Position numbers and translations under genes: made by a program. A stretch of DNA of 64,000 bases, from contig NZ_PPFB01000001.1 of NCBI RefSeq assembly GCF_002899455.1, positions 6,890,501 through 6,954,500 on the forward strand, given 5' to 3'. The stretch comes from Streptomyces sp. DH-12. Lineage in GTDB: Bacteria > Actinomycetota > Actinomycetes > Streptomycetales > Streptomycetaceae. The notes below the pieces were generated by a model. That model was not told the DNA's origin, ran no database searches, and saw only the letters and a list, made by a program, of their open reading frames with translations. Position 1 is the stretch's first letter. Each line of letters opens with the position of its first letter. Positions 1 through 64,000 of this stretch are shown piece after piece.

Positions 1-425
1 AGCGACCCGACGCCCGCGTTGCCCTGCAACTGCTGGATCGCCTGGGTGATGATGTCCCGTGCCGCGCCGGGGGCGGTGAGCTCCTGGACGTTCTCCAGGA
101 CCTTGTCCGTCGTCGACCTCCCGGTGAGGCCGAGGAGCGACACCAGGGCCAGCAGCGCCGGGAACAGCGCCAGGACTCCGTAGTACGTCAGGGCGGCGGC
201 GCGGTCGGTGAGCTCGTCGTCCTTGAACTCGCGCACACTGCCCTTCAGCGCCGCCTTCCAGGCGCCCTTGGGCAGCTTCGTCGGGGTGTCCGGCGCCGCC
301 CGTTCCACCGCGTCGCTCGGGCCCGGCTCCTGCGCCGGCTGTCCGGCCCGCCGCGAGGACGCGGACCCGTCCGACGCGTCTTGGTGTGCCGGCCGGTGGT
401 CCCGGCCCGGGATATGCAGCTTCAT
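1..425 (-). CDS. YihY/BrkB-family membrane protein (partial)
   Basis: This is the N-terminal part of a YihY/BrkB (formerly called ribonuclease BN) inner-membrane protein; the gene runs off the left edge. The start is the ATG read down from 425 (MKLHIPGRD). A hydrophilic, low-complexity leader of about 60 residues precedes the family's first conserved stretch, which includes LTYYGVLALFPALLALVSLL, a predicted membrane helix near residues 85-105. The family's function is unclear, and the old RNase assignment does not hold for most members. It diverges from the acetyltransferase gene, and a CebR-type box lies between the two start codons. The family call is fairly secure; a function cannot be given. 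Confidence 0.75.
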   Translation of the reverse strand, partial: MKLHIPGRDHRPAHQDASDGSASSRRAGQPAQEPGPSDAVERAAPDTPTKLPKGAWKAALKGSVREFKDDELTDRAAALTYYGVLALFPALLALVSLLGLTGRSTTDKVLENVQELTAPGAARDIITQAIQQLQGNAGVGS

Positions 426-499
426 GGCGACCGGGTGCCCCCGCGACGCCATGTCACGCCCGGACGCGCGGGCGGGGCGGCCCTGCGGGGAACACCTTG

Positions 500-513
500 T
501 GGGAGCGCTCCCA
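500..513. promoter_or_regulatory. CebR-type operator (perfect 14-bp palindrome)
   Basis: TGGGAGCGCTCCCA is an exact match to the operator known for CebR, the cellobiose/cellotriose-responsive LacI-family repressor of Streptomyces cellulose utilisation. It lies 19 bp upstream of the acetyltransferase ATG and 74 bp upstream of the divergent BrkB-like gene, so it could act on either. Binding is inferred from the sequence match only; no cebR gene is in the window. Confidence 0.85.
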
Positions 514-532
514 TAAGGGCAGGATGCCTGCC

Positions 533-1165
533 ATGACCGAGTCTCCCGCTGTCCGTCCGTACCGCCCCGAGGACCGTGAGGCCCTCGACGACATCTGTGT
601 CCGCACCGCGCACAACGGCCGGGACAGCCGCCCCCACTACGCCGACCCCTCCGTCTTCACCGCCGCCTTCGCCGCCCCCTACGCCCACCTGGAGCCGGAG
701 CTGGCCTTCGTGCTGGACGACGGACGGGGGCGCGCGGTCGGCTATGTCGTCGGCGCCGCCGACACCGCCCGGTTCGCCGAGCGGTTCCGCACCGAGTGGC
801 TCCCTCTGGTGGCCGAGCGCCATCCCGCGCCGTCCGGCCCGCCGGCCACCCCGGACGAGGAGATCGCCCGGCTGCTGCACCACCCCGAGCGCATGGTCGT
901 GCCGGAGCTGGCCGCCTGGCCCGCCCATCTGCACATCGACCTGCTGCCCGAGTGGCAGGGCCGGGGCCACGGGCGGCGCCTGATGCGCACCCTGCTCACC
1001 GCTCTCGCGGAGCGCGGCGTCCCGGCCGTGCACCTCGTGATGACGGCCGCCAACAAGCCCGCCCGCGCCTTCTACGACCGGATGGGCTTCGAGGAGATCG
1101 ACGCGCCGACGGATGGCTCGGTCGTCTGCCTCGGCCGCTCCACGCGGGACCTCGACCGGCTCTGA
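533..1165 (+). CDS. GNAT-family N-acetyltransferase
   Basis: A 210-residue GCN5-related acetyltransferase. The acetyl-CoA loop is visible near residues 145-160 (LPEWQGRGHGRRLMRTLL), followed by a motif B segment with NKPARAFYDRMGFEE. The long insert between the N-terminal strands and the PAHLHIDLLPE strand resembles actinobacterial acetyltransferases related to the pseudo-acetyltransferase domain of human O-GlcNAcase, but the substrate is unknown. ATG 533 is preferred because AGGA at 521-524 is well spaced; ATG 524 is an in-frame alternative. A perfect CebR-type box sits directly upstream, which suggests induction on cello-oligosaccharides together with the following LPMO gene. Confidence 0.88.
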   Translation: MTESPAVRPYRPEDREALDDICVRTAHNGRDSRPHYADPSVFTAAFAAPYAHLEPELAFVLDDGRGRAVGYVVGAADTARFAERFRTEWLPLVAERHPAPSGPPATPDEEIARLLHHPERMVVPELAAWPAHLHIDLLPEWQGRGHGRRLMRTLLTALAERGVPAVHLVMTAANKPARAFYDRMGFEEIDAPTDGSVVCLGRSTRDLDRL

Positions 1166-1288
1166 GGGGCGCCCTCCCGCACGTCTGCGCGGGCCTTCGC
1201 CGTCGAAAGCGTCGAACACGCCACGGGGTGACGGAAGTGGCGAGAACGAAGGGTTGCCCCTTCCGCCGCCCGGGCGCAGATTGCCCTC

Positions 1289-1302
1289 TGGGAGCGCTCC
1301 CA
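1289..1302. promoter_or_regulatory. CebR-type operator upstream of LPMO gene
   Basis: A second exact TGGGAGCGCTCCCA lies 62 bp before the LPMO start. The dyad extends perfectly on both sides to positions 1283-1308 (26 bp), so the site is longer than the minimal box. An operator in this position for a cellulose-active LPMO fits the known CebR regulon, which is derepressed by cellobiose or cellotriose. Confidence 0.9.
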
Positions 1303-1364
1303 GAGGGCGTGCGCGGCGGGTGCGCGCGCCCGCACTCCACGACCCCGTGACGGAAGGAAGAACC

Positions 1365-2054
1365 ATGGATTGTCATGCGCAGCACATTTTTCCGCGTGGA
1401 CTGCCGAGGAGCCGGCCCCGGCTCGCCCTCGCCCTGAGCGCCGTCGTCGCCGCACTGCTGTGCCTGGTCCCCTGGAGCGGCACGGCCCACGCCCACGGCT
1501 CCGTGGTGGACCCCGCGTCCCGCAACTACGGCTGCTGGCAGCGGTGGGGCAGCGACTTCCAGAACCCGGCGATGGCCCAGCAGGACCCGATGTGCTGGCA
1601 GGCCTGGCAGGACAACCCCAACGCCATGTGGAACTGGAACGGCCTCTACCGTGACGGGTCGGGCGGCAACTTCCGGGCGGTCGTCCCCGACGGCCGGCTC
1701 TGCAGCGGCGGCCACACCGAGAACGGCCGCTACCGCTCCCTCGACACGCCGGGCGCCTGGAAGACCACCGACGTGGGCAGCAGCTTCACCGTCGATCTGT
1801 ACGACCAGGCGAGCCACGGCGCGGACTACTTCCTCGTCTACGTCACCAAGCAGGGCTTCGACCCCACCACCCAGCGGCTGCGCTGGGACGACCTCCAACT
1901 GGTGACCCGGACCGGCTCCTACGCCCCGGGCAACCACTACGCGATCCCGGTGAGCACGTCCGGCCTGAGCGGCCGCCACGTCGTCTACACGATCTGGCAG
2001 GCCTCGCACTCGGACCAGACGTACTTCCTGTGCAGCGACGTGAACATCACCTGA
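1365..2054 (+). CDS. Secreted lytic polysaccharide monooxygenase, family AA10
   Basis: A copper enzyme that oxidatively cleaves crystalline cellulose and/or chitin outside the cell. It has 229 residues. A signal peptide of about 42 residues ends in AHA, so the mature protein begins with His (HGSVVDPASRNYGCW), the first ligand of the histidine brace. The second ligand is probably the His in LCSGGHTENG, and the axial aromatic the Phe in TYFLCSDVNIT near the C-terminus. It is a single AA10 domain with no CBM. Length and His position match Streptomyces LPMO10B-type enzymes, which act on cellulose and chitin. The start has a strong GGAAGGAAG ribosome site, and a CebR-type operator lies upstream. 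Confidence 0.95.
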   Translation: MDCHAQHIFPRGLPRSRPRLALALSAVVAALLCLVPWSGTAHAHGSVVDPASRNYGCWQRWGSDFQNPAMAQQDPMCWQAWQDNPNAMWNWNGLYRDGSGGNFRAVVPDGRLCSGGHTENGRYRSLDTPGAWKTTDVGSSFTVDLYDQASHGADYFLVYVTKQGFDPTTQRLRWDDLQLVTRTGSYAPGNHYAIPVSTSGLSGRHVVYTIWQASHSDQTYFLCSDVNIT

Positions 2055-2091
2055 GCGGACCCGAGCGGGGAGGACAGGGTGCGCTGACGCC

Positions 2092-2132
2092 CGCGGCCCC
2101 CGCCGGACGCGTCCCGTCCGGCGGGGGCCGCG
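2092..2132 (+). terminator. Hairpin terminator after LPMO gene
   Basis: A perfect 18-bp GC stem (2092-2109 with 2115-2132) and a 5-nt loop lie 38 bp after the LPMO stop codon. There is no clear T-tract, as is usual in Streptomyces. Confidence 0.75.
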
Positions 2133-2267
2133 CGTCCCGAGTGGCCTGTGCCCGCTGGGATTCCGGGAAGAAATCGTGAGCCGGTTGAACGCGATGCGGT
2201 CCGCCCGCGTATGGAGCGTGGGAATCGAACGCCCGACCCCCCGCGACAGAAGCGTAGGAGTACTGCC

Positions 2268-4418
2268 TTGGCACGCAACACACGCAGACGCCCCAAACAG
2301 CGCGCGACGCTCGCCGCTTTCGCCTTGATCCTGGGTGGCGGCGGCATGATGGCGGCCAATGTCTACGCTTCCGCGACGGACGGCGGGACGGCGGACGCGC
2401 AGGTGCTGTCGGGCGCCGCCACCATCGACTGTCCCGATGTGGCCACCGAGCTGACCGCGGTGCCCGACCGGGCCCGCGCGGAGGTGGACAGGGAACTCGC
2501 GGGCCTCGATGCCCAGATCGCCGAGGCCTACCAGCGGCTCGGCGAGTCGGCCGACGCGATCCGCCAGGACCCCGGCTTCGCCGGGAACGCCATCGCAGGA
2601 CCGCTGAAGGACAAGCGCGCCGCGGTGCTGGCCCGCATCGGGGCCGCCATCGAGAAGGCCGGCGGCGAGCGGCCGCAGAACCTCGACGACCTCGCCGCCT
2701 GCGCCGTGCGCGACTCCGGCAACGCCCCCGCTCCCGAGGAAGGCGGCGACGGCGGCGAGCAGCCCGGCGACGACCAGGGCCAGCAGAACGGCGGCGACCA
2801 GCAGAACGGCGACGGCGACCAGCAGGGCGGCCAGGACGGTCAAGACGGTCAGGATGGTCAGGGCCAGGACGGTGGCGATCAGCAGGGCGGCGGCAACGGC
2901 GGTCAGGCCGGCAACGGACCGGTGCCCGGCGACTACGTCTCCATCGAGAGCGTCCAGCCCGATGCCAACACCCCGCAGCCGTCGGGGAACGCCTCCACCG
3001 GCACCTTCACCAGCGAGTGCGGCGTCAACGAGAACGGCCTGTTCAACTCGGACAACGTCATCGCCGCCCCCGGCGTGAGCAACGGCGCCCACCACTTCCA
3101 CGACTACATCGGCAACCAGGCCACCGACGCCTTCGTCAGCGACGAGGAGCTGGCGCGGGCGGAGACCAGCTGCGAGGACCAGCGCGACAGGTCCTCCTAC
3201 TACTGGCCGGTGCTGCGCCTGCAGAACGGCACCGAGGAGCGCGACGCCCAGTCCCCGGGCGGCGGCATCGAGGGCAACGTCGGTGAGATCGTCACCCCGA
3301 AGGACGTCACGCTGACCTTCGTCGGCAACCCGAAGGGCAAGGTCACGGCCATGCCCCGGCTGCTGCGCATCATCACCGGCGACGCCAAGTCCTTCGTCAA
3401 CGGCCCGGCCAACGCCAACGCCTCCTGGAGCTGCACCGGTTTCGAGGACCGGCAGCTGAAGGACAAGTACCCGCTGTGCCCGGAGGGCAGTGACGTGGTC
3501 CGCACGTTCGCCTTCCAGAGCTGCTGGGACGGCCGCAACATCGACAGCGCCAACCACCGTACGCACATGGCGTTCACGGACGCCGAGGGCAACTGCCCGG
3601 CCGGCTTCCAGCCCGTTCCGCAGCTCGTCCAGCGCATCGTGTACGACGTCGACGCGCCGAGCCTGGAGGACGGCGGCAAGACCGTCCCGCTGTTCGCGGT
3701 GGACTCCTTCCCCGAGCAGCTGCACAAGCCGATCACCGACCACGGCGACTTCATCAACGTCTTCGAGGAGGACCTGATGAACGAGATGGTCGACTGCATC
3801 AACGAGGGCCGCACCTGCGGCGCCGGCGGTGACAACGGCGGCGGCGACGGTGGTGACAACGGCGGCGGCGACGACGGCAACGGCGGCGGGGGCGGCAACG
3901 GTGGTGACAACGGCGACGGCGGCGACGGCGACGGGGGCGGCGACGGTGACGACAACGGCGGCGAGCAGCCCACCGCCACGCCCGACGACCCGGGCCAGGG
4001 CGACGGCGGCGGCGACCAGGGCGGCGGGCAGGACGACGCCGGCCAGGGCGGCGACCAGGGCGGCGACCAGGGCGGCGAGGACGACGGCCAGGAGCAGCCC
4101 GCGGCGACCGAGAAGCCCGCGGACGGCGAGGCCACGGCCGCGCCCGGGCAGCCCGACGTGAAGGTCTCCGACCCGGCCGACGCCGGTGACCGGAACGACG
4201 CCACGGGCGGCGCGGACGCCGGTGACGGCGGCAACGGTGACGGCGGCCAGGCAGCCCAGGTGCCCGGCAGCCTCCCCGAGCTCGAGGGCGGCGCCCAGGC
4301 CCAGGGCGCCGGCGGCAGCCTCGCCGAGACCGGCGCCCAGCTGTGGCCGGCCGCCATCGGCGGAGTGCTGGTGATCTTCGGTTTCCTCGTTCTGCGCAGC
4401 GTGCGGCGCAACGCCTGA
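2268..4418 (+). CDS. Wall-anchored DUF1996 protein with LAETG sorting signal
   Basis: A 716-residue secreted protein of unknown activity. The TTG start at 2268 is chosen because TAGGAG at 2255-2260 is ideally spaced, and it gives a basic N-terminus (ARNTRRRPKQR) followed by a hydrophobic signal segment. A first domain with few predicted features covers about residues 45-150. A Gly/Asp/Gln/Asn-rich linker follows, then the DUF1996 domain (about residues 215-515) with the family's His-rich motif NGAHHFHDYIGN. A second long G/D/N/Q-rich spacer precedes a C-terminal sorting signal: LAETG, a hydrophobic helix and the basic tail RSVRRNA. LAXTG is the class E sortase motif of actinobacteria. Related DUF1996 proteins are often described near carbohydrate enzymes, and the LPMO is its neighbour here. 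Confidence 0.88.
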   Translation: MARNTRRRPKQRATLAAFALILGGGGMMAANVYASATDGGTADAQVLSGAATIDCPDVATELTAVPDRARAEVDRELAGLDAQIAEAYQRLGESADAIRQDPGFAGNAIAGPLKDKRAAVLARIGAAIEKAGGERPQNLDDLAACAVRDSGNAPAPEEGGDGGEQPGDDQGQQNGGDQQNGDGDQQGGQDGQDGQDGQGQDGGDQQGGGNGGQAGNGPVPGDYVSIESVQPDANTPQPSGNASTGTFTSECGVNENGLFNSDNVIAAPGVSNGAHHFHDYIGNQATDAFVSDEELARAETSCEDQRDRSSYYWPVLRLQNGTEERDAQSPGGGIEGNVGEIVTPKDVTLTFVGNPKGKVTAMPRLLRIITGDAKSFVNGPANANASWSCTGFEDRQLKDKYPLCPEGSDVVRTFAFQSCWDGRNIDSANHRTHMAFTDAEGNCPAGFQPVPQLVQRIVYDVDAPSLEDGGKTVPLFAVDSFPEQLHKPITDHGDFINVFEEDLMNEMVDCINEGRTCGAGGDNGGGDGGDNGGGDDGNGGGGGNGGDNGDGGDGDGGGDGDDNGGEQPTATPDDPGQGDGGGDQGGGQDDAGQGGDQGGDQGGEDDGQEQPAATEKPADGEATAAPGQPDVKVSDPADAGDRNDATGGADAGDGGNGDGGQAAQVPGSLPELEGGAQAQGAGGSLAETGAQLWPAAIGGVLVIFGFLVLRSVRRNA

Positions 4419-4435
4419 CGTTCGGCACGCGGCGG

Positions 4436-4463
4436 GCGGCAGGATCCCCCGGGGTCCTGCCGC
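4436..4463. terminator. Bidirectional hairpin between convergent genes
   Basis: A GC-rich inverted repeat (GCGGCAGGATCCCC with its complement, one G-T pair) sits between the stop codons of the convergent DUF1996 and phosphatase genes. Confidence 0.6.
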
Positions 4464-4512
4464 TCTCCGCTACCGCGGCCGAGCGCCGGCGCCTCCGCCC
4501 GCCTCCCGGGCG

Positions 4513-7092
4513 TCAGGCCGTGTCCGCCCGGTCGTACGCCGTGAGGAGCAGCGCCACGTCGTCCGGCCGGTCCTCCGTGCGGCGGGCCGCGCCGATCAGC
4601 CGGTCGGCCAGCTCCTCCACGGATCCGGTCCGGCTGTCGGCCAGGCACCGGCGGACCGTGTCGATGCCGGTCGCGATGTCGCTGCCGGGCACCTCGACCA
4701 GCCCGTCCGTGTAGAGCGCCAGCACGCTGCCGGGCTCCAGGGTGAGCGCGGTGACCGGGTAGGCGGCGTCCGGCTGCACCCCCAGCAGCACCCCGCCCTC
4801 CAGGTCCAGCGTCTCCGCGCTCCCGTCGGGGTGACGCAGCAACGGCGGGGGATGGCCCGCCCGTACGGCCCGGGCGTGCCCGGTCGTCGGGTCCAGTTCG
4901 ACGTAGCAGCAGGTGGCGAAGAGGTCCGTCTCCAGATCGGCGAGCAGCCGGTTGGTGTGCGTGATGACCTCCTGCGGCGGCCGCCCGCTCGAGGCGAAGG
5001 CGTGCACCGCGCTGCGCAGCTGCCCCATGACGGCCGCGGCGCCCACGCTGTGCCCCTCCACGTCCCCGATGACCAGCGCCACCCCGCGCCCCGTCGGGAT
5101 GACGTCGTACCAGTCGCCGCCGATGTCCATGCCCTTGGTGCCGGGCAGATAGCGGCCGGTGGTGCGCAGCCGGTCGACGGCCGGCAGCCGGTGCGGCAGC
5201 AGGCCCTCCTGCAGCCCGCGCGCCACGGCCGACTCGGCGTCGTAGAGCCGGGCCCGCTCCATGGCCTGCGCGGTCAGACCGGCCAGCGCGGTCAGCGCGC
5301 TGCGCTCCTCCGCGGTGAAGCGGTGCGGGGTGTTCCAGCCGAGGATGCAGGAGCCGATCGGGTGACCGGAGGCGATCAGCGGCAGGAACGCCCAGGAGGT
5401 CATGGGGTCCAGCGCCAGATGCGGGTACGCGCCGACGAGTTCCTCCGGCGACTCGAAGAACAGCGGCAGGCGCGTGGTCAGCGTGTGCACCCCGGGCAGG
5501 TCGGCGTCCAGCGGCACCCCCTCGAACGGGTCGAGGAAGTGCTGCGGGTAGCCGTCCTCCCACAGCAGGTACATCCGTCCGTCGCGGACCGTGTACAGGG
5601 CGACCTCCTGCGCCCCGAAGGCCGGGAGCAGCTGTTCGGAGACGGCGCGGCACACGTCCCGGACGGTGACGGCCTCGGTGAGCACGCTGGCCATCTGCAC
5701 CACGTGGTACAGCGCCCCCGCGCGGGCGGTGGCGACCAGCCCGGTCGGCGGGTCCGCCGGGGGCGCCGGGGACGGCGTCAGCGTCCCTCCGGGCTCGGCG
5801 CCCGCCGGGGCGGCCGTGCGGAAGACCCGTCCGGTCAGCCCGTGTACGCCCGGGTAGAGCACGAAGCCGAGCCAGACCCCGTCCGGGTCGCGCACCAGGT
5901 ACGACACCGGCTGCTGCGTCAGCATCGCCGCCCGGTAGCGGTCCTCGTACGCCGGGTCGCGCAGCCAGGTGAGGACCCGCCACGGATAGTGGCCGAGCAG
6001 CCGCTCCAGATCGCAGCCGAGCAGGTCCTGACAGCGGCGGTTGGCGTAGATGACCCTGCCGTCCTGGTCCAGGGAGAACAGCCCGTCGGGCAGCCGCTCG
6101 GCCGCCTCCGCGGCGGTGACCCCGCCCGCCACGTCGACCAGGGCGCCCACCAGCAGCCGGGCCGTGCCCTCCGCCCGCACCACGTGCCCCCACAGCTCCA
6201 CCGGCCGGTAGTGGACCGCCTCGGCGCCGTCCCGCGTCTCCTCCAGCACCCGGAGGTGCCGGCCCCGGATCTGCCCGGTGTCCTCCGCCTCCCGCCGGGC
6301 CGCCCGCAGTTCGTACAGGTCGTCCGGTGACACCCGCTCCTCGACCGCGGCCAGGGTGCCGCCGAACCGGTCGCGGTCCACGCCCAGCAGCGCCAGCGCG
6401 TCGTCGTCCCCGGCCCAGGTGTCGCTGTCCAGGTTCCACTCGACCATGCCGACCGCCACCGCCTGGGCGGGCGGCGTCGGCAGCCGCACGCTGACCGGCT
6501 GGTCGTCGTACTCGATGCCGTACGCCGGCGCGTCCGCGTCCGTGCGGCCGGGCAGGCGGCGGGCGAACGCGGTGAGGCGCTCCTCCATGTCCCGCCCGGC
6601 CCGGCGCAGCCCTTCGCGCACCTGCTCCTCCCGGGCCGGCTCACGGCCGGAGGAGTGCAGCACCGCGAGGACGCCCACCGCCTCGCCGCCGACCCGCACC
6701 GGGTGGTGGGCGTGCGCGAACGAGTACGGCAGCGCGGCCGTGAACTGCGGGAAGCGCAGCATCGTCGCCCGGTCGTCGGGCAGGTACTGGGTCTCGCCGC
6801 TGCGGAACGCCTCGCACATCGGCAGCGCGCCGCTCACCGGGATCCGCCACCACGGCTTCAGCAGCCCGCGGGGTACGCCGGACACCACGCAGAGCACCAG
6901 CGACCTGCGGTCGGGCGACCGCAGGTACACCGCCCCGCCGTACCCCCCGGTGCCCCGCACGGCCGCCACCACGGCGTCCGCGAGCGCGTCCTCGACACGC
7001 GCCTCCGGGGAACCGGTCCGGCTCTTCCCCGCGCCGGGTACGGGCGGGCCCGCCGGCCGCTTCCCGCGCGGTGCGGCGGCTGCACCACCCAT
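4513..7092 (-). CDS. Multi-sensor PP2C-type (SpoIIE) serine phosphatase
   Basis: An 859-residue cytoplasmic signalling phosphatase. In order it has a GAF-like domain (about 15-170), a PAS-like region (about 220-320), a PAS domain with DGLFSLDQDGRVIYANRRC (about 330-430), a GAF domain (about 465-625) and a SpoIIE/PP2C catalytic domain (about 640-855). The metal-binding motifs are intact: GGDWYDV, GDVEGHSVGAA, YTDGLVEVPG and PDDVALLL. Such proteins usually dephosphorylate STAS-type anti-anti-sigma factors. The start at 7092 has GGGAGG upstream; a longer reading is possible but unsupported. No kinase or STAS partner is adjacent. Confidence 0.9.
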   Translation of the reverse strand: MGGAAAAPRGKRPAGPPVPGAGKSRTGSPEARVEDALADAVVAAVRGTGGYGGAVYLRSPDRRSLVLCVVSGVPRGLLKPWWRIPVSGALPMCEAFRSGETQYLPDDRATMLRFPQFTAALPYSFAHAHHPVRVGGEAVGVLAVLHSSGREPAREEQVREGLRRAGRDMEERLTAFARRLPGRTDADAPAYGIEYDDQPVSVRLPTPPAQAVAVGMVEWNLDSDTWAGDDDALALLGVDRDRFGGTLAAVEERVSPDDLYELRAARREAEDTGQIRGRHLRVLEETRDGAEAVHYRPVELWGHVVRAEGTARLLVGALVDVAGGVTAAEAAERLPDGLFSLDQDGRVIYANRRCQDLLGCDLERLLGHYPWRVLTWLRDPAYEDRYRAAMLTQQPVSYLVRDPDGVWLGFVLYPGVHGLTGRVFRTAAPAGAEPGGTLTPSPAPPADPPTGLVATARAGALYHVVQMASVLTEAVTVRDVCRAVSEQLLPAFGAQEVALYTVRDGRMYLLWEDGYPQHFLDPFEGVPLDADLPGVHTLTTRLPLFFESPEELVGAYPHLALDPMTSWAFLPLIASGHPIGSCILGWNTPHRFTAEERSALTALAGLTAQAMERARLYDAESAVARGLQEGLLPHRLPAVDRLRTTGRYLPGTKGMDIGGDWYDVIPTGRGVALVIGDVEGHSVGAAAVMGQLRSAVHAFASSGRPPQEVITHTNRLLADLETDLFATCCYVELDPTTGHARAVRAGHPPPLLRHPDGSAETLDLEGGVLLGVQPDAAYPVTALTLEPGSVLALYTDGLVEVPGSDIATGIDTVRRCLADSRTGSVEELADRLIGAARRTEDRPDDVALLLTAYDRADTA

Positions 7093-7252
7093 GTAGCGCC
7101 CTCCCGGTGCACACGAAACGGGACGTTCGTCCGCTCCCCACCAGCATGTGTCATGCGCGCCGGTACGGCGACCGGCCGCACGGACCGCAACCATCGGGGC
7201 ATCCCGGTCGTCCCACCGGATACCAGAACGTTGTCGTCCCAGGGGGCCGAAA

Positions 7253-7840
7253 ATGCTTCAATCAAGAACAATCTGCGCGACGGTCGTGCTGCTCGGCGCC
7301 ACGCTGGTGACGGCGGCGGCCCCGGCCGTGGCCGCCCCGTCGGCGGCGCCGGCCACGGCGACGGCCTGCTCCACCGGCTGGGGCAGCGGCGACAAGGCGG
7401 CCACCGCCGCCACGACCGCCTCCGTCCGGGACGTGCGCACCGGCCGGCACGACTGCTACGACCGCATGGTCGTCGACGTGCCCGGCGCCGCGCGCGGCGA
7501 CCTCGGCCACTTCGTCCGCTACGTCGACCGGCTCCACCAGGACGGATCGGGACGGCACGTCCCCGTCTCCGGCGGCGCGATCCTCGAGGTGCGCGTCACC
7601 GCACCGGCGTACGACCCCGAGACCGGCGCGGCCACCCTGCCCGCGCGCGCCGGAGGCGTCCTGCCGGGCGTCGACCTGACCGGATACCGCACCTTCCGGG
7701 ACGCGCGGTTCGCCGGCAGCTTCGAGGGCGACACCCAGATCGGCCTCGGGGTGCGCGGACGGCTGCCGTTCCGCGTGCTGCAGTTCGACGGGCGTCTCGT
7801 GATCGACGTCGCCCACACCTGGACCGGCGCCGCCCGCTGA
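7253..7840 (+). CDS. Secreted AMIN-like domain protein
   Basis: A 195-residue secreted protein. Residues 1-28 form a signal peptide ending in AVAAP. The rest fits the AMIN-like domain found in actinobacterial (lipo)proteins, with the conserved CYDRMVVDVPG segment and a C-terminal FDGRLVIDVAH strand. There is no lipobox Cys at the signal peptide end, so it is probably released rather than lipid-anchored. Related AMIN domains bind cell-wall components, but the ligand here is unknown. It starts 160 bp from the divergent phosphatase gene. Confidence 0.8.
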   Translation: MLQSRTICATVVLLGATLVTAAAPAVAAPSAAPATATACSTGWGSGDKAATAATTASVRDVRTGRHDCYDRMVVDVPGAARGDLGHFVRYVDRLHQDGSGRHVPVSGGAILEVRVTAPAYDPETGAATLPARAGGVLPGVDLTGYRTFRDARFAGSFEGDTQIGLGVRGRLPFRVLQFDGRLVIDVAHTWTGAAR

Positions 7841-7867
7841 GCGCGCGCCGTGTGACGAGCCGGGCGG

Positions 7868-8560
7868 TCAGCGCTCCGCGCCGCCCGACTCGCAGACCTG
7901 CCGCGCCACGTCCCGCAGCTTGGTGTTGGTGCGCTGCGACCGGGTGCGCAGCAGGTCGAACGCCTGGTCCTCCGCGAGGTGGTGCCGGCCCATCAGGATG
8001 CCCATCGCCTCGCCGATCAGATGCCGGGTGGCGATGGCCTCCCGCAGCTGCTCGCCGGTGCGGGCGGTGGCGAAGGCGACCGCCGCGTGCGACGCCAGCA
8101 GCCAGCCCGCGGTCTCGCTGTCCTCGGTGAACATCCCCGGCTTGCGGGAGTACATGTTGAGGGCGCCCAGCTCCTCCTCCCGCGTGTACAGCAGGAACCC
8201 CATCATGCTGCCCACCCCCAGCTCCCGGCACCGGGGCACGAAGCGCGGCCAGTGCTCCGGGGGCTCCGTCAGGTCGGGGATGCGGAAGACCCGCTCCGGG
8301 CGGTCGGGCCGGGCCGCGTCGAAGCACGGTCCCTCGCACAGCTCCCCCTGCAGCCGGTCGCTGACGGACACGAACTCCTCCGTCGGCGCCAGCGAGCGCA
8401 CCCGTCCCTCGCCCAGGACGAGGATGCCCGAGGCGTCGCAGCCGTCCACGAGCTCCACGGCCGAGCGCGAGATCTGCTCCAGCGTCGCGTCGAGCGTGTG
8501 CTCCGCGAGCAGATCCCGGGCCATCGATGCCATGCGCTGAGCGAAGACCCGCCAGTCCAC
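7868..8560 (-). CDS. GAF and ANTAR domain protein
   Basis: A 230-residue putative RNA-binding antiterminator. A GAF sensor domain (about 15-165) is followed by an ANTAR three-helix domain (about 175-225) with the typical ATRHLIGEAMGILMGRH segment. ANTAR domains bind tandem stem-loops in nascent mRNA and prevent termination; here the small-molecule sensor would be the GAF domain. The GTG at 8560 is chosen because GGAGGAG lies seven bases upstream; the upstream in-frame extension is Arg/Gly-rich and looks non-coding. It is convergent with the AMIN-like gene, with a 27-bp gap. Confidence 0.85.
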   Translation of the reverse strand: MDWRVFAQRMASMARDLLAEHTLDATLEQISRSAVELVDGCDASGILVLGEGRVRSLAPTEEFVSVSDRLQGELCEGPCFDAARPDRPERVFRIPDLTEPPEHWPRFVPRCRELGVGSMMGFLLYTREEELGALNMYSRKPGMFTEDSETAGWLLASHAAVAFATARTGEQLREAIATRHLIGEAMGILMGRHHLAEDQAFDLLRTRSQRTNTKLRDVARQVCESGGAER

Positions 8561-8767
8561 CGTCCGTCTCCTCCGTCCGGCCGTGCCTCCCCGGCCATCG
8601 TGACTTCCCCCACGGGTCGCCTCTTTCCCTCCTCGCACCGAAACAGGCCGTCCGTCCCCGCATCCGGTGAGCGCGCCGATCGGGGGCAGACGGCCTACGT
8701 GATCTCCGGCGTGCCCCGGCCACCGGGGACGCCGGCGTCCGGCCCGTCAGAGAGAGGAGTCACCACG

Positions 8768-9556
8768 GTGACCATGCCCGAGCGTCGTACCCGTGTGTCA
8801 CGCCCCGGCCGGCGCTTCGACCTGCGCTCCACCGCCATGTTCTTCGGACTGCTCGCCGCGGCGCTGGTCGTCGGGGGCCTGGCGGTGCGGGCACTGGCCG
8901 GGGTGGTGCAGCGCCGCCCGGTGTGGGCCGTCGTGCTGCTCTGCCTGGTCGTCGCCGTCGCGCTGGCCCGCGGCCGCCGCAGGCGGCGGCTGTCGGCGGC
9001 GCGGATCGCCCGGCACGCCGGGGAGGCGCTGGCCCGGGGCACCTCCACCGCCCTCGACGCCCTGGACGCCCCGGCGCCGGCCCCGCTCACCATCCCCGCC
9101 CAGGCCGGCCCGCCCGAGGAGGTCACCTCACCGCTGCCCGTGGCCCAGGGGATCGACCACGAGGCGCTCACGCCCGACGAGTTCGAGGCCGCCACCGCGG
9201 AGCTGTGCGCCCGGGACGGCTGCACGCGGGTGCGGGTGGTCGGCGGCGCGGGCGACCTGGGGGCCGACGTGACCGCGCTGACCCCCGACGGCCGCCGCCT
9301 CGTCGTCCAGTGCAAGCGCTACGGCGAGGACAACAAGGTCGGCTCGCAGGACCTCCAGCGCTTCGGCGGCACCTGCTTCACCGTCCACGAGGCCGACGTC
9401 GCCGTCGTCGTCACCACCGGCGAGTTCACCGTCCCGGCCCTGGAGTACGCCGAGCAGTGCGGCATCGTCTGCGTCGACGGCGACGGGCTGCTCGCCTGGA
9501 GCCAGGGACGCGCGGCCGCGCCGTGGGCGGCGGTCCCCCGCGAGGAGCCGGCGTAG
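8768..9556 (+). CDS. Membrane-anchored Mrr-type restriction endonuclease domain protein
   Basis: A 262-residue protein with two predicted transmembrane helices (about 24-46 and 50-67), a basic Arg-rich loop and a C-terminal Mrr_cat-like nuclease domain (about 130-245). The PD-(D/E)XK core is visible as GGAGDLGADV followed by VVQCKRYG, giving the D...QxK arrangement typical of Mrr. Family members cut modified DNA or act in DNA repair; the membrane anchor recurs in actinobacteria but its role is not established. The GTG at 8768 is preferred because AGGAG at 8755-8759 fits it better than ATG 8774. No methylase or specificity gene is nearby. Confidence 0.85.
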   Translation: MTMPERRTRVSRPGRRFDLRSTAMFFGLLAAALVVGGLAVRALAGVVQRRPVWAVVLLCLVVAVALARGRRRRRLSAARIARHAGEALARGTSTALDALDAPAPAPLTIPAQAGPPEEVTSPLPVAQGIDHEALTPDEFEAATAELCARDGCTRVRVVGGAGDLGADVTALTPDGRRLVVQCKRYGEDNKVGSQDLQRFGGTCFTVHEADVAVVVTTGEFTVPALEYAEQCGIVCVDGDGLLAWSQGRAAAPWAAVPREEPA

Positions 9557-9592
9557 CGGGCCGTTGTCAGTGCCGGATGCCACCCTGCCGGT

Positions 9593-9859
9593 ATGGACGA
9601 GACGGAGTTCATGCGCGGCAGGGTGTACGGGGCGGACCACGACGACCCGGGCCCGCGTGAGGGACGGGTGTACGCGGAGCTGTCCGGAGGCCCGCTGGAC
9701 GGCCTGCTGCTGGACGTCACCGGCCACGGTCCGGCGGAGCGGCGGCACGGCGTGGGCCTGCCCACCGAGATAGGCCGCTACGGCCCCGGCGGCCGCGCGG
9801 TGTACGCGCCCCGCGCGGCCGGCGACCGGGTGTACGAGTGGCGGGGCGACGTGCCCTGA
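9593..9859 (+). CDS. Small conserved hypothetical protein
   Basis: An 88-residue protein that I cannot assign to a named family. It is acidic/Gly-rich with the repeated-looking segments GRVYGAD and GRVYAELSGGPLDGLLLDVTG, and it has no membrane segment or signal peptide. GC at third positions supports coding. It follows the nuclease gene by 36 bp and may be co-transcribed with it. The ATG at 9593 is the only good start, though its ribosome site is weak. Confidence 0.6.
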   Translation: MDETEFMRGRVYGADHDDPGPREGRVYAELSGGPLDGLLLDVTGHGPAERRHGVGLPTEIGRYGPGGRAVYAPRAAGDRVYEWRGDVP

Positions 9860-9957
9860 CCGGGCCCGCCCCGCACGCGGGTACGGAGCGGCGACCGGGG
9901 CAGACGTAACCGTAGGACACCGGCCGGCCCTCGCCGACGGGAGGAGGCCCGACGGGC

Positions 9958-10827
9958 ATGAAACGGATCGCCGAACCCGCCTCGGCACTGCGCGGCCGCA
10001 TCGGCCACGCCATCTTCTCGCGGGTGGCCGGACCGGACGGACCCGACAACCGCGCCCGCATCCACGGCACCCCGGGCCCGCGCTGGTTCGGCCCCGAGCG
10101 GCCGGTCCGCCGGGTGCACGGCGACGCCTCGATGTTCATCGGCGGCCTGTCCGCCCTGCTGCTCCAGTCGCTCCACCCGCTCGCCATGGCCGCCGTCGCC
10201 GCCCACTCCGGTTTCCGCGGCGACCCCTGGGGGCGGCTCCAGCGGACCAGCACCTTCCTCGCCGTCACCACGTACGGCACCGCCGACAGCGCCCAGCAGG
10301 CCGTCGACCGGGTGCGCGCCGTCCACGGGACGGTCCACGGCACCGCGCCCGACGGCCGGGAGTACCGGGCGTCCGACCCGCACCTGCTGTGCTGGGTGCA
10401 CGTCGCCGAGGTCGACATGTTCCTGCGCGCCCACCAGCGCTACGGCGCCCGCCCGCTGGACGCCGCGGGCTGCGACGCGTACGTCGCCGACATGGCGCGC
10501 ATCGCCACCGCCCTCGGCGTCCCCGACCCGCCCGTGGACCGCGCCCAGCTCGCCGAGCGGCTCGCCGCCTACCGCGACGAGCTGCACGCCACCCCGGACG
10601 CCCTGGCCACCGCGCGGTTCCTGCTGCTCGACCCGCCCGTCCCGCTGCTCGCCCGGCTGCCGTACGGCGTCCTCGCCGCGAACGCCGTGTCCCTGCTGCC
10701 GCCCTGGGCGTCCCGCGCGCTGCGGGTGCCCCGCGTGCCCGCCGAGGGCCTGTGCGTCCGCCCGCTCGGCACCGCCGTCACCGCCGGCATCCGCTGGGCG
10801 CTGGCCCCCACCCGCCCCGCGGCCTGA
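9958..10827 (+). CDS. DUF2236 / MpaB-like oxygenase-family protein
   Basis: A 289-residue protein of the DUF2236 family, which includes MpaB and latex-clearing protein relatives (heme proteins). The family hallmarks are present: RRVHGDASMFIGGLSALLLQSLHP near residues 50-75, the HLLCWVHV segment around 140-147 and the following VDMFLRAHQRYG. His residues in these segments would be the heme ligands by homology. The substrate is unknown. GGGAGGAGG lies upstream of the ATG. It precedes the SRPBCC-flavoprotein-SDR operon by 86 bp and may belong functionally with it. Confidence 0.85.
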   Translation: MKRIAEPASALRGRIGHAIFSRVAGPDGPDNRARIHGTPGPRWFGPERPVRRVHGDASMFIGGLSALLLQSLHPLAMAAVAAHSGFRGDPWGRLQRTSTFLAVTTYGTADSAQQAVDRVRAVHGTVHGTAPDGREYRASDPHLLCWVHVAEVDMFLRAHQRYGARPLDAAGCDAYVADMARIATALGVPDPPVDRAQLAERLAAYRDELHATPDALATARFLLLDPPVPLLARLPYGVLAANAVSLLPPWASRALRVPRVPAEGLCVRPLGTAVTAGIRWALAPTRPAA

Positions 10828-10913
10828 CCCGTCCGGCGGCCCTCCCGGGTTGACGCCGGTCAGGCGGGGCACTCAAAGCTGACCGGTGGCGCTCAGGGAC
10901 ACAGGAGGCAACA

Positions 10914-11420
10914 GTGGCGCTTCGTCATCGCTTGATCCGCACGGACCCGCGGTCCGTGTGGGCCGTGCTGGAGGACGGCACCCGCTACGCGGACTGGGTG
11001 GTGGGCGCGTCCTCGTCGAAGCCGGTGCGCGGCCACTGGCCGCAGCTCGGCTCCGCGATCGGCTACGAGGTGCGCATCGGCCCGCTGAAGCTGCACAACG
11101 AGACCGTCGTCCGGCGCTGCATCCCCGGCGAGGTGCTGGAACTGGAGGCCAAGGCCGGGCCGCTGGGCACCGCGCGCATCGCCATCGAGGTGCAGCCCTG
11201 GGGCGACCAGTGCCTCGTCAAGGTGGACGAGCACCCCCTGCGCGGTGCGGGCGGCCTCGTGCACAACGTGGCCGTCGAGGCCCTCATCCAGCTCCGCCAC
11301 CGGGCCATGCTCGCCCGGCTGGCGCACCTCGTCGAGACGGAAGCCGCCGAGGCGGAGGAACGCCGGCCGCTCGGCCAGGTCGTGCAGCCGGAGCCCGGGA
11401 CGGGAGGCGTCCGTGGCTGA
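10914..11420 (+). CDS. SRPBCC-family (polyketide cyclase-like) protein
   Basis: A 168-residue START-like fold protein. The opening pattern (basic start, then DPRSVWAVLEDGTRYADWVVG) is typical of SRPBCC polyketide cyclase/dehydrase relatives, which bind a hydrophobic ligand in a deep cavity. The GTG start has AGGAGG nine bases upstream. The stop overlaps the next gene's start by eight bases, so the two are translationally coupled. It is likely an accessory protein (binding, presentation or cyclisation) for the flavoprotein that follows; the substrate is not known. Confidence 0.8.
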   Translation: MALRHRLIRTDPRSVWAVLEDGTRYADWVVGASSSKPVRGHWPQLGSAIGYEVRIGPLKLHNETVVRRCIPGEVLELEAKAGPLGTARIAIEVQPWGDQCLVKVDEHPLRGAGGLVHNVAVEALIQLRHRAMLARLAHLVETEAAEAEERRPLGQVVQPEPGTGGVRG

Positions 11421-13056
11421 CGCCGTCGTCATCGGCGCCGGGCCCAACGGCCTGGTCGCGGCGAACCTGCTCGCCGACGCCGGCTGGAGCGTGAAGGTCC
11501 TGGAGGAACAGCCCGAGCCCGGCGGCGCCGTGCGCCACGACCACGGCGTCCACCCCGACTTCGCCAGCGACCTGTTCAGTTCCTTCTACCCGCTCGCCGC
11601 CGCCTCCCCGGTGGTGGCCGGACTGGGCCTGGAGCACCACGGGCTGCGCTGGAGCCACGCCCCGCACGTCGTCGCCCACCCGCTGAGCGACGGCCGCTGC
11701 GCGGTCCTGGACCGCAGCGTCAGCGTCACCGCCGCTTCCCTGGACTCCTTCGCGCCCGGCGACGGCGACGCCTGGCGACGGCTGCACGCCATGTGGGAGC
11801 GTCTGCGCCCCGACCTGCTGGACGCCCTGTTCACCCCGTTCCCGCCGGTCCGCCCCGGCCTCCGGCTCGCCGTGCGGCTGCGCGGCACCGGAGGACTGCG
11901 CATGGCGCGCACCCTGGTGCTGCCGGTGCGCCGCATGGCGGAGGAGGAGTTCCGCGGCGAGGGCGGAGGGCTGCTGCTGGCGGGCAACGCCCTCCACGCC
12001 GACCTCGCGCCCGAGGCCGCCGGCAGCGGCGGCTTCGGCTGGCTGATGTCCATGCTCGGACAGACGTACGGCTTCCCCGTGCCCGCCGGCGGCGCGGGCG
12101 CCCTCACCGACGCCCTCGTACGGCGCCTCGAGGCACGCGGGGGAGTGGTGCAGTGCGGGCGGCACGTGCGGCGGGTCGTCGTGCGCGACGGGCGCGCGGT
12201 CGCGGTGCGCCTCGCCGACGGGGAGACCGTCCCCGCCCGGCGCGCCGTCCTCGCCGACGTGTCCGTGCCCTCCCTCTACGGCGAACTCGTCGCCCCCGAG
12301 GACCTGCCGCAGCAGCTGCTGTCCGACCTGGAGCGCTTCCAGTGGGACTTCGCCACCTTCAAGGTCGACTGGGCGCTGGACGGGCCCGTCCCGTGGCGGT
12401 GCGAGGGCGCCGCCGGAGCCGGGACCGTCCACCTCGCCGACGGGCTCGACGAACTCACCCGCTTCGCCGCCCAGCTCGCCACCGGCCGGATCCCCGACCG
12501 CCCGTTCTCCCTGTTCGGCCAGATGACCACCTCCGACCCGTCCCGCTCCCCGGAGGGCACCGAGTCGGCCTGGGCCTACACCCACGTCCCGCACCGCGTC
12601 GTGGGGGACGCGGGCGACGACGGCCTCACCGGCTCCTGGGACAAGGACGAGCAGGAACGCATGGCCGACCGCGTCGAACGCCACGTGGAGCGGTTCGCGC
12701 CCGGCTTCCGCGACCGCATCCGGGCCCGGCGGATCCTCGCCCCGCCCACGCTCCAGTCCCTCGACCGGAACCTGCACGGCGGCGCCATCAACGGCGGCAC
12801 CACCGCCATGCACCAGCAGCTGTTCTTCCGCCCGGCCCCCGGCACCGGACGGCCCGAGACCCCCGTCAAGGGCCTGTACCTGGCGTCCGCCGGCGCCCAC
12901 CCGGGCGGCGGCGTGCACGGCGCGCCCGGCGCGAACGCCGCGCGGGCGGCCCTGCGCCGGTCCTTCGCGCCCGGCCTGACCGGCGCCCAGCGGCTGCTGG
13001 CCCACCGCGACCGCACCGGACGCCGGCAGCCCGACCGGGGCGGACGGCCCGCATGA
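11413..13056 (+). CDS. FAD-dependent oxidoreductase, phytoene desaturase-like
   Basis: A 547-residue flavoprotein. The N-terminal dinucleotide-binding motif ADAVVIGAGPNGLVAANLLA is followed by a second conserved patch, EEQPEPGGAVRHD, as in the CrtI/amine oxidase superfamily. Near the C-terminus the family motif KGLYLASAGAHPGGGVHGAPG (about 492-513) contacts FAD. Members of this subgroup are often annotated as NAD(P)/FAD oxidoreductases of unknown substrate. The GTG at 11413 has GGGAGG upstream and overlaps the preceding stop. It is distinct from the true crtI at 16688-18232, so it may desaturate or oxidise another isoprenoid-like or lipid substrate. Confidence 0.88.
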   Translation: MADAVVIGAGPNGLVAANLLADAGWSVKVLEEQPEPGGAVRHDHGVHPDFASDLFSSFYPLAAASPVVAGLGLEHHGLRWSHAPHVVAHPLSDGRCAVLDRSVSVTAASLDSFAPGDGDAWRRLHAMWERLRPDLLDALFTPFPPVRPGLRLAVRLRGTGGLRMARTLVLPVRRMAEEEFRGEGGGLLLAGNALHADLAPEAAGSGGFGWLMSMLGQTYGFPVPAGGAGALTDALVRRLEARGGVVQCGRHVRRVVVRDGRAVAVRLADGETVPARRAVLADVSVPSLYGELVAPEDLPQQLLSDLERFQWDFATFKVDWALDGPVPWRCEGAAGAGTVHLADGLDELTRFAAQLATGRIPDRPFSLFGQMTTSDPSRSPEGTESAWAYTHVPHRVVGDAGDDGLTGSWDKDEQERMADRVERHVERFAPGFRDRIRARRILAPPTLQSLDRNLHGGAINGGTTAMHQQLFFRPAPGTGRPETPVKGLYLASAGAHPGGGVHGAPGANAARAALRRSFAPGLTGAQRLLAHRDRTGRRQPDRGGRPA

Positions 13057-13105
13057 CCCCCGCCGGCCGCCGGCCGGACACCGACTCCAGAGGAGAGGCG
13101 CGACG

Positions 13106-13600
13106 ATGAGCGGACACGACGGACAGCCCGACGACGGCCCCGACCGCGCGCACCGGCGCCCGGAGGGCGTCAGCGACGAGACGGTCGAGGCGCTGGGATC
13201 ACTGTCGAAGGCACTGGAGACCACCGAACGGGCCCGCGGCCACCTCTACAGCTTCCACCAGCTCACCGGCACCGCCGACCTGGAACTGGACCGGGCCGTG
13301 GAACTGCTGCACAAGGCCGGACACCCGGACTGGGCGGAGACCGTGCGCACCCAGGTGCTGGGCCGCAACGTGATCCCCGGCCACTGGACGTTCCAGATCG
13401 TCGAGGCGTACGACCGCACCTACTACCGGCCGTTCCGGGAGCTGGAGCAGGCCGCCGTGGAGGAGCTGGCCGACGGCCGCGACCACCTCTTCGAGGCGGA
13501 GATGAAGGAGGCCCGCAGGACCGCGGGCCACCCGCACCACACCGCCCGCCCCGACACCGACCCGCAGGTGACCGGCGGGAAGGGCGGTGACGGCGGATGA
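13106..13600 (+). CDS. Conserved hypothetical protein in flavoprotein-SDR operon
   Basis: A 164-residue soluble protein that I cannot assign to a characterised family. It is mostly helical and charged, with a conserved-looking core from SLSKALETTERARGHLYSF to GRNVIPGHWTFQIVEAYD, and hydrophilic, probably disordered ends. Its stop overlaps the SDR start (ATGA), showing translational coupling. AGAGGAG lies upstream of its ATG. The setting suggests a helper or binding role for the oxidoreductases. Confidence 0.75.
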   Translation: MSGHDGQPDDGPDRAHRRPEGVSDETVEALGSLSKALETTERARGHLYSFHQLTGTADLELDRAVELLHKAGHPDWAETVRTQVLGRNVIPGHWTFQIVEAYDRTYYRPFRELEQAAVEELADGRDHLFEAEMKEARRTAGHPHHTARPDTDPQVTGGKGGDGG

Positions 13601-14472
13601 GCGGCGGCCCGCTGCGGGGACGCACCGCCGTCATCACCGGGGCCGCGCGCGGGATCGGCGCCGCCCTGGCCCGCGACCTCGCCGGACGCGGCATGCGGGT
13701 GGCGCTGCTCGGCCACGAGGGCGAGCGGCTGCGGGAACTCGCCGGCGCGCTGCCCGGGCCCGCCCTCGCGCACGAGGTCGACGTCACCGACGACGCGGCG
13801 CTGGCGCGGGCGGCGGACGCGGTCCGGACCGGGCTCGGACGCCCCTCGGTCGTCGTCGCCAACGCCGCCGTGACGGACGGCGGACTGTTCGCCGACTCCG
13901 ACCCCGCGCGGTGGCGGCGCATCATCGACGTCAACCTCACCGGCAGCGCGGCCACCGCCCGCGCGTTCCTGCCGGACCTGACGGCGACCAGGGGGTACCA
14001 CCTCCAGGTCGCCTCGCTGGCCGCCATCGGCGCCGCCCCGATGATGAGCGCGTACTGCGCCTCCAAGGCGGGGGTGGAGGCCTTCGCCCACTCCCTGCGC
14101 GCGGAGGTCGCCCACCTCGGCGTGGCCGTCGGCCTCGGCTACCTCACCTGGATCGGCACCGACCTGATCCAGGACGCCGACCGTCACACCGTGATGCGGG
14201 AACTACGGGGTCACATGCCGTGGCCGGTGCGGAACGTGTACCCGGTCGACCGCGCCGCGGCCCGCCTCGCCACGGCGGTCGAACGACGCAGCACAGCCGT
14301 GTACTACCCTCGCTGGCTCCGCCTGGGCCAGCCGGTACGGGCCGCGATGCCGTCGGTGGTCACCAGGGCGACCCGCCATTACCTGCCCCGCCTGGAATCC
14401 CGTGCGTCCTTGACCCACACGGAGCTCCTGGGCGGAGGGGGACGCGCGGACGAGGCGGCACGGGGCGGGTGA
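13597..14472 (+). CDS. Short-chain dehydrogenase/reductase
   Basis: A 291-residue classical SDR. The cofactor motif TGAARGIG is at about residues 15-22, the structural motif NAA near 90, and the catalytic Ser and YCASK (Tyr/Lys) near 140-155. It would oxidise or reduce an alcohol/ketone with NAD(P)H. A C-terminal extension of about 70 residues, rich in Arg and Pro, follows the core. It is the last gene of a four-gene coupled unit (SRPBCC, flavoprotein, unknown, SDR); the unit ends at a strong hairpin facing the carotenoid cluster. The substrate is not predictable. Confidence 0.88.
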   Translation: MSGGPLRGRTAVITGAARGIGAALARDLAGRGMRVALLGHEGERLRELAGALPGPALAHEVDVTDDAALARAADAVRTGLGRPSVVVANAAVTDGGLFADSDPARWRRIIDVNLTGSAATARAFLPDLTATRGYHLQVASLAAIGAAPMMSAYCASKAGVEAFAHSLRAEVAHLGVAVGLGYLTWIGTDLIQDADRHTVMRELRGHMPWPVRNVYPVDRAAARLATAVERRSTAVYYPRWLRLGQPVRAAMPSVVTRATRHYLPRLESRASLTHTELLGGGGRADEAARGG

Positions 14473-14621
14473 GGGGCCGCCCCGGGACGGCGCCCGGTCC
14501 GGGGCGGGCGCGGACTCGATCGTCGGGGCACGCGTGGTCCCGTGAGCGGAGGGCACGTCGGCCGGTCCCCGAGGGCCCGGCGGGACGGGGAGGACATCCC
14601 CGGGCGTGCCCGGCCGCGTGT

Positions 14622-14657
14622 CCCGGCCCGCCCGGTGTCTCCACCGGGCGGGCCGGG
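14622..14657. terminator. Hairpin between convergent operons
   Basis: A perfect 16-bp GC stem (14622-14637 with 14642-14657) with a TCTC loop lies just past the Rieske stop codon. It can serve both the SDR operon and the minus-strand crt operon. Confidence 0.75.
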
Positions 14658-14659
14658 GG

Positions 14660-15688
14660 CTACGCCCCCGGGAACCTCCCCGTCGACCGCAGCGCCCAGC
14701 GGCGTTCCGCGTAGGCGAGGTCGTCCCGCCAGAGGCGGGCCGAGGCGGTGCGGACGAGGGGGCGGAGGAGGGGGGCGGCGGTCCGGGCGAGGGCGAAGCC
14801 GCGGCGGTCCGAGGCCGCCACCACCGCCTCGGTCACCGCCGTGCGCGGCCGGCCCGAGGCGTCCGGGCCCAGGGGGGTGGCGTGGGTCTCGACGACGGAG
14901 CCGACCCCCTCGCCCTCGGTGATGTGCATGACGACCGTGCGCGGCTCGGGAGCCGTGAACACCGCCCGCACCGGCACCACCAGACGACCCGCCACCTTGA
15001 ACGACACGTCCACGGCGAACGCGTCCCCGTGCGGATCGTCGGGGCGGTTCGAACCGTCCGGCGCGTCGGCCACCGTGAGGTCGACGAACGAGTACGGGTG
15101 GAACCAGGCCCCGTGCCAGGGGTCCAGCCGGTTCGCCACGACGTCCTCGGGCTCGCAGACGCCCACCCCGGAGTACACCGCCGTCAGGGCGCGCGCCGGG
15201 AGCGGACGGCGCGGTACGACCGGCGCGTCGAGCGGCTCCTCACCGCCGACCGCGTCCAGCCGTACCCACACGAGCACCCCGTCGTCGTGCGCGGGGAACG
15301 GCTCCCAGCCCGCGAACGGCCCGCCGTTCAGGGAGAGCCCGTGCCAGTGGCAGACGAGCGTGCCGCAGCGCACCGGGCTGTCCCGCAGCGGCGCGCCCAG
15401 GTGGGGGCAGACGCCCGGTCCGGCGACCACGCGCCCCTCCGCGTCCCGCCAGACCACCACTTCCCGCCCCGCCACCGTCCGGCCCAGCGGGCGGTCACCG
15501 CCCACGTCGCGGGAGGCGCCCACGACGTACCAGTTGCCCGAGGGGCGTGCCTGCGCCCGTTTCAGCGCGCCGGCGATCAGGGCGGGCCTGGCGTCCCGCC
15601 AGGTGGGACGCTGCCGTTCCCACGCCACCGCGTTGCGGCGCAGGGAGAGCGGCAGCCGCCGGCGTCCGCGTCCGTCGCCCGCCGTCAC
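14660..15688 (-). CDS. Rieske [2Fe-2S] protein with DUF5914-like C-terminal domain
   Basis: A 342-residue iron-sulfur protein. The Rieske centre is seen as CPHLGAPL and CHWHG (C-x-H...C-x2-H) at about residues 90-115. The C-terminal part (about 170-335) fits the DUF5914 type associated with carotenoid genes rather than a classical ring-hydroxylase catalytic domain. The GTG start overlaps the crtB stop (GTGA), so the gene is the third member of a crtI-crtB operon. It stands where crtV is reported in the Streptomyces crtEIBV operon. A role in oxidative tailoring of the carotenoid is an inference. Confidence 0.82.
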
Positions 15689-16701
15689 GCGACCTCCCCG
15701 ACCACCCGCGGGGCCGCCGGCTCCGCCGCCGTCAGCGGAGGGCGGTCGGGCACGCGGACGGCGGCGCCGCGGGACCGCAGTCTGGCGGCGGCCACCCGGA
15801 CGAGTCCGTCCGCGGCGACCGCCGTCCGCCGCCTGCGCGGCACCACCGCCCGCCGGTGCAGCACGGCGTACCCGTCCTCGGCCACCGCGTCCAGGATCCC
15901 GCCGTACAGGACGAACGCGGTGCGGATGCAGGGGCGGGACACCGGTTCGAGCATCGCGAGGCCCGGCGCCGCCTGCCGGTACACGCCCCGCGTCAGCCCC
16001 TCGAAGGCGCGCAGCGCCGAGGTGATGCGCGGGTCGCGGCGGCCGGTGTCGCGGCTCCACCGCAACAGCTCCCGGTCCACACCGTGCGCGGCGAGCAGGT
16101 CGGCGGGCAGGTACACCCGCCCCCGGTCCAGGTCCTCGCCCACGTCCCGCAGGAAGTTGGTCAGCTGGAAGGCGACGCCGAGGGCCGCCGCGTGCGGGGC
16201 CGCCGTCCCGCGGTCGGTGACCGTGCCGAGGACGGGCAGCATCTGCAGCCCGATCACCGCGGCCGACCCGTGCATGTACCGGCGCAGGGCCGCGTAGTCG
16301 GCGTAGTCGGTGACCACCAGGTCGGACCGCATGGCGGCCATGAAGTCGGCGAAGTGGGCGTGGTCGATGCGGTACCGCCGGGCCGTGTCGGCGAGGGCCC
16401 GCACCACCGGCTCGGCGCTCCGCCCGTCCCGCAGCCCCTTCTCCAGCTCTCTCTCCAGCGCGGCCAGTCCGGCGTCCCGGCGGGCGGTGTCCGCGCCCGT
16501 GCCGAGCGCGTCGACGATGTCGTCCGCCCAGCGGGCGAAGCCGTACAGGGCGTGCACGGCGGGCCGCCGCTCCACGGGCAGCAGCCGGGTGGCGAGGAAG
16601 TACGTCCGGCCGTGCCGGGCGTTGAGCCGGCGGCAGTGGCGGTACGCCTCGCGCAGTGCCGGATCCGTGACGCCCGCCGCGTCCAGTTCACGCTCGGTCA
16701 T
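15685..16701 (-). CDS. crtB: Phytoene synthase
   Basis: A 338-residue trans-isoprenyl synthase that joins two geranylgeranyl diphosphates into phytoene. The two Asp-rich metal-binding motifs are present: DDIVD at about residue 60 and [11 protein letters not shown] at about residue 195. The C-terminal region of about 50 residues is Arg/Ala/Pro-rich and probably not part of the core fold. Its start lies inside the end of crtI (14-bp overlap) and its stop overlaps the Rieske gene, so translation is coupled through the operon. Confidence 0.93.
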
Positions 16702-18232
16702 GCGGGGCCTCCTGTGCGGAAAGCGAGGTGGACGCGCGTCCGGCGGGGCCGCGGGCGCCGGTGACGCGTGCCGCGGCCAGTTTCCCGGACAGCAGCACGG
16801 TCGGCACGCCGACGCCGGGGGTGGTGCCGCAGCCGGCCAGCACCGCGTTCTCGGCGGAGCGCACCAGGTTCCTGGGCCGGAACGGGCCCGTCTGCGCGAA
16901 GGTGTGGGCGGTGGCGAACGGCGTGCCGGCCGCGTGCCCCTGCGCGGCCCAGTCGGCGGGCGTGACCACGCACTCCGCCTCGACGGCGGACGCCAGCCCG
17001 GTCAGACCGCGCCCCTCCAGCTCCCGCAGCACCGAGTCGCGGTAACGCGGCGCCAGGTCCGTCCACTCGGCCGCGCCCGGCCCGATGTCGGTGTTCGGGC
17101 ACGGCGCGAGGACGTAGTGCAGATGGCGTCCCGGCGGCGCGAGCGACGGGTCGGTGGCGGTGGGCCGGGTGATCAGCAGCGACGGGTCGCTCATCAGCCG
17201 CCCGGCACGGGTGAGCTCGTCGAAGGTGCCGCGCCACGCCTTGCCGAAGGAGAGGGTGTGGTGGGCCAGCTCGGGCCAGGTCCGGTCGGTCCCGAGGTGC
17301 AGCACCACCGCCGAGGGGGAGTGCCGCAGCCGCACCGGACGCCGGGGCGCCCCGCCGAGCAGCCGGTAGGCGACGGGCAGGTCGGGGGTGAGGACGACCG
17401 CGTCGCAGGGGATCCGCTCGTCGCCCGCGACCACCGCCGTGACCCGGCCGCCGGAGCGCTCCAGCCGGGTCACCTCCCGGCCGAACCGCAGGTCGGCGCC
17501 CGCGTCGGCGGCGGCGTCCGCCATCGCCTGCGGCAGCGCGTGCATGCCGCCGCGCGGGAAGTACACGCCGGCGACCGTGTCCATGTACGCGATCACCGCG
17601 TACGCGGCCAGCGCCCGCGCCGGGGGGACGCCCGCGTACAGCGCCTGGAAGGAGAACACCCGGCGCAGCCGCTCGTCCTTCAGGAAGCTCCCGATGCGCG
17701 TGTCCAGCCGTCCGAAGCCGCCGAGCGCCGCCAGCCGCACCAGGTCCGGGTGGAGCAGGCCCAGCGGCGAGTCGAAGTTCGCGTCGATGAACCGGCGCAT
17801 CTGCGCCCGGTACAGCCGCTCCAGCCAGTCCCGCATCCGCAGGTAGCCCGCCGCCTCCCGAGCCCCGGCGAACCGCTCCACCTCGGCGGCCATCGCCTCG
17901 CCCCCGGTGTGCACGTCGAGGCTGCTGCCGTCGGCGAACCGCGCCCGGTAGGCGGGGTGCAGCTCCACCAGCTCCACCCGCTTGCGCAGGCTGTCCCCGA
18001 CCGCGGCGAACGGCTCGTCCGCCAGGTCGGGCATGGTCAGCACGGTGGGCCCGGTGTCGATCCGGTACCCGTCCAGCTCCGTCCGCCCGGCGCGTCCGCC
18101 CGGCAGTCCGTCGCGCTCGACGACGGTCACGCGCCGGCCCGCGCCGAGCAGGTGCAGCGCCGCCGACAGACCGGCCAGCCCGGCCCCCACGACGACGACA
18201 TGGTCCGTGCGCCCCGGAACGGTACGGGTCAC
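16688..18232 (-). CDS. crtI: Phytoene desaturase
   Basis: A 514-residue FAD enzyme that converts phytoene to lycopene. The N-terminal motif [21 protein letters not shown] is followed by the [11 protein letters not shown] patch; the C-terminal CrtI signature ([22 protein letters not shown]) is also present. The GTG at 18232 overlaps the stop of a small upstream reading frame (GTGA), which may drive its translation because its own ribosome site is weak. It is the first clear gene of the crtI-crtB-Rieske operon and diverges from crtY. Confidence 0.94.
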
Positions 18233-18414
18233 CGCCCGGCCCCCGCTCCGGCCGCGTGCCCGCACGGCACGCGGCGCCCTGCCGTACGGCCGTCCGCGGG
18301 CCCCGCCGTCACGCGGACGGACGGCACCCGGACGGTGGGTCCCGGCGGGTGAGCCGGGCGCGGCGCGCGCGGCCCGAACGCCGCGCGGTGTTCCTTGGCC
18401 CCAGTGGGGAGCAT
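18229..18414 (-). CDS. Possible small leader ORF coupled to crtI
   Basis: A 61-codon frame starts at ATG 18414 with a good AGAGGAAG ribosome site eight bases upstream, and its stop overlaps the crtI GTG in a GTGA arrangement. The product (MLPTGAKEHRAAFGP at the start, then Pro/Arg/Gly-rich) matches nothing that I recognise and is not like the end of a CrtE. It may be a translated leader that couples ribosomes into crtI. The alternative is that the frame is fortuitous in GC-rich DNA. Confidence 0.4.
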   Translation of the reverse strand: MLPTGAKEHRAAFGPRAPRPAHPPGPTVRVPSVRVTAGPADGRTAGRRVPCGHAAGAGAGR

Positions 18415-18598
18415 CCGGTGTCTTCCTCTCATCGGCATGCGCATCGCTCCGGTACGCCGGACGACCGGCGCATGCCTTCCCGGTCGCGCCCGTCGTCTCA
18501 CGCCCGAGTGACCCGGATCCGACCGGGCACACGGACGGAAACAACTGGTCACGCGGATGCGTACGGAGTCGTGTCGTACGGAGGAGGGTGGTGCCGGC
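18415..18598. promoter_or_regulatory. Divergent crtI / crtY control region
   Basis: This short region must hold the promoters for both crt operons. It is less GC-rich around 18530-18560. A nine-base direct repeat CGTACGGAG occurs at 18560-18568 and 18575-18583, the second copy merging with the crtY ribosome site. In other Streptomyces, crt promoters are switched on by light through an ECF sigma factor (LitS) controlled by LitR; neither gene is in this window, and no ECF promoter could be placed with confidence. Confidence 0.5.
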
Positions 18599-19792
18599 GT
18601 GCTGGACGCGGACGTCGCGATCGTCGGGGCGGGGGCGGCCGGGCTGTCCCTGGCCCACCGGCTGGCCGGGCCCGGCAGCGGGGACCGGGCGCCGTCCGTC
18701 GCCCTGCTGGACGCGCCGCCCGGACCGCTGCGGCCGCCGCGCCGCACCTGGTGCTTCTGGGAGGCGGGCCCCGGCCGCTTCGACGCCGCGGTCACCGCGT
18801 CCTGGCGGCGCCTGCGGGTCCGCGACCCCGCCGGGCGCGGCATCGACGGGGACATCGCGCCGCTGCGCTACAAGATGATCCGCTCCGACGACTTCGAGCA
18901 CCTTGTCGCCCGCGACCTGGCGGACCGCGCGGACGTCCGGCGCGTGGAGGGCACCGTCGACACCGTGGAGGACGTGCCCCGGGGAGCGCTGGTCCGGCTG
19001 CGCGACGGCGACGGCCACGTCCGCGTCGTCCGGGCCCGCTGGGTGTTCGACTCCCGTCCGCCGGGCAGCCTGCCGGCCGCCCGCACCACGCTGCTCCAGC
19101 ACTTCCACGGCTGGTTCGTGCGCACCGCCCGGCCCGCCTTCGAGCCCGGCACCGCCGAACTGATGGACTTCCGCACCCCGCAGCCCGCCGACGGCCTGTC
19201 CTTCGGCTACGTCCTGCCCCTCGGCCGGCACGACGCCCTGGTGGAGTACACCGAGTTCTCCCCCCGGACCCTCGCCCCCGACGCCTACGAGGCGGCCGTA
19301 CGGCACTACACGGACGACGTGCTGCGGCTCGGCGACCTCGAGGTGCTGTCCACCGAGACGGGCGTCATCCCGATGACCGACGCGGTGATGCCCCGGCAGA
19401 CCGGCCAGTCCGTGTTCCGCATCGGGGCCGCGGGCGGCGCCACCCGCCCCTCCACCGGCTACACCTTCGCCGGTCTCCAGCGGCAGACCCGGGCCGTCGC
19501 CGCCGCCCTGCGCGAGGGCCGCCGCCCGGTGCCGCCGCCCGCCCACTCGGCACGCTCCCGGGCCATGGACGCCGTGCTGCTGCGCGCCCTGGCCGGCGGC
19601 CGCGCCGACGGGCCCGCCCTGTTCTGCCGGCTCTTCGACCGCGTCCCCATGCGCCGGCTGCTGCGGTTCCTCGACGGCGACACCCGCCTGCACGAGGACC
19701 TCGCCGTCGGCCTGCACGCACCGGTCGGCCCGATGCTCCGCTCCGCGCTCGAACTGCCCGGCCTGCCCCGCCGCCCCTACGAAGGCCCCTGA
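18599..19792 (+). CDS. crtY: Lycopene beta-cyclase
   Basis: A 397-residue cyclase that closes both ends of lycopene to beta-carotene. The dinucleotide-binding motif DVAIVGAGAAGLSLAHRLAG is at the N-terminus; the cyclase hallmark RTWCFWE lies near residue 50 and RIGAAGGATRPSTGYTF near 280-295. The start is taken as GTG 18599, behind GAGGAGG at 18581-18587, because it places the Rossmann strand at the N-terminus; ATG 18557 is an in-frame alternative with no ribosome site. It heads crtY-crtT-crtU. Confidence 0.92.
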   Translation: MLDADVAIVGAGAAGLSLAHRLAGPGSGDRAPSVALLDAPPGPLRPPRRTWCFWEAGPGRFDAAVTASWRRLRVRDPAGRGIDGDIAPLRYKMIRSDDFEHLVARDLADRADVRRVEGTVDTVEDVPRGALVRLRDGDGHVRVVRARWVFDSRPPGSLPAARTTLLQHFHGWFVRTARPAFEPGTAELMDFRTPQPADGLSFGYVLPLGRHDALVEYTEFSPRTLAPDAYEAAVRHYTDDVLRLGDLEVLSTETGVIPMTDAVMPRQTGQSVFRIGAAGGATRPSTGYTFAGLQRQTRAVAAALREGRRPVPPPAHSARSRAMDAVLLRALAGGRADGPALFCRLFDRVPMRRLLRFLDGDTRLHEDLAVGLHAPVGPMLRSALELPGLPRRPYEGP

Positions 19793-19832
19793 CCGCCCCG
19801 GTACGCCCAGTCCCTGCCATCCCGGAGACCCC

Positions 19833-20564
19833 ATGACCCTCCTGCGCGACGAGAACCTCGCCGCCGCCTTCGACCACGCCGCCCGCAGCTACGACACCCT
19901 GGTCGCCGCCAACCCCGGCTACCACGCCCATCTGCGCCGCTCCGCACGCCGGCTCGGCCTGCCCCGCGGCGGCGAGGGGCTGCGCGTGCTCGACCTCGGC
20001 TGCGGCACCGGCGCCTCCACCGCCGCGCTCGCCGAGGTGCTGCCGGGCGCGGACATCACCGCCGTGGACGCCTCCGCGGGCATGCTGGAGCGGGCCGCCG
20101 CCAAGATCTGGCCGCCGAACGTGACGTTCACCCACGCGCCCGCCGAACGGCTCGCGCAGGACGGCGTGACCGGCCCCTTCGACGCGGTCTTCGCCGCCTA
20201 CCTGTTCCGCAACGTCACCGACCCCGACGCCGTACTGCGCACCGTGCGCGCACTGCTCGTGCCCGGCGGACGCCTCGCGGTGCACGAGTACGCCCTCGGC
20301 GGACGCCGCACCGACCGTGCCGTGTGGACCCTGGTCTGCCGGGGCGTCGTCCAGCCCGTGGCGACCCTGCTCGGGGACGGCGACCTGTACCGCCATCTGT
20401 GGCGCAGCGTCGTGGAGTTCGACACCGCCGACCGGTTCGCGGACCGGCTGCGGGCGAACGGCTTCGACCGTGTGCGCCGCCTGCCGCTGCCCGGCTGGCA
20501 GACCGGCATCACCCACACCTTCACCGGGCGCCGGCCCTGCACCGTGCCGGAGGACGCGCGATGA
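19833..20564 (+). CDS. crtT: SAM-dependent methyltransferase of the carotenoid cluster
   Basis: A 243-residue class I methyltransferase of the UbiE/Methyltransf_25 type. The SAM-binding motif VLDLGCGTGASTAAL is at about residues 52-66, with VDASAGMLERA as the acidic motif II. It corresponds in position and type to crtT in the Streptomyces crtYTU operon, whose exact role in isorenieratene formation is not settled. Its stop overlaps the crtU start (ATGA). Confidence 0.85.
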   Translation: MTLLRDENLAAAFDHAARSYDTLVAANPGYHAHLRRSARRLGLPRGGEGLRVLDLGCGTGASTAALAEVLPGADITAVDASAGMLERAAAKIWPPNVTFTHAPAERLAQDGVTGPFDAVFAAYLFRNVTDPDAVLRTVRALLVPGGRLAVHEYALGGRRTDRAVWTLVCRGVVQPVATLLGDGDLYRHLWRSVVEFDTADRFADRLRANGFDRVRRLPLPGWQTGITHTFTGRRPCTVPEDAR

Positions 20565-22126
20565 CCCGCCCGCACCGCCCCGCCGCCGCCCGCCGCGGAC
20601 GTGACCGCCGCGCCCGCGTGCTGATGCCCCCGCCCGGCGCGCCGCGCGTCGACGGCGACCGCCGGCCCGGCACCGCCGTCGTCGGCGGCGGCATCGCCGG
20701 ACTGGCCGCCGCCACCGCCCTCGCCGAACGCGGCGTCGCCGTCACCCTCTACGAAGCCCGCCCCTACCTGGGCGGACGCGTCGGCGGCTGGCCCGTCGAC
20801 CTGAAGGACGGCACGCCCGCGACGATGAGCCGCGGCTTCCACGCCTTCTTCCGCCAGTACTACAACCTGCGCGGCCTGCTCCGGCGCACCGACCCCGCCC
20901 TGGAACGCCTCACCCCGCTGCCCGACTACCCGCTGCGGCACAGCGACGGCACCTGCGACAGCTTCCGGCACGTGCCCCGCACCCCGCCGTGGAGCGCGCT
21001 CGGGTTCGCCGCGCTCAGCCCGTCCTTCCCGCTGCGCGACCTGCCCCGGATGGACGCGGCGGCCGCGCTGCCGCTGCTCGACGTCCGCGTGCCCGAGGTG
21101 TACGAGCGCCTCGACTCCGTCAGCGCGCACGACTTCCTCGACGCGGTCCGCTTCCCGCGGAGCGCCCGGCACCTGGCGTTCGAGGTGTTCTCGCGCAGCT
21201 TCTTCGCCGACCCGCGGCTGCTGTCGGCCGCGGAGATGGCGCTGATGTTCCACATCTACTTCCTCGGCTCCTCCGAGGGCCTGCTGTTCGACGTGCCGGC
21301 CGCGCCCTTCCCCGCGGCCCTGTGGGAGCCGCTCGCCGCCCTGCTCGACCGGCACGGCGCGAACCTGCGCACCTCCACCCCCGTCGAGCACGTCGAACCC
21401 CTGGACGACGGGGGGTACGCGGTCGCCACCGACCGGGACGAGCAGCGTCACGACACCGTGGTGCTCGCCCTGGACGCCGTCGGACTGCGCGCCCTCGTCG
21501 ACCGCTCCGTCCGGCTCGGCGACACACCCTGGCGGGAGCGGGTCGCCCGGCTGCGCAACGCCCCGCCGTTCCTGGTCTCCCGCCTCTGGCTGGACCGCCC
21601 GGTCGCCCCCGACCGGCCCGGCTTCCTCGGCACCAGCGGCTACGGCACCCTCGACAACGTCAGCGTCCTCGAACGGTACGAGGACGAGGCCGCCCGCTGG
21701 GCCGCCCGCACCGGCGGATCCGTCGTCGAACTGCACGCCTACGCCCTGCTCCCGGAGTCGTCCCCGGAGGTCGAACAGAAGCGGCTGCTCGACCAGCTGC
21801 ACCGCGTCTATCCGGAGACCCGTAACGCGGCGATCGTCGACGCCCGCCACGAGTGGGGCACCGACTGTCCCCTCTTCCCGGTGGGCGGCCACGAGGACCG
21901 GCCCACGGTCCGCACGCCCGACCCGGGCCTGGTGGTGGCCGGCGACCTGGTCCGCACGTCCCTGCCGGTCGCCCTGATGGAACGCGCGGCGACCACCGGC
22001 TTCCTCGCCGCGAACGCCCTGCTGGAACGCTGGGGCGTACGGGGCCAGCCGCTCTGGACGGTCCCCGACCGAGGCCGCAGCGCGGTGCTGCGCGGGCTGG
22101 CGGGGGCGGTGGGGCGCCGGAGGTGA
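20561..22126 (+). CDS. crtU: Carotene desaturase/methyltransferase (isorenieratene-forming)
   Basis: A 521-residue FAD protein of the CrtU type, which turns beta-ionone rings of beta-carotene into aromatic rings by desaturation and methyl migration. After a hydrophilic N-terminal extension of about 35 residues comes GTAVVGGGIAGLAAATALAE and the EARPYLGGRVGGW patch. The motif MSRGFHAFFRQYYNLRGLL near residue 85-105 is typical of this group. With crtY and crtT it predicts aromatic carotenoids such as isorenieratene. The operon ends at a hairpin at 22156-22178. Confidence 0.92.
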   Translation: MTRPHRPAAARRGRDRRARVLMPPPGAPRVDGDRRPGTAVVGGGIAGLAAATALAERGVAVTLYEARPYLGGRVGGWPVDLKDGTPATMSRGFHAFFRQYYNLRGLLRRTDPALERLTPLPDYPLRHSDGTCDSFRHVPRTPPWSALGFAALSPSFPLRDLPRMDAAAALPLLDVRVPEVYERLDSVSAHDFLDAVRFPRSARHLAFEVFSRSFFADPRLLSAAEMALMFHIYFLGSSEGLLFDVPAAPFPAALWEPLAALLDRHGANLRTSTPVEHVEPLDDGGYAVATDRDEQRHDTVVLALDAVGLRALVDRSVRLGDTPWRERVARLRNAPPFLVSRLWLDRPVAPDRPGFLGTSGYGTLDNVSVLERYEDEAARWAARTGGSVVELHAYALLPESSPEVEQKRLLDQLHRVYPETRNAAIVDARHEWGTDCPLFPVGGHEDRPTVRTPDPGLVVAGDLVRTSLPVALMERAATTGFLAANALLERWGVRGQPLWTVPDRGRSAVLRGLAGAVGRRR

Positions 22127-22155
22127 CGGGAGGGGAGCGTGACCGCTCATGTCCG

Positions 22156-22178
22156 GGGAGCGTGACGCTCACGCTCCC
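22156..22178. terminator. Hairpin between crtU and the B12-sensor gene
   Basis: An inverted repeat (GGGAGCGTGA, loop CGC, TCACGCTCCC) lies between the convergent stop codons and can end transcription from either side. A related copy of GGGAGCGTGA occurs a few bases before it at 22133-22142. Confidence 0.65.
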
Positions 22179-22184
22179 ATCCCG

Positions 22185-23261
22185 TCAGACCACCGTGTCC
22201 GTGACCGCCGGGTCGGTCCTGCCGGTCAGGCGGGCGGCGCCGGCCCGGACCATGGCGAGGGCGCGCGGGAAGTCGTACAGGTGGTCGGCGAGGATGTCCA
22301 GGCCGGTCACCAGGGAGTGCGGCGGGACGTTGCGCGCGGACAGCACGTCCGCCGTCCAGCCCAGGAAGTCGGTGAACACCTCCACGGCGTCCACGTAGAG
22401 GGCGGTGGCCAGGAAGTCCACGACGTGCGCCAGGTCCTCCGCCGTGCGCTCCCGCTGTGCCTCGCTGTACTCCCGCATCGGCGGGAAGCGGCGTTCCAGC
22501 TCCGTCAGCGTCTCCTTGACCAGCCGGCCGCGCGACTGGGCGACCACGCTGTACTCCTGGTCGGCCAGGTGCGGCAGGTCGTCGACGGCCTGCCGGACGC
22601 CCGTGGGCCTGTCCAGCCCGGCCTCCAGCACGGCCGCGGCGCCCCGCGCGTCCGGGGCCCATCCGTCGGCGCCCAGGGCGCGCGCGTACCGCCCGTCCAC
22701 GCCGAACGCCCTGCCTCCCGCCACCACCGGCACGCCGACCGACCGGCAGGCGGTGATGGCGGTGTGCGCCCGCGGCAGATGGGTGGGGATCGACCCGGAC
22801 AGCAGCACGGCGTCGGAGTCGGTGTGGTGCTGGTGGGCGACCAGGTGCGGCGTCGGCGTCTGCGCGCCGAGGTAGTCCACCTGCCAGCCGCGCAGCCGCA
22901 GCGTCTCGGCGACCAGCCGCGCCGGGAACGCGTGCCACTCGCCGTCCACACAGCTCACCGTGACCCGGCCCCGGCGGGCCGCCGGCCGGATGCCGGGGGA
23001 CAGATGCGCGAGGGCGGTGATCACCCGCTCGTTGATCGCCGTGGCGGCGTGCTCCTGGGCGACGCTGATGCGGTCGGCCGCCCACTCGACACCGACCCTC
23101 GCCTGTACTGCCGCGACCACGTCGAGCAGCAGGTCCTCCTCCTGCCAGCCGTCCGCCAGGGCGCCGCGGACGACGTCGACGGCGTCGTACTCGTCGCCCT
23201 CGATGACCGCCTTCCACAGCGCCTCGCCCAGTTCACCGGCCGAGGACCGGGGCCCGCTCAT
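22185..23261 (-). CDS. Stand-alone CarH-type cobalamin-binding (photo)sensor protein
   Basis: A 358-residue protein with a helical B12-binding cap domain (about 8-90), a Rossmann B12-binding domain (about 98-200) and a helical C-terminal domain (about 215-345). The cap contains W60, nine residues, then E70-H71: the W-X9-EH signature of CarH/LitR photoreceptors, in which adenosylcobalamin blocks the site until light cleaves Co-C. E108-W-H110 supplies the probable lower axial His; the usual trailing Gly is Pro here. There is no MerR helix-turn-helix, so it cannot act as CarH does. The C-terminal domain loosely resembles RsbR-type globin-like N-domains. The start overlaps the phosphatase stop (ATGA), suggesting a stoichiometric complex. 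Confidence 0.88.
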   Translation of the reverse strand: MSGPRSSAGELGEALWKAVIEGDEYDAVDVVRGALADGWQEEDLLLDVVAAVQARVGVEWAADRISVAQEHAATAINERVITALAHLSPGIRPAARRGRVTVSCVDGEWHAFPARLVAETLRLRGWQVDYLGAQTPTPHLVAHQHHTDSDAVLLSGSIPTHLPRAHTAITACRSVGVPVVAGGRAFGVDGRYARALGADGWAPDARGAAAVLEAGLDRPTGVRQAVDDLPHLADQEYSVVAQSRGRLVKETLTELERRFPPMREYSEAQRERTAEDLAHVVDFLATALYVDAVEVFTDFLGWTADVLSARNVPPHSLVTGLDILADHLYDFPRALAMVRAGAARLTGRTDPAVTDTVV

Positions 23262-25015
23262 GCCTTCCTCCGTGCTCGTCCGCCCCCACCGGCCGGCGCG
23301 CCGTCGTCCGCCGGGTGGCCGTTGCGCGGGGCGCCGATGGCGACGACGGCCATGTCGTCGTGCCGGCTGCCCGGCTCCAGCCACTGCGCGGCCAGCATCT
23401 GTACATGTTCCACCAGCGCCTCGCCCGGCATGCCGCCGCATTCCCCGAGGGCCTGCCGCAGCCGCTCCTCGCCGAACAGCTCGCCGCCCAGGGGCCCGCC
23501 GCGGGCCTCGGTGATGCCGTCGGTGTAGAGCAGGCACGTGTCGCCGGGGGCGAGGACGGTCTCCACGGTGCGCGCGGTCACCTCGGGCAGCGCGCCCACG
23601 AGGGTGCCCTGCGTGGGCATCTCCTCGACCCGGCCGTCCGTGCGCACCACGAGCGGCGGCAGATGCCCGGCGCTGGTGAGCCGCAGCCGTACCGAGCCGT
23701 CGTCCCGGCGGTCCACGGAGGCCAGCACCAGGGTGGCGAACCGGGCGTGGTGGGAGGTGAGCAGGGCGCTGTTGAGCATGCGCAGCACCCGGAGGTGGTC
23801 GGAGGCGAGCGGCAGCAGCGCGTGCAGCGTGTTGCGGATCTTCCCGGTGAGCACCGCCGCGTCCAGTCCCTTGCCGGCCACGTCGCCCAGCGCGACGAAC
23901 GTCTCGGCGGACTCGTCCGGGCCGGGGTGGACGTCGTAGAAGTCGCCGCCGACCCGCTCGTGGTCCATGGCGGTGCGGTAGCGGCCCGCGTAGTCGACGC
24001 CGTGCACGCGGCTCAGCGGCGGCGGCAGCAGCTCCCGCATCAGGGTGCCGGTGATGGCGGTCTGCTCGCTGTACAGGCGTGCCGCCGACAGGGCGGTGCC
24101 CGCGCGTGAGGCGAACAGCCGGGCGAAGACCTCCTCCTCGGACGAGAACCCCTTCTCGGTGTCCGAGCGCAGCAGGATCAGAGCGCCGGCGGGCACCCCG
24201 TGCCCGGGCAGCGGCGTGACCAGCACGGAGCCGACCGGCCCGGAGAAGCCCTCGGGGACCACCCAGTCCGGTACGGCGTCCGGGTTGATCCAGCGGGCCG
24301 GCACCGGAGGGAAGCCGCGCAGGGCCTCGTCGAGGCCGGGGACGGTGAGCGGGTCGATCTGCCGGGTCTCCCGCACCACCCGCTGCCCGCGCAGGGCGTG
24401 GGTGACGGCGTACCGGTGGCCGGTCGGCGGGGTGATCAGCACGGCGGCCTCGGCGAGGTGGTCGGTGGCCATCCGGGCGGCGACCTCCGCGCAGCGCGGC
24501 ACGTTGAGGGAGGACAGCAGGGTGCTGAAGAGGCCGGAGGTGGCGTCGGCCCGCTCACGGGTCTCCCGTACGGCCGCCTGAGCCCGCACGAGGTCGGTAC
24601 GGTCGAACAGCCACCAGGCCACGTGGCCGTCGCCGGTGGGGGAGGGCCGGGCCTCGTAGGAGCGGTCGCCGAAGGTCCCGGCCGGCGTGTCCGTCGTCGG
24701 GACGTCGGTTCCGGCGACCTGGCGCCGGTGCGCGTCGGCCAGCCAGGACGGCGGGGTGTCGGGGGCGGGGGAGGCGGCGGTGAGGCGGCGGGCGGCGCGG
24801 TTGCGGCCGACGATCCGGCCGCGGGCGTCCAGCACCAGAACGGGGCAGGGCGCGTCGTCCCACGTGGGAACGGATCCGTCGCGCGTATCGCACGGACCGG
24901 CGCCGGAACCGGGGGAAGGAATCACGAACGAGGTGCGCGCCGCGCACCCACCCCCTTTCTCGTCGGCGTGAGCAGGTACGGCGGCAACGGTCCCCCATCT
25001 GTGCCCGCGAAGCAA
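23258..25015 (-). CDS. PAS-GAF-SpoIIE serine phosphatase coupled to the B12 sensor
   Basis: A protein of up to 585 residues with a PAS-like domain (about 45-150, APCPVLVLDARGRIVGRNRA), a GAF domain (about 165-325), a short linker helix and a complete SpoIIE/PP2C domain (about 345-560). Metal-site motifs are intact: GGDFYDVH, GDVAGKGLDAA, YTDGITEARGG and HDDMAVVAIG. It probably dephosphorylates a STAS anti-sigma antagonist. Translational coupling to the cobalamin sensor suggests direct control by it. The start is uncertain: the TTG at 25015 gives the longest frame and the GTG at 24925 is an in-frame alternative, neither with a good ribosome site. Confidence 0.88.
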   Translation of the reverse strand: MLRGHRWGTVAAVPAHADEKGGGCAARTSFVIPSPGSGAGPCDTRDGSVPTWDDAPCPVLVLDARGRIVGRNRAARRLTAASPAPDTPPSWLADAHRRQVAGTDVPTTDTPAGTFGDRSYEARPSPTGDGHVAWWLFDRTDLVRAQAAVRETRERADATSGLFSTLLSSLNVPRCAEVAARMATDHLAEAAVLITPPTGHRYAVTHALRGQRVVRETRQIDPLTVPGLDEALRGFPPVPARWINPDAVPDWVVPEGFSGPVGSVLVTPLPGHGVPAGALILLRSDTEKGFSSEEEVFARLFASRAGTALSAARLYSEQTAITGTLMRELLPPPLSRVHGVDYAGRYRTAMDHERVGGDFYDVHPGPDESAETFVALGDVAGKGLDAAVLTGKIRNTLHALLPLASDHLRVLRMLNSALLTSHHARFATLVLASVDRRDDGSVRLRLTSAGHLPPLVVRTDGRVEEMPTQGTLVGALPEVTARTVETVLAPGDTCLLYTDGITEARGGPLGGELFGEERLRQALGECGGMPGEALVEHVQMLAAQWLEPGSRHDDMAVVAIGAPRNGHPADDGAPAGGGGRARRKA

Positions 25016-25070
25016 CCTGCCCGCTCGGCCAGGCCGTCCATGCGACGCCGCGTACCCCGGAACAGGTGTT

Positions 25071-25781
25071 TCATGTCCGGCGGACGGCAGGACGGTCCCG
25101 GTCGGCCGCGGTCACGGCGTCCCGTACGGCCCGGTGCACGGCGCGCGCCAGCCGCGCCCCCCACAGCGACCGGGGCCCGGCGAACGCGTGCGCCTCCCGG
25201 TGCGGGGCCGGGGCGTCGGCGACGACGCACACCGCGTCGGTGGGGGTTCCGGAGCAGTCGTACCCGCTCTCCACCAGCGCCTGGACCTTCGCCTCCGTGG
25301 CGGTGGCCACCGCGTTCACCAGGGCCGCGTCGGACAGCGCGGCCGGCACGGCCACCACGACGTTGACGGTGCCGGGATCCGGGGCGCCCGCCGCGCCCTC
25401 ACCGGGCCACGCGGCCCAGCCGCGCACGTCGATCCCCGCTGTGACGAACGCCTCGGCCCCCGCGTCACGCGCGTGCGCGTACGACGACACGTCGGCGGCC
25501 GTCATCAGGCCCACCCCCTCGCCGCGCACGCCCGCGTCCGCGGCGAGGGAGGCGAGGTGCCGCTCCGGGTCGGTGCGCCGGTAGCCGTGCGCCACCTGCG
25601 CGTTGAGGACCCAGGCACGCTCGCCGATGCCGCCGCCCAGCACCGCGCTGCTGATCATCCGGCGCCCGGGCCCGGCGGTCCACAGCAGGGCGTGCAGCCG
25701 TTCACCGCCCTCGGTACGGGTCAGACGGCGCGGAGCCGGCAGGGCGGGCGTGGCGGGGTACGGGGGCAGTACGGCGGTCAC
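25071..25781 (-). CDS. cbiZ: Adenosylcobinamide amidohydrolase
   Basis: A 236-residue member of the CbiZ family, which cleaves the amide of adenosylcobinamide to give adenosylcobyric acid, allowing salvage or remodelling of cobamides. The family segment RRMISSAVLGGGIGERAWVL is at about residues 40-60, with further conserved stretches GVGLMTAADVSSYAHA and VNVVVAVPAALSDAALVNA. The GTG start has AAGGAG nine bases upstream. It lies between a kinase-like gene and the phosphatase, all on the minus strand, so it may supply the adenosylcobalamin used by the adjacent sensor. Confidence 0.88.
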   Translation of the reverse strand: MTAVLPPYPATPALPAPRRLTRTEGGERLHALLWTAGPGRRMISSAVLGGGIGERAWVLNAQVAHGYRRTDPERHLASLAADAGVRGEGVGLMTAADVSSYAHARDAGAEAFVTAGIDVRGWAAWPGEGAAGAPDPGTVNVVVAVPAALSDAALVNAVATATEAKVQALVESGYDCSGTPTDAVCVVADAPAPHREAHAFAGPRSLWGARLARAVHRAVRDAVTAADRDRPAVRRT

Positions 25782-25856
25782 CGTGCGGGGCTCCTTGCGG
25801 GGGGTCGGCCCGGCCGATCGTAGGCCGTGCCGGGTCCGCGCCCCGCGCCGGGGTGA

Positions 25857-26273
25857 TCACCCGGAGACGGCCTCCGGCGCGCGGAAGCAGGCGGTGACGG
25901 TCTTGCCGTGGGGGCAGGGGCGGGCCTCCCACGTGTCGGCCAGGACGTCGACCAGCAGCATGCCGCGCCCGCCGACCCGCTCCTCGCTCGGCTCGCGCGG
26001 CGTGGGCAGGGAGGCGGACCCGTCGTGCACCGAGATGTGCAGGCAGCGGGTGTCCCACGACATGACCAGCTGTGCGTCGGTACCGGCGTGCACATGCGCG
26101 TTGGTGACCAGCTCCGACACCGTGAGCAGCACGTCGTGGACCGTCTCGGGAGCGGTCTCGTCCCACCCCAGGGAGGCGAGGTGCTCCTGCGCCCAGTCAC
26201 GGGCCGCCTTGACACCCTGGCCCATCGGCAGGGAGCGGGCCCAGCCCACGGTGCGGACCGACGATTCCTTCAT
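25857..26273 (-). CDS. RsbW-like ATP-binding regulatory kinase (HATPase_c)
   Basis: A 138-residue GHKL ATPase of the anti-sigma/SpoIIAB-RsbW type. The N box is seen as VHDVLLTVSELVTNAHVHAG (about 52-71) and the G box as VGGRGMLLVDVLADTWEA (about 106-123). Such proteins phosphorylate STAS proteins or sequester a sigma factor. ATG 26273 is preferred because GGAAAGGA lies just upstream; ATG 26291 is an in-frame alternative with poor spacing. It is the first larger gene of the minus-strand signalling set that ends with the B12 sensor; no STAS gene is present in the window. Confidence 0.82.
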   Translation of the reverse strand: MKESSVRTVGWARSLPMGQGVKAARDWAQEHLASLGWDETAPETVHDVLLTVSELVTNAHVHAGTDAQLVMSWDTRCLHISVHDGSASLPTPREPSEERVGGRGMLLVDVLADTWEARPCPHGKTVTACFRAPEAVSG

Positions 26274-26353
26274 GAAGTCCTTTCCGGTCATCTCCGGTCA
26301 TCGGCCTGCCGTCCGCACGGATGCGTGCCGGACGGTGCGGGCGAGGGGCCGGC

Positions 26354-26503
26354 TCAGCGCCGGCCGCCGCGCAGCCGTCCCAGCAGCCGCTGGGCCTGCG
26401 CCCGCCGCCGGGGGTCGGCCGCGGCCCGCCGCAGCTGCTCGGTCGTGCGGCGTCCCTGCGGACTCCGGGCGAACTGCTTGATGCGTTCCACCATGCCGGG
26501 CAT
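26354..26503 (-). CDS. Small basic protein (49 aa)
   Basis: A 49-residue Arg-rich protein (MPGMVERIKQFARSPQGRR at its start, LLGRLRGGRR at its end). AGAGGAG lies seven bases upstream of the ATG, the best ribosome site nearby. The sequence looks like one long amphipathic helix and resembles a small conserved Streptomyces protein of unknown function. It lies 80 bp upstream of the kinase-like gene on the same strand. Confidence 0.65.
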   Translation of the reverse strand: MPGMVERIKQFARSPQGRRTTEQLRRAAADPRRRAQAQRLLGRLRGGRR

Positions 26504-26704
26504 GGCAGCTCCTCTCGGTAGCGTCGGCGGTGTCGTCCCCGCCGTCCTTCGTCTACCTCTCTACCCCCTGCGGCCGGGTACAGCCCGGCGCGGGGCGGGA
26601 ATCTCAAACACCGCCCGATCCCGACGCGTTGACGATCGCCGACCGTGAGCAGCGCCTCGTGACCGGATGTGTTTGCCGCCCGGGTCTGCGGCAAACAGGT
26701 GTCC

Positions 26705-27145
26705 ATGACCGAACAGAACAAGAACGCGAACCAGAAGACCTCGACCGCCGGGTCCACGGCGTCCAAGGCCAAGTCGGCCACCGCGCAGGCCGCCGACAAG
26801 ACGACCGAGTCCGCGAAGAGCGCCGCCGACGGCGTCGCGGGCAAGGCTGCTGACGCCACGTCGGCGGCCGCGTCCGGCACCCAGCGCGCGGCCCGCGCGG
26901 CGAACGGCGCCGCCCAGTCCGCCGTCAAGGGCGTGGAGGCCGGCCGCCGGGCCGTCGTCACCGCCTCCGGGCAGGTCGCCGCGGGCGCCAAGACCGCATG
27001 GACGGTCATCGCCAACCGCAGGCTGGTCGCCGCCGGCGCGGCCGCCGGACTGACCGCGCTGACCGCCGCCTCCTACGCGGTGGGCCGTCGTGCGGAACGT
27101 CACACCCACGGGCCCCTGACCCGGATGACCGGCGGACGTATCTGA
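26705..27145 (+). CDS. Ala/Lys-rich helical protein with C-terminal membrane anchor
   Basis: A 146-residue protein of low complexity (Ala, Lys, Ser, Thr, Gly). The first 95 residues consist of repeated helical blocks such as [22 protein letters not shown], similar in composition to LEA or apolipophorin-like stress proteins. One hydrophobic helix (about 108-128) precedes a short basic/His-containing tail. This suggests an envelope-stress or membrane-associated role, but no function is known. ATG 26705 has only a weak AGGTG upstream. Confidence 0.7.
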
Positions 27146-27209
27146 CGGCACCGGGGGCCGGAGCGGACCGACCCCGTTCGCGCGGCGACGCCCCGGCGGG
27201 GAAAGATGT

Positions 27210-27242
27210 CTCCGCAAGCGTGACAACCGACTTTTTGCGGAG
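27210..27242 (+). promoter_or_regulatory. Inverted repeat covering the pgm ribosome-binding site
   Basis: CTCCGCAA (27210-27217) is perfectly complementary to TTGCGGAG (27235-27242), and the right arm contains part of the pgm Shine-Dalgarno sequence (GCGGAGGAG). In RNA this 8-bp stem with a 17-nt loop could hide the ribosome site. No riboswitch family is recognised. Confidence 0.5.
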
Positions 27243-27252
27243 GAGTGGGCAC

Positions 27253-28893
27253 ATGCAGCACGAGCGAGCGGGCGGTCCGGCCGGTCCCGAGGATCTCGTC
27301 GACGTCGCTCGGCTGGTCACGGCGTACTACGCGCTCCACCCCGACCCGGACGACCCGGGGCAGCGCGTCGCGTTCGGCACCTCGGGGCACCGCGGCTCGT
27401 CGCTGGCGGCCGCGTTCAACGAGGACCACATCGCCGCGACCAGCCAGGCCATCTGCGAGTACCGCGCCGCACAGGGCACCGACGGACCGCTCTTCCTCGG
27501 CGCGGACACCCACGCCCTCTCCGAACCGGCGCGGGTCACCGCCCTGGAGGTGTTCGCCGCCAACGGCGTGACGGTGCTCATCGACAGCGCCGACGGCCAC
27601 ACGCCCACCCCGGCCGTCTCGCACGCCGTGCTCACCCACAACCGGGGCCGCGGCACGGGACTCGCCGACGGCGTCGTCGTCACCCCGTCCCACAACCCGC
27701 CCGCCGACGGAGGGTTCAAGTACAACCCGCCCAGCGGCGGCCCCGCGGGCTCGGACGCCACCGGCTGGATCCAGGAACGCGCCAACGAGATCATCCGCGG
27801 CGGTCTGAAGGACGTCCGCCGCATCCCGTACGCCCGCGCCCTCGCCGCGCCCGGCACCGGCCGGTACGACTTCCTCGGCACGTACGTCGCCGACCTGCCG
27901 GACGTGCTGGACCTGGACGCGATCCGCGCGGCCGGCGTCCGCATCGGCGCCGACCCGCTGGGCGGGGCGTCCGTCGCCTACTGGGGCCGGATCGCGGAGG
28001 AACACCGGCTGGACCTCACGGTGGTCAACCCGCTCACCGATCCCACCTGGCGGTTCATGACGCTCGACTGGGACGGCAAGATCCGCATGGACTGCTCGTC
28101 GCCGTACGCGATGGCGTCCCTCATCGGGCAGCGCGACCGCTTCGACATCGCGACCGGCAACGACGCGGACGCCGACCGGCACGGCATCGTCACCCCGGAC
28201 GCCGGCCTGATGAACCCCAACCACTATCTCGCCGTCGCGATCGGCTACCTGTACGCGCACCGCGAGCGGTGGCCCTCGGGAGCGGGCGTCGGCAAGACCC
28301 TGGTGTCGTCCGCGATGATCGACCGCGTCGCCGCCGACCTGAAGCGTGAGCTGGTCGAAGTGCCGGTCGGCTTCAAGTGGTTCGTGGACGGACTGAGCGA
28401 CGGGACGCTCGGCTTCGGCGGCGAGGAGTCGGCGGGGGCGTCCTTCCTGCGCCGCGACGGCTCGGTGTGGACCACCGACAAGGACGGCATCATCCTGGCG
28501 CTGCTCGCCTCCGAGATCACCGCGGTCACCGGGAAGACGCCGTCCCGGCACTACGCCGAACTGACCGCGCGCTTCGGGGAGCCCGCCTACGAGCGGATCG
28601 ACGCCCCGGCGACCCGCGAGGAGAAGGCCCGCCTGGCGAAGCTCTCGCCGGTCCAGGTCACCGCCGACACCCTGGCGGGGGAGCCGGTCACCGCGGTGCT
28701 CACCGAGGCGCCCGGCAACGGCGCGCCCATCGGCGGCATCAAGGTGACCACGGAGAACGCCTGGTTCGCGGCCCGCCCGTCGGGCACCGAGGACGTGTAC
28801 AAGATCTACGCCGAGTCGTTCCGGGGCCCCGAGCACCTGCGCCGGGTGCAGGAGGAGGCCAAGGGGGTCGTCCTGGCGGCGCTGGGCGGCTGA
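27253..28893 (+). CDS. pgm: Phosphoglucomutase (alpha-D-glucose phosphate-specific)
   Basis: A 546-residue enzyme, the normal length of this family, interconverting glucose-1-phosphate and glucose-6-phosphate for glycogen, trehalose and UDP-glucose metabolism. The catalytic phosphoserine loop [13 protein letters not shown] is at about residues 144-156, the metal-binding loop [10 protein letters not shown] at about 304-313, the sugar-binding loop [10 protein letters not shown] at about 390-400 and the phosphate-binding loop [16 protein letters not shown] near residue 508-523. GGAGGAG precedes the ATG. The gene appears monocistronic, ending at a strong hairpin. Confidence 0.96.
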
Positions 28894-28899
28894 GCGGAT

Positions 28900-28941
28900 G
28901 CCGTCGTCCCGCGCCGTGCTCACACGGCGCGGGACGACGGC
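28900..28941 (+). terminator. Strong hairpin terminator after pgm
   Basis: A perfect 19-bp stem (28900-28918 with 28923-28941) with a CTCA loop begins seven bases after the pgm stop codon. Confidence 0.85.
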
Positions 28942-29008
28942 GTGCCGGCCGGATCGTCAGGCGGCCTTGCCGGCCGTGCCCGCCAGCCGGGTCCGTCGGC
29001 CGGATCCT

Positions 29009-29040
29009 TCAGCCGGACATGTCAGCCGGACATGTCAGCC
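29009..29040. repeat. 13-bp tandem repeat at a stop codon
   Basis: The unit TCAGCCGGACATG occurs at 29009-29021 and again at 29022-29034, and a third partial copy begins at 29035. The third TCA is the stop codon of the minus-strand gene. Slippage here would alter only the 3' flank of that gene. Confidence 0.7.
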
Positions 29041-29547
29041 GGCCTGGATCCCGGTGGCCGACGGGGTGGTGAGCCCGGCCGGCACGGACGTCCCCGGGGG
29101 CAGCGTCACGGGGGCCTCCTCGGACTGCTGGAGCACGGTGTCGCCGGGCCCCTCGGCGGGCGTGCCGGCGCCGGTGGACAGCTGGGACCAGGCGCCCAGG
29201 GCCAGGGCGATCGCGGCGGCCGTCCCCACGACGCGTCCGATCCGGCGCAGCCGGGCACGCCCGTCGAGTCCGCGCCAGGCGGGGCCCTCCCAGGGGTCGT
29301 CGGGGTGCCAGAGGTCGCCGACGGCGTCCGCGCCGTCGTGGCGGGGCGGCCGCGGTGGTGCCTGAGGCGCTGGGTGCGGGGACCGCCCCGCCGCCCGTTG
29401 CCGTGCGGAGGGCTCCTTCGGGGCGGACGTGCGGATGGCGTGCTCGCTGTCCATGAGGAACCGCTGCCAGACGTCGTCGGACAGGGACGGCACGCCGTCC
29501 TCCCGATCCCGCGGCGCTCCGCCGTCGTCCGGTCTCTGCGCGGTCAC
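29035..29547 (-). CDS. Single-pass membrane protein, conserved hypothetical
   Basis: A 170-residue protein with an acidic N-terminal segment containing SLSDDVWQRFLMDSEHAIR (about 25-43), a Pro-rich linker, the conserved-looking DLWHPDDPWEGPAWRGLDGRAR (about 78-99), one transmembrane helix (about 106-124) and an extracellular tail. This layout suits a type II-like protein with a cytoplasmic domain that may bind a regulator, but no family is recognised. The GTG at 29547 has AGAGGAA upstream at somewhat long spacing. Confidence 0.65.
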   Translation of the reverse strand: MTAQRPDDGGAPRDREDGVPSLSDDVWQRFLMDSEHAIRTSAPKEPSARQRAAGRSPHPAPQAPPRPPRHDGADAVGDLWHPDDPWEGPAWRGLDGRARLRRIGRVVGTAAAIALALGAWSQLSTGAGTPAEGPGDTVLQQSEEAPVTLPPGTSVPAGLTTPSATGIQAG

Positions 29548-29795
29548 GTCCGTCCATTCCTCTCGTGTGCCGGAGCCCGCCGGCGACACCACGGCGCACG
29601 CGCACCCCCGGGCCCGCCAGGATCATTGCACAGCGCGGAAACGACGAGACGGCGGACCGGCACGCGGGTACGGACGGCGGACACGGGGTGGCCGACGCGC
29701 ACCGGGCGGCCAGCCGGCGCCGGCCGGGACGACGCGGATGCCGCGCCGTCCGGCGTCCGCAGCCGCGCACCGCGGCGGGCGGGCGCCCTCGTCCG

Positions 29796-29946
29796 TCACT
29801 TCCGCCTCCCCGCCTCTTCACGCGGGCCGAGCGGGGAGAGGCACTTCACGGTGAGGGCGCCCGTGGCCCCCCGCCGCTCGATCTCCCGCAAGGAGCGGAC
29901 GACGCCGTCCACGAGCACCGCCGGAGGGCGACCACGGGCCTCCTGA
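29796..29946 (-). pseudogene. Fragment of a winged-helix DNA-binding-type protein
   Basis: Reading down from about 29946, one frame gives RPPAVLVDGVVRSLREIERR, then GALTVKCLSPLG and a stop at 29796. This resembles the C-terminal strand region of AlkZ/winged-helix DNA-binding domain proteins, where a VDG(F)V...W segment is typical. Nothing upstream continues the domain, so it can only be a remnant. The match is short and rests on memory of the family. Confidence 0.35.
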
Positions 29947-29952
29947 TCGCGG

Positions 29953-30271
29953 TCAGCGGCCGGCCTCGACCGGTTCGCCCTCGGGCCAGGCCGCCCGCCG
30001 CAGCCGGGCGGTCAGCGTCCGCAGCCGCTCCACCAGTTCCGGCGGCTCGTGCACTACGAAGCCGGAGCCGAACGTGGCCGCCCACACCGCCGGACGATCG
30101 AGGCTGTCGGAGCCGGTGCGCAGCAGACACGACGCGTCGTCGACCGGCTCCACCGTGCCGAGCGTCGTCGGCACCTCGTCGGCCACCTCCGTCGCCGACC
30201 CGCGCATCGTCGGCACGGCCCGGTAGCGGTACCGGTCGTACTCCCAGGAACCGGACCGCGCCGAGGCCGCG
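29953..30271 (-). pseudogene. C-terminal remnant of a YafY/WYL-type transcriptional regulator
   Basis: About 105 residues remain. They begin near EYDRYRYRAVPTMRG, continue with VPTTLGTVEPVDDASCLLRT and GSGFVVHEPPELVERLRTL, and end in a stop at 29953. This is the WYL/WCX tail of DeoR-like WYL regulators. The HTH and the main WYL fold, which should lie at higher coordinates, are missing: the frame instead runs into the 3' half of an alpha/beta hydrolase on the other strand. A deletion has therefore removed the N-terminal part. Confidence 0.65.
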
Positions 30272-30281
30272 ATCGAGCCCG

Positions 30282-30773
30282 GTGCACAAGGCCGGCGTAC
30301 GGGGCCGGCTCGCCGGGTTCCACGCGGCCCTGTCCGCCGGCACCATGCCCGCACCCGGCGCGCCCTCGCCGTACTTCGCCGGGCCGGGCGGAACCCTCCG
30401 CGAACGGTTCCCGGCGGACCGGCTGCCCAGGTGGCTCGGCGAGACCGAACTCGACCCGCTCTCCGAGGAGTTCGAGTGCACGAGGTCGAGCGGGGCGCCG
30501 GCCCGCCACCGTGCCGCGGACCGGGATCGGGAGGACCTCGCCGCGTACGACGGGGTTTCGCCCGCCCATCCGTCCCTGTGCGTCGGCGGTGAACTCGACG
30601 CGTCCACCCCGTGGATGGCCGACGCGATCGACGCCTTCCCGGTCACGCTGCCCGGCCTGGTGTCCTCGCACATCCTGAAGGGCTGCGGCCACCAGGGCCG
30701 GCAGGAACGCCCCGAGGACACCGACCGCCCCCTGACGGACCGGCTCGCCGCCCTGGCCCCGGCCACGTGCTAG
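30282..30773 (+). pseudogene. C-terminal remnant of an epoxide hydrolase-like alpha/beta hydrolase
   Basis: About 163 residues remain. They include YFAGPGGTLRERFPADRLPR, WLGETELDPLSEEFECT, the acid-loop region PSLCVGGELDAST and the catalytic-His region LKGCGHQGRQERPEDT, where Gln follows the His. The first half, with the oxyanion motif and nucleophile elbow, is absent. The GTG at 30282 opens the frame but cannot give a working enzyme. The break lies next to the break in the divergent WYL remnant, consistent with a single deletion. Confidence 0.65.
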
Positions 30774-30841
30774 GTTCCCGCACGACAGCAAGCGCGTGAC
30801 CCCCGGCGCGGCCGGGAAATCGGGACGGACGGCGGCGATCC

Positions 30842-31240
30842 ATGACGTCGGAGCACACCGGCACACCGGACGCCGAGGCACCTCTGCCTCGCATCCTCTG
30901 CGACACGGCCGCACTGGCCGCTGACGGCGGCGACGGATCCGCCGGCGCGCTGTGGCGGCTCGCCGAGTCCGGCCGTCAGCTCGACGCCAACGTCGTCCGC
31001 CTGCCGCCCGGCCACCGGGTGGACACCCACCGCGAGCCCGACCTCGACGTCCTCCTGCTGGTCCTCGCCGGCCACGGCACGCTCACCGCCCCGGACGGCG
31101 AACACCCCCTGCCCACCGGCACCCTGACCTGGCTGCCCCACGGATCCACCCGCGCCCTGGCAGCGGGCCCCGACGGCCTCACCTACCTCACCGTCCACCG
31201 CCGCAGACCGGGCATGACCATCCGCACGCGCGAGGCGTGA
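30842..31240 (+). CDS. Small cupin-fold protein
   Basis: A 132-residue protein with a single beta-barrel cupin pattern: VVRLPPGHRVDTHREPDLDVLLLVLAG (about 50-77), then GEHPLPTGTLTWLPHGSTRAL (about 86-106). The first motif keeps only one or two of the usual His/Glu ligands (HREPDLD), so metal binding is uncertain. It may be a sugar- or metal-sensing or enzyme-accessory protein. The ribosome site is weak. It precedes the dehydrogenase region on the same strand. Confidence 0.7.
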   Translation: MTSEHTGTPDAEAPLPRILCDTAALAADGGDGSAGALWRLAESGRQLDANVVRLPPGHRVDTHREPDLDVLLLVLAGHGTLTAPDGEHPLPTGTLTWLPHGSTRALAAGPDGLTYLTVHRRRPGMTIRTREA

Positions 31241-31270
31241 CCGGCCGGTACGCGAGGAGACGGGTGCCGA

Positions 31271-31912
31271 GTGCGCGTCGAGGAACACGCCGAGCGGGGG
31301 CGGGACGTCCCGGCGGGACAACACCTCGTGCGGGAGGACGAGGACGGCGTCGAGCGGTTGCGGGGGAAGTGCGCCGCGGCGGAAGGACCGTTCGTCGAAC
31401 CGGTGCCCTCGCCGCGTGAGGTGCTCACCCTGCGCGGCTGCCGGCCGGAGGGTCTGCTGAGCGAGGTCCTGGCGCAGCCCAGCGGCACGCCGAGGAGCCT
31501 GGGCGACCTGGGCGTCGAGGTCCGGGACGGCGTCGTCCCGCCCTTCACGCCGGTGTGGCACGACTCCGAGGCCGCCCGCCGTGCACTCGCGGACGTGGTG
31601 CACGACCTCGAGAACGGTCTCTCCTGCTTCGAGGAGGTCGTCGCGCACCTCGGACGCTGTGGTGTCACCGTCGTGCTCGAGCGAACCGCGCGAGCGCGGG
31701 CCGCCGAGCGGCCCACGGAAGAGGAAGGGAGACGCCCACAGCAGCTCCGCCCCGGCCCCGCCGGAGCACGGCCCCGTGGCCGTCACGGGATCGCTGCTCG
31801 CCGTGGTGCCGCCGGTCCTCGCCCTCGGCCCGCCCCAGCGCTTCCGGCGCAGCGGTCCGACCGCCGGCGTCGTGCAGTGAACGCCCACGCAAGGAGTCAC
31901 CGCCCCACATGA
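31271..31912 (+). CDS. Doubtful ORF, possibly a degraded gene
   Basis: The frame from GTG 31271 to about 31710 has coding-like codon use and a plausible sequence (EVLTLRGCRPEGLLSEVLAQ; LADVVHDLENGLSCFEEVVA), but I recognise no family. After about 31715 it becomes Arg/Pro-rich and unlike protein, and another frame (PVAVTGSLLAVVPPVLALG, about 31770-31830) looks more natural. A frameshift in a former gene would explain this. The stop overlaps the next gene's ATG, which may be chance. Confidence 0.3.
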   Translation: MRVEEHAERGRDVPAGQHLVREDEDGVERLRGKCAAAEGPFVEPVPSPREVLTLRGCRPEGLLSEVLAQPSGTPRSLGDLGVEVRDGVVPPFTPVWHDSEAARRALADVVHDLENGLSCFEEVVAHLGRCGVTVVLERTARARAAERPTEEEGRRPQQLRPGPAGARPRGRHGIAARRGAAGPRPRPAPALPAQRSDRRRRAVNAHARSHRPT

Positions 31913-32931
31913 CCGAGTCCACGCCCGGCCCCCGTCCCCGCGCCGCCCTCGCCATGTCCCCGGACGCCGCCGCGGCCGTCCTCGACCCCGAGACCCGCGC
32001 CGCCCTCGCCGCCCTGTGCGATCTCGCCCCGACGGTGCTGGGGGACCTCACCACGCCCGCCGCCCGCACCGTGCTCGCCGACCGCGAGCTGCTCGTCACC
32101 GGCTGGGGCTGTCCACCCCTGGACGACGACGTGCTGCGGGCGGCGCCCCGGCTGCGGGCCGTCGTGCACACCGCCGGCAGCGTCCGCGGCCATGTCACCG
32201 ACGCCTGCTGGGACCGCGGCGTCGAGGTGTCGTCCGCCGCCGCGGCCAACGCCGTGCCGGTCGCCGAGTACACCCTCGCGATGATCCTGCTCACCGGCAA
32301 ACGGGTGCTGGAGAGCGCCCGCGAGTACCGCACCGCCCGCGTCCGCGCCGACTGGCCGCGCACCCCCCGCTCGGTCGGCAACCACCGCCGTGCCGTCGGC
32401 ATCCTGTCCGCGTCCCTCGTCGGCCGCCGGGTGATCGACCTGCTGCGCCCGCACGACGTCGAGGTGCTGCTGCACGACCCGTACGTCGACGACGACGAGG
32501 CCGCGCGGCTCGGTGTGCGGACCGTCGGACTCGCGGAACTGTTCCGGCGCAGCGACACGGTCAGCGTGCACACCCCGCTGCTGCCCGAGACCCGCGGACT
32601 GGTCTCCCGGGACCTGATCGGCGCCATGCGGCCCGGCGCCGTGCTCATCAACACGGCACGCGGCGCGGTCGTCGACCAGGACGCGCTCACCGACGCCGCC
32701 GTGGCCGGCCGCATCCGCGCCGTGCTCGACGTGACCGACCCCGAAGTCCTGCCGCCCGACCACCCGTTGTGGGACTGCGAGCACGTCCTGCTCACCCCGC
32801 ACCTCGCCGGCTCGCAGGGCAACGAGTGGCGCCGGCTCGCCGACACGGCCGTCTCCGAGGTCGCCCGCTGGGTCTCCGGAGAGGGCTTCCTGCACCCCGT
32901 CCGACGCGAAAGGCTGGCCTTCCTCGCCTGA
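31909..32931 (+). CDS. D-isomer-specific 2-hydroxyacid dehydrogenase family protein
   Basis: A 340-residue NAD-dependent dehydrogenase of the D-2-hydroxyacid type. Conserved elements are HTPLLPETRGLVSRDLIGAM, INTARGAVVDQDALTDA (catalytic Arg), the LDVTDPEVLPPDHPL Glu region, and the catalytic His in LLTPHLAGSQGNE. The coenzyme loop reads VGILSASLVGRRVIDLL, with Ser where the second Gly of GxGxxG is normally found. Close relatives often read GIVGAS, so cofactor affinity could be altered. The substrate is unknown. Confidence 0.85.
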   Translation: MTESTPGPRPRAALAMSPDAAAAVLDPETRAALAALCDLAPTVLGDLTTPAARTVLADRELLVTGWGCPPLDDDVLRAAPRLRAVVHTAGSVRGHVTDACWDRGVEVSSAAAANAVPVAEYTLAMILLTGKRVLESAREYRTARVRADWPRTPRSVGNHRRAVGILSASLVGRRVIDLLRPHDVEVLLHDPYVDDDEAARLGVRTVGLAELFRRSDTVSVHTPLLPETRGLVSRDLIGAMRPGAVLINTARGAVVDQDALTDAAVAGRIRAVLDVTDPEVLPPDHPLWDCEHVLLTPHLAGSQGNEWRRLADTAVSEVARWVSGEGFLHPVRRERLAFLA

Positions 32932-33206
32932 GCGTTCCGTTCGAACTGCCCGCCGGGGGCAGGCTGCTCACGGCCTCCTGACGCTGGGCCGGCCCGGCAG
33001 CGCCCTGCCGCACCTGCCGGGCCGCCCGTCCCGGTCAGGGAGGCGCTCCGACGGACTGGAGGGCTGCGCCAGGACGTTCCTCGCCGTCGGCCCGGACGCC
33101 CCGTCCCCGGAGCGGACGGTGACCGATGTGCGTGCGGACGACGGCGCCGTGGGGGCGGTCCGGGGGAGGTGCGCCACCCGCGCCGCGCCCGTGGACGCGG
33201 CCGGCC

Positions 33207-34070
33207 TCAGGTCCGCGCGTCCGACGCCCGCTCCGGGGCCGGCGTGCCGCCGTCGGGCGCGGTGTAGAACACCGAGGTGCCCTGCTTGGTGCGCTGGGCC
33301 TGGTTGCGCGCGACGAGACCCTCCAGCGTGGAGCGGACCACCGTCACCTTGACGGCGCGTCCGGGATGCGCCGCGCCCAGCGCCGCGGCGACCTCCGCCG
33401 CCGAGCGCGGCTCGTTCTGCTCGTCCAGATGCCGGCGGACGAGGTCGACCAGCTTCGGCGCGTCGCCCTTGGCGGGAGCCGAAGTCTTCGCCGAGGCCGT
33501 TGCCCTGCGCGGCGCCTTCACCGCCGACGCCTTCTCCGCGGGCTTCGCGGTGGCCGGCTTGCGCGCGGACGTGGCACGGGCGGGCTTCGCCGCATCGGCG
33601 GACGTGCCTCCGGCCGTCGTCGAGGAGGCGTCCTCGGCCTTGGCCGCGGTGCCCGCCGTCACCTTCTTCCGGGACCGCTTCGGCTTCCCCGCCCCGGACC
33701 TGAGGCCGCTGCGTCCGCGCGGAGCGGGCACGGTGGTCTGACCGGACACGGCCGCCTTCTCGGCCGGCTCCTCGGCCTGCTGTTCGTCCGAGGACTCGGT
33801 GACCGAGGCGGGTTCGACGCCGCCCCCGGCGTCCGCCGCGGGAACGACAGGCGCCGCGGCACCCGCGGGCGCGGCCGCCAGGTCCAGCGCCTGCTGCATC
33901 TTCACCAGCAGGGCGTGATCGCGCTGGAGCGCGGCCAACTGCCCCTGCAGCTCCGCGATCTCGGCGCTGACCCGCTCCTGCTCCTTGCTGTTGCGCTCGA
34001 GGTCGTTCGCGACCTGGGCGACGTACTGCGACGTGAGATCGGTGGTGGCGACGGTCGAATGGTCGGACAT
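33207..34070 (-). CDS. Coiled-coil regulator with C-terminal winged-helix domain
   Basis: A 287-residue protein. An N-terminal coiled coil (about 12-65, YVAQVANDLERNSKEQERVSAEI) is followed by a long Ala/Lys/Thr/Pro-rich, histone-tail-like linker (about 70-205) and a C-terminal winged-helix-like domain (about 210-275; KLVDLVRRHLDEQNEPRSAA, then VVRSTLEGLVARNQAQRT). This plan suggests a nucleoid-associated or DNA-binding protein peculiar to actinobacteria. The ATG at 34070 has GAAAGGA upstream. I know no assigned function. Confidence 0.75.
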   Translation of the reverse strand: MSDHSTVATTDLTSQYVAQVANDLERNSKEQERVSAEIAELQGQLAALQRDHALLVKMQQALDLAAAPAGAAAPVVPAADAGGGVEPASVTESSDEQQAEEPAEKAAVSGQTTVPAPRGRSGLRSGAGKPKRSRKKVTAGTAAKAEDASSTTAGGTSADAAKPARATSARKPATAKPAEKASAVKAPRRATASAKTSAPAKGDAPKLVDLVRRHLDEQNEPRSAAEVAAALGAAHPGRAVKVTVVRSTLEGLVARNQAQRTKQGTSVFYTAPDGGTPAPERASDART

Positions 34071-34170
34071 GTGGGTGTCCTTTCGTCGTGGGGTCTGCCG
34101 GTGGCCAGTCATGGTACGGCCGGGCGGGGTTGACCGTTTCTCCTCCGCACACTCCCGAAGGGGTGCCCGG

Positions 34171-34290
34171 TTGACGTCCGTGGGACTCGAGGGGGCTCCG
34201 CTCACCGCCCACCGCTTCGGCTCCGACCGCGGCGGCACCGTCGTCCTCGCCGTCCGAAGCGTGACGTGCGGTGTCCGCGCGTCCGGGTGA
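34171..34290 (+). pseudogene. Possible N-terminal remnant of an alpha/beta hydrolase
   Basis: One frame reads GLEGAPLTAHRFGSDRGGTV, then VLAVRSVTC, before a stop. This resembles the first beta strands of alpha/beta hydrolases, but the catalytic body is absent. The match is short and could be fortuitous. Confidence 0.25.
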
Positions 34291-34394
34291 CCGCCGTCAC
34301 CGGCTGGAACGCGGCCCGGCCGTCCGCGATCGAGGTGGACGGCGAGGACGCGGGAGGGAGCCCCGGTCAGCCACCGGCCGACGGGACCGGTCCG

Positions 34395-34737
34395 GCACCG
34401 GGCCACCCGTCGAGGCGTCCTGCACGATTCACTCCTTCGTGGCAGACCACGCCGACGACGGGCGCACGGACGGCTACGGGAACCACCCGGGCACCGCGCT
34501 CCACGACTCGGCGTACGACGGCGTCCGGTCCACGACGGGCGGGGGCGCCGTGTCGGACGTGCGGATCCCGGACGCCACCGTCGGCGGGTCCGACGACGGC
34601 GCCGGCTTCCCCGCCAGGGGCAGGGGCCGGGGCGGCGCCACCCTGACGCACGTCACCCTCACCGGTTCGGCGGAAGGTGACGTGCTGATCGAACCAGGCG
34701 TCACTTTCGTGATCGGCCGGCAGGCGTTCACACGCCG
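34395..34737 (+). pseudogene. Possible C-terminal remnant of a beta-helix carbohydrate enzyme
   Basis: The frame contains GGGAVSDVRIPDATVGG and ATLTHVTLTGSAEGDVLIEP, followed by GVTFVIG, a pattern of short strands and turns typical of the last coils of right-handed beta-helix glycanases or lyases. It has no credible start or N-terminal domain. It ends just before a strong hairpin, which would fit the original gene's terminator. Family identity is not established. Confidence 0.35.
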
Positions 34738-34749
34738 ATTGCTCCGTCC

Positions 34750-34786
34750 GGCGGGCCCGCACCCCACGCCTGGGTGCGGGCCCGCC
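34750..34786 (+). terminator. Strong hairpin
   Basis: A perfect 15-bp GC stem (34750-34764 with 34772-34786) with a 7-nt loop follows the beta-helix-like remnant. Confidence 0.75.
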
Positions 34787-34928
34787 ACCCGTACGGCCCC
34801 TTGTCAGGGGGTGCCCCGCCGCGGGCGGCACCGGTTGCGGGCGGCGCGGACGGGGGACTTCGCGCGGACGCGTGCGGGGAGCCGAGGCGTTCACGGGAAG
34901 ACGAAGTCACGCTGAGGGCATGGCTTCA

Positions 34929-35786
34929 ATGATCGACTGCCCGGACCGTGCGCCCCGCGCCGCGTCCGGCGCCGCCCGGCGGCCGTCAGCCGGACCCGTC
35001 CGCCTCCGCACCGGGGTGTGGCTGCGGGCCGTCGTCCTCGTCGTCCTCGCCGCCCTCGCCGGGTGCGGGGCGGGCAGCGGCACGGACGTCCGGGACGACC
35101 CGGCCGCCACCGGCAGCACCGCGCGCGAGAACCCGTCCGCGACCGCCCCGGTGGCCGGAGCGGCCGGCACCGCGCAGGGCCGCCCGGCCACCGAGGCGCC
35201 CGCCGTCATCCCCGGCCTCGGCCCCCGCGCCCGGGCCTGGATCCCGGCCGGCGCCCGCCAGGTGCTCGTGGTCACCGGGCGCGACCGGAACGCCAACCAC
35301 TCCGAGGCCGTGCTGTACCGGCACACCGGCACCGGCTGGGAGGCCGGTCCCGTCTGGCCCGCCCGCAACGCGCTGAAGGGCTGGACCGACGACCACCGGG
35401 CGGGCGACCTGCGCTCGCCCATCGGCGTCTACACCCTCTCCGACGCCGGCGGACTGCTCCCCGACCCCGGCGCCCGGCTGCCCTACGACCGGTCGGACGG
35501 ATTCGTCGTCAGCGGCACCGGCTTCGAGGGCGAACCGCTGGAGGGGTCCTTCGACTACGTCGTCGCCATCGACTACAACCGCGAACCCGGTACGTCCCCG
35601 CTGGACCTGACCCGGCCGCTGGGCGCCGACCGGGGCGGCGGCATCTGGCTGCACGTCGACCACGACGGCCCCACCCAGGGCTGCGTGAGCCTGCGGGAAC
35701 AGCACATGCGGGACCTGCTGCTCGCCCTCGACCCCGCGTTGCGCCCGGTGGTCGTCATGGGCGACGCCGCGTCCCTGCGCGCATGA
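34929..35786 (+). CDS. L,D-transpeptidase-like (YkuD) lipoprotein
   Basis: A 285-residue secreted protein with a signal peptide and lipobox LAGC (Cys near residue 46), so it is probably lipid-anchored outside the membrane. A Ser/Thr/Ala-rich spacer leads to a YkuD domain with the active-site motif HVDHDGPTQGCVSL (His...Gly-Cys, about 248-261). Such enzymes cross-link peptidoglycan stem peptides or attach proteins. ATG 34929 is favoured over ATG 34920 because GAGGG is then well spaced. Confidence 0.85.
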   Translation: MIDCPDRAPRAASGAARRPSAGPVRLRTGVWLRAVVLVVLAALAGCGAGSGTDVRDDPAATGSTARENPSATAPVAGAAGTAQGRPATEAPAVIPGLGPRARAWIPAGARQVLVVTGRDRNANHSEAVLYRHTGTGWEAGPVWPARNALKGWTDDHRAGDLRSPIGVYTLSDAGGLLPDPGARLPYDRSDGFVVSGTGFEGEPLEGSFDYVVAIDYNREPGTSPLDLTRPLGADRGGGIWLHVDHDGPTQGCVSLREQHMRDLLLALDPALRPVVVMGDAASLRA

Positions 35787-36402
35787 CCGCCGCCCCGGAC
35801 GGGCCGGCACGTCCGGGGGCGATGCCTGTCCCCGGGACGCGGCTCCAGCCTTTCTCCCGCGCGGCCGTCATCGCCGGCCGGGACGTGTTGCCCGGGCGGG
35901 GTCCCACCCGCGAGGCGTGCGACGCCGGCCGGTAGGCCGGTGCTCCGGGCCGTGGAAGCGCCCGGTGGCGCGCACGCGGCCGAACGCGGGGCAGGAGGTG
36001 ACCGGCCGCGGCGACCGGCCACTGCCCCGTGCGCGCCCAGCGCTCCGGTGCCGTCGGCGGGGCGGCCCGCTCGGCGCCGCTCGGCGCGGAGCGCCCGTCG
36101 CTGAACGTCCGCACCAGCCGCCGCTCGCGGTGCGCGCCCCGCAACGCGTGACGGCAGGCCGCCCCGTGCCCGACGCACGCGGCCGGGCCGTCCTCGGCGT
36201 GCGGCATCGGCGCCGGGACCGCCGCCCGCCCGGCGAGGCCGCTGCCGTACGGCTGGTCGCGCACGGCCGGCGGGCCGGCGGTGAACCGCTCCACGCCCGC
36301 GTCGAGCACCTCGTCGTGCGCACCGGAGTACGGCGCCCCGCGGTCGGAGAACGGGTCACGCCGGCCCAGCCGTTCGCGCACGCCGCTCGTTCGCCCCGTC
36401 GT
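35787..36402. other. 616-bp region without a recognisable gene
   Basis: Minus-strand frames stay open through most of this stretch (for example about 35980-36381, with GVERFTAGPPAVRDQPYGSG), but no product resembles a known protein and the downstream part becomes Arg/Pro-rich. It may hold a decayed gene. No hairpin or promoter could be placed with confidence. Confidence 0.4.
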
Positions 36403-37404
36403 TCAGTCCGCGCCACGGTCCTCCTCCCGCTGCGGCCGTCCGGGCGGGGCGGACTCGCCCGCCGTCAGATGCTCCAGCACCTCCACCAGTTCCTGGCACG
36501 CCCGCTCCACGGACCGCCGGGTGTTGTGCTGCTCGGTGATCACCGCGGACAGCAGCAGCGAGGTCAGGGCCGCCGCCGCGTTGAACGCCTGCAGACTGAC
36601 CATGATCTGCAGGTCCGACAGATGCGCGAACGTGCCCGCCCGTCCGGTCGCCGCGTCCGTCGCCAGCAGGGAGGCGAACAGGGCGCACAGCATGCTGCCG
36701 GGCAGCTCGAACCGCAGCGCCGCCCAGATCAGCAGCGGCTGGACGGAGAACAGCAGACTGTCCGAGCCGTGCGTGGCGAACGGCACGAGGACGCCCGCGA
36801 CCGCCGCCAGGCCCAGCGCCTCCTTCCAGCGTCTCCAGTGCACGGGGGAGCGCGCCCGGGGCAGGATCAGCAGCACCGGGGCGACGAGCAGCACCCCCAT
36901 CGCGTCGCCCACCCACCAGGCCAGCCACACCGGCCAGAAGCGCCCGGCCGGCAGGTCGCCCGTGCCGAGGAGCATCAGCGCGCCGGTCGTGGAACTGACC
37001 AGCATGGCGGCGAACCCGCCGAGGAACACCAGGCTGAGGCAGTCGCGTAATCGGCCGAGGCCGGTGCGGAAACCCGCCCTGCGCAGCAACAGGTACGCGC
37101 ACAGCGGCGCCACGGTGGCGCCGAGGAGCACGCCCAGCGAGGACCACTCCAACGACGTGAGACGGACGAGCACCAGCAGCGCGCCCAGGGTGATGCCCGG
37201 CCAGCAGCGCGGCCCGAAGAGCAGCAGGGAGGCGACGGCGACCCCGGTCGGCGGCCAGACGGGGGACACCACCGAGCCGTCGACGGTCAGTTCGTACAGC
37301 AGCCCGAGGCGGCCCCCGGCGTAGCAGCAGGCGGCGACGGCCAGCGTCTGGAGCGCGTAGACGGCCGGTGCACGGAGATCCTGGCGAGCCACCACACCTG
37401 CCAT
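36403..37404 (-). CDS. MASE1-domain integral membrane sensor protein
   Basis: A 333-residue polytopic protein with about eight predicted transmembrane helices, the MASE1 sensor module (for example GRLGLLYELTVDGSVVSPVW and PPTGVAVASLLLFG at about 33-67). It ends in a short cytoplasmic coil (EQHNTRRSVERACQELVEVLEHL) without an output domain. In other bacteria MASE1 is fused to GGDEF, kinase or phosphatase domains; here the matching phosphatase is probably the separate gene 52 bp upstream. GTG 37407 is an alternative start. The gene contains a TTA leucine codon at 37048-37050, so its translation should depend on the bldA tRNA. Confidence 0.85.
   Translation of the reverse strand: MAGVVARQDLRAPAVYALQTLAVAACCYAGGRLGLLYELTVDGSVVSPVWPPTGVAVASLLLFGPRCWPGITLGALLVLVRLTSLEWSSLGVLLGATVAPLCAYLLLRRAGFRTGLGRLRDCLSLVFLGGFAAMLVSSTTGALMLLGTGDLPAGRFWPVWLAWWVGDAMGVLLVAPVLLILPRARSPVHWRRWKEALGLAAVAGVLVPFATHGSDSLLFSVQPLLIWAALRFELPGSMLCALFASLLATDAATGRAGTFAHLSDLQIMVSLQAFNAAAALTSLLLSAVITEQHNTRRSVERACQELVEVLEHLTAGESAPPGRPQREEDRGAD
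37048..37050 (-). promoter_or_regulatory. TTA codon in the MASE1 gene (bldA dependence)
   Basis: Reading the minus strand, the codons ...GGC CGA TTA CGC GAC... give G-R-L-R-D. TTA codons are very rare in Streptomyces and need the developmentally controlled bldA tRNA. I noticed no other in-frame TTA in this window when reading by eye. Confidence 0.8.
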
Positions 37405-37456
37405 CACACACCGAGGCGGCCGCGACGGCGAGGCGGGAGGCGCGGGGCTGTCGGCC

Positions 37457-38287
37457 CTATGGCTGACCGCCCAGCCGGTCGTGCCCGATCACCAGCACCG
37501 CCGCGTCGTCGTCGTGCCCCACCTCGGTCGCGCCCTTGATCACGGCGGCGGCGAGCGCGTCCGCGTCCATGCCCGCCACCGCCGCGATGCCCGCGAGCCG
37601 CGAGACCTGCTCCAGCCCCTGGTCCAGATGCAGCGACGGACCCTCCACGACCCCGTCGGTGACCATCACGAACACCCCGCCGGAGTCCAGCCGGTACCGG
37701 GTCACCGGGAACACCGCGCCGGACTGCACGCCCAGCGGCGGACCGCCCTCGTCGTCCGTCACGCCGGACCGCCCGTCCGCGGTGGCCCACACGCACGGCA
37801 GATGACCGGCGCGGGCGCTCTCCAGCAGCCGGGTCCCCGGGTCGAGGCGCATGAAGGTGCAGGTCGCGAAGAGGTCCGAGCTCAGCGTCAGCAGCAGCTC
37901 GTTCGTCCGCGCCAGCAGTTCGCCCGGGTCGCTGTCCACGGAGGCCAGCGCCCGCAGCCCGACCCGGACCTGCCCCATGAAGGCGGCCGCCTCGATGTTG
38001 TGCCCCTGCACGTCGCCGATGGACAGGCCGATCCGCCCGTCGGGCATGGTGAAGGCGTCGTACCAGTCGCCGCCCACGTTGAGGCCCTGGTTGGCGGGCA
38101 CGTACCGCACCGCGAGCCGTACGCCGTCGGCGGTGGGCAGCCCCCTCGGCAGCATCCCGCGCTGCAGGGCCACGGCCAGCTCCACCCGGGAGCGCTGCAC
38201 CTCCGCCGCCGCGCGGGCCTGGGCCGTCAGCGTCCCGAGCCTGGTCAGCAGCTCGTCGCCGTGGTCCTTGGAGCCGGTGCGGGACAT
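37457..38287 (-). CDS. RsbU-like SpoIIE serine phosphatase
   Basis: A 276-residue phosphatase with a short coiled N-terminus (about 8-50, TRLGTLTAQARAAAEVQRSR) and a complete SpoIIE/PP2C domain (about 55-270). Its metal motifs are GGDWYDAFTM, GDVQGHNIEAAAFMGQ, VTDGVVEGPS and HDDDAAVLVIG. It has no sensor domain of its own. The MASE1 membrane protein follows by 52 bp in the same direction and is likely the input partner, making a split MASE1-phosphatase system. The usual target would be a phosphorylated STAS protein. Confidence 0.88.
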   Translation of the reverse strand: MSRTGSKDHGDELLTRLGTLTAQARAAAEVQRSRVELAVALQRGMLPRGLPTADGVRLAVRYVPANQGLNVGGDWYDAFTMPDGRIGLSIGDVQGHNIEAAAFMGQVRVGLRALASVDSDPGELLARTNELLLTLSSDLFATCTFMRLDPGTRLLESARAGHLPCVWATADGRSGVTDDEGGPPLGVQSGAVFPVTRYRLDSGGVFVMVTDGVVEGPSLHLDQGLEQVSRLAGIAAVAGMDADALAAAVIKGATEVGHDDDAAVLVIGHDRLGGQP

Positions 38288-38413
38288 GGATCACCCACTC
38301 GGACGGGGACACTCCCGGCCCCCCCGAAAGGGGTGAACGGGAGAAAAGCCGCATGTATCAGGATGATAGGCAGAACGCGTTTGGCCGGGCCAGTCGGTGT
38401 GAAGGCTGGCCGC

Positions 38414-38761
38414 ATGGAGCAGCGCGAGATCATGCAGCGGAGCGTCGGCATCCTCACGGAGGCCCTGGAGATGCGGCGCCGGCTGCGCGCGGACCCGGAC
38501 GCCGACGTGACCGCCGACAGTGCGGTGGCCGGACTCCTGGAGGACATGCTGCCGCGCATCCAGCTCCCGGCTGACGCCACCGCGCGCGAGGTGGCGGAGA
38601 TCGTCACCGAGAAGCTCGGGCCGGCCATCGTGCAGATCACCTCGGCGCTCACCTTCGCCTTCGTCCAGCTCGCCGAGATCCACGACGAGGGCCGCACCGA
38701 CGTGTCGTCCGCCGACGTCCTGCGCTCCATCTCGCTGCACTACGAGACCGGAAGGGATTGA
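38414..38761 (+). CDS. Conserved hypothetical protein, helical
   Basis: A 115-residue acidic, all-helical protein of no family known to me (MEQREIMQRSVGILTEALEM; VTEKLGPAIVQITSALTFAF). Helix 4 is hydrophobic but interrupted by polar residues, so it is more likely a packing helix than a membrane span. It diverges from the phosphatase gene, and the 126-bp gap between them holds an AT-richer stretch at 38350-38385 that probably contains both promoters. Confidence 0.65.
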   Translation: MEQREIMQRSVGILTEALEMRRRLRADPDADVTADSAVAGLLEDMLPRIQLPADATAREVAEIVTEKLGPAIVQITSALTFAFVQLAEIHDEGRTDVSSADVLRSISLHYETGRD

Positions 38762-38871
38762 GCCGTTGCCGAACCGCCTTGGGGCACACGGCGGTTGAGG
38801 AGCGGGTGAATGGGAAGGGTTGCCCCGCGATCCAGCTCGACAACGATGTCACCTCTTGGACGGAGGCCCCC

Positions 38872-41556
38872 GTGCCCAGATCGTCGCGCTCAGCGCCAGG
38901 CGGCCCGCGCCGGACGTTCCCCGCCACCCTCCTCACCCTGCTGCTCTCCGCCGTGCTCGCCCTGTCCGCCCTCACCGCGCCCGCGCAGGCCGCCGGGCGG
39001 GGCGGCGTCTGGACCGTGCACCAGCCCGGCGCGCCGCGGGACGGCGTCACGGCCGTCGTGCGCCTCGACCCCGCGGACGGCGCCCTCACCCTGACCGCGC
39101 GCAAGGGCGCCACCACGGTGCTCGAACCGGCTCCCCTCGGCATCGTCACCTCCGCAGCCGACCTCACCTCGGGACTGCGCGCGGAGTCCCGGCACACCCG
39201 GCAGGTGACCGAGCGGTACGCCATGACCACCGGCAAACGGCTCCGCCGCACCGCGCGCATGACGGAGACGCGGTTCACCTTCACCGGCCGGGACGGCGCC
39301 CGCCTCGGCCTGGTGGTCCGGGTCGCCGCCGACGGCGTCGCCTACCGCTACGTCCTGCCCGGCCCCGGCACGGTCACGGTCCGGCGGGAGGCGTCCGCGT
39401 TCCGGCCGCCCGCCGCCGCGCGGGCCTGGCTCACGCCCTACTCGGTCAACTACGAGCGCCTGTACGCCCCGGCCACCGCGGCGGGCGCGGCCGCCGGCGC
39501 CTACGCCTACCCGGCGCTGTTCCAGGCCGGGGACACGTACGCCCTGCTCACCGAGTCGGACGTCGACGGCCGGTACGACGCGAGCCGGCTGGTCCACGAG
39601 GGCGACGGGCGCTACGCGGTGCGCCTGGCGGACCCGGAGGTGACCTCGCGGGGGCCGCTGGCCACGCCCTGGCGGACGGCCGTCGTCGGCGACCTCGCCA
39701 CCGTCACGGAGTCCACCCTCGTCGACGACCTCGCCCCGCCGTCGCGCATCGCGGACACCTCGTGGATCCGGCCCGGCAAGGTCGCCTGGTCCTGGCTGGA
39801 CGGCTTCGGCGCCGCACAGCGCGACCTCGCCGCCCAGCAGCGCTTCGTCGACCTCGCCGCGGCCCACGGCTGGCCGTACACCCTGGTCGACGACGGCTGG
39901 AAGACCACCGACTGGATGCCCGAGCTGATCGCGTACGCCCGGCAGCGGGGCGTCGAGGTCCTGCTCTGGGTGCACTACAGCGACCTGGACACGGCGGCCG
40001 AGCGCGCCGAGTTCCTGCCCCGGGTGAAGCAGTGGGGCGCGGCCGGACTGAAGATCGACTTCATGGACTCCGACTCCCAGGAGCGCTTCCGCTGGTACGA
40101 CGCCGTCCTCCGGGACACCGCCCGGCACCGGCTGCTCGTCAACTTCCACGGCGCGACCCTGCCCAAGGGCGTCCAGCGGACCTGGCCGCACGTGATGACC
40201 CTGGAGGCGGTGTACGGCGCCGAGCAGGGCACCGTGCCCGCGGCGGGGCTGACGGCGCTGCCGTACACCCGCAACGTGGTCGGCTCGATGGACTACACGC
40301 CGATGGGCTTCCAGTTCGGCACCCGGACCGTCTCCGACGCGGCCGAACTGGCGCTGTCGGTGGTCTTCGAGTCCGGCTTCCAGAACTTCGCCGGCTCGGT
40401 CGCCGCCTACCGGGAGCGGCCGGAGCTGGCCCGGTTCCTGGAGCAGGTGCCGGCCGTGTGGGACGAGACGCGCCTGCTGTCCGGGCGGCCCGGGGAGAGC
40501 GCGACGTTCGCCCGGCGCCACGGCGACCGCTGGTTCCTGGGCGGCGTCCACGCCGGTGCGGCCGGGACGGAGCGGGTGCCGCTGGACTTCCTGGGCGGCG
40601 GGCGCTGGCTGGCGGAGGTCGTCCGGGACGGCGAGGACGGCGGGCTGCTGCGCGAACGGCACCTCGTCACCCGCCGGGACGCCCTGGAGGTGCCGACGGC
40701 CGAGCACGGCGGATTCGCCGCGCAGGTCTGCCGGTTCACGCCCGGCCGCGACACCTGCGACCGGCCGGTGACCCGGCTGCCGCTCACCGCGCTCACCGCC
40801 GGTCCGGCGCGCGCCGAGACGGACCCGGGAGGCTCCGTCGCCGTCACCGGCCGCTTCGCGGTGGAGGAGTCCGGGCCCGCCACGGAGGTCCGGCTGACGC
40901 TCGGCGCCCCCGACGGCTGGACCGTCGACGGCGAGGACCCCACGGCCGCCGGACTGCCCGCGGGGGAGGAACTGTCGGGCGACTGGACCGTGCGGGTGCC
41001 GTCGGACGTGCGGCCCGGCGGCTACGACCTGACCGTGCGCGCGGAGTACCGCACGCCCCACCGGCCGGGCTCCGGGGTGCTGCGGGCGGAGCGCCCGGTG
41101 CGGGTGTTCGTGCCGGAGCCGGGCGTCACCTACGTGAGCGACCTGCCGTTCATCACCGGGCGCAACGGGTGGGGGCCGGTCGAGCGCGACATGTCCAACG
41201 GTGAGCGCGACCCCGCCGACGGGCGGCCGCTCACCCTGCGGGGCGCGGTGTACGACAAGGGCCTCGGGACGCACGCGGCCGGCGAGGTGGTCGTCGGACT
41301 CGACGGCCGGTACCGGCGGTTCGCGGCCGTGGTCGGGGTCGACGACGAGGTCGGCGGCAAGGGCACCGTGGCCTTCGAGGTGCTCGGCGACGGCCGGAGC
41401 CTGCTGACCACCGAGGTGCTCGGCGGCGCCGACCCGGCCCTGCGCGTCGACGTGGACGTCACCGGCGTACGGCAGTTGACCCTGCGGGTGCTGGACGGCG
41501 GGGACGGCGTCGACTCCGACCACGCCGACTGGGCGGACGCGCGGCTCACGCCGTAG
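38872..41556 (+). CDS. Secreted GH97 alpha-glycosidase with NPCBM domain
   Basis: An 894-residue secreted enzyme. A signal peptide (1-about 40, ending AQAAG) is followed by a GH97 N-terminal beta-sandwich (about 45-285), a TIM barrel (about 290-560), a C-terminal beta domain, a NEW3-type domain (about 660-745) and an NPCBM carbohydrate-binding domain (about 750-892). The barrel shows GLKIDFMDSDSQERF (about 394-408); an Asp here is the nucleophile of retaining GH97 alpha-galactosidases, and the Glu in VMTLEAVYG (about 446) is a candidate acid/base. Alpha-galactosidase is therefore the best guess, against the inverting glucosidase subgroup. The GTG at 38872 has GGAGG upstream. Confidence 0.88.
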   Translation: MPRSSRSAPGGPRRTFPATLLTLLLSAVLALSALTAPAQAAGRGGVWTVHQPGAPRDGVTAVVRLDPADGALTLTARKGATTVLEPAPLGIVTSAADLTSGLRAESRHTRQVTERYAMTTGKRLRRTARMTETRFTFTGRDGARLGLVVRVAADGVAYRYVLPGPGTVTVRREASAFRPPAAARAWLTPYSVNYERLYAPATAAGAAAGAYAYPALFQAGDTYALLTESDVDGRYDASRLVHEGDGRYAVRLADPEVTSRGPLATPWRTAVVGDLATVTESTLVDDLAPPSRIADTSWIRPGKVAWSWLDGFGAAQRDLAAQQRFVDLAAAHGWPYTLVDDGWKTTDWMPELIAYARQRGVEVLLWVHYSDLDTAAERAEFLPRVKQWGAAGLKIDFMDSDSQERFRWYDAVLRDTARHRLLVNFHGATLPKGVQRTWPHVMTLEAVYGAEQGTVPAAGLTALPYTRNVVGSMDYTPMGFQFGTRTVSDAAELALSVVFESGFQNFAGSVAAYRERPELARFLEQVPAVWDETRLLSGRPGESATFARRHGDRWFLGGVHAGAAGTERVPLDFLGGGRWLAEVVRDGEDGGLLRERHLVTRRDALEVPTAEHGGFAAQVCRFTPGRDTCDRPVTRLPLTALTAGPARAETDPGGSVAVTGRFAVEESGPATEVRLTLGAPDGWTVDGEDPTAAGLPAGEELSGDWTVRVPSDVRPGGYDLTVRAEYRTPHRPGSGVLRAERPVRVFVPEPGVTYVSDLPFITGRNGWGPVERDMSNGERDPADGRPLTLRGAVYDKGLGTHAAGEVVVGLDGRYRRFAAVVGVDDEVGGKGTVAFEVLGDGRSLLTTEVLGGADPALRVDVDVTGVRQLTLRVLDGGDGVDSDHADWADARLTP

Positions 41557-41563
41557 CGGCGGA

Positions 41564-41602
41564 CGGGCGGGTCCACGGACGGAAGGGCCGTGGACCCGCC
41601 CG
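41564..41602 (+). terminator. Hairpin terminator after GH97 gene
   Basis: A perfect 15-bp stem (41564-41578 with 41588-41602) with a 9-nt loop starts seven bases after the GH97 stop codon. Confidence 0.8.
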
Positions 41603-41741
41603 GCCGGCGGACACGGGCGTGCGCGCAGACTTGACAGTGTACGCACAAGTAGCGACGCTCCCGAGGGGGGATCTGTGCGGATCGTGGCGCCTCGCAGGGC
41701 GAGTTCGGCCATGACCGCTCCGTCGACGGAGGGACCCGCCG

Positions 41742-43793
41742 GTGACCACCTCTCGCACAGGACGACCCCTCGGGGTCGTGACGCTGCTCCTCCTCGTCCT
41801 GGCCGCCGCGCTCACGCCCACCTCCAGTTCCGCCGCCGACGGCCCCTGGTGGGACCCGGTCGCCAGGCCCGTCCCGGACTCGCGGATCGATGTGACCGGT
41901 GAGCCGTTCAAGGGGACCGACTCCGCCGGCCGGGTGCGCGGATTCGTCGACGCGCACAACCACATCATGTCCAACGAGGCCTTCGGCGGACGGCTCATCT
42001 GCGGCAAGGCGTTCTCCGAGAAGGGCGTCGCGGACGCGCTCAAGGACTGCCCCGAGCACTATCCCGACGGCTCCCTCGCCGTCTTCGACTTCCTCACCAA
42101 CGGCGGTGACGGCCGCCACGACCCGGACGGCTGGCCCACCTTCGCCGACTGGCCCGCGCACGACTCGCTGACCCACCAGCAGAACTACTACGCCTGGATC
42201 GAGCGCGCCTGGCGGGGCGGCCAGCGCGTGCTGGTCAACGACCTCGTCACCAACGGCGTCATCTGCTCGGTGTACTTCTTCAAGGACCGCAGCTGCGACG
42301 AGATGACCTCCATCCGCCTCCAGGCCCGGCTCACCCACCGGATGCAGGACCACGTCGACGCCATGTACGGCGGGCCGGGCAAGGGATGGTTCCGGATCGT
42401 CACCGACAGCGCGCAGGCGCGTGAGGTGATCGAGCAGGGCAAGCTGGCCGTGGTGCTCGGCGTCGAGATGTCGGAGCCCTTCGGCTGCAAGCAGGTCCTG
42501 GACGTCGCGCAGTGCGACCGGGACGACATCGACGCCGGCCTCGACGAGCTGTACGACCTGGGCGTGCGCAGCATGTTCCTGTGCCACAAGTTCGACAACG
42601 CGCTGTGCGGGGTGCGTTTCGACTCCGGCGCGCTCGGCACCGCCGTCAACGTCGGACAGTTCCTGTCCACCGGCACCTTCTGGCGCACCGAGCCGTGCAC
42701 CGGCCCGCAGCACGACAACCCCATCGGCCTCGCCGCCGCCCCCGGCGCCGAACGACACCTCCCCGCGGGCGTGGAGGTCCCGGCCTACGACGCGGACGCG
42801 CGGTGCAACGTGCGCGGGCTGACCGACCTCGGCGAGTACGCCGTGCGCGGCCTGATGCAGCGCACCATGATGCTCGAGATCGACCACATGAGCGTCAAGG
42901 CGGCCGGCCGGGTCCTCGACCTCTTCGAGGCCGCGTCCTACCCGGGCGTCCTCTCCTCGCACAGCTGGATGGACCTGGACTGGACCGAACGCGTCTACCG
43001 GCTCGGCGGGTTCACCGCCCAGTACATGAACGGCTCCGAGCGGTTCGTCGCCGAGGCCGGGCGCACGGAGGAACTGCGGGACACGTACGGCGTCGGCTAC
43101 GGCTTCGGCACCGACATGAACGGCGTCGGCGGCTGGCCCGCCCCGCGCGGCGCGGACGCCCCGAACCCCGTCCGCTACCCCTTCCGCAGCGCCGACGGCG
43201 GTTCCGTCCTCGACCGGCAGACCACGGGGCGGCGCACCTGGGACCTGAACACCGACGGAGCGGCGCACTACGGGCTGGTGCCCGACTGGATCGAGGACAT
43301 CCGGCGCGTCGGCGGGCAGGACGTGGTGGACGACCTCTTCCGGGGCGCCGAGTCCTACCTGGGGACGTGGGGCGCCACCGAACAGCACCGCCCGGCGGAG
43401 AACCTCGCCCGGGGCGCCCGGGCGACGGCCTCCTCCACCGAGTGGAACCCGTTCACCGACCATGCGCCCGCCCGGGCCGTGGACGGCGACCGGGGCACCC
43501 GCTGGGCCGGCGACCGGACCGACGACCAGTGGCTGAGCCTCGACCTCGGCGCGACCCGCCGGGTCGGACGCGTCACCCTCGACTGGGAACGCGCGTACGC
43601 CGCTTCGTACCGCGTCGACGTGTCGGCCGACGGCACGCACTGGCGCACCGTCCGGTCCACGACCGCGGGCGACGGCGGGCTGGACACGGCCGTGTTCACC
43701 CCCGTCGAGGCCCGTCACGTCCGCCTGCGGTTCCTGGACCGGGGGACGCGGTGGGGATATTCGCTCCGCGAGGTCGGGGTGCACGGCGGCTGA
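41742..43793 (+). CDS. Secreted M19-like membrane dipeptidase homologue with F5/8-type C domain
   Basis: A 683-residue secreted protein with signal peptide (1-about 31). The catalytic region (about 65-530) is amidohydrolase-like: GFVDAHNHIMS supplies the first metal His pair, and MMLEIDHMSVKAAGRVLDL followed by YPGVLSSHSWMDL matches the distal metal site of renal-dipeptidase-type M19 enzymes. The C-terminal discoidin/F5/8-type C domain (about 545-683; LARGARATASSTEW, then RAVDGDRGTRWAG) would bind a surface glycan or polymer. The GTG at 41742 has GGAGGG upstream. The substrate, perhaps D-amino-acid-containing dipeptides, is unknown. Confidence 0.82.
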   Translation: MTTSRTGRPLGVVTLLLLVLAAALTPTSSSAADGPWWDPVARPVPDSRIDVTGEPFKGTDSAGRVRGFVDAHNHIMSNEAFGGRLICGKAFSEKGVADALKDCPEHYPDGSLAVFDFLTNGGDGRHDPDGWPTFADWPAHDSLTHQQNYYAWIERAWRGGQRVLVNDLVTNGVICSVYFFKDRSCDEMTSIRLQARLTHRMQDHVDAMYGGPGKGWFRIVTDSAQAREVIEQGKLAVVLGVEMSEPFGCKQVLDVAQCDRDDIDAGLDELYDLGVRSMFLCHKFDNALCGVRFDSGALGTAVNVGQFLSTGTFWRTEPCTGPQHDNPIGLAAAPGAERHLPAGVEVPAYDADARCNVRGLTDLGEYAVRGLMQRTMMLEIDHMSVKAAGRVLDLFEAASYPGVLSSHSWMDLDWTERVYRLGGFTAQYMNGSERFVAEAGRTEELRDTYGVGYGFGTDMNGVGGWPAPRGADAPNPVRYPFRSADGGSVLDRQTTGRRTWDLNTDGAAHYGLVPDWIEDIRRVGGQDVVDDLFRGAESYLGTWGATEQHRPAENLARGARATASSTEWNPFTDHAPARAVDGDRGTRWAGDRTDDQWLSLDLGATRRVGRVTLDWERAYAASYRVDVSADGTHWRTVRSTTAGDGGLDTAVFTPVEARHVRLRFLDRGTRWGYSLREVGVHGG

Positions 43794-43983
43794 GGAAGAG
43801 GAAGCGCGCGCCGGGTGCTCGCCCGCGCCCCTGGTCGTGGCGGCCCGGTACGGCTTCTCCGGCCCCTCGGCGCGACACAGCCGTCCGGCCACGGCTGTCT
43901 GCCGCGCCTCGTCGCCGCACCCCTCACGGAGCATGCCTCGCTCCTCGCGGAGCGGCACGAGGCCGGCGACCCGGCGGCGACCG

Positions 43984-45564
43984 TCACACGGGGCGGCGGG
44001 CGCTCCGCGGAAGGTCCTCCGCCAGCAGAGCGCGCACCGCGTCCAGCGCCGCGGCACGGTCGGCCGGGACCAGGCCGATGCGGGTACGGCGGTCCAGGAC
44101 GTCCTCCTCGTCCAGCGCGCCCTCGTGCCGCACGGCCCACAGCACCTCCGCGCCGGTGACCGGGTGGCCGGGCAGGACCGGCCCGGTGAGACGGGGGTCG
44201 CGCTCGGCGAGCGCCAGGACCGCCGGCGCCTCGGTGCCGTGGCGGCGGACGAGGCGACGGGGCGCGGGCAGGCCGGCGAGGGCGTGCGGCGGAGCCGCGC
44301 CCACCAGGGGCAGGGAGGCGGTGGTGGACGGGCCGGCGGCCAGACCCCGGAGCCGGACGGCCGCGTCGACGGCGTCCTCGGCCATCCGCCGGTACGTGGT
44401 GAGCTTGCCGCCGACCACCGTGACGACGCCCTCCGACGAGGTCAGCACCGCGTGGCGCCGGGAGATGTCGGCGGTCCGCGGCGGCGCGTCCGCGTGCTCC
44501 GGCGCGGTGTCCAGCAGGGGGCGCAGACCGGCGAACGCGCCCACCACGTCGTCGCGGTGCACCGGTGCGTGCAGGACCGAGCCGAGGACGTCCAGCAGGA
44601 AGCCGATGTCCGTCTCCGGGGCCTCGGTGACGTCGGGGACGTCGCCGTCCACGGGTTCGTCGGTGAGGCCGACGTAGACCCGGCCGTCGTCCTGGGGGAG
44701 GACCAGGACGAAGCGGTTGGTCTCCCCGGGCACGGGGATGTGCAGTCCCGCGGTCAGCGGTCCGAGGCTCTCCGGGCGGAGCACGAGGTGGGTGCCGCGG
44801 GAGGGGCGGATGCGGACCCCGTCGACGAGGCCGCCCGCCCACACCCCGGCGGCGTTGATCACCGCGGAAGCGCGGATCTCGCCCTCCTCGCCGGTGCGCT
44901 CGTCCCGGACCCGCGCACCGGTCGCGGTCAGCTCCAGCGCCCGGACGCGGGTGAGGATCCGCGCGCCGCGCGCGGCGGCCGTACGGGCCAGCGCGGTCAC
45001 CAGCCGGGCGTCGTCGGTGAGCCGCCCGTCCCACGACAGCAGTCCGCCGCGCAGACCGTCGAGCCGCAGCGCGGGCGCGAGATGGCGGGTCTCCACCACG
45101 GAGAGCCGGCGCGGCGCCGGGAGCGTGGCCCGCGCCGTGCGCGCCGCCAGCCGCAGGGTGTCCCCGGCGTGGAAACCGGCCCGAGCCAGGGCCGCCTGAC
45201 CGCGCGACACCAGCGGGGTGAGCGGCAGCACGAACGGCTGGGCGTGGACCAGATGGGGCGCCGTGCGCTCCATCAGGATCCCGCGCTCCACCGCGCTCTC
45301 GTGGGCGACGTCGAGGCGGCCGGAGGCCAGGTAGCGGAGCCCGCCGTGGACCAGCTTGCTGCTGAAGCGGGAGGTGCCGAACGCCAGGTCGTGAGCGTCG
45401 ACGGCCACCACCCGCAGTCCGCGCGCCGCGGCGTCCAGGGCGGCGCCCGCGCCGGTCACGCCGAGGCCGACGACCAGCACGTCCACGGCGTCGCCGTTCA
45501 CGGAGCCGGTCAGTTCGCGGGCGCGCCGGGCGGCGGACAGGGACGAGCCGCTGAGGGGGGTCAT
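43984..45564 (-). CDS. glpD: Glycerol-3-phosphate dehydrogenase/oxidase
   Basis: A 526-residue FAD enzyme that oxidises sn-glycerol-3-phosphate to dihydroxyacetone phosphate at the membrane. The FAD motif VDVLVVGLGVTGAGAALDAA is at about 27-46, the GlpD signature FGTSRFSSKLVHGGLRYL at about 62-79 and the family C-terminal alpha-helical domain after about 385. Its start overlaps the TetR stop (ATGA), so regulator and enzyme are co-translated. The setting beside an AGPS-like flavoprotein suggests that the DHAP may feed an ether-lipid-type reaction rather than only glycerol catabolism. Confidence 0.92.
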   Translation of the reverse strand: MTPLSGSSLSAARRARELTGSVNGDAVDVLVVGLGVTGAGAALDAAARGLRVVAVDAHDLAFGTSRFSSKLVHGGLRYLASGRLDVAHESAVERGILMERTAPHLVHAQPFVLPLTPLVSRGQAALARAGFHAGDTLRLAARTARATLPAPRRLSVVETRHLAPALRLDGLRGGLLSWDGRLTDDARLVTALARTAAARGARILTRVRALELTATGARVRDERTGEEGEIRASAVINAAGVWAGGLVDGVRIRPSRGTHLVLRPESLGPLTAGLHIPVPGETNRFVLVLPQDDGRVYVGLTDEPVDGDVPDVTEAPETDIGFLLDVLGSVLHAPVHRDDVVGAFAGLRPLLDTAPEHADAPPRTADISRRHAVLTSSEGVVTVVGGKLTTYRRMAEDAVDAAVRLRGLAAGPSTTASLPLVGAAPPHALAGLPAPRRLVRRHGTEAPAVLALAERDPRLTGPVLPGHPVTGAEVLWAVRHEGALDEEDVLDRRTRIGLVPADRAAALDAVRALLAEDLPRSARRPV

Positions 45565-46169
45565 GGCGTGAGGGTCCTCTCCAGGATGCCGCGCAGCTCG
45601 CCGAGGAACGCCCCGGCGGTCAGCTCGGGGTCGTCCTCGTCGGTCATGGTCCGCAGGGACAGGGTGAAGGACTGCACGATCAGCAGCACCGACCGCGCCT
45701 GCCGTGCGACGGGCGCGACGCGCACCGAGCCGTCGGCGTGCCCCTCGCGCAGCACGCCGGCCAGCAGCTCCAGCAGGGCCTCCTGGCTCGCCCCGCGGCG
45801 GTCCAGCACGTAGGGGAGGAGCAGCTCGGGGTCGACGTCGAGGATCTTGCGGAAGAGCGGGTGGGCCACGAAGTCCCGCACCGCGACGACGAGTCCCTCG
45901 GTGAGCAGCTCCCGCGCGGACACGTCCGGTCTGCGCTCGGGCATGGCTCCGGTGGCCACCGCGATCCACTCCCGGGTCATCAGGTCGCCGACCAGGGACC
46001 GTACGTCGGGCCAGCGCCGGTACAGCGTCATGCGGGAGACACCGGCGCGGCGGGCCACGTCGGTGAGCGTGGTGCGGCGGACCCCGACGGCCAGCACGCA
46101 GTCGCGTACCGCGTCGAGCACCGCGTCGTTGTCCGAACCTGCCGAGCTGTTGTGACGAATAGGCGTCAT
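45561..46169 (-). CDS. TetR-family repressor
   Basis: A 202-residue regulator. The N-terminal helix-turn-helix is clear (TTLTDVARRAGVSRMTLYRR, about 33-52); the C-terminal ligand domain has no recognised specificity. It is first in an operon with glpD and diverges from the AGPS-like gene. A near-palindromic site at 46172-46184, directly before its ATG, is its likely operator and would allow it to control both directions. Confidence 0.88.
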   Translation of the reverse strand: MTPIRHNSSAGSDNDAVLDAVRDCVLAVGVRRTTLTDVARRAGVSRMTLYRRWPDVRSLVGDLMTREWIAVATGAMPERRPDVSARELLTEGLVVAVRDFVAHPLFRKILDVDPELLLPYVLDRRGASQEALLELLAGVLREGHADGSVRVAPVARQARSVLLIVQSFTLSLRTMTDEDDPELTAGAFLGELRGILERTLTP

Positions 46170-46171
46170 GT

Positions 46172-46184
46172 GTCACAGTGTAAC
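46172..46184. promoter_or_regulatory. Likely TetR operator between glpD operon and AGPS-like gene
   Basis: GTCACAGTGTAAC is a 13-bp near-palindrome (GTnACA-N-TGTnAC), the usual pattern for TetR-type operators. An outer TGTGAC half-site at 46151-46156 is complementary to GTCACA at 46172-46177. It sits two bases from the TetR start codon and 59 bp before the divergent gene. Confidence 0.65.
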
Positions 46185-46243
46185 GCCACGTGAGGCCGTC
46201 GGGCGACGGCATCGCTCTCTTCCGACCCGTGAGGACGACAGAC

Positions 46244-47839
46244 ATGGACATGCTCTGGAGCGGCTGGGGCGACCCGGAGCGGGCGGCCCCGCTGCCCGGC
46301 GCGGTGACCGGGCTGCTGCGCGACCTGCTCGGCGTCAAGCCGCGGGAGACGGCGCCCGTCGCCCTGGAGGACCTGCCCGTCCCCGCGAGCCCGCTCGCCC
46401 CCGACGCGCACCGCGCCCTCGCCGCCGCGCTGGGCGACGAGGCCCACGTCCGCACCGACGCCGAGACCCGCGTCCGGCACACCCGCGGCAAGTCCACCCC
46501 CGACCTGCTGCGCATCCGCGGCGGCGACCTCGCCGCCGCGCTTCCCGCGGCCGTCCTGCTGCCCGCCACGCACGACGAGGTGCTGGCCGTGCTCCGGCTG
46601 TGCGCGGAACACGGCCTGACCGCCGTGCCGTTCGGCGGCGGCACCTCCGTCGTCGGCGGCCTCGCCCCGGAGGCGCGCGGCCCCTTCGTCGCCCTGGACC
46701 TGCGGCGCATGAACCGCCTGCTCGACCTCGACCCGGTCTCCCGCACCGCCACCCTGCAGCCCGGCCTGAGGGCGCCGCAGGCCGAGTCGCTCCTCGCCGG
46801 ACACGGCTTCACCCTGGGCCACTTCCCGCAGTCCTACGAATGGGCCACCATCGGCGGCTTCGCCGCCACCCGCTCCAGCGGCCAGGCCTCCGCCGGGTAC
46901 GGCCGCTTCGACGAGATGGTCCTCTCCCTGACCCTCGCCACCCCCGAGGGCACCCTCGACACCGGCCGCGCCCCCCGCTCCGCCGCCGGCCCCGACCTGC
47001 GCCAGCTCCTCCTCGGCTCGGAGGGCGCCTTCGGCGTCATCACCTCGGTGACCGTACGCGTCCGCCCCGTGCCGCGGACCCGCGTCCACGAAGGCTGGAG
47101 GTTCCCCACCTTCGACGCGGGCGCCGCCGCCCTGCGCCGGCTCGCCCAGGACGGGCCCCGCCCCACCGTGCTGCGCCTGTCCGACGAGACCGAGACCCTC
47201 GTCGGCCTCGCCCACCCCGAGGCGATCGGCTCCGGCGGCCTCCGGGCGGACGGCTGCACCGCCGTCGCCGGCTACGAGGGCACCGAGGAGGACACGACGT
47301 ACCGGCGCGAGCGCGCCGCCGCCGTCCTGCGGGAGTGCGGCGGCACCCCTCTCGGCGAGGAGCCCGGCCGGCGCTGGGCCCACGGCCGCTACGCCGCGCC
47401 GTACCTGCGGGACGCCCTCCTCGACGCCGGGGCCTTCGCGGAGACGCTGGAGACGGCGACGTTCTGGTCCCGTCTCCCCGGGCTGTACGCCGCCGTCCGC
47501 GACGCCCTCACCGCCACCCTCACCGGGGCCGGCACCCCGCCGCTGGTCATGTGCCACATCTCCCACGTCTACGAGAACGGCGCCTCCCTGTACTTCACGG
47601 TGGTGTCCGCGCAGGGCGAGGACCCGGTGGCGCACTGGACGCGCGCCAAGCACGCCGCCAACGAGGCGATCCTCGCCGCCGGCGGCACCATCAGCCACCA
47701 CCACGGCGTCGGCACCGACCACCGCGACTGGTACCTCCGCGAGGCGGGCCCGCTCGGCGTCGACGCACTGCGTGCGGTGAAGCGCCGGCTGGACCCGGCG
47801 GGGGTCCTCAGCCCCGGCGTCCTGCTGCCGTCCGACTGA
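46244..47839 (+). CDS. FAD-binding oxidase, alkyl-DHAP synthase-like
   Basis: A 531-residue FAD_binding_4 flavoprotein. The FAD-binding half includes VPFGGGTSVVGGL (about 141-153) and ATIGGFAATRSSGQASAGYG (about 204-223); the end carries ISHHHGVGTDH (about 482-492), the His-rich active-site loop of alkyldihydroxyacetone-phosphate synthase (AGPS). AGPS swaps the acyl chain of acyl-DHAP for a fatty alcohol, the first step in ether lipids. Bacterial homologues may have other roles, so this is a family-level call. ATG 46244 is behind GAGGA. It diverges from TetR-glpD and is followed by a lipid kinase gene. Confidence 0.87.
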   Translation: MDMLWSGWGDPERAAPLPGAVTGLLRDLLGVKPRETAPVALEDLPVPASPLAPDAHRALAAALGDEAHVRTDAETRVRHTRGKSTPDLLRIRGGDLAAALPAAVLLPATHDEVLAVLRLCAEHGLTAVPFGGGTSVVGGLAPEARGPFVALDLRRMNRLLDLDPVSRTATLQPGLRAPQAESLLAGHGFTLGHFPQSYEWATIGGFAATRSSGQASAGYGRFDEMVLSLTLATPEGTLDTGRAPRSAAGPDLRQLLLGSEGAFGVITSVTVRVRPVPRTRVHEGWRFPTFDAGAAALRRLAQDGPRPTVLRLSDETETLVGLAHPEAIGSGGLRADGCTAVAGYEGTEEDTTYRRERAAAVLRECGGTPLGEEPGRRWAHGRYAAPYLRDALLDAGAFAETLETATFWSRLPGLYAAVRDALTATLTGAGTPPLVMCHISHVYENGASLYFTVVSAQGEDPVAHWTRAKHAANEAILAAGGTISHHHGVGTDHRDWYLREAGPLGVDALRAVKRRLDPAGVLSPGVLLPSD

Positions 47840-48059
47840 CCGGCGCCGGTCCCGCCCCGGGGCGTGGCGCAGGCCCGCCGACCGGCTCCCCCTCCCGGGC
47901 CGTGGTCGCCGGTCGCACGCCGCGCCCTCCCTTCCGGGCCGTGGCCGCCGGCCGCACCGCCCGCCCCGGGCCACCGGGCCGGTGACCCCGCCGGTCACCA
48001 CGCCCCGCCCGGGCCCCGCACCCCCCTTCCCTCCCGTCGGCCGCCCCCGGAGGCACCCG

Positions 48060-48941
48060 ATGCGACAGTTCACCGCCGTCGTCAATCCCACCGCGGGCGC
48101 GGCCGGTTCCGCCGCCGTGCTGCTCGCCGTCGCCCGGCATTTGCGCGAGGCGGGCGCGGAACTGGTGACCGAGTACAGCCGGAGTCTGGGCCACGCCAGG
48201 GAACTGGCGCTCACGGCCGGGCGGTCGGGCCGTACCGTGCTGGCCGTCGGCGGGGACGGCATGGCCGGCTGCGTCGGCGGCGCCCTCAGCGGCACCGGTG
48301 CCACGCTCGGCCTGGTTCCGGCCGGCCGGGGCAACGACTTCGCCCGGGCGCTCGGCCTGCCCCGGGACCCGGAGACCCTGGCCGCGCTCCTGCTGCACGC
48401 CGAGCCGCGCCCGGTCGACACCATCGAGGTCACCTCGGCCGCGCACGACCGCGCCGTCGTGCTCGGCAGCGTCTACGCCGGGGTGGACGCGCTCGCCAAC
48501 CGGCATGCCAACCGCTCCCGCCTGCTGCGGGGTTCGGCGTCCTACTACGCGGGCGGCCTGCGGGCCGTCACCACCTGGCGCCCGGCCCGCTACCGGGTCA
48601 CCGTCGACGGCACGGAGCACACCCACACCGGCTACACCGTGGTGGCCGCCAACTCCGGTACGTACGGATCCGGCCGCCTCGTCGCCCCGGACGCCCGGCT
48701 GGACGACGGCCTGCTGGACGTCGTCATGATCCGGGACGCGCCCCGCCTGCTGTTCTTCGCCCTGATGAACGAACTGCGCACCGGCACCCACGTGCGCCGC
48801 CCCCAGGTGCGCGTCCTGCGCGGCCACGAGATCCGCATCGAGGCCGACCGGGCGATGCCGTACGGGACGGACGGAGAGGTCGAGGCGACCCTGCCCGTCA
48901 CGGCGAGGATCCTTCCGGGGGCGCTGAACGTTCTGCGGTGA
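48060..48941 (+). CDS. Diacylglycerol kinase-family lipid kinase
   Basis: A 293-residue kinase of the DAGK_cat family. The nucleotide motif VLAVGGDGMAGCVGGALSG (about 60-78) and LGLVPAGRGNDFARALGLP (about 83-101) are intact, and ANSGTYGSGRLVAPDA is the usual C-domain motif. It would phosphorylate diacylglycerol or a related (possibly ether) glycerolipid. The ATG at 48060 follows GGAGG. It lies 220 bp after the AGPS-like gene; the gap holds no gene, so the two may share a transcript or not. Confidence 0.88.
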   Translation: MRQFTAVVNPTAGAAGSAAVLLAVARHLREAGAELVTEYSRSLGHARELALTAGRSGRTVLAVGGDGMAGCVGGALSGTGATLGLVPAGRGNDFARALGLPRDPETLAALLLHAEPRPVDTIEVTSAAHDRAVVLGSVYAGVDALANRHANRSRLLRGSASYYAGGLRAVTTWRPARYRVTVDGTEHTHTGYTVVAANSGTYGSGRLVAPDARLDDGLLDVVMIRDAPRLLFFALMNELRTGTHVRRPQVRVLRGHEIRIEADRAMPYGTDGEVEATLPVTARILPGALNVLR

Positions 48942-49095
48942 ACCCCCGGCCGGACGCCGTCGGGGCAGGTGAGCGGCGTTCCCGGCGCGGTGCCGGTGAA
49001 CAAGCCGGGAGGCACCGGCCATTACCGGACACGTCCCAAGACTGGATCCGTTCGTTCTCTGGAACTGTTCGCGTCCTCGGCGATAGGTTCGGCGC

Positions 49096-51699
<2,604 letters not shown>

Positions 51700-51739
51700 T
51701 CCGCACGGCCCGTCCGGTCCCTCCGGCGTGCCGATCCAC

Positions 51740-51780
51740 CCGTCCGGGCCGCCCCCCTCTCCGGGGGCCGGCCCGGACGG
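51740..51780 (+). terminator. Hairpin terminator after katG
   Basis: An 11-bp perfect outer stem (51740-51750 with 51770-51780) extends inward with one bulge through a C-run/G-run pairing, 40 bp after the katG stop codon. Confidence 0.7.
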
Positions 51781-51861
51781 CCGTCCGCCCGAGATGCGCG
51801 CGGCGGCCGTTGCCACCAGGGTGGGAAGCGGCCCACGGCCGACACGGAGGAGGCACCGGTC

Positions 51862-52095
51862 ATGGCGAAGGACAGCAGGAAGTCCGGGAGGGACCCGCAC
51901 GAGGGCGACCACGTCGCCTGGAGCAGCCACGGCAGCGAGACGACGGGCGAGGTCGAGCGGAAGATCACCGAGCGGACCGAGGCGGCCGGACGCACCGTCG
52001 CGGCCTCCGAGGAGGAGCCGCAGTACGAGGTGCGCAGCGACAAGTCCGGCAGGACGGCGGTGCACAAGCCGTCCGCGCTCAAGAAGAGGAAGTGA
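51862..52095 (+). CDS. DUF2945 (hypervirulence-associated TUDOR-type) small protein
   Basis: A 77-residue basic protein with the DUF2945 pattern: GDHVAWSSHGSETTGEVERK at about 15-34, then EEPQYEVRSDKSGRTAVHKP. The family forms a small TUDOR-like barrel of unknown function, common in soil bacteria and fungi. ACGGAGGAGG precedes the ATG. Its stop overlaps the start of the DUF3140 gene, a pairing frequent in actinobacteria. Confidence 0.85.
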   Translation: MAKDSRKSGRDPHEGDHVAWSSHGSETTGEVERKITERTEAAGRTVAASEEEPQYEVRSDKSGRTAVHKPSALKKRK

Positions 52096-52436
52096 GCGCC
52101 GTGGCCGCGGACGACGAGGAGACCTGGAACGAGTTCCGGAGGCTGGTCAACATGAAGCCCGGCGACCTGGAGAAGTGGCTCGGGACGGACGAGTCGCGGA
52201 GCGCGGGCCAGCACGAGGACGGCGGCGAGTCGACCGGGCACGCCTCGGGACGGCGCATCGTCGCCCTGCTACGCGCCAAGCGCGCCGACCTCACCGAGGA
52301 CGACTACGCCCACATGCGCAAGGTCGTCGGCTACCTTCACCGCCACCTCGCGCAGCGCCCGTCCGGCGACGTCACCGACACCCGCTGGCGGCACTCGCTG
52401 ATGAACTGGGGCCACGACCCGCTCGCCGACACCTGA
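52092..52436 (+). CDS. DUF3140 family protein
   Basis: A 114-residue protein of the DUF3140 family, with the family's opening EETWNEFRRLVNMKPGDLEKWL and a C-terminal segment DDYAHMRKVVGYLHRHLAQRP. Its function is unknown; members are thought to bind DNA, but I see no defined DNA-binding motif. The start is GTG 52092, overlapping the DUF2945 stop (GTGA); GTG 52101 is an in-frame alternative. The two genes are translationally coupled. Confidence 0.82.
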   Translation: MSAVAADDEETWNEFRRLVNMKPGDLEKWLGTDESRSAGQHEDGGESTGHASGRRIVALLRAKRADLTEDDYAHMRKVVGYLHRHLAQRPSGDVTDTRWRHSLMNWGHDPLADT

Positions 52437-52463
52437 TCGCATCGCTATGTCGACACGTCGATT

Positions 52464-52490
52464 GGGAACGACCGAAAACCGTCGCACGTT
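52464..52490 (+). promoter_or_regulatory. Candidate sigma-R-type ECF promoter
   Basis: GGGAAC (52464-52469), an 18-nt spacer and GTT (52488-52490) match the layout of SigR promoters (GGGAAT-N18-GTT), with one mismatch in the -35. It lies about 97 bp upstream of the 52587 gene in a locally AT-richer region. Confidence 0.5.
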
Positions 52491-52586
52491 GTCGGTGTGA
52501 GGTTGCACAATGATCGGAAAAGGAGATCAACTCCGGCGCGGTGCTGGGTAGACGGTCTCGTGTCCGGCTCCGGAAAGGTCCTTCAG

Positions 52587-52994
52587 ATGCTTGCCACCGT
52601 CGACCGCTCGAACACCCTCGTCGACCTGCCGACCGTCCGCCGACGGCGCGCCCGGGCGTCCGCCGCCCCGGCCGCCGCGCCCACGTCGCCCGGGACGGCG
52701 GCCGACGTGCTGCGCATCATCGCGGACCCGTGCACCCCGACGTACGTCACGGTGTTCGCCAACGGCCGCCGACGGTACAGCTACTGGCGTCCGATCGACC
52801 CGGCCACCGGCAGGGGCGGCTGCTACGCCGCGCTGCCCACCGCCGAGTGCGACGAGCTGCAGGCGGCGGGCCGGATCACGCTCGGCGAGCCGGTCGTCGA
52901 CCCCAACCGCACGACGTACCGCGTCCGTACGGCCACCCGTGTCGCCCAGGCCCCCGCCCGCGCGGTGACGCAGGAACGGCGCCGGGTGGCCTGA
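52587..52994 (+). CDS. Conserved hypothetical protein
   Basis: A 135-residue protein with a conserved-looking core, PTYVTVFANGRRRYSYWRPI at about 54-73, then GGCYAALPTAECDELQAAGR. The basic ends are probably disordered. I cannot link it to a named family. GGAAAGG lies upstream of the ATG, and a possible thiol-stress (SigR-type) promoter precedes it. Confidence 0.65.
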   Translation: MLATVDRSNTLVDLPTVRRRRARASAAPAAAPTSPGTAADVLRIIADPCTPTYVTVFANGRRRYSYWRPIDPATGRGGCYAALPTAECDELQAAGRITLGEPVVDPNRTTYRVRTATRVAQAPARAVTQERRRVA

Positions 52995-53231
52995 CGGCCA
53001 CCGGGCTGCCGGCCGGATCCCGCCAGGTGCCCGCCCCGGGCGCCGGCGCTTTGCGGGAACGGGGCGAGATTCTCGGTCGGACAGGCCGGTCCGGACGTGC
53101 GGTCCTCACGTCCGGCCGTGTGTGTCACCGCAGACGAGCGGCCGTTCGTACCTTCCGGTGACGCTGCGAAACGGTCACCTTCACGGACCCCTGTCCGTGT
53201 TGTTGTCATGTCCCTGATGTCATTTCTGGCC

Positions 53232-53245
53232 TGGGAGCGCGCCCA
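53232..53245. promoter_or_regulatory. Near-perfect CebR-type operator before the CE15 pseudogene
   Basis: TGGGAGCGCGCCCA differs from the CebR consensus TGGGAGCGCTCCCA at one position (13 of 14). It lies 18 bp before the start codon of the glucuronoyl esterase pseudogene, a natural target for a cellulose regulator. Confidence 0.65.
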
Positions 53246-53263
53246 CCCCCTCTGCAGGTACCG

Positions 53264-54930
53264 ATGCGCCTGCCCGGACACCGGCTCCGGGCCTGGGCGA
53301 CGGCCGTCCTCGCGACCGCCGTCGCGCTCGCCCTGGTCGCGCTTCCCCCCACAGAGCACCCCTGCCCCACTCGTCCCCGCAGCGGCCGCCGCGCCCGGCG
53401 TCGAGGACGACGGCGCCGACTGCCCCGTCCCCCCGTCGGGCTCGACGGCCTCCCGGGCCGAGCTCCCCGACCCGTTCCTCAGGGCGAACGGCGCCCGCGC
53501 CTCGACCCGTGAGGACTGGCGGTGCCGGCGCGCGGAGATCCGGGAGCCCGCCGAGCGGCACGTCTACGGGGACAAGCCCGCCCGGCCCGACGGCGTCACC
53601 GGGACGGTCTCCCGCACCGGCATCACCGTGCAGGCCAGCCACCAGGGCAGGAGCGCCGGCTTCACCGCGGGGGTCGAACTCCTCAGCGGAGACGGCCCGT
53701 TCCCGGCCGTCGTGGTGCTCGGCGGGCTCGGCGCGGACACCGCCGCCATCAAGAACGCGGGCGCGGCCGTCGTCTCCCCCGACCCCTACGCGCTGGGCCG
53801 GGAGGGCGCCTCCCGCTCCGCCAAGCAGGGCGCCTTCTACACCCTCCACGGCTCCTCCAGCCCCACCGGACTGCTGATGGCCCGGTCATGGGGCGTCAGC
53901 CGCGTCATCGACGTCATCGAACAGTCCGACGGCGGCGTGCTCCGAGCGGACGCCACCGGGGTCACCGGCTGCTCCCGGTTCGGCAAGGGCGCCTTCGTGG
54001 CCGGCGCCCTCGACCAGCGGATCGCCCTCACCATGCCGATCGAGTCGGGCAGCGGGGGCACCGGAGCCTTCCGCGGCATCCCGCAGGAGAGCGGGGCCCA
54101 GCCACTCAGCAGCGCCTACTCCGAACAGCCGTGGCTGGGCGACGCGTTCGGCTCCTTCACCGGCAGCCCCGCGAACCTGCCGGCGGACACCCACCAGATC
54201 GTGGGCATGATCGCCCCGCGCGGCCCTCTGATCATGGAGAACCCGCACGTCGACTGGCTGGGCGCCCGGTCCGGCAGCCTGGCCGCGCTCGGCGGCGCCG
54301 AGGTCTGCAAGGCGCTGGGCGCGGGCGGCGCATCAGCTACTGGTCCGACATCCAGGACGGCACGCACTGCGCGGCCCGCTCGGAGTGGCGCACCCCGCTC
54401 CAGCGGAACATCCAGAAGTTCCTGCTCGACTCCGGCGGCTCCTCCGGGGTGTTCAGGGTCTCGCCCGCCAAGTCCGCCGACCTCTCGGCCTGGCGGGACT
54501 GGCGGGCCCCGGCCCTCGCCGACGGCGGCACCAGCGGGGCGGCACGGGCGGCGACACCGGCGGGGACGGGGGCAACGGCGGTGACACCGGCGGGCCGGGC
54601 GGCGGCGCCGGAGGTCCCGGCACGCCGGGTGACGGCTGCACCGCGGCCTTCCGTACGGTCAACAGCTGGTCCGGCGGCTGCCAGGGCGAGGTGACCGTGC
54701 GCAACGGAGGCTCCACCGCCCTCCGCGCCCGGACCGTCGAGCTGACGCTCGCCCAGGGGCAGTCCCTCGGCAGTGTCTGGAACGGCCGGAACACCGGCAC
54801 CACGGGCACGATCACGGTGCGCGACGCCGAATGGAACGGCGCCCTCGCCCCGGCCGGCTCGACCGCCTTCGGCTTCACGGTCGACGGCGGGCCGGGTGCG
54901 CCCTCGTCCCTCACCTGCACCGGCGGCTGA
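53264..54930 (+). pseudogene. Frameshifted glucuronoyl esterase (CE15) with C-terminal CBM2-like module
   Basis: The parts of a complete secreted esterase are present but in different frames. A signal peptide (MRLPGHRLRAWATAVLATAV) starts at 53264. The frame changes near 53350 at a run of six C, giving the mature start and the CE15 body. That body carries GVTGCSRFGKGAFVAGA (nucleophile Ser), MPIESGSGG (acidic residue) and DTHQIVGMIAPRGPL. A second shift near 54330 leads to SYWSDIQDGTHCAARSEWRT (catalytic His) and PLQRNIQKFLLDS. A third shift near 54530 leads to a Gly-rich linker and a CBM2-like module ending in a stop at 54930. CE15 enzymes cut ester bonds between glucuronoxylan and lignin. 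Sequencing error at three places is possible but less likely than decay. Confidence 0.8.
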
Positions 54931-55014
54931 ACGCAGCGGGCGCACCGCCCGGCCGCCGCGCTCCGCCCGCGCGCCGGCCGGGCGGTGACGCGTGGACGAG
55001 AGGAGCGGGCCCGG

Positions 55015-55437
55015 TCAGGCTATGGACGCCGAGATGACGGCGGACACGGCGATGTTGCAGGACGCGGTCACCCACACCGCCGGGTGGGGCTCGACCTCCA
55101 CCAGCGTGACGCCCAGGCGCCCGGGGGTGACCAGGTCCACCACGAAGAACGCCACGGCCATCATCACCAGCCCCAGCACGCCGAACACCGCGGTGGACAC
55201 CAGGCCCTTGCCGAAGTCGTCGTACGTCGTCCAGATCGAGGTGAACACGATGCCGCCGATGCCGAGCAGCGAGGAGCTGAGCACCACGGCCGCGTTGCGG
55301 TTGCGCTCCTGCCAGATCTGCCGGCCGAGCCTGCCCGGCAGCAGCAGGTCGACCAGGAAGATGCCGAGGACCAGCAGGACCAGCCCGAGTGCGCCGTAGG
55401 CACTGGCCCGGCCGAGTCCGTTGACGATGTCGTTCAT
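55015..55437 (-). CDS. DUF350 family membrane protein
   Basis: A 140-residue integral membrane protein with four predicted helices (about 13-33, 50-67, 78-100, 120-138). The DUF350 pattern is visible as VLGIFLVDLLLPGRLGRQIW in the first half, partly repeated in the second (AVAFFVVDLVTPGRLGVTL), showing internal duplication. Family members often accompany ATP-grasp or glutathionylspermidine synthase-like genes, none of which is near. Function unknown. Confidence 0.8.
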   Translation of the reverse strand: MNDIVNGLGRASAYGALGLVLLVLGIFLVDLLLPGRLGRQIWQERNRNAAVVLSSSLLGIGGIVFTSIWTTYDDFGKGLVSTAVFGVLGLVMMAVAFFVVDLVTPGRLGVTLVEVEPHPAVWVTASCNIAVSAVISASIA

Positions 55438-55668
55438 GGGGTGCGCCGGCTCCGTAGCGTGAGGGATCGTGAAGGATCGCGGTCAAGGGCGAGCAAAATC
55501 TAGCGCACTCCCGATCCGGCCGGTCCGCGTCCCCGGCGTCCGCACCGACCCGCCCACGCGCGAACGAACTCGAGGAAACCCCGGGGTGTACCGCGACGCG
55601 GTGTCATGCCCGGGCGCTTCCGGGGCATCCGATGTCCATCGGACCGACGGACCGTAAGGGAGACGAGC

Positions 55669-56025
55669 ATGAGCAGGGGCAGCCGGGTTCTCACCGTCAT
55701 GTACATCGCCGTCGCCCTCTGGCTCGCCTTCTGCACCGTGCGCACCTGGGGGGCGGTGCCCGCGTGGACCACCCTCGCCATGGCCGTCGCCTCCCTCGCC
55801 CCCGTCCTGGGCGTGGTCCGCGAGACCGTCATCGCCGACGAACGGCGGGCCGTCGCCGCCCTGCGCGAGCGCGAGGGCCGCCGGGCGGCCTGGCGCGACG
55901 CGGCGGCCGCGGCGGTCGCCCGGGCCGAGGTGGAGGCGGCGTGCTGCGAACGCTGGTGGACGTCGTGCGCGACCGAGCACGACCCCAACTGCGCCCACCG
56001 CACGTCCTGGGGCACCACTGCCTGA
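55669..56025 (+). CDS. Small membrane protein with Cys-containing cytoplasmic tail
   Basis: A 118-residue protein with two predicted transmembrane helices (about 7-24 and 31-50), then a charged Ala/Arg-rich helix and a tail containing EAACCERWWTSCATEHDPNC (four Cys and one His), which could bind a metal or form disulfides. I recognise no family. GGGAGACGAG precedes the ATG. Confidence 0.6.
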   Translation: MSRGSRVLTVMYIAVALWLAFCTVRTWGAVPAWTTLAMAVASLAPVLGVVRETVIADERRAVAALREREGRRAAWRDAAAAAVARAEVEAACCERWWTSCATEHDPNCAHRTSWGTTA

Positions 56026-56064
56026 CCCCCCGGCCCCCTGAGCAGATGGGGCGCGTCGTGAATT

Positions 56065-56089
56065 CCTGATCCGCATCAGGAGGTTGACG
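56065..56089 (+). promoter_or_regulatory. Inverted repeat adjoining a TTGACG -35-like element
   Basis: CCTGAT-CCGC-ATCAGG (56065-56080) is a perfect 6-bp inverted repeat, followed four bases later by TTGACG (56084-56089), a typical -35 hexamer. A clear -10 is not evident. It could be an operator-promoter for the downstream membrane protein gene. Confidence 0.35.
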
Positions 56090-56111
56090 GCTTCAGGGCA
56101 GGCTGGTCACC

Positions 56112-56216
56112 ATGGCCCGCGACGTCGTCGACCCGCAGGCCGGCACGTGCCCGGACGTGACCGGCGACAACTCCGCGCACCGCGAACCAGGAGGGGACGG
56201 TGGGCTGACCCCGTGA
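56112..56216 (+). CDS. Possible 34-aa leader ORF
   Basis: A short frame (MARDVVDPQAGTCPDVTG at its start) ends in a GTGA overlap with the next gene's GTG. The strong AGGAGGGG at 56189-56196 lies inside it, at 16 bases from the downstream GTG, so coupling could explain that gene's poor ribosome spacing. No strong ribosome site precedes the leader itself. Confidence 0.3.
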   Translation: MARDVVDPQAGTCPDVTGDNSAHREPGGDGGLTP

Positions 56217-56641
56217 CCCTGCCCCGCTCGCCCTCGGGCTGGACCATGGCCGTGTTCGGCGTGCTCGCCGCCGCGCTCGGCGCGGTGGGACTGGTCTCGC
56301 CGGACACCCAGCTGTCGCTCCTGGGCCTGACGGCGCCGGGCGGGCGGGGGAGCGGTGACCACACGTCCGCGTTCGTGACGGCGTCGTCGATGGCGGCGCT
56401 CAACATGGGCGTGTACTACGTCCTGGCCGCGCTCGCGGACTGGCGGGCCTTCTTCCGCTGGACGGTGCCCTTCCGGCTGCTCACCTGCACGGTGTTCGCG
56501 GTCGCCGTGAGCACCGGCAGGGCGCCGGGGGCGTTCATCGGCGTCGCGGTGTGGGAGGGCCTGGGCGCCCTCGCGACGGGCGCGGCCCTCCGGCGGGAAC
56601 GACGGGCCGAGCCCGGCGGGACGCGGCCGACGGGTACGTGA
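56213..56641 (+). CDS. Polytopic membrane protein, hypothetical
   Basis: A 142-residue protein with four predicted membrane segments (GWTMAVFGVLAAALGAVGLV at about 9-28; AALNMGVYYVLAALADW; FRLLTCTVFAVAVSTG; AFIGVAVWEGLGALATGAAL). I recognise no family. The GTG start is poorly placed relative to AGGAGGGG and may depend on translation of the short upstream frame. The gene converges on the M15 peptidase gene, with a hairpin between them. Confidence 0.6.
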   Translation: MTLPRSPSGWTMAVFGVLAAALGAVGLVSPDTQLSLLGLTAPGGRGSGDHTSAFVTASSMAALNMGVYYVLAALADWRAFFRWTVPFRLLTCTVFAVAVSTGRAPGAFIGVAVWEGLGALATGAALRRERRAEPGGTRPTGT

Positions 56642-56645
56642 GAGT

Positions 56646-56673
56646 GAGGGGGGTCCCGGGCGGGACCCCCCTC
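56646..56673. terminator. Bidirectional hairpin between convergent genes
   Basis: GAGGGGGGTCCCG (56646-56658) pairs with CGGGACCCCCCTC (56661-56673), a near-perfect 12-13-bp stem located between the two stop codons. Confidence 0.75.
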
Positions 56674-56700
56674 GGTGCTTCTCGGGCGTGCGCGCGGATC

Positions 56701-57438
56701 TCAGATGCCGCAGGTCGGAGCCGACCAGTAGCGGCTGCCGCGGTGGTCGACGTGCGTGTGGTCGTCGTGGCCCGGGTAGCCGGGGCCGAGGATGCCGTTG
56801 AAGCCGTGGTTGCGGGCCTGCTTGGCCAGGGTGCACAGGGAGTGCGGTCCCGCGCCGAGGTCGGCGGCGTCGCCGTACAGGTGGCGGCTGTTGCTCGCGC
56901 CGCCCACCGCGCTGTTGCAGGACTGGGAGCGGAAACCGCTGGTGACCCGGATCGGCTGGTCGCCGAGCGCGTGCCGCAGCGCCTCCAGCTTCCACATGGT
57001 GCGCAGGGCGTTCGCCTTCGCCGTCGCGGCGCTGACCGCGCCGCCCGACCAGGTCGAGTTGCAGCGGTTCAGCTCGGAGTAGTCGAAGTGGACCGGCGTG
57101 CAGTCGTCGTCCTGGAGGGCGTACAGCTTGCTGAAGGTGGCGGAGCCGGCCACGCCGTCGGCGGCCAGGCCGTAGGCGGACTGGAAGCGCTTGAGCGCGG
57201 CGGCGGTGGCCGGACCGAACTCGCCGTCGACGGCCAGCACGGCGCCGTAGCCGGGGTAGCCGCTCAGCCGGATCTGGAGCTGGGTGACGTCGGCGCCGGA
57301 CGCGCCCTGGGACAGGGTGCGGTTCCAGGTGTAACAGCCGTCGGCGTGCGCGGTCCCGGCGGTGGCCAGGGAACCCGCCGCCAGCCCAGCCATGAGCATG
57401 ACAACAGAGAGGGCGAGTCGCAGTGCGCGTTTCAACAT
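56701..57438 (-). CDS. Secreted D-Ala-D-Ala carboxypeptidase-like M15 peptidase with peptidoglycan-binding domain
   Basis: A 245-residue secreted zinc peptidase. A signal peptide (1-about 32, ending AHA) is followed by a PG_binding_1 domain (about 45-105; LQIRLSGYPGYGAVLAVDG) and a peptidase M15A domain (about 115-240). Zinc ligands are seen in NSRHLYGDAADLG (His and Asp) and HDDHTHVDHRG (His). It resembles the Streptomyces albus G Zn-carboxypeptidase type and would trim stem peptides in the cell wall. Confidence 0.92.
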   Translation of the reverse strand: MLKRALRLALSVVMLMAGLAAGSLATAGTAHADGCYTWNRTLSQGASGADVTQLQIRLSGYPGYGAVLAVDGEFGPATAAALKRFQSAYGLAADGVAGSATFSKLYALQDDDCTPVHFDYSELNRCNSTWSGGAVSAATAKANALRTMWKLEALRHALGDQPIRVTSGFRSQSCNSAVGGASNSRHLYGDAADLGAGPHSLCTLAKQARNHGFNGILGPGYPGHDDHTHVDHRGSRYWSAPTCGI

Positions 57439-57680
57439 GCGGTCTCCGCTTCGGTACGAGAGATCGGGGTGAGCCACGAACCGTGTGACGCGCGTCAACC
57501 ATGGGGCAAACACGCGGCCGAGCGCAAGGTGTCCCTGATCGGAGCACGCCCGCGACACGTGAGCCCTGTACGCGCCCCCGGGCCGCTGCGGAGAATGCGG
57601 TGCCGGTCCTCCCCTCCCCGTGAAGTGCCGTACGTCCCGCCCTGGTTGCACCTTCCGCCGCGGAAAGCAGGTCGATCGCC

Positions 57681-58403
57681 GTGCTGTTGCGTCTGCCCAC
57701 GTCCCTGTCCGAAGCCCAGCGGTGTCTGGCCGAGGGGGCGGTGCCCGTCGGCGGGGCCACGCTCGTGTGGGCCCAGTGGCAGCGCGACGGCTTCCCGGAA
57801 CAGGCGATGTCCCTGCGCCGGCTGCCCGAGGCCACCGTGGTGGACGGCGAGGCCCTGGGCGCCGCCGTGCTGCTGCACCAGATCGACCACCGCGTGCCGG
57901 AGGTGCTGCGTCGCGCGGCCGCCTCCATAGGCACCGGGGCCGTGCGCCGGACGGCCACCGTCGGCGGCAACATCGTGGGCAGCACCCTGCGGTGTCTGCT
58001 GCCCCCGGCGCTGGTCCTGGACGCCCGGGCGACCGTCCTGGACCGGGACGGCACCTACGAGGCGGATCTGGCGGAGGTGGTGGCCAAGCGCCCCCTGATG
58101 CTGGGCATCCGCTGGCGCCGCCCTCTGACCAGCGCCTACTACAAGGCGCCCGGCGACGCGGGCGGGCCGCCGCCCCTGGTCGTCGCCACGGCCGTGCACG
58201 CCGGACAGAACGGTGGGCGGCGGCTGTTCGTCGCCGTGCGGGACGGTGACGAGGTCGTCGGCGAGAGCGTCCCCGCGCCGGCGGACACCGGTCAGGCGCT
58301 CGACGCTCTGGACGGCACGGCCCTGGGCGGTCTGCCCGGTCAGGCGCGGGAGGCGGTGCGGCGCCAGGTGACGGACGTCCTCGGGCGTACCGCCGGCGAC
58401 TGA
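57681..58403 (+). CDS. FAD-binding subunit-like protein of the molybdopterin dehydrogenase family
   Basis: A 240-residue protein of the FAD_binding_5 type (CoxM-like subunit). VPVGGATLVWAQW near residue 20-34 and RRTATVGGNIVGSTLRC at about 89-105 are the two FAD-contacting motifs. These proteins normally pass electrons within xanthine or CO dehydrogenase-type complexes, but no molybdenum-binding or iron-sulfur subunit gene is in the window. It may work with subunits encoded elsewhere or alone. The GTG start has a modest GCAGG upstream. Confidence 0.8.
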   Translation: MLLRLPTSLSEAQRCLAEGAVPVGGATLVWAQWQRDGFPEQAMSLRRLPEATVVDGEALGAAVLLHQIDHRVPEVLRRAAASIGTGAVRRTATVGGNIVGSTLRCLLPPALVLDARATVLDRDGTYEADLAEVVAKRPLMLGIRWRRPLTSAYYKAPGDAGGPPPLVVATAVHAGQNGGRRLFVAVRDGDEVVGESVPAPADTGQALDALDGTALGGLPGQAREAVRRQVTDVLGRTAGD

Positions 58404-58448
58404 GGGGAGCGCGCGGGGCGGCGGACGGCAGGCCCGTCACCCCGCACC

Positions 58449-59927
58449 TCACTCCACGGGCCAGGTGTGCACCGGCGCGTTGAGATGCATGTAGTCGATG
58501 TACTGCTGCGTCATGCGCCGCAGCGCCTCATGACGCCCGCAGTGCGCCGTCGCGTCGATGTGGTGGAACATCTCCTTCTGCCACACGGCGCCGTTGCGCC
58601 CCGTCACACACCGCTGCTCGATGATGCCGAGCAGCGGCTCCCGCCAGGCGTCGTCCATGCCGGACAGCTCCAGACCCCGGTGCGCCAGCGGCAGCAGCCG
58701 CCGCAGGACCAGCTCCGCCGCCGGCACCTCGCCCATGCCCGGCCAGTACAGCCGCGCGTCGATGCCGTAGCGGGCCGCCGTGCGCAGGTTGTCCTCGGCG
58801 GCGGAGAAGGACATCCGCGACCACACCGGCCGATCCTCCTCCACCAGGCCGCGGGTGAGGCCGTAGTAGAAGGCGCCGTTGGCGAGGGTGTCGGCGACGG
58901 TCGGCCCGGCGGGCAGCACCCGGTTCTCCACCCGGACGTGCGGCTTGTCGCGGGAGACGGCGTACACCGGGCGGTTCCAGCGGTAGATGGTGCCGTTGTG
59001 GAGGGTCAGCTCGCCGAGATCCGGGACGTCGCCGCGCAGCAGGGTCTCCGCGGGGTCCTGGTCGTCGCACAGGGGGAGCAGGGCGGGGAAGTAGCGCAGG
59101 TTCTCCTCGAAGAGGTCGAACACGCTGGTGATCCACCGCTCACCGAACCACACGCGGGGCCGCACCCCCTGCACCTTGATCTCCTCGGGGCGGGTGTCGG
59201 TGGCCTGTTCGAACAGCGGGACGCGCGTCTCGTGCCAGAGTTCCTTGCCGAACAGGAAGGGCGAGTTGGCCGCGAGCGCGACCTGCACCCCGGCGATCGC
59301 CTGGGCCGCGTTCCAGTACGACGCGAAGTCCTCCGGGTCGACCTGGAGGTGGAACTGCGTGCTGGTGCAGGCGGCCTCCGGGGTGATGGTGTCCGCGTAG
59401 GTGCGCAGCCGGTCGATGCCGGTCACCTCGATGTGCAGGTCCTCGCCGCGCGCCGCGAAGATCTGGTCGTTGAGCAGCCGGTAGCGCGGGTTCTCCGACA
59501 GGGCGCCCTCCCCGACGTCCTCGTGCCGCAGGGTGGGGAGGATGCCCGTCATGATCAGGTGCGTGCCGACGGAGCGGGCGCGTTGCTCCGCGTGGTTGAG
59601 GGCGGAGCGGATCTCGGACTCCCAGGCGTCGGGACCGCCCTCGGTGAGCTGCCGGGGCGCGATGTTGATCTCGAGGTTGAACCGTCCCAGCTCGGTGTCC
59701 CAGGCCGGGTCCGCGATGGCCTCCAGCACGTCGGTGTTGCGCATGGCGGGCTCGGCGCGGTCGTCGACCAGGTTCAGCTCGATCTCCAGCCCCACCTGGG
59801 GCCGCTCGGCCTCGAAACGCGACTCGCGCAGCATCTGCGCCAGCGCGTCGAGGCACTGCTGCATCTTGATCCGGTAGCGGCGGCGGTCCTCGCGGGTGAA
59901 GGTGAGCGCCGGGACGTCCCGTCCCAT
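58449..59927 (-). CDS. Glutamate-cysteine ligase family (GCS2-type) protein
   Basis: A 492-residue ATP-dependent carboxylate-amine ligase of the GCS2 fold. QVGLEIELNLVDD at about 43-55 is the metal-binding strand, RFNLEINIAPRQLTEGG is at about 79-95, and the region TSTQFHLQVDPEDFASYWNA follows near residue 190. The usual product would be gamma-glutamylcysteine, but in mycothiol-producing actinobacteria this larger group probably links glutamate to another amine. GGAGGGAG precedes the ATG. It is monocistronic by position. Confidence 0.85.
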   Translation of the reverse strand: MGRDVPALTFTREDRRRYRIKMQQCLDALAQMLRESRFEAERPQVGLEIELNLVDDRAEPAMRNTDVLEAIADPAWDTELGRFNLEINIAPRQLTEGGPDAWESEIRSALNHAEQRARSVGTHLIMTGILPTLRHEDVGEGALSENPRYRLLNDQIFAARGEDLHIEVTGIDRLRTYADTITPEAACTSTQFHLQVDPEDFASYWNAAQAIAGVQVALAANSPFLFGKELWHETRVPLFEQATDTRPEEIKVQGVRPRVWFGERWITSVFDLFEENLRYFPALLPLCDDQDPAETLLRGDVPDLGELTLHNGTIYRWNRPVYAVSRDKPHVRVENRVLPAGPTVADTLANGAFYYGLTRGLVEEDRPVWSRMSFSAAEDNLRTAARYGIDARLYWPGMGEVPAAELVLRRLLPLAHRGLELSGMDDAWREPLLGIIEQRCVTGRNGAVWQKEMFHHIDATAHCGRHEALRRMTQQYIDYMHLNAPVHTWPVE

Positions 59928-60205
59928 CGGTCTCCCTCCAGGCTGTTCGTCCGGAACCTGACCACCCCAGCGTCGCACCAGTGGCCGCCCGCGACCACGC
60001 GAGTCCGTCAGCCCGTGGGGCCCTCCGCGAGGAACCGGGGCAAGGCGCAGGAGCGGCCGTCGCTCAGGGCGAGATCCTCGTCCCCCGGGGCGTGCCCCCG
60101 GTGGGGCGTGTGCGGGGTGGACACCGGCGCACCCGGGAGGTCACCGGTGTCCGCCCGTACGGCCGGGGCGGCCGGCCGTACGGGCCGGGCCTGCGGGGAC
60201 GGGGG

Positions 60206-60231
60206 GAATCGGCTCGCCGGGCGGTGGGTAC
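60206..60231 (+). promoter_or_regulatory. Candidate sigma-B-type promoter before the DUF2795 gene
   Basis: GAAT (60206-60209), a 16-nt spacer and GGGTAC (60226-60231) fit the Streptomyces sigma-B consensus GNNT-N14-16-GGGTAC. The ATG of the DUF2795 gene is 55 bp downstream. The rest of the 358-bp gap (59928-60285) shows no gene. Confidence 0.55.
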
Positions 60232-60285
60232 TCGCCCGGTCCCCGCGCGGACACGCCGCGCCGGTAGCACCACGGGAGGCTCGCC

Positions 60286-60480
60286 ATGGCCGACCTCAGC
60301 CCGATCGACCTGCAGAAGGCACTCAAGGGCGCCGACTACCCGGCCGCCAAGGACGATCTCGTCTCGGTGGCGAAGAGCAACGGCGCCGACGACAACCTCG
60401 TGAAGAAGCTGTCGGAGACGGGGACCGAGCGGTTCGACGGTCCGAACGAGGTGCAGAAGGCCGTCTTCGGCAACGAATGA
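60286..60480 (+). CDS. DUF2795 small protein
   Basis: A 64-residue protein with the DUF2795 pattern (SPIDLQKALKGADYPAAKDD, then LVSVAKSNGADDNLVKKLS). It is a small helical fold, frequent as several copies in Streptomyces and thought to be stress-related; its molecular function is unknown. GGGAGG precedes the ATG and a sigma-B-like promoter lies upstream, consistent with osmotic or general stress control. Confidence 0.88.
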   Translation: MADLSPIDLQKALKGADYPAAKDDLVSVAKSNGADDNLVKKLSETGTERFDGPNEVQKAVFGNE

Positions 60481-60557
60481 CCCGCGTGCCGGGGCCGCGG
60501 CCCGCCCCCCCGTGGGCCGGCCCCGGACGCCCGTGACCGACCGAGGACGGTGCACCG

Positions 60558-60971
60558 ATGACCGAGTACGAGCGCTCGCACACCATGCCGGCCCCGCCCG
60601 AGCAGGTCTTCGACCAGGCGGCGGACATCGACCAGATGGGTGACTGGATGCCCGAGGAGCTGCATGTGCGCGCCGAGCGGCTGCCCGCCGTGACCGTGCA
60701 CGAGGACCGCACCGACGAGGACACCTCAGCCCTCCTGCGGGCCCAGCGGGACCAGATGCGCATCGAGTGGGGCACACGGGAACAGGGCGGCTACGCCGGC
60801 TGGCTCCAGGTCGCCGGCATCGACAGCGGAGCCAGCGAGGTGACCGTGCACCTCTCCTTCTTCGAGGACAGCCACGATCCGGGCGAGGAGCAGGTGACCG
60901 GCGCCCTCGACGACAGCCTGCGCAGGCTGGAGCGGAAGGTCCGGCTACGCGTCGACGACGCCGCCGGCTGA
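60558..60971 (+). CDS. SRPBCC-family protein
   Basis: A 137-residue START/SRPBCC-like protein. It opens with [20 protein letters not shown] and [14 protein letters not shown], the usual first strand and helix of the fold, and ends with a long C-terminal helix ([17 protein letters not shown]). It would bind a hydrophobic ligand; neither ligand nor partner is known. It follows the DUF2795 gene by 77 bp. Its last 27 bases overlap the end of the convergent pentapeptide-repeat gene. Confidence 0.82.
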
Positions 60972-61880
60972 CCCCTCGCGCGCCCAGTGGGCGGGGCGGC
61001 CCAGCGACGGCGGCAGCGTCGTCGCCGCGTCGCCCCGCGCCGCGCTCACTTGCGCCCGGGTGAGGAACAGGGCCCCGGTGAGGTCGGCGCCGGACAGGTC
61101 CGCGCCGCGCAGGTCGGCGCCGATCAGATCCGCCTCGCGCAGGTCCGCCCCGGTGAGGTCGGCGCCGATCAGCAGCGCCCCGCGCAGACTCGCCCCGCGC
61201 AGATCGGCCCCGGAGAGCCGCGCGCCCATCAGGTCGGCGCCGCGGTGGTCCTTCCTGCGGCCCGGCACCCGGGCCCGGGTCAGCTCGCTGGCCCGCAACA
61301 GCAGCGGGTTGACCTCCCCGCGCAGCGCGTTCACGTCGAGCGCGACGACCGACTCGGCGGTGCCCCGGGTCAGCTCCTCGATCCGCGCCAGCGCCCGGCC
61401 GAGCTCCCGGTGCACGGGACGGGCCGCCGGAAGACCCAGCGCCTCGGCGGTGTACGCGAGCAGTTCGTGCAGCTGCCGCATGACGGGGAACACCGCGAAC
61501 ATCGCGGGAGCCGACCCGGGGTCCCGCCGCCAGTCGGCGCCGCCGAAGGTGACCTGCGAGACCTTCTGCCCGGCGCCGAAGCAGTCGAAGACCGTGCAGC
61601 CCTGATAGCCCTCGTCGCGCAGCCGGGCGTGGATGCCGCAGCCGAAGTCGTCACGCAGATGACCGCAGGGCCGCCCGGCGGGCTTGTCCTCGGCGAAGTC
61701 GGCGGAGCGGGCGAACGGCAGGGCCACGCAGCACAGGCCGAAGCAGGCCGAGCAGTCGGCGCGCAGCTCCTCGCTCCTCACGACGGCCGGCTCCCGCTCC
61801 GGGCGGGGCGCCGTCCGTGCGGGCCGCCGGGGCCGTCCGCCGCCGTGCGCGGACGAGCGGGTTCCGTGCTGTGGCGACAC
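60945..61880 (-). CDS. Cys-rich protein with C-terminal pentapeptide repeats
   Basis: A 311-residue protein. Residues about 40-105 carry a cysteine cluster ([45 protein letters not shown]) like iron-sulfur or zinc-binding YkgJ-type domains. A helical middle (about 120-215) follows, and about 12 pentapeptide repeats (about 222-283; [20 protein letters not shown]) form a right-handed quadrilateral beta-helix. The GTG at 61880 has AGGAG eight bases upstream. The combination is known in Streptomyces genomes but its function is not. Confidence 0.8.
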
Positions 61881-62014
61881 CGTGAACGCTCCTGGGCCGA
61901 CGACGGGCGCCCCCTGCCGGGGCGCCCCGTGAACGCCGCCCATTCTCGCAGACGACGTGATCGTCCCCCGCCTCCGCTCGCCCACGTCGCACAGGGGAGC
62001 GAGGAGCGGGGACC

Positions 62015-62195
62015 ATGACCGGGACCGGGGGAGCCCGCGTGCTCGTGACCGGCGGCCGGCGCGGTCCGGCGAGGCCTTCGCCACCGCGCCGCTGGAGGCC
62101 GACGCCGAGACGGCGTACGCCGCCGCGCTCGGCCCGCGCGGTGTGCGGACCGCCTCTCGGGACGGCCGGCCCACCCCGGGCTTCCCTGCGGGCGC
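62015..62195 (+). pseudogene. N-terminal remnant of a short-chain dehydrogenase
   Basis: ATG 62015 opens a frame with [11 protein letters not shown], the SDR nucleotide-binding strand. Near 62075 the continuation is found in another frame: [20 protein letters not shown], then [13 protein letters not shown], as expected for an SDR. After about 60 residues the similarity stops. It is a frameshifted and truncated gene. The rest of the 61881-62251 gap holds nothing else that I can identify. Confidence 0.5.
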
Positions 62196-62251
62196 CCACG
62201 GTCCCGGCGGCACTCACCGCAGTGGGTGCCGCCGTCCGGTGTCTTACCGGG

Positions 62252-63043
62252 TCAGCGGGCGGTGCCCGAGGCGCGCTGCCCGGTGAGGACCGCCGTCAGC
62301 AGTTCCGGGTCGAACAGCGAGACGTCGGCGAGCCGGGTCGGGGCGGTGAGGGAGTCGAGCATCGCCTTGGTGACCCGCACCGCCGACGCCGGCCGCCGCA
62401 GCACGGGCTTCGCCCACGCCATGACCGCGTCGTCGAGCGCGTCCGCCTGCACCACCTTGTGCAGCACCGACAGGCCCAGGGCCTCCTGGGCGTCGAAGAC
62501 CCGCGCGGTGAGGATCAGCTCCCGCACCCGCGCCACGCCCACCTCGCTGATCAGCCGGGGGAGCAGCCCGCCCCACGCGGGCGGCACGCCCAGGGCCAGC
62601 TCGGGCAGCCGGAAGGTGGCCGTGTCCACGCCCACCCGCAGGTCGCAGGCGAGCAGCAGACCCACGCCCGCGCCGACCGCCCGGCCCTGGACGCGGGCGA
62701 TGGTGACGGCGGGGTTGGCGGTGAGGGCCTCGCACACCCGCAGCGCCTTCCTGCCGGAGACGCGGATGCCGTCACCGGTGGGATCGGCGTCCAGGTGCTG
62801 CGGGAACTCGCGCCGGTCGCCGCCGAGGCAGAACGCGTCGCCCGCCGCGGACAGCACCAGGACCCGCACGTCCGGGTCCTGGTGGTCGAGGACGGTCAGG
62901 AGGTCGTCGAGCATGGCGTCGCCGACCGCGTTCCCCTCCTCGGGGAGGTTGAGTTCGACCGTGAGCAGAGGCCCCTGCCGGTAGGTGCGCACGGTCTTGA
63001 GTATCTGTTCGGCGGGGAGTCCGGCGAGGGGCGATGCGGTCAT
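62252..63043 (-). CDS. Enoyl-CoA hydratase/isomerase family protein
   Basis: A 263-residue crotonase-fold protein. The oxyanion-hole segments are AAGDAFCLGGDRREF (about 66-80) and QGRAVGAGVGLLLACDLRVG (about 117-136). At the positions of the two catalytic Glu of classical hydratases (about 127 and 147) the sequence shows Leu/Leu-Ala and RLPELALGVPPAWGG, so only the second Glu is clear; a hydratase call is not secure. It starts inside the P450 stop codon (ATGA), indicating one pathway. Confidence 0.83.
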   Translation of the reverse strand: MTASPLAGLPAEQILKTVRTYRQGPLLTVELNLPEEGNAVGDAMLDDLLTVLDHQDPDVRVLVLSAAGDAFCLGGDRREFPQHLDADPTGDGIRVSGRKALRVCEALTANPAVTIARVQGRAVGAGVGLLLACDLRVGVDTATFRLPELALGVPPAWGGLLPRLISEVGVARVRELILTARVFDAQEALGLSVLHKVVQADALDDAVMAWAKPVLRRPASAVRVTKAMLDSLTAPTRLADVSLFDPELLTAVLTGQRASGTAR

Positions 63044-64000
63044 GCGGTCACCTTCAGGGACGTGATGCGGCGGAAGACGAGACGGGAGTTGTCGTAGGAG
63101 GGCGGCCCGGCCGGGCGGAGGGTGGGGAAGCGTTCCAGGATCTGGGCGACCGCCTCCCGCGCCTCGAACCGGGCGAGAGGGGCGCCGAGGCAGAAGTGCG
63201 GGCCGCTGCCGAACGTGATGTGGCCGCCGTCGCGCAGGATGTCGAAGACGTGCGGGTCCGGGTTGCGCCGCGGGTCGTGGGCCGCCGCCCCGTACAGGAT
63301 GTGCACGGTGGTGTCCTTGGCGAGCGGCGTGCCGGCCAGGATCGTGTCGTCGGCGGCCACATGGGAGTTGAGCCACACCGGGGGGTCGTAGCGCAGCGTC
63401 TCCTCGATCAGGTCGTCGATGTGCTCGGGGTGCGCCCGCAGCCACTCCGCGCGGGCGGGTTCCTCCGTCGCGAACCGCACCGCGTTGGTCAGCAGCACCG
63501 CGCTGGTCTCCAGCGAGGCGATGGTGATGAACATGGTCAAGTGGTAGATCACCCGCGCCGCGGAGTCCGGGTCGTCCGCGAAGTGGGCGTCCCAGTGGCG
63601 GATCCAGCCGGTGAGGACATCGTTGCCGGGGTGCGCCCGCCGGTCGCGGATCAGCTCGCCGAAGAAGGCCCGCATCTCCATCGTGGCCTGCCCCGCGAGC
63701 GCCAGCTGCTCCTTCGTGGGGAACAGCTCCTGCGCGTACGCCTGCCGGTGGGCGAAGTCCAGGACGTGCGCGTGGTGCTCCTCGGGGATGCCCAGCCACT
63801 CACCGACCGTGCGGACGGGGAGCAGTTCGGCGACCGTCTGCACGAAGTCGGCCTCCCCGTCCGCCCGCAGGCGCTTCTCCAGGTCGTCCAGCAGACCGGA
63901 GACGAGCCGCGAGACCGTCGGACGCATGCCCTCCAGGGTGGTGCGGTCGAAGGGGTTGCCCAGGGCGCGGCGCTGGCAGGTGTGCGACGGGGCGTTGATG
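63040..64000 (-). CDS. Cytochrome P450 (N-terminus beyond the window)
   Basis: About 320 C-terminal residues of a bacterial P450. The heme-binding loop FGSGPHFCLGAPLARFE includes the Cys ligand; ExxR is in EETLRYDPPVW; the I helix reads FITIASLETSAVLL, with Ser where the usual second Gly of AGxET occurs. The upstream part read at the edge (NAPSHTCQRRALGNPFD) is the typical substrate-side helix C region. The substrate is unknown; coupling to the enoyl-CoA hydratase-like gene suggests oxidation of a CoA-bound or fatty-acid-derived compound. Confidence 0.9.
   Translation of the reverse strand, partial: INAPSHTCQRRALGNPFDRTTLEGMRPTVSRLVSGLLDDLEKRLRADGEADFVQTVAELLPVRTVGEWLGIPEEHHAHVLDFAHRQAYAQELFPTKEQLALAGQATMEMRAFFGELIRDRRAHPGNDVLTGWIRHWDAHFADDPDSAARVIYHLTMFITIASLETSAVLLTNAVRFATEEPARAEWLRAHPEHIDDLIEETLRYDPPVWLNSHVAADDTILAGTPLAKDTTVHILYGAAAHDPRRNPDPHVFDILRDGGHITFGSGPHFCLGAPLARFEAREAVAQILERFPTLRPAGPPSYDNSRLVFRRITSLKVTA

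Follow-up and report, generated by a model that had tools for sequence, protein, structure and literature searches.

The window, that is, the whole 64,000-nt stretch of the Streptomyces sp. DH-12 genome that was analysed, contains two overlapping genes whose products, with a probability that we put at about 0.7, would constitute a two-protein light switch. Sequence and predicted structures suggest that a photocobilin, carrying B12 and probably biliverdin, is translationally coupled to a dedicated PAS-GAF-linker-PPM phosphatase, whose substrate would be an adjacently encoded STAS protein in most relatives and another target in the window's own clade, the S. albogriseolus group. The earlier note had recognised here a run of five genes on one strand, the last two joined by an ATGA; this arrangement was confirmed, all five lying on the minus strand within 22185-26503 (Table 1), and the small basic protein and CbiZ (173 bits, above the Pfam cut-off) that it listed are indeed encoded there.

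Table 1. Features of the window around the sensor and phosphatase genes
Feature	Position	Strand	Basis or remark
Phytoene synthase crtB	15685..16701	-	PF00494, 238 bits
crtI-like desaturase	16763..18178 (matched part of ORF 16688-19834)	-	PF01593, 205 bits
Lycopene cyclase crtY	18557..19792	+	PF05834, 355 bits
crtT-like methyltransferase	19833..20564	+	domain search and synteny
crtU-like amine-oxidase-fold carotenoid gene	20324..22126	+	PF01593; true start may be internal to the ORF
Photocobilin-type B12/bilin sensor P0005, 358 aa	22185..23261	-	PDB match, residues, model
P0005, four-helix bundle	residues ~8-87		
P0005, B12 Rossmann domain	residues ~99-214		
P0005, globin-like bilin domain	residues ~235-346		
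PAS-GAF-helical linker-PPM/SpoIIE-type Ser/Thr phosphatase P0001	23258..25015	-	PF07228, motifs, model
CbiZ, adenosylcobinamide amidohydrolase-like	25071..25781	-	PF01955, 173 bits
HATPase_c_2 protein P0003, RsbW-like fold	25857..26291	-	PF13581, 44.7 bits, above cut-off
49-aa basic protein	26354..26503	-	conserved in CbiZ-linked loci; no Pfam family

The protein at the end of this run, previously read as CarH-like, is instead, judged by its residues and its model, a photocobilin, with a B12 core and a bilin globin in one chain. In the PDB comparison SasPcob of Saccharothrix syringae (8J2W/8J2X) aligned near full length, to residues 13-338 of the sensor (E 1.7e-80; 47% identity), whereas CarH chains aligned to residues 10-212 only (E 4e-12 to 4e-11). 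The predicted structure (pLDDT 90) gave Foldseek TM scores of 0.82-0.91 with five photocobilin chains and of about 0.44-0.49, over the query, with CarH/LitR chains; in Pfam, the B12-binding (55 bits) and B12-binding_2 (50 bits) families both scored above their cut-offs. The sensor is homologous over its full length to SasPcob and AbDPcob (8J2Y); it has the same order of domains and the seven named chromophore residues, lacks a globin Cys as they do, and like SasPcob is a standalone protein. The seven residues, checked against SasPcob, are W60, E70, H71, H110, H139, D276 and W302: W60 and E70-H71 make up a W-x9-EH motif, E108-x-H110 is the E/D-x-H motif with the axial His, and H139, D276 and W302 correspond to the bilin contacts His137, Asp270 and Trp296 of SasPcob. 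Five of them, D276 included, were invariant in 91/91 closer loci. As the sensor appears to be a photocobilin, a bilin, probably biliverdin, is its likely second chromophore; no Cys for covalent bilin attachment is present in the globin domain, the only two of the chain being at 104 and 172.

The B12 core, the W-x9-EH and E-x-H motifs and the carotenoid neighbourhood are common to the sensor and to CarH/LitR, and the likeness of the core is what would speak for a repressor of that type, binding DNA directly beside the carotenoid genes. However, domain search and model revealed no HTH or MerR-type N-terminal DNA-binding domain, the chain starting with the four-helix bundle; a bilin globin is present in addition, and the NCBIfam CarH model scored 58 bits, its cut-off being 400. 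A direct repressor of the CarH type is thus ruled out by the domain make-up, and we give this reading practically no credence. The residue that follows W60 in the sensor is Ala; at the equivalent position CarH has the His of its bis-His light state.

The assignment of the partner as a PAS-GAF-SpoIIE phosphatase held firmly for its catalytic part, where the SpoIIE domain (PF07228) reached 145 bits, above the cut-off, and where the PPM motifs that comprise the metal-binding Asp residues (GGDFYD, GDVAGKG, YTDGI and HDDMAV) were found. The PAS (20.6 bits) and GAF (18.3 bits) matches each fell below their own Pfam cut-offs, and the AlphaFold model places two mixed helix/strand regions and then a long helix (292-328) before the phosphatase domain, this helix being the predicted linker between the sensory part and the PPM domain. 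The start codon, a TTG at 25015, is uncertain, and residues 1-49 are predicted as disordered. The overlap between the phosphatase and sensor genes spans 4 nt (23258-23261).

Conservation of the pair was followed in two sets of loci that share genomes, one of 100 fetched loci (set 1) and one of 80 named loci (set 2). A phosphatase of the PAS-GAF-SpoIIE type lies directly upstream of the photocobilin in 89/100 set-1 loci, with the 4-nt overlap in 74 of these 89, and has the same position in 78/80 set-2 loci, including those of Amycolatopsis, Mycobacterium/Mycolicibacterium, Saccharothrix and Actinosynnema; the pairing is no peculiarity of a single strain. Among 249 Streptomycetaceae genomes, 86 contained both genes, 3 only the sensor, 4 only the phosphatase and 156 neither (Fisher p 1e-57, kinship ignored). 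The 89 set-1 loci include two in which only a C-terminal piece of the phosphatase adjoins, a full-length copy being on another contig (L071 and L105), and a distant one with a shorter relative lacking the PAS part (L149); none of the 89 encodes a fused phosphatase-photocobilin protein. The adjacent phosphatase was missing in 11/100 set-1 loci; eight of these hold one of the nine most distant photocobilins. Photocobilin and PAS-GAF-SpoIIE phosphatase form a genuine module, and the proposal that the B12 sensor is wired to a phosphatase rather than to DNA gains support from these counts.

A STAS gene follows directly downstream in 84/100 set-1 and 67/80 set-2 loci, with Ser/Thr at the phosphosite in 79/84 and 59/67 of them, respectively, and its product is the likely substrate of the phosphatase in most relatives. 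S. cinerochromogenes (L186) and S. albidoflavus (L203) are examples of species with the complete triad. Because the pair is conserved and accompanied in most relatives by a STAS protein with a phosphosite, a light input to partner switching is, as an inference from gene content, well supported at the level of the family. The same suggestion made for the window itself fared less well, since no STAS gene occurs within 9 kb of the pair. Nor was a sigma-B/F-like factor, searched with one query protein for the sigma-B/F type only, found within 9 kb of the sensor. Such factors (E below 1e-50) were detected in the fetched flanks of 8/100 set-1 and 4/80 set-2 loci, in L138 directly upstream of the sensor; their position is not fixed, and they were not counted as evidence for the window.

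According to Zhang et al. (2024, PMC10979010), the AdoCbl-bound dark form of SasPcob is a head-to-tail dimer, which light converts to a monomer by cleaving the Co-C bond, and photocobilins act in vitro on a separate enzyme by protein contact, the enzyme tested being a diguanylate cyclase. PPM phosphatases, as described in PMC12143880, are controlled by partner proteins that act through a helical linker, and the RsbP-RsbQ and RsbU-RsbT pairs of Bacillus subtilis likewise combine an N-terminal sensory part, a helical linker and a separate partner, their substrate being a STAS protein; in contrast to these pairs, the partner here is of the photoreceptor type and the sensory part of the phosphatase comprises both PAS and GAF. 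We propose that the light-changed photocobilin would alter its contact with the PAS-GAF/linker part and so switch phosphatase activity, in the mode of RsbT on RsbU and as proposed for RsbQ on RsbP. Where a STAS protein is encoded next in line, as in most relatives, the phosphatase would dephosphorylate that protein and so feed into partner switching at an anti-sigma kinase.

The photocobilin of the window belongs to one clade of 16, in which carotenoid genes are nearby in 14/16 members with the sensor converging on them, and in which a phosphorylatable STAS protein is present in 0/16 (9 without STAS, 7 without the Ser/Thr); outside this clade, 7/68 tree rows also lack one. An independent-pair test of carotenoid linkage against STAS loss offered only 3 pairs and had no power. 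Such a loss might reflect decay, the substrate being gone and the pair no longer signalling, and in two members the phosphatase gene is split into two frames (L191) or broken (L166), although a draft assembly error is possible in both. However, the sensor residues are intact in 16/16 members, save for an Arg in place of H139 in one, the phosphatase motifs are intact in 12/14 set-2 members and in the window, and the gene order is preserved in five close species, whose phosphatases are 89-91% identical; we consider decay unlikely. As the adjacent STAS was lost while sensor and phosphatase stayed mostly intact, the phosphatase would act on an unlinked STAS protein (the host genome has 16 STAS_2 domains above cut-off) or on another protein.

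One candidate for such a role is the control of the adjacent carotenoid genes. The host LitR is reduced by a deletion to a C-terminal remnant of 77 codons, which leaves the photocobilin as the only recognised B12 photoreceptor of the host, and this, together with the convergent carotenoid genes, might be taken to mean that the pair replaces LitR through another target. Nevertheless, LitR is intact in 8/15 genomes examined of the window's group and missing in 3/5 photocobilin genomes outside it, so that its loss does not follow carotenoid linkage, and replacement of LitR found no support as a general rule. Furthermore, the carotenoid genes are convergent with the sensor, not co-transcribed, and inspection of the crtI-crtY spacer by eye revealed no recognisable sigma-B-type promoter element. 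We hold this control to be speculative, with the balance against it, and extend the same low expectation to its fuller version, namely that in the S. albogriseolus group the pair was freed from its ancestral STAS and, beside the carotenoid genes, rewired to a new target, and that in the LitR-deleted host it would set carotenoid expression, as sole B12 photoreceptor, through dephosphorylation instead of DNA binding. Another reading is that the sensor would respond to corrinoid (AdoCbl) supply rather than to light and, with CbiZ, report cobalamin status to the phosphatase. The adjacent gene is the sole PF01955 match in the host genome, and the heme oxygenase search (PF01126) left 18 of 89 sensor-bearing genomes with no obvious biliverdin source (71/89 against 105/160 other genomes, p 0.02, kinship ignored, too weak to be used as support). 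Yet CbiZ is linked in only 2/100 set-1 and 13/80 set-2 loci, all within the window's clade, and the adenosyl-capping and bilin-holding residues are kept, D276 being needless for a pure B12 sensor; we find it quite improbable that corrinoid supply is the input. For the preferred light switch, the neighbouring CbiZ probably contributes to AdoCbl supply.

Photocobilins are already known, as is a suggested SpoIIE/STAS link: PMC10979010 (2024) contains a STRING-based suggestion of a possible interaction of SasPcob with STAS, SpoIIE and PP2C proteins. There the phosphatase link is only predicted, whereas here it is accompanied by gene overlap, by conservation and, in most relatives, by a STAS gene. 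Photoglobins, globin-B12 fusions of the same type as the sensor, were described computationally, with a proposed role as light sensors connected to signalling genes (Schneider et al. 2022, as cited in PMC10151467). Both the conservation of the triad and its loss here appear to be new; our literature search, with most subscription papers outside its reach, found none that describes a triad of photocobilin, phosphatase and STAS. The analysis names a dedicated photocobilin partner, the PAS-GAF-PPM phosphatase, and a likely substrate, the STAS protein, in most species examined; the species belong to Streptomyces, Amycolatopsis, Saccharothrix, Actinosynnema and the mycobacteria. If the proposal is true, green and red light would be inputs of bacterial partner switching, and the three-protein system, whose sensor is a homologue of a photocobilin with a crystal structure, might serve as a two-chromophore light-gated phosphatase for optogenetics.

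The five-gene set did not stand as a unit, CbiZ, the upstream HATPase and the carotenoid genes being outside the conserved core. The RsbW-like kinase postulated in the earlier note has the HATPase_c_2 fold, its NCBIfam RsbA match being far below cut-off, and is not part of the conserved unit. CbiZ with a same-strand upstream HATPase was found in 14/16 members of the window's clade and in no other tree row; both genes are additions of this clade. In two loci (L073 and L182) a 59%-identical HATPase lies downstream on the opposite strand. The 49-aa ORF is 86-96% identical in 12/13 CbiZ-linked set-2 loci, is in two pieces in L166, and has a copy in L207, where no CbiZ is linked. On the other side, crtY and the crtT- and crtU-like genes converge on the five-gene set, the crtU-like gene occupying the position that the STAS gene has in most relatives, and beyond them are the crtI- and crtB-like genes; a conserved block precedes crtY in the crtI-crtY spacer.

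All five genes described in the earlier note were found where it had placed them, including the ATGA overlap in which the ATG of the B12 protein overlaps the stop codon of the SpoIIE-type phosphatase (see table). The host genome measures 7.6 Mb, and 58 bp separate the end of the crtU-like gene from the sensor stop codon. In the AlphaFold model of the phosphatase, P0001 (31 rows, mean pLDDT 83, pTM 0.56), two regions of mixed helix and strand are followed by a long helix (292-328) and then by the phosphatase domain.

Features discussed in the text (L numbers, fetched photocobilin loci; C1, host contig)
Feature	Coordinates	Strand	Remarks
49-aa basic ORF		minus	member of five-gene set
HATPase_c_2 protein		minus	over Pfam cut-off
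CbiZ		minus	over Pfam cut-off
SpoIIE-type phosphatase P0001	window 23258..25015	minus	SpoIIE over Pfam cut-off; PAS and GAF below theirs
B12 protein P0005	window 22185..23261	minus	both B12 domains over Pfam cut-off
crtU-like gene	window 20324..22126	plus	
Block before crtY	window 18505-18534		CGAGTGACCCGGATC, then GGGCACAC
MASE1 membrane protein adjoining another SpoIIE phosphatase	window 36403-37407 and 37457-38287	minus	
Further PAS-GAF-SpoIIE phosphatase	window 4513-7194	minus	893 aa
Heme oxygenase gene of host	C1:5423587-5424195		
LitR remnant of host	C1:1706264-1706494 (L305:6265-6495)	minus	77 residues, C-terminal
ABM-domain proteins (PF03992)	L144:7389-7742; L147:7493-7828		photocobilin orientation

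The sensor P0005 had been described as a CarH-like B12-binding protein; its B12-binding domains were confirmed, but it is no typical CarH-like protein, as CarH chains match residues 10-212 only (E 4e-12 to 4e-11). P0005 is almost certainly a photocobilin. It aligns with SasPcob over residues 13-338 (E 1.7e-80; 154 of 326 aligned columns identical) and with AbPcob at E 4e-42, and the five best PDB matches of its model (pLDDT 90, pTM 0.88) are all photocobilin chains (TM 0.82-0.91). Seven SasPcob residues named around AdoCbl and biliverdin in PMC10979010 (W61, E71, H72, H108, H137, D270 and W296) are the same in P0005 (W60, E70, H71, H110, H139, D276 and W302). Among 91 closer relatives W60, E70, H71, H110 and D276 are invariant, W302 being kept in 90 and H139 in 89, while the nine most distant photocobilins keep H139 in one case and D276 in seven. 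Among the best 80 of 394 confirmed matches, Streptomyces albogriseolus has the closest photocobilin with a species name (93%). According to the same paper, photocobilins bind AdoCbl and biliverdin (the latter weakly in AbDPcob) and respond to green and red light, which turns the SasPcob dimer into a monomer, and a photocobilin works on a separate enzyme through contact (PMC10979010).

Of 249 Streptomycetaceae genomes, 89 held a relative of P0005 (E 1e-60); so did 20 of 296 genomes sampled across the phylum (E 1e-20), where several matches end short of the globin part. Our first set of 100 loci (L060-L159) combined 87 from the former search with 13 from the latter, leaving out phylum-wide matches to the B12 part only, partial matches (such as G515, G525 and G394) as well as a number of further matches (for example G395, G505, G511, G531 and G533). 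The sensor-phosphatase pair is tightly conserved: 89 of these loci have a P0001-type phosphatase immediately upstream and on the sensor's strand, with a 4-nt overlap in 74, although only a C-terminal piece is adjacent in L071 and L105 and the distant L149 has a shorter relative. Eight of the nine distant loci of this set had no such upstream gene, nor did L074, L135 and L138. In a second, overlapping set of 80 named loci, the best of the 394 confirmed, the phosphatase is adjacent in 78, as a C-terminal piece in L181 and fragments in L166 and L191. Across the 249 Streptomycetaceae genomes (phosphatase at E 1e-90), 86 carry both genes, three the sensor alone, four the phosphatase alone and 156 neither (Fisher p 1e-57, uncorrected for kinship); in G345 and G354 both are present yet separated, by 28 kb and on different contigs. 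In L138 a sigma-B/F-like sigma factor lies directly upstream, 1037-120 bases before the photocobilin, and the usual phosphatase is 28 kb off.

Clustering of neighbours revealed a small gene directly downstream of the sensor, three of whose four representatives exceeded the cut-off for STAS families, L061 falling just below both. A profile made from 33 such genes detected STAS no more than 400 bases downstream of the sensor in 82 of the 100 loci of the first set (84 at a slightly wider limit) and in 67 of the 80 of the second; at the phosphosite, 79 of the 84 and 59 of the 67, respectively, have Ser/Thr. We infer that the SpoIIE-photocobilin-STAS unit is ancestral to the group, as it occurs in Streptomycetaceae and also in Amycolatopsis, mycobacteria, Saccharothrix and Actinosynnema. 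S. poonensis (L190) carries two such triads in tandem.

At the level of the family, light would alter the photocobilin, the altered photocobilin would alter the phosphatase, and this enzyme would set STAS or another target, a mechanism to which we assign a probability of about 0.72. Partner-controlled action of PPM phosphatases on STAS proteins is established for RsbU/RsbT (PMC12143880), and for SasPcob, one of the already known photocobilins, a SpoIIE/STAS interaction has been suggested from STRING (PMC10979010). Our literature search, which did not include the photoglobin paper, turned up no publication describing the triad as a conserved unit or reporting that it is lost next to carotenoid genes.

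In the window the pair has lost its STAS gene, none lying within 9 kb. In a tree of 84 photocobilins the window's lineage forms one clade of 16 (SH-aLRT 96), and the fetched flanks of 14 members contain crt genes (the L169 record spans just 6.4 kb). No member retains a phosphorylatable STAS: in nine there is no STAS at this place, and in the other seven the STAS has DALG, DRLG, DPLG or GPLG at the phosphosite. Outside the clade, 7 of 68 tree rows likewise lack a phosphorylatable STAS, and crt genes flank L139 and, at 7-8 kb, L069, both of which keep an intact STAS. The clade pattern represents one evolutionary event and therefore a tie between crt linkage and STAS loss is not established. Fourteen of the 16 members, and no other tree row, have a linked CbiZ. 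The chromophore residues are intact in the clade, save for H139 to Arg in one member, and so are the phosphatase motifs in 12 of 14 second-set members, the phosphatases of L166 and L191 being broken or split. The short block before crtY is shared by close species, and L165 and L191 retain part of it; it is possibly a regulator site.

PF02607 matched only MetH and P0005 in the host genome, and a sibling LitR query recovered only a remnant that adjoins a deletion. Relative to the sibling locus it has lost the HTH, the helical bundle and part of the B12 domain, and the sequence contains no Ns. The photocobilin is thus the only recognised B12 photoreceptor of the host. LitR was surveyed in 15 distinct genomes, those of 13 clade members (not L163, L167 and L172) plus G560 and G656, which are close by sequence, their sensor neighbourhoods not being among the fetched loci. 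LitR loss as a rule of the clade was not supported, as the gene is intact in eight (L160, L161, L162, L164, L165, L170, L063 and G656), missing or disrupted in six (the window's genome, G560, L166, L168, L185 and L191) and truncated at the end of a contig in L169. Three of five photocobilin genomes outside the clade lack LitR.

Regarding cofactors, the CbiZ of the window is the sole copy in the host, fitting with AdoCbl supply, and the presence of a heme oxygenase gene implies that biliverdin can probably be made. This gene showed a weak association with the sensor (71 of 89 sensor-bearing vs 105 of 160 other genomes, p 0.02). In the distant L144 and L147 an ABM-domain protein ends at the photocobilin start codon and might be a heme-degrading monooxygenase supplying bilin. 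GGDEF-like genes, read by eye, lie upstream of the distant photocobilins of L144 and L145, a possible two-gene counterpart of AbDPcob, which is fused. Within the window, the MASE1 protein and its adjoining phosphatase possibly constitute a second sensor-phosphatase pair.
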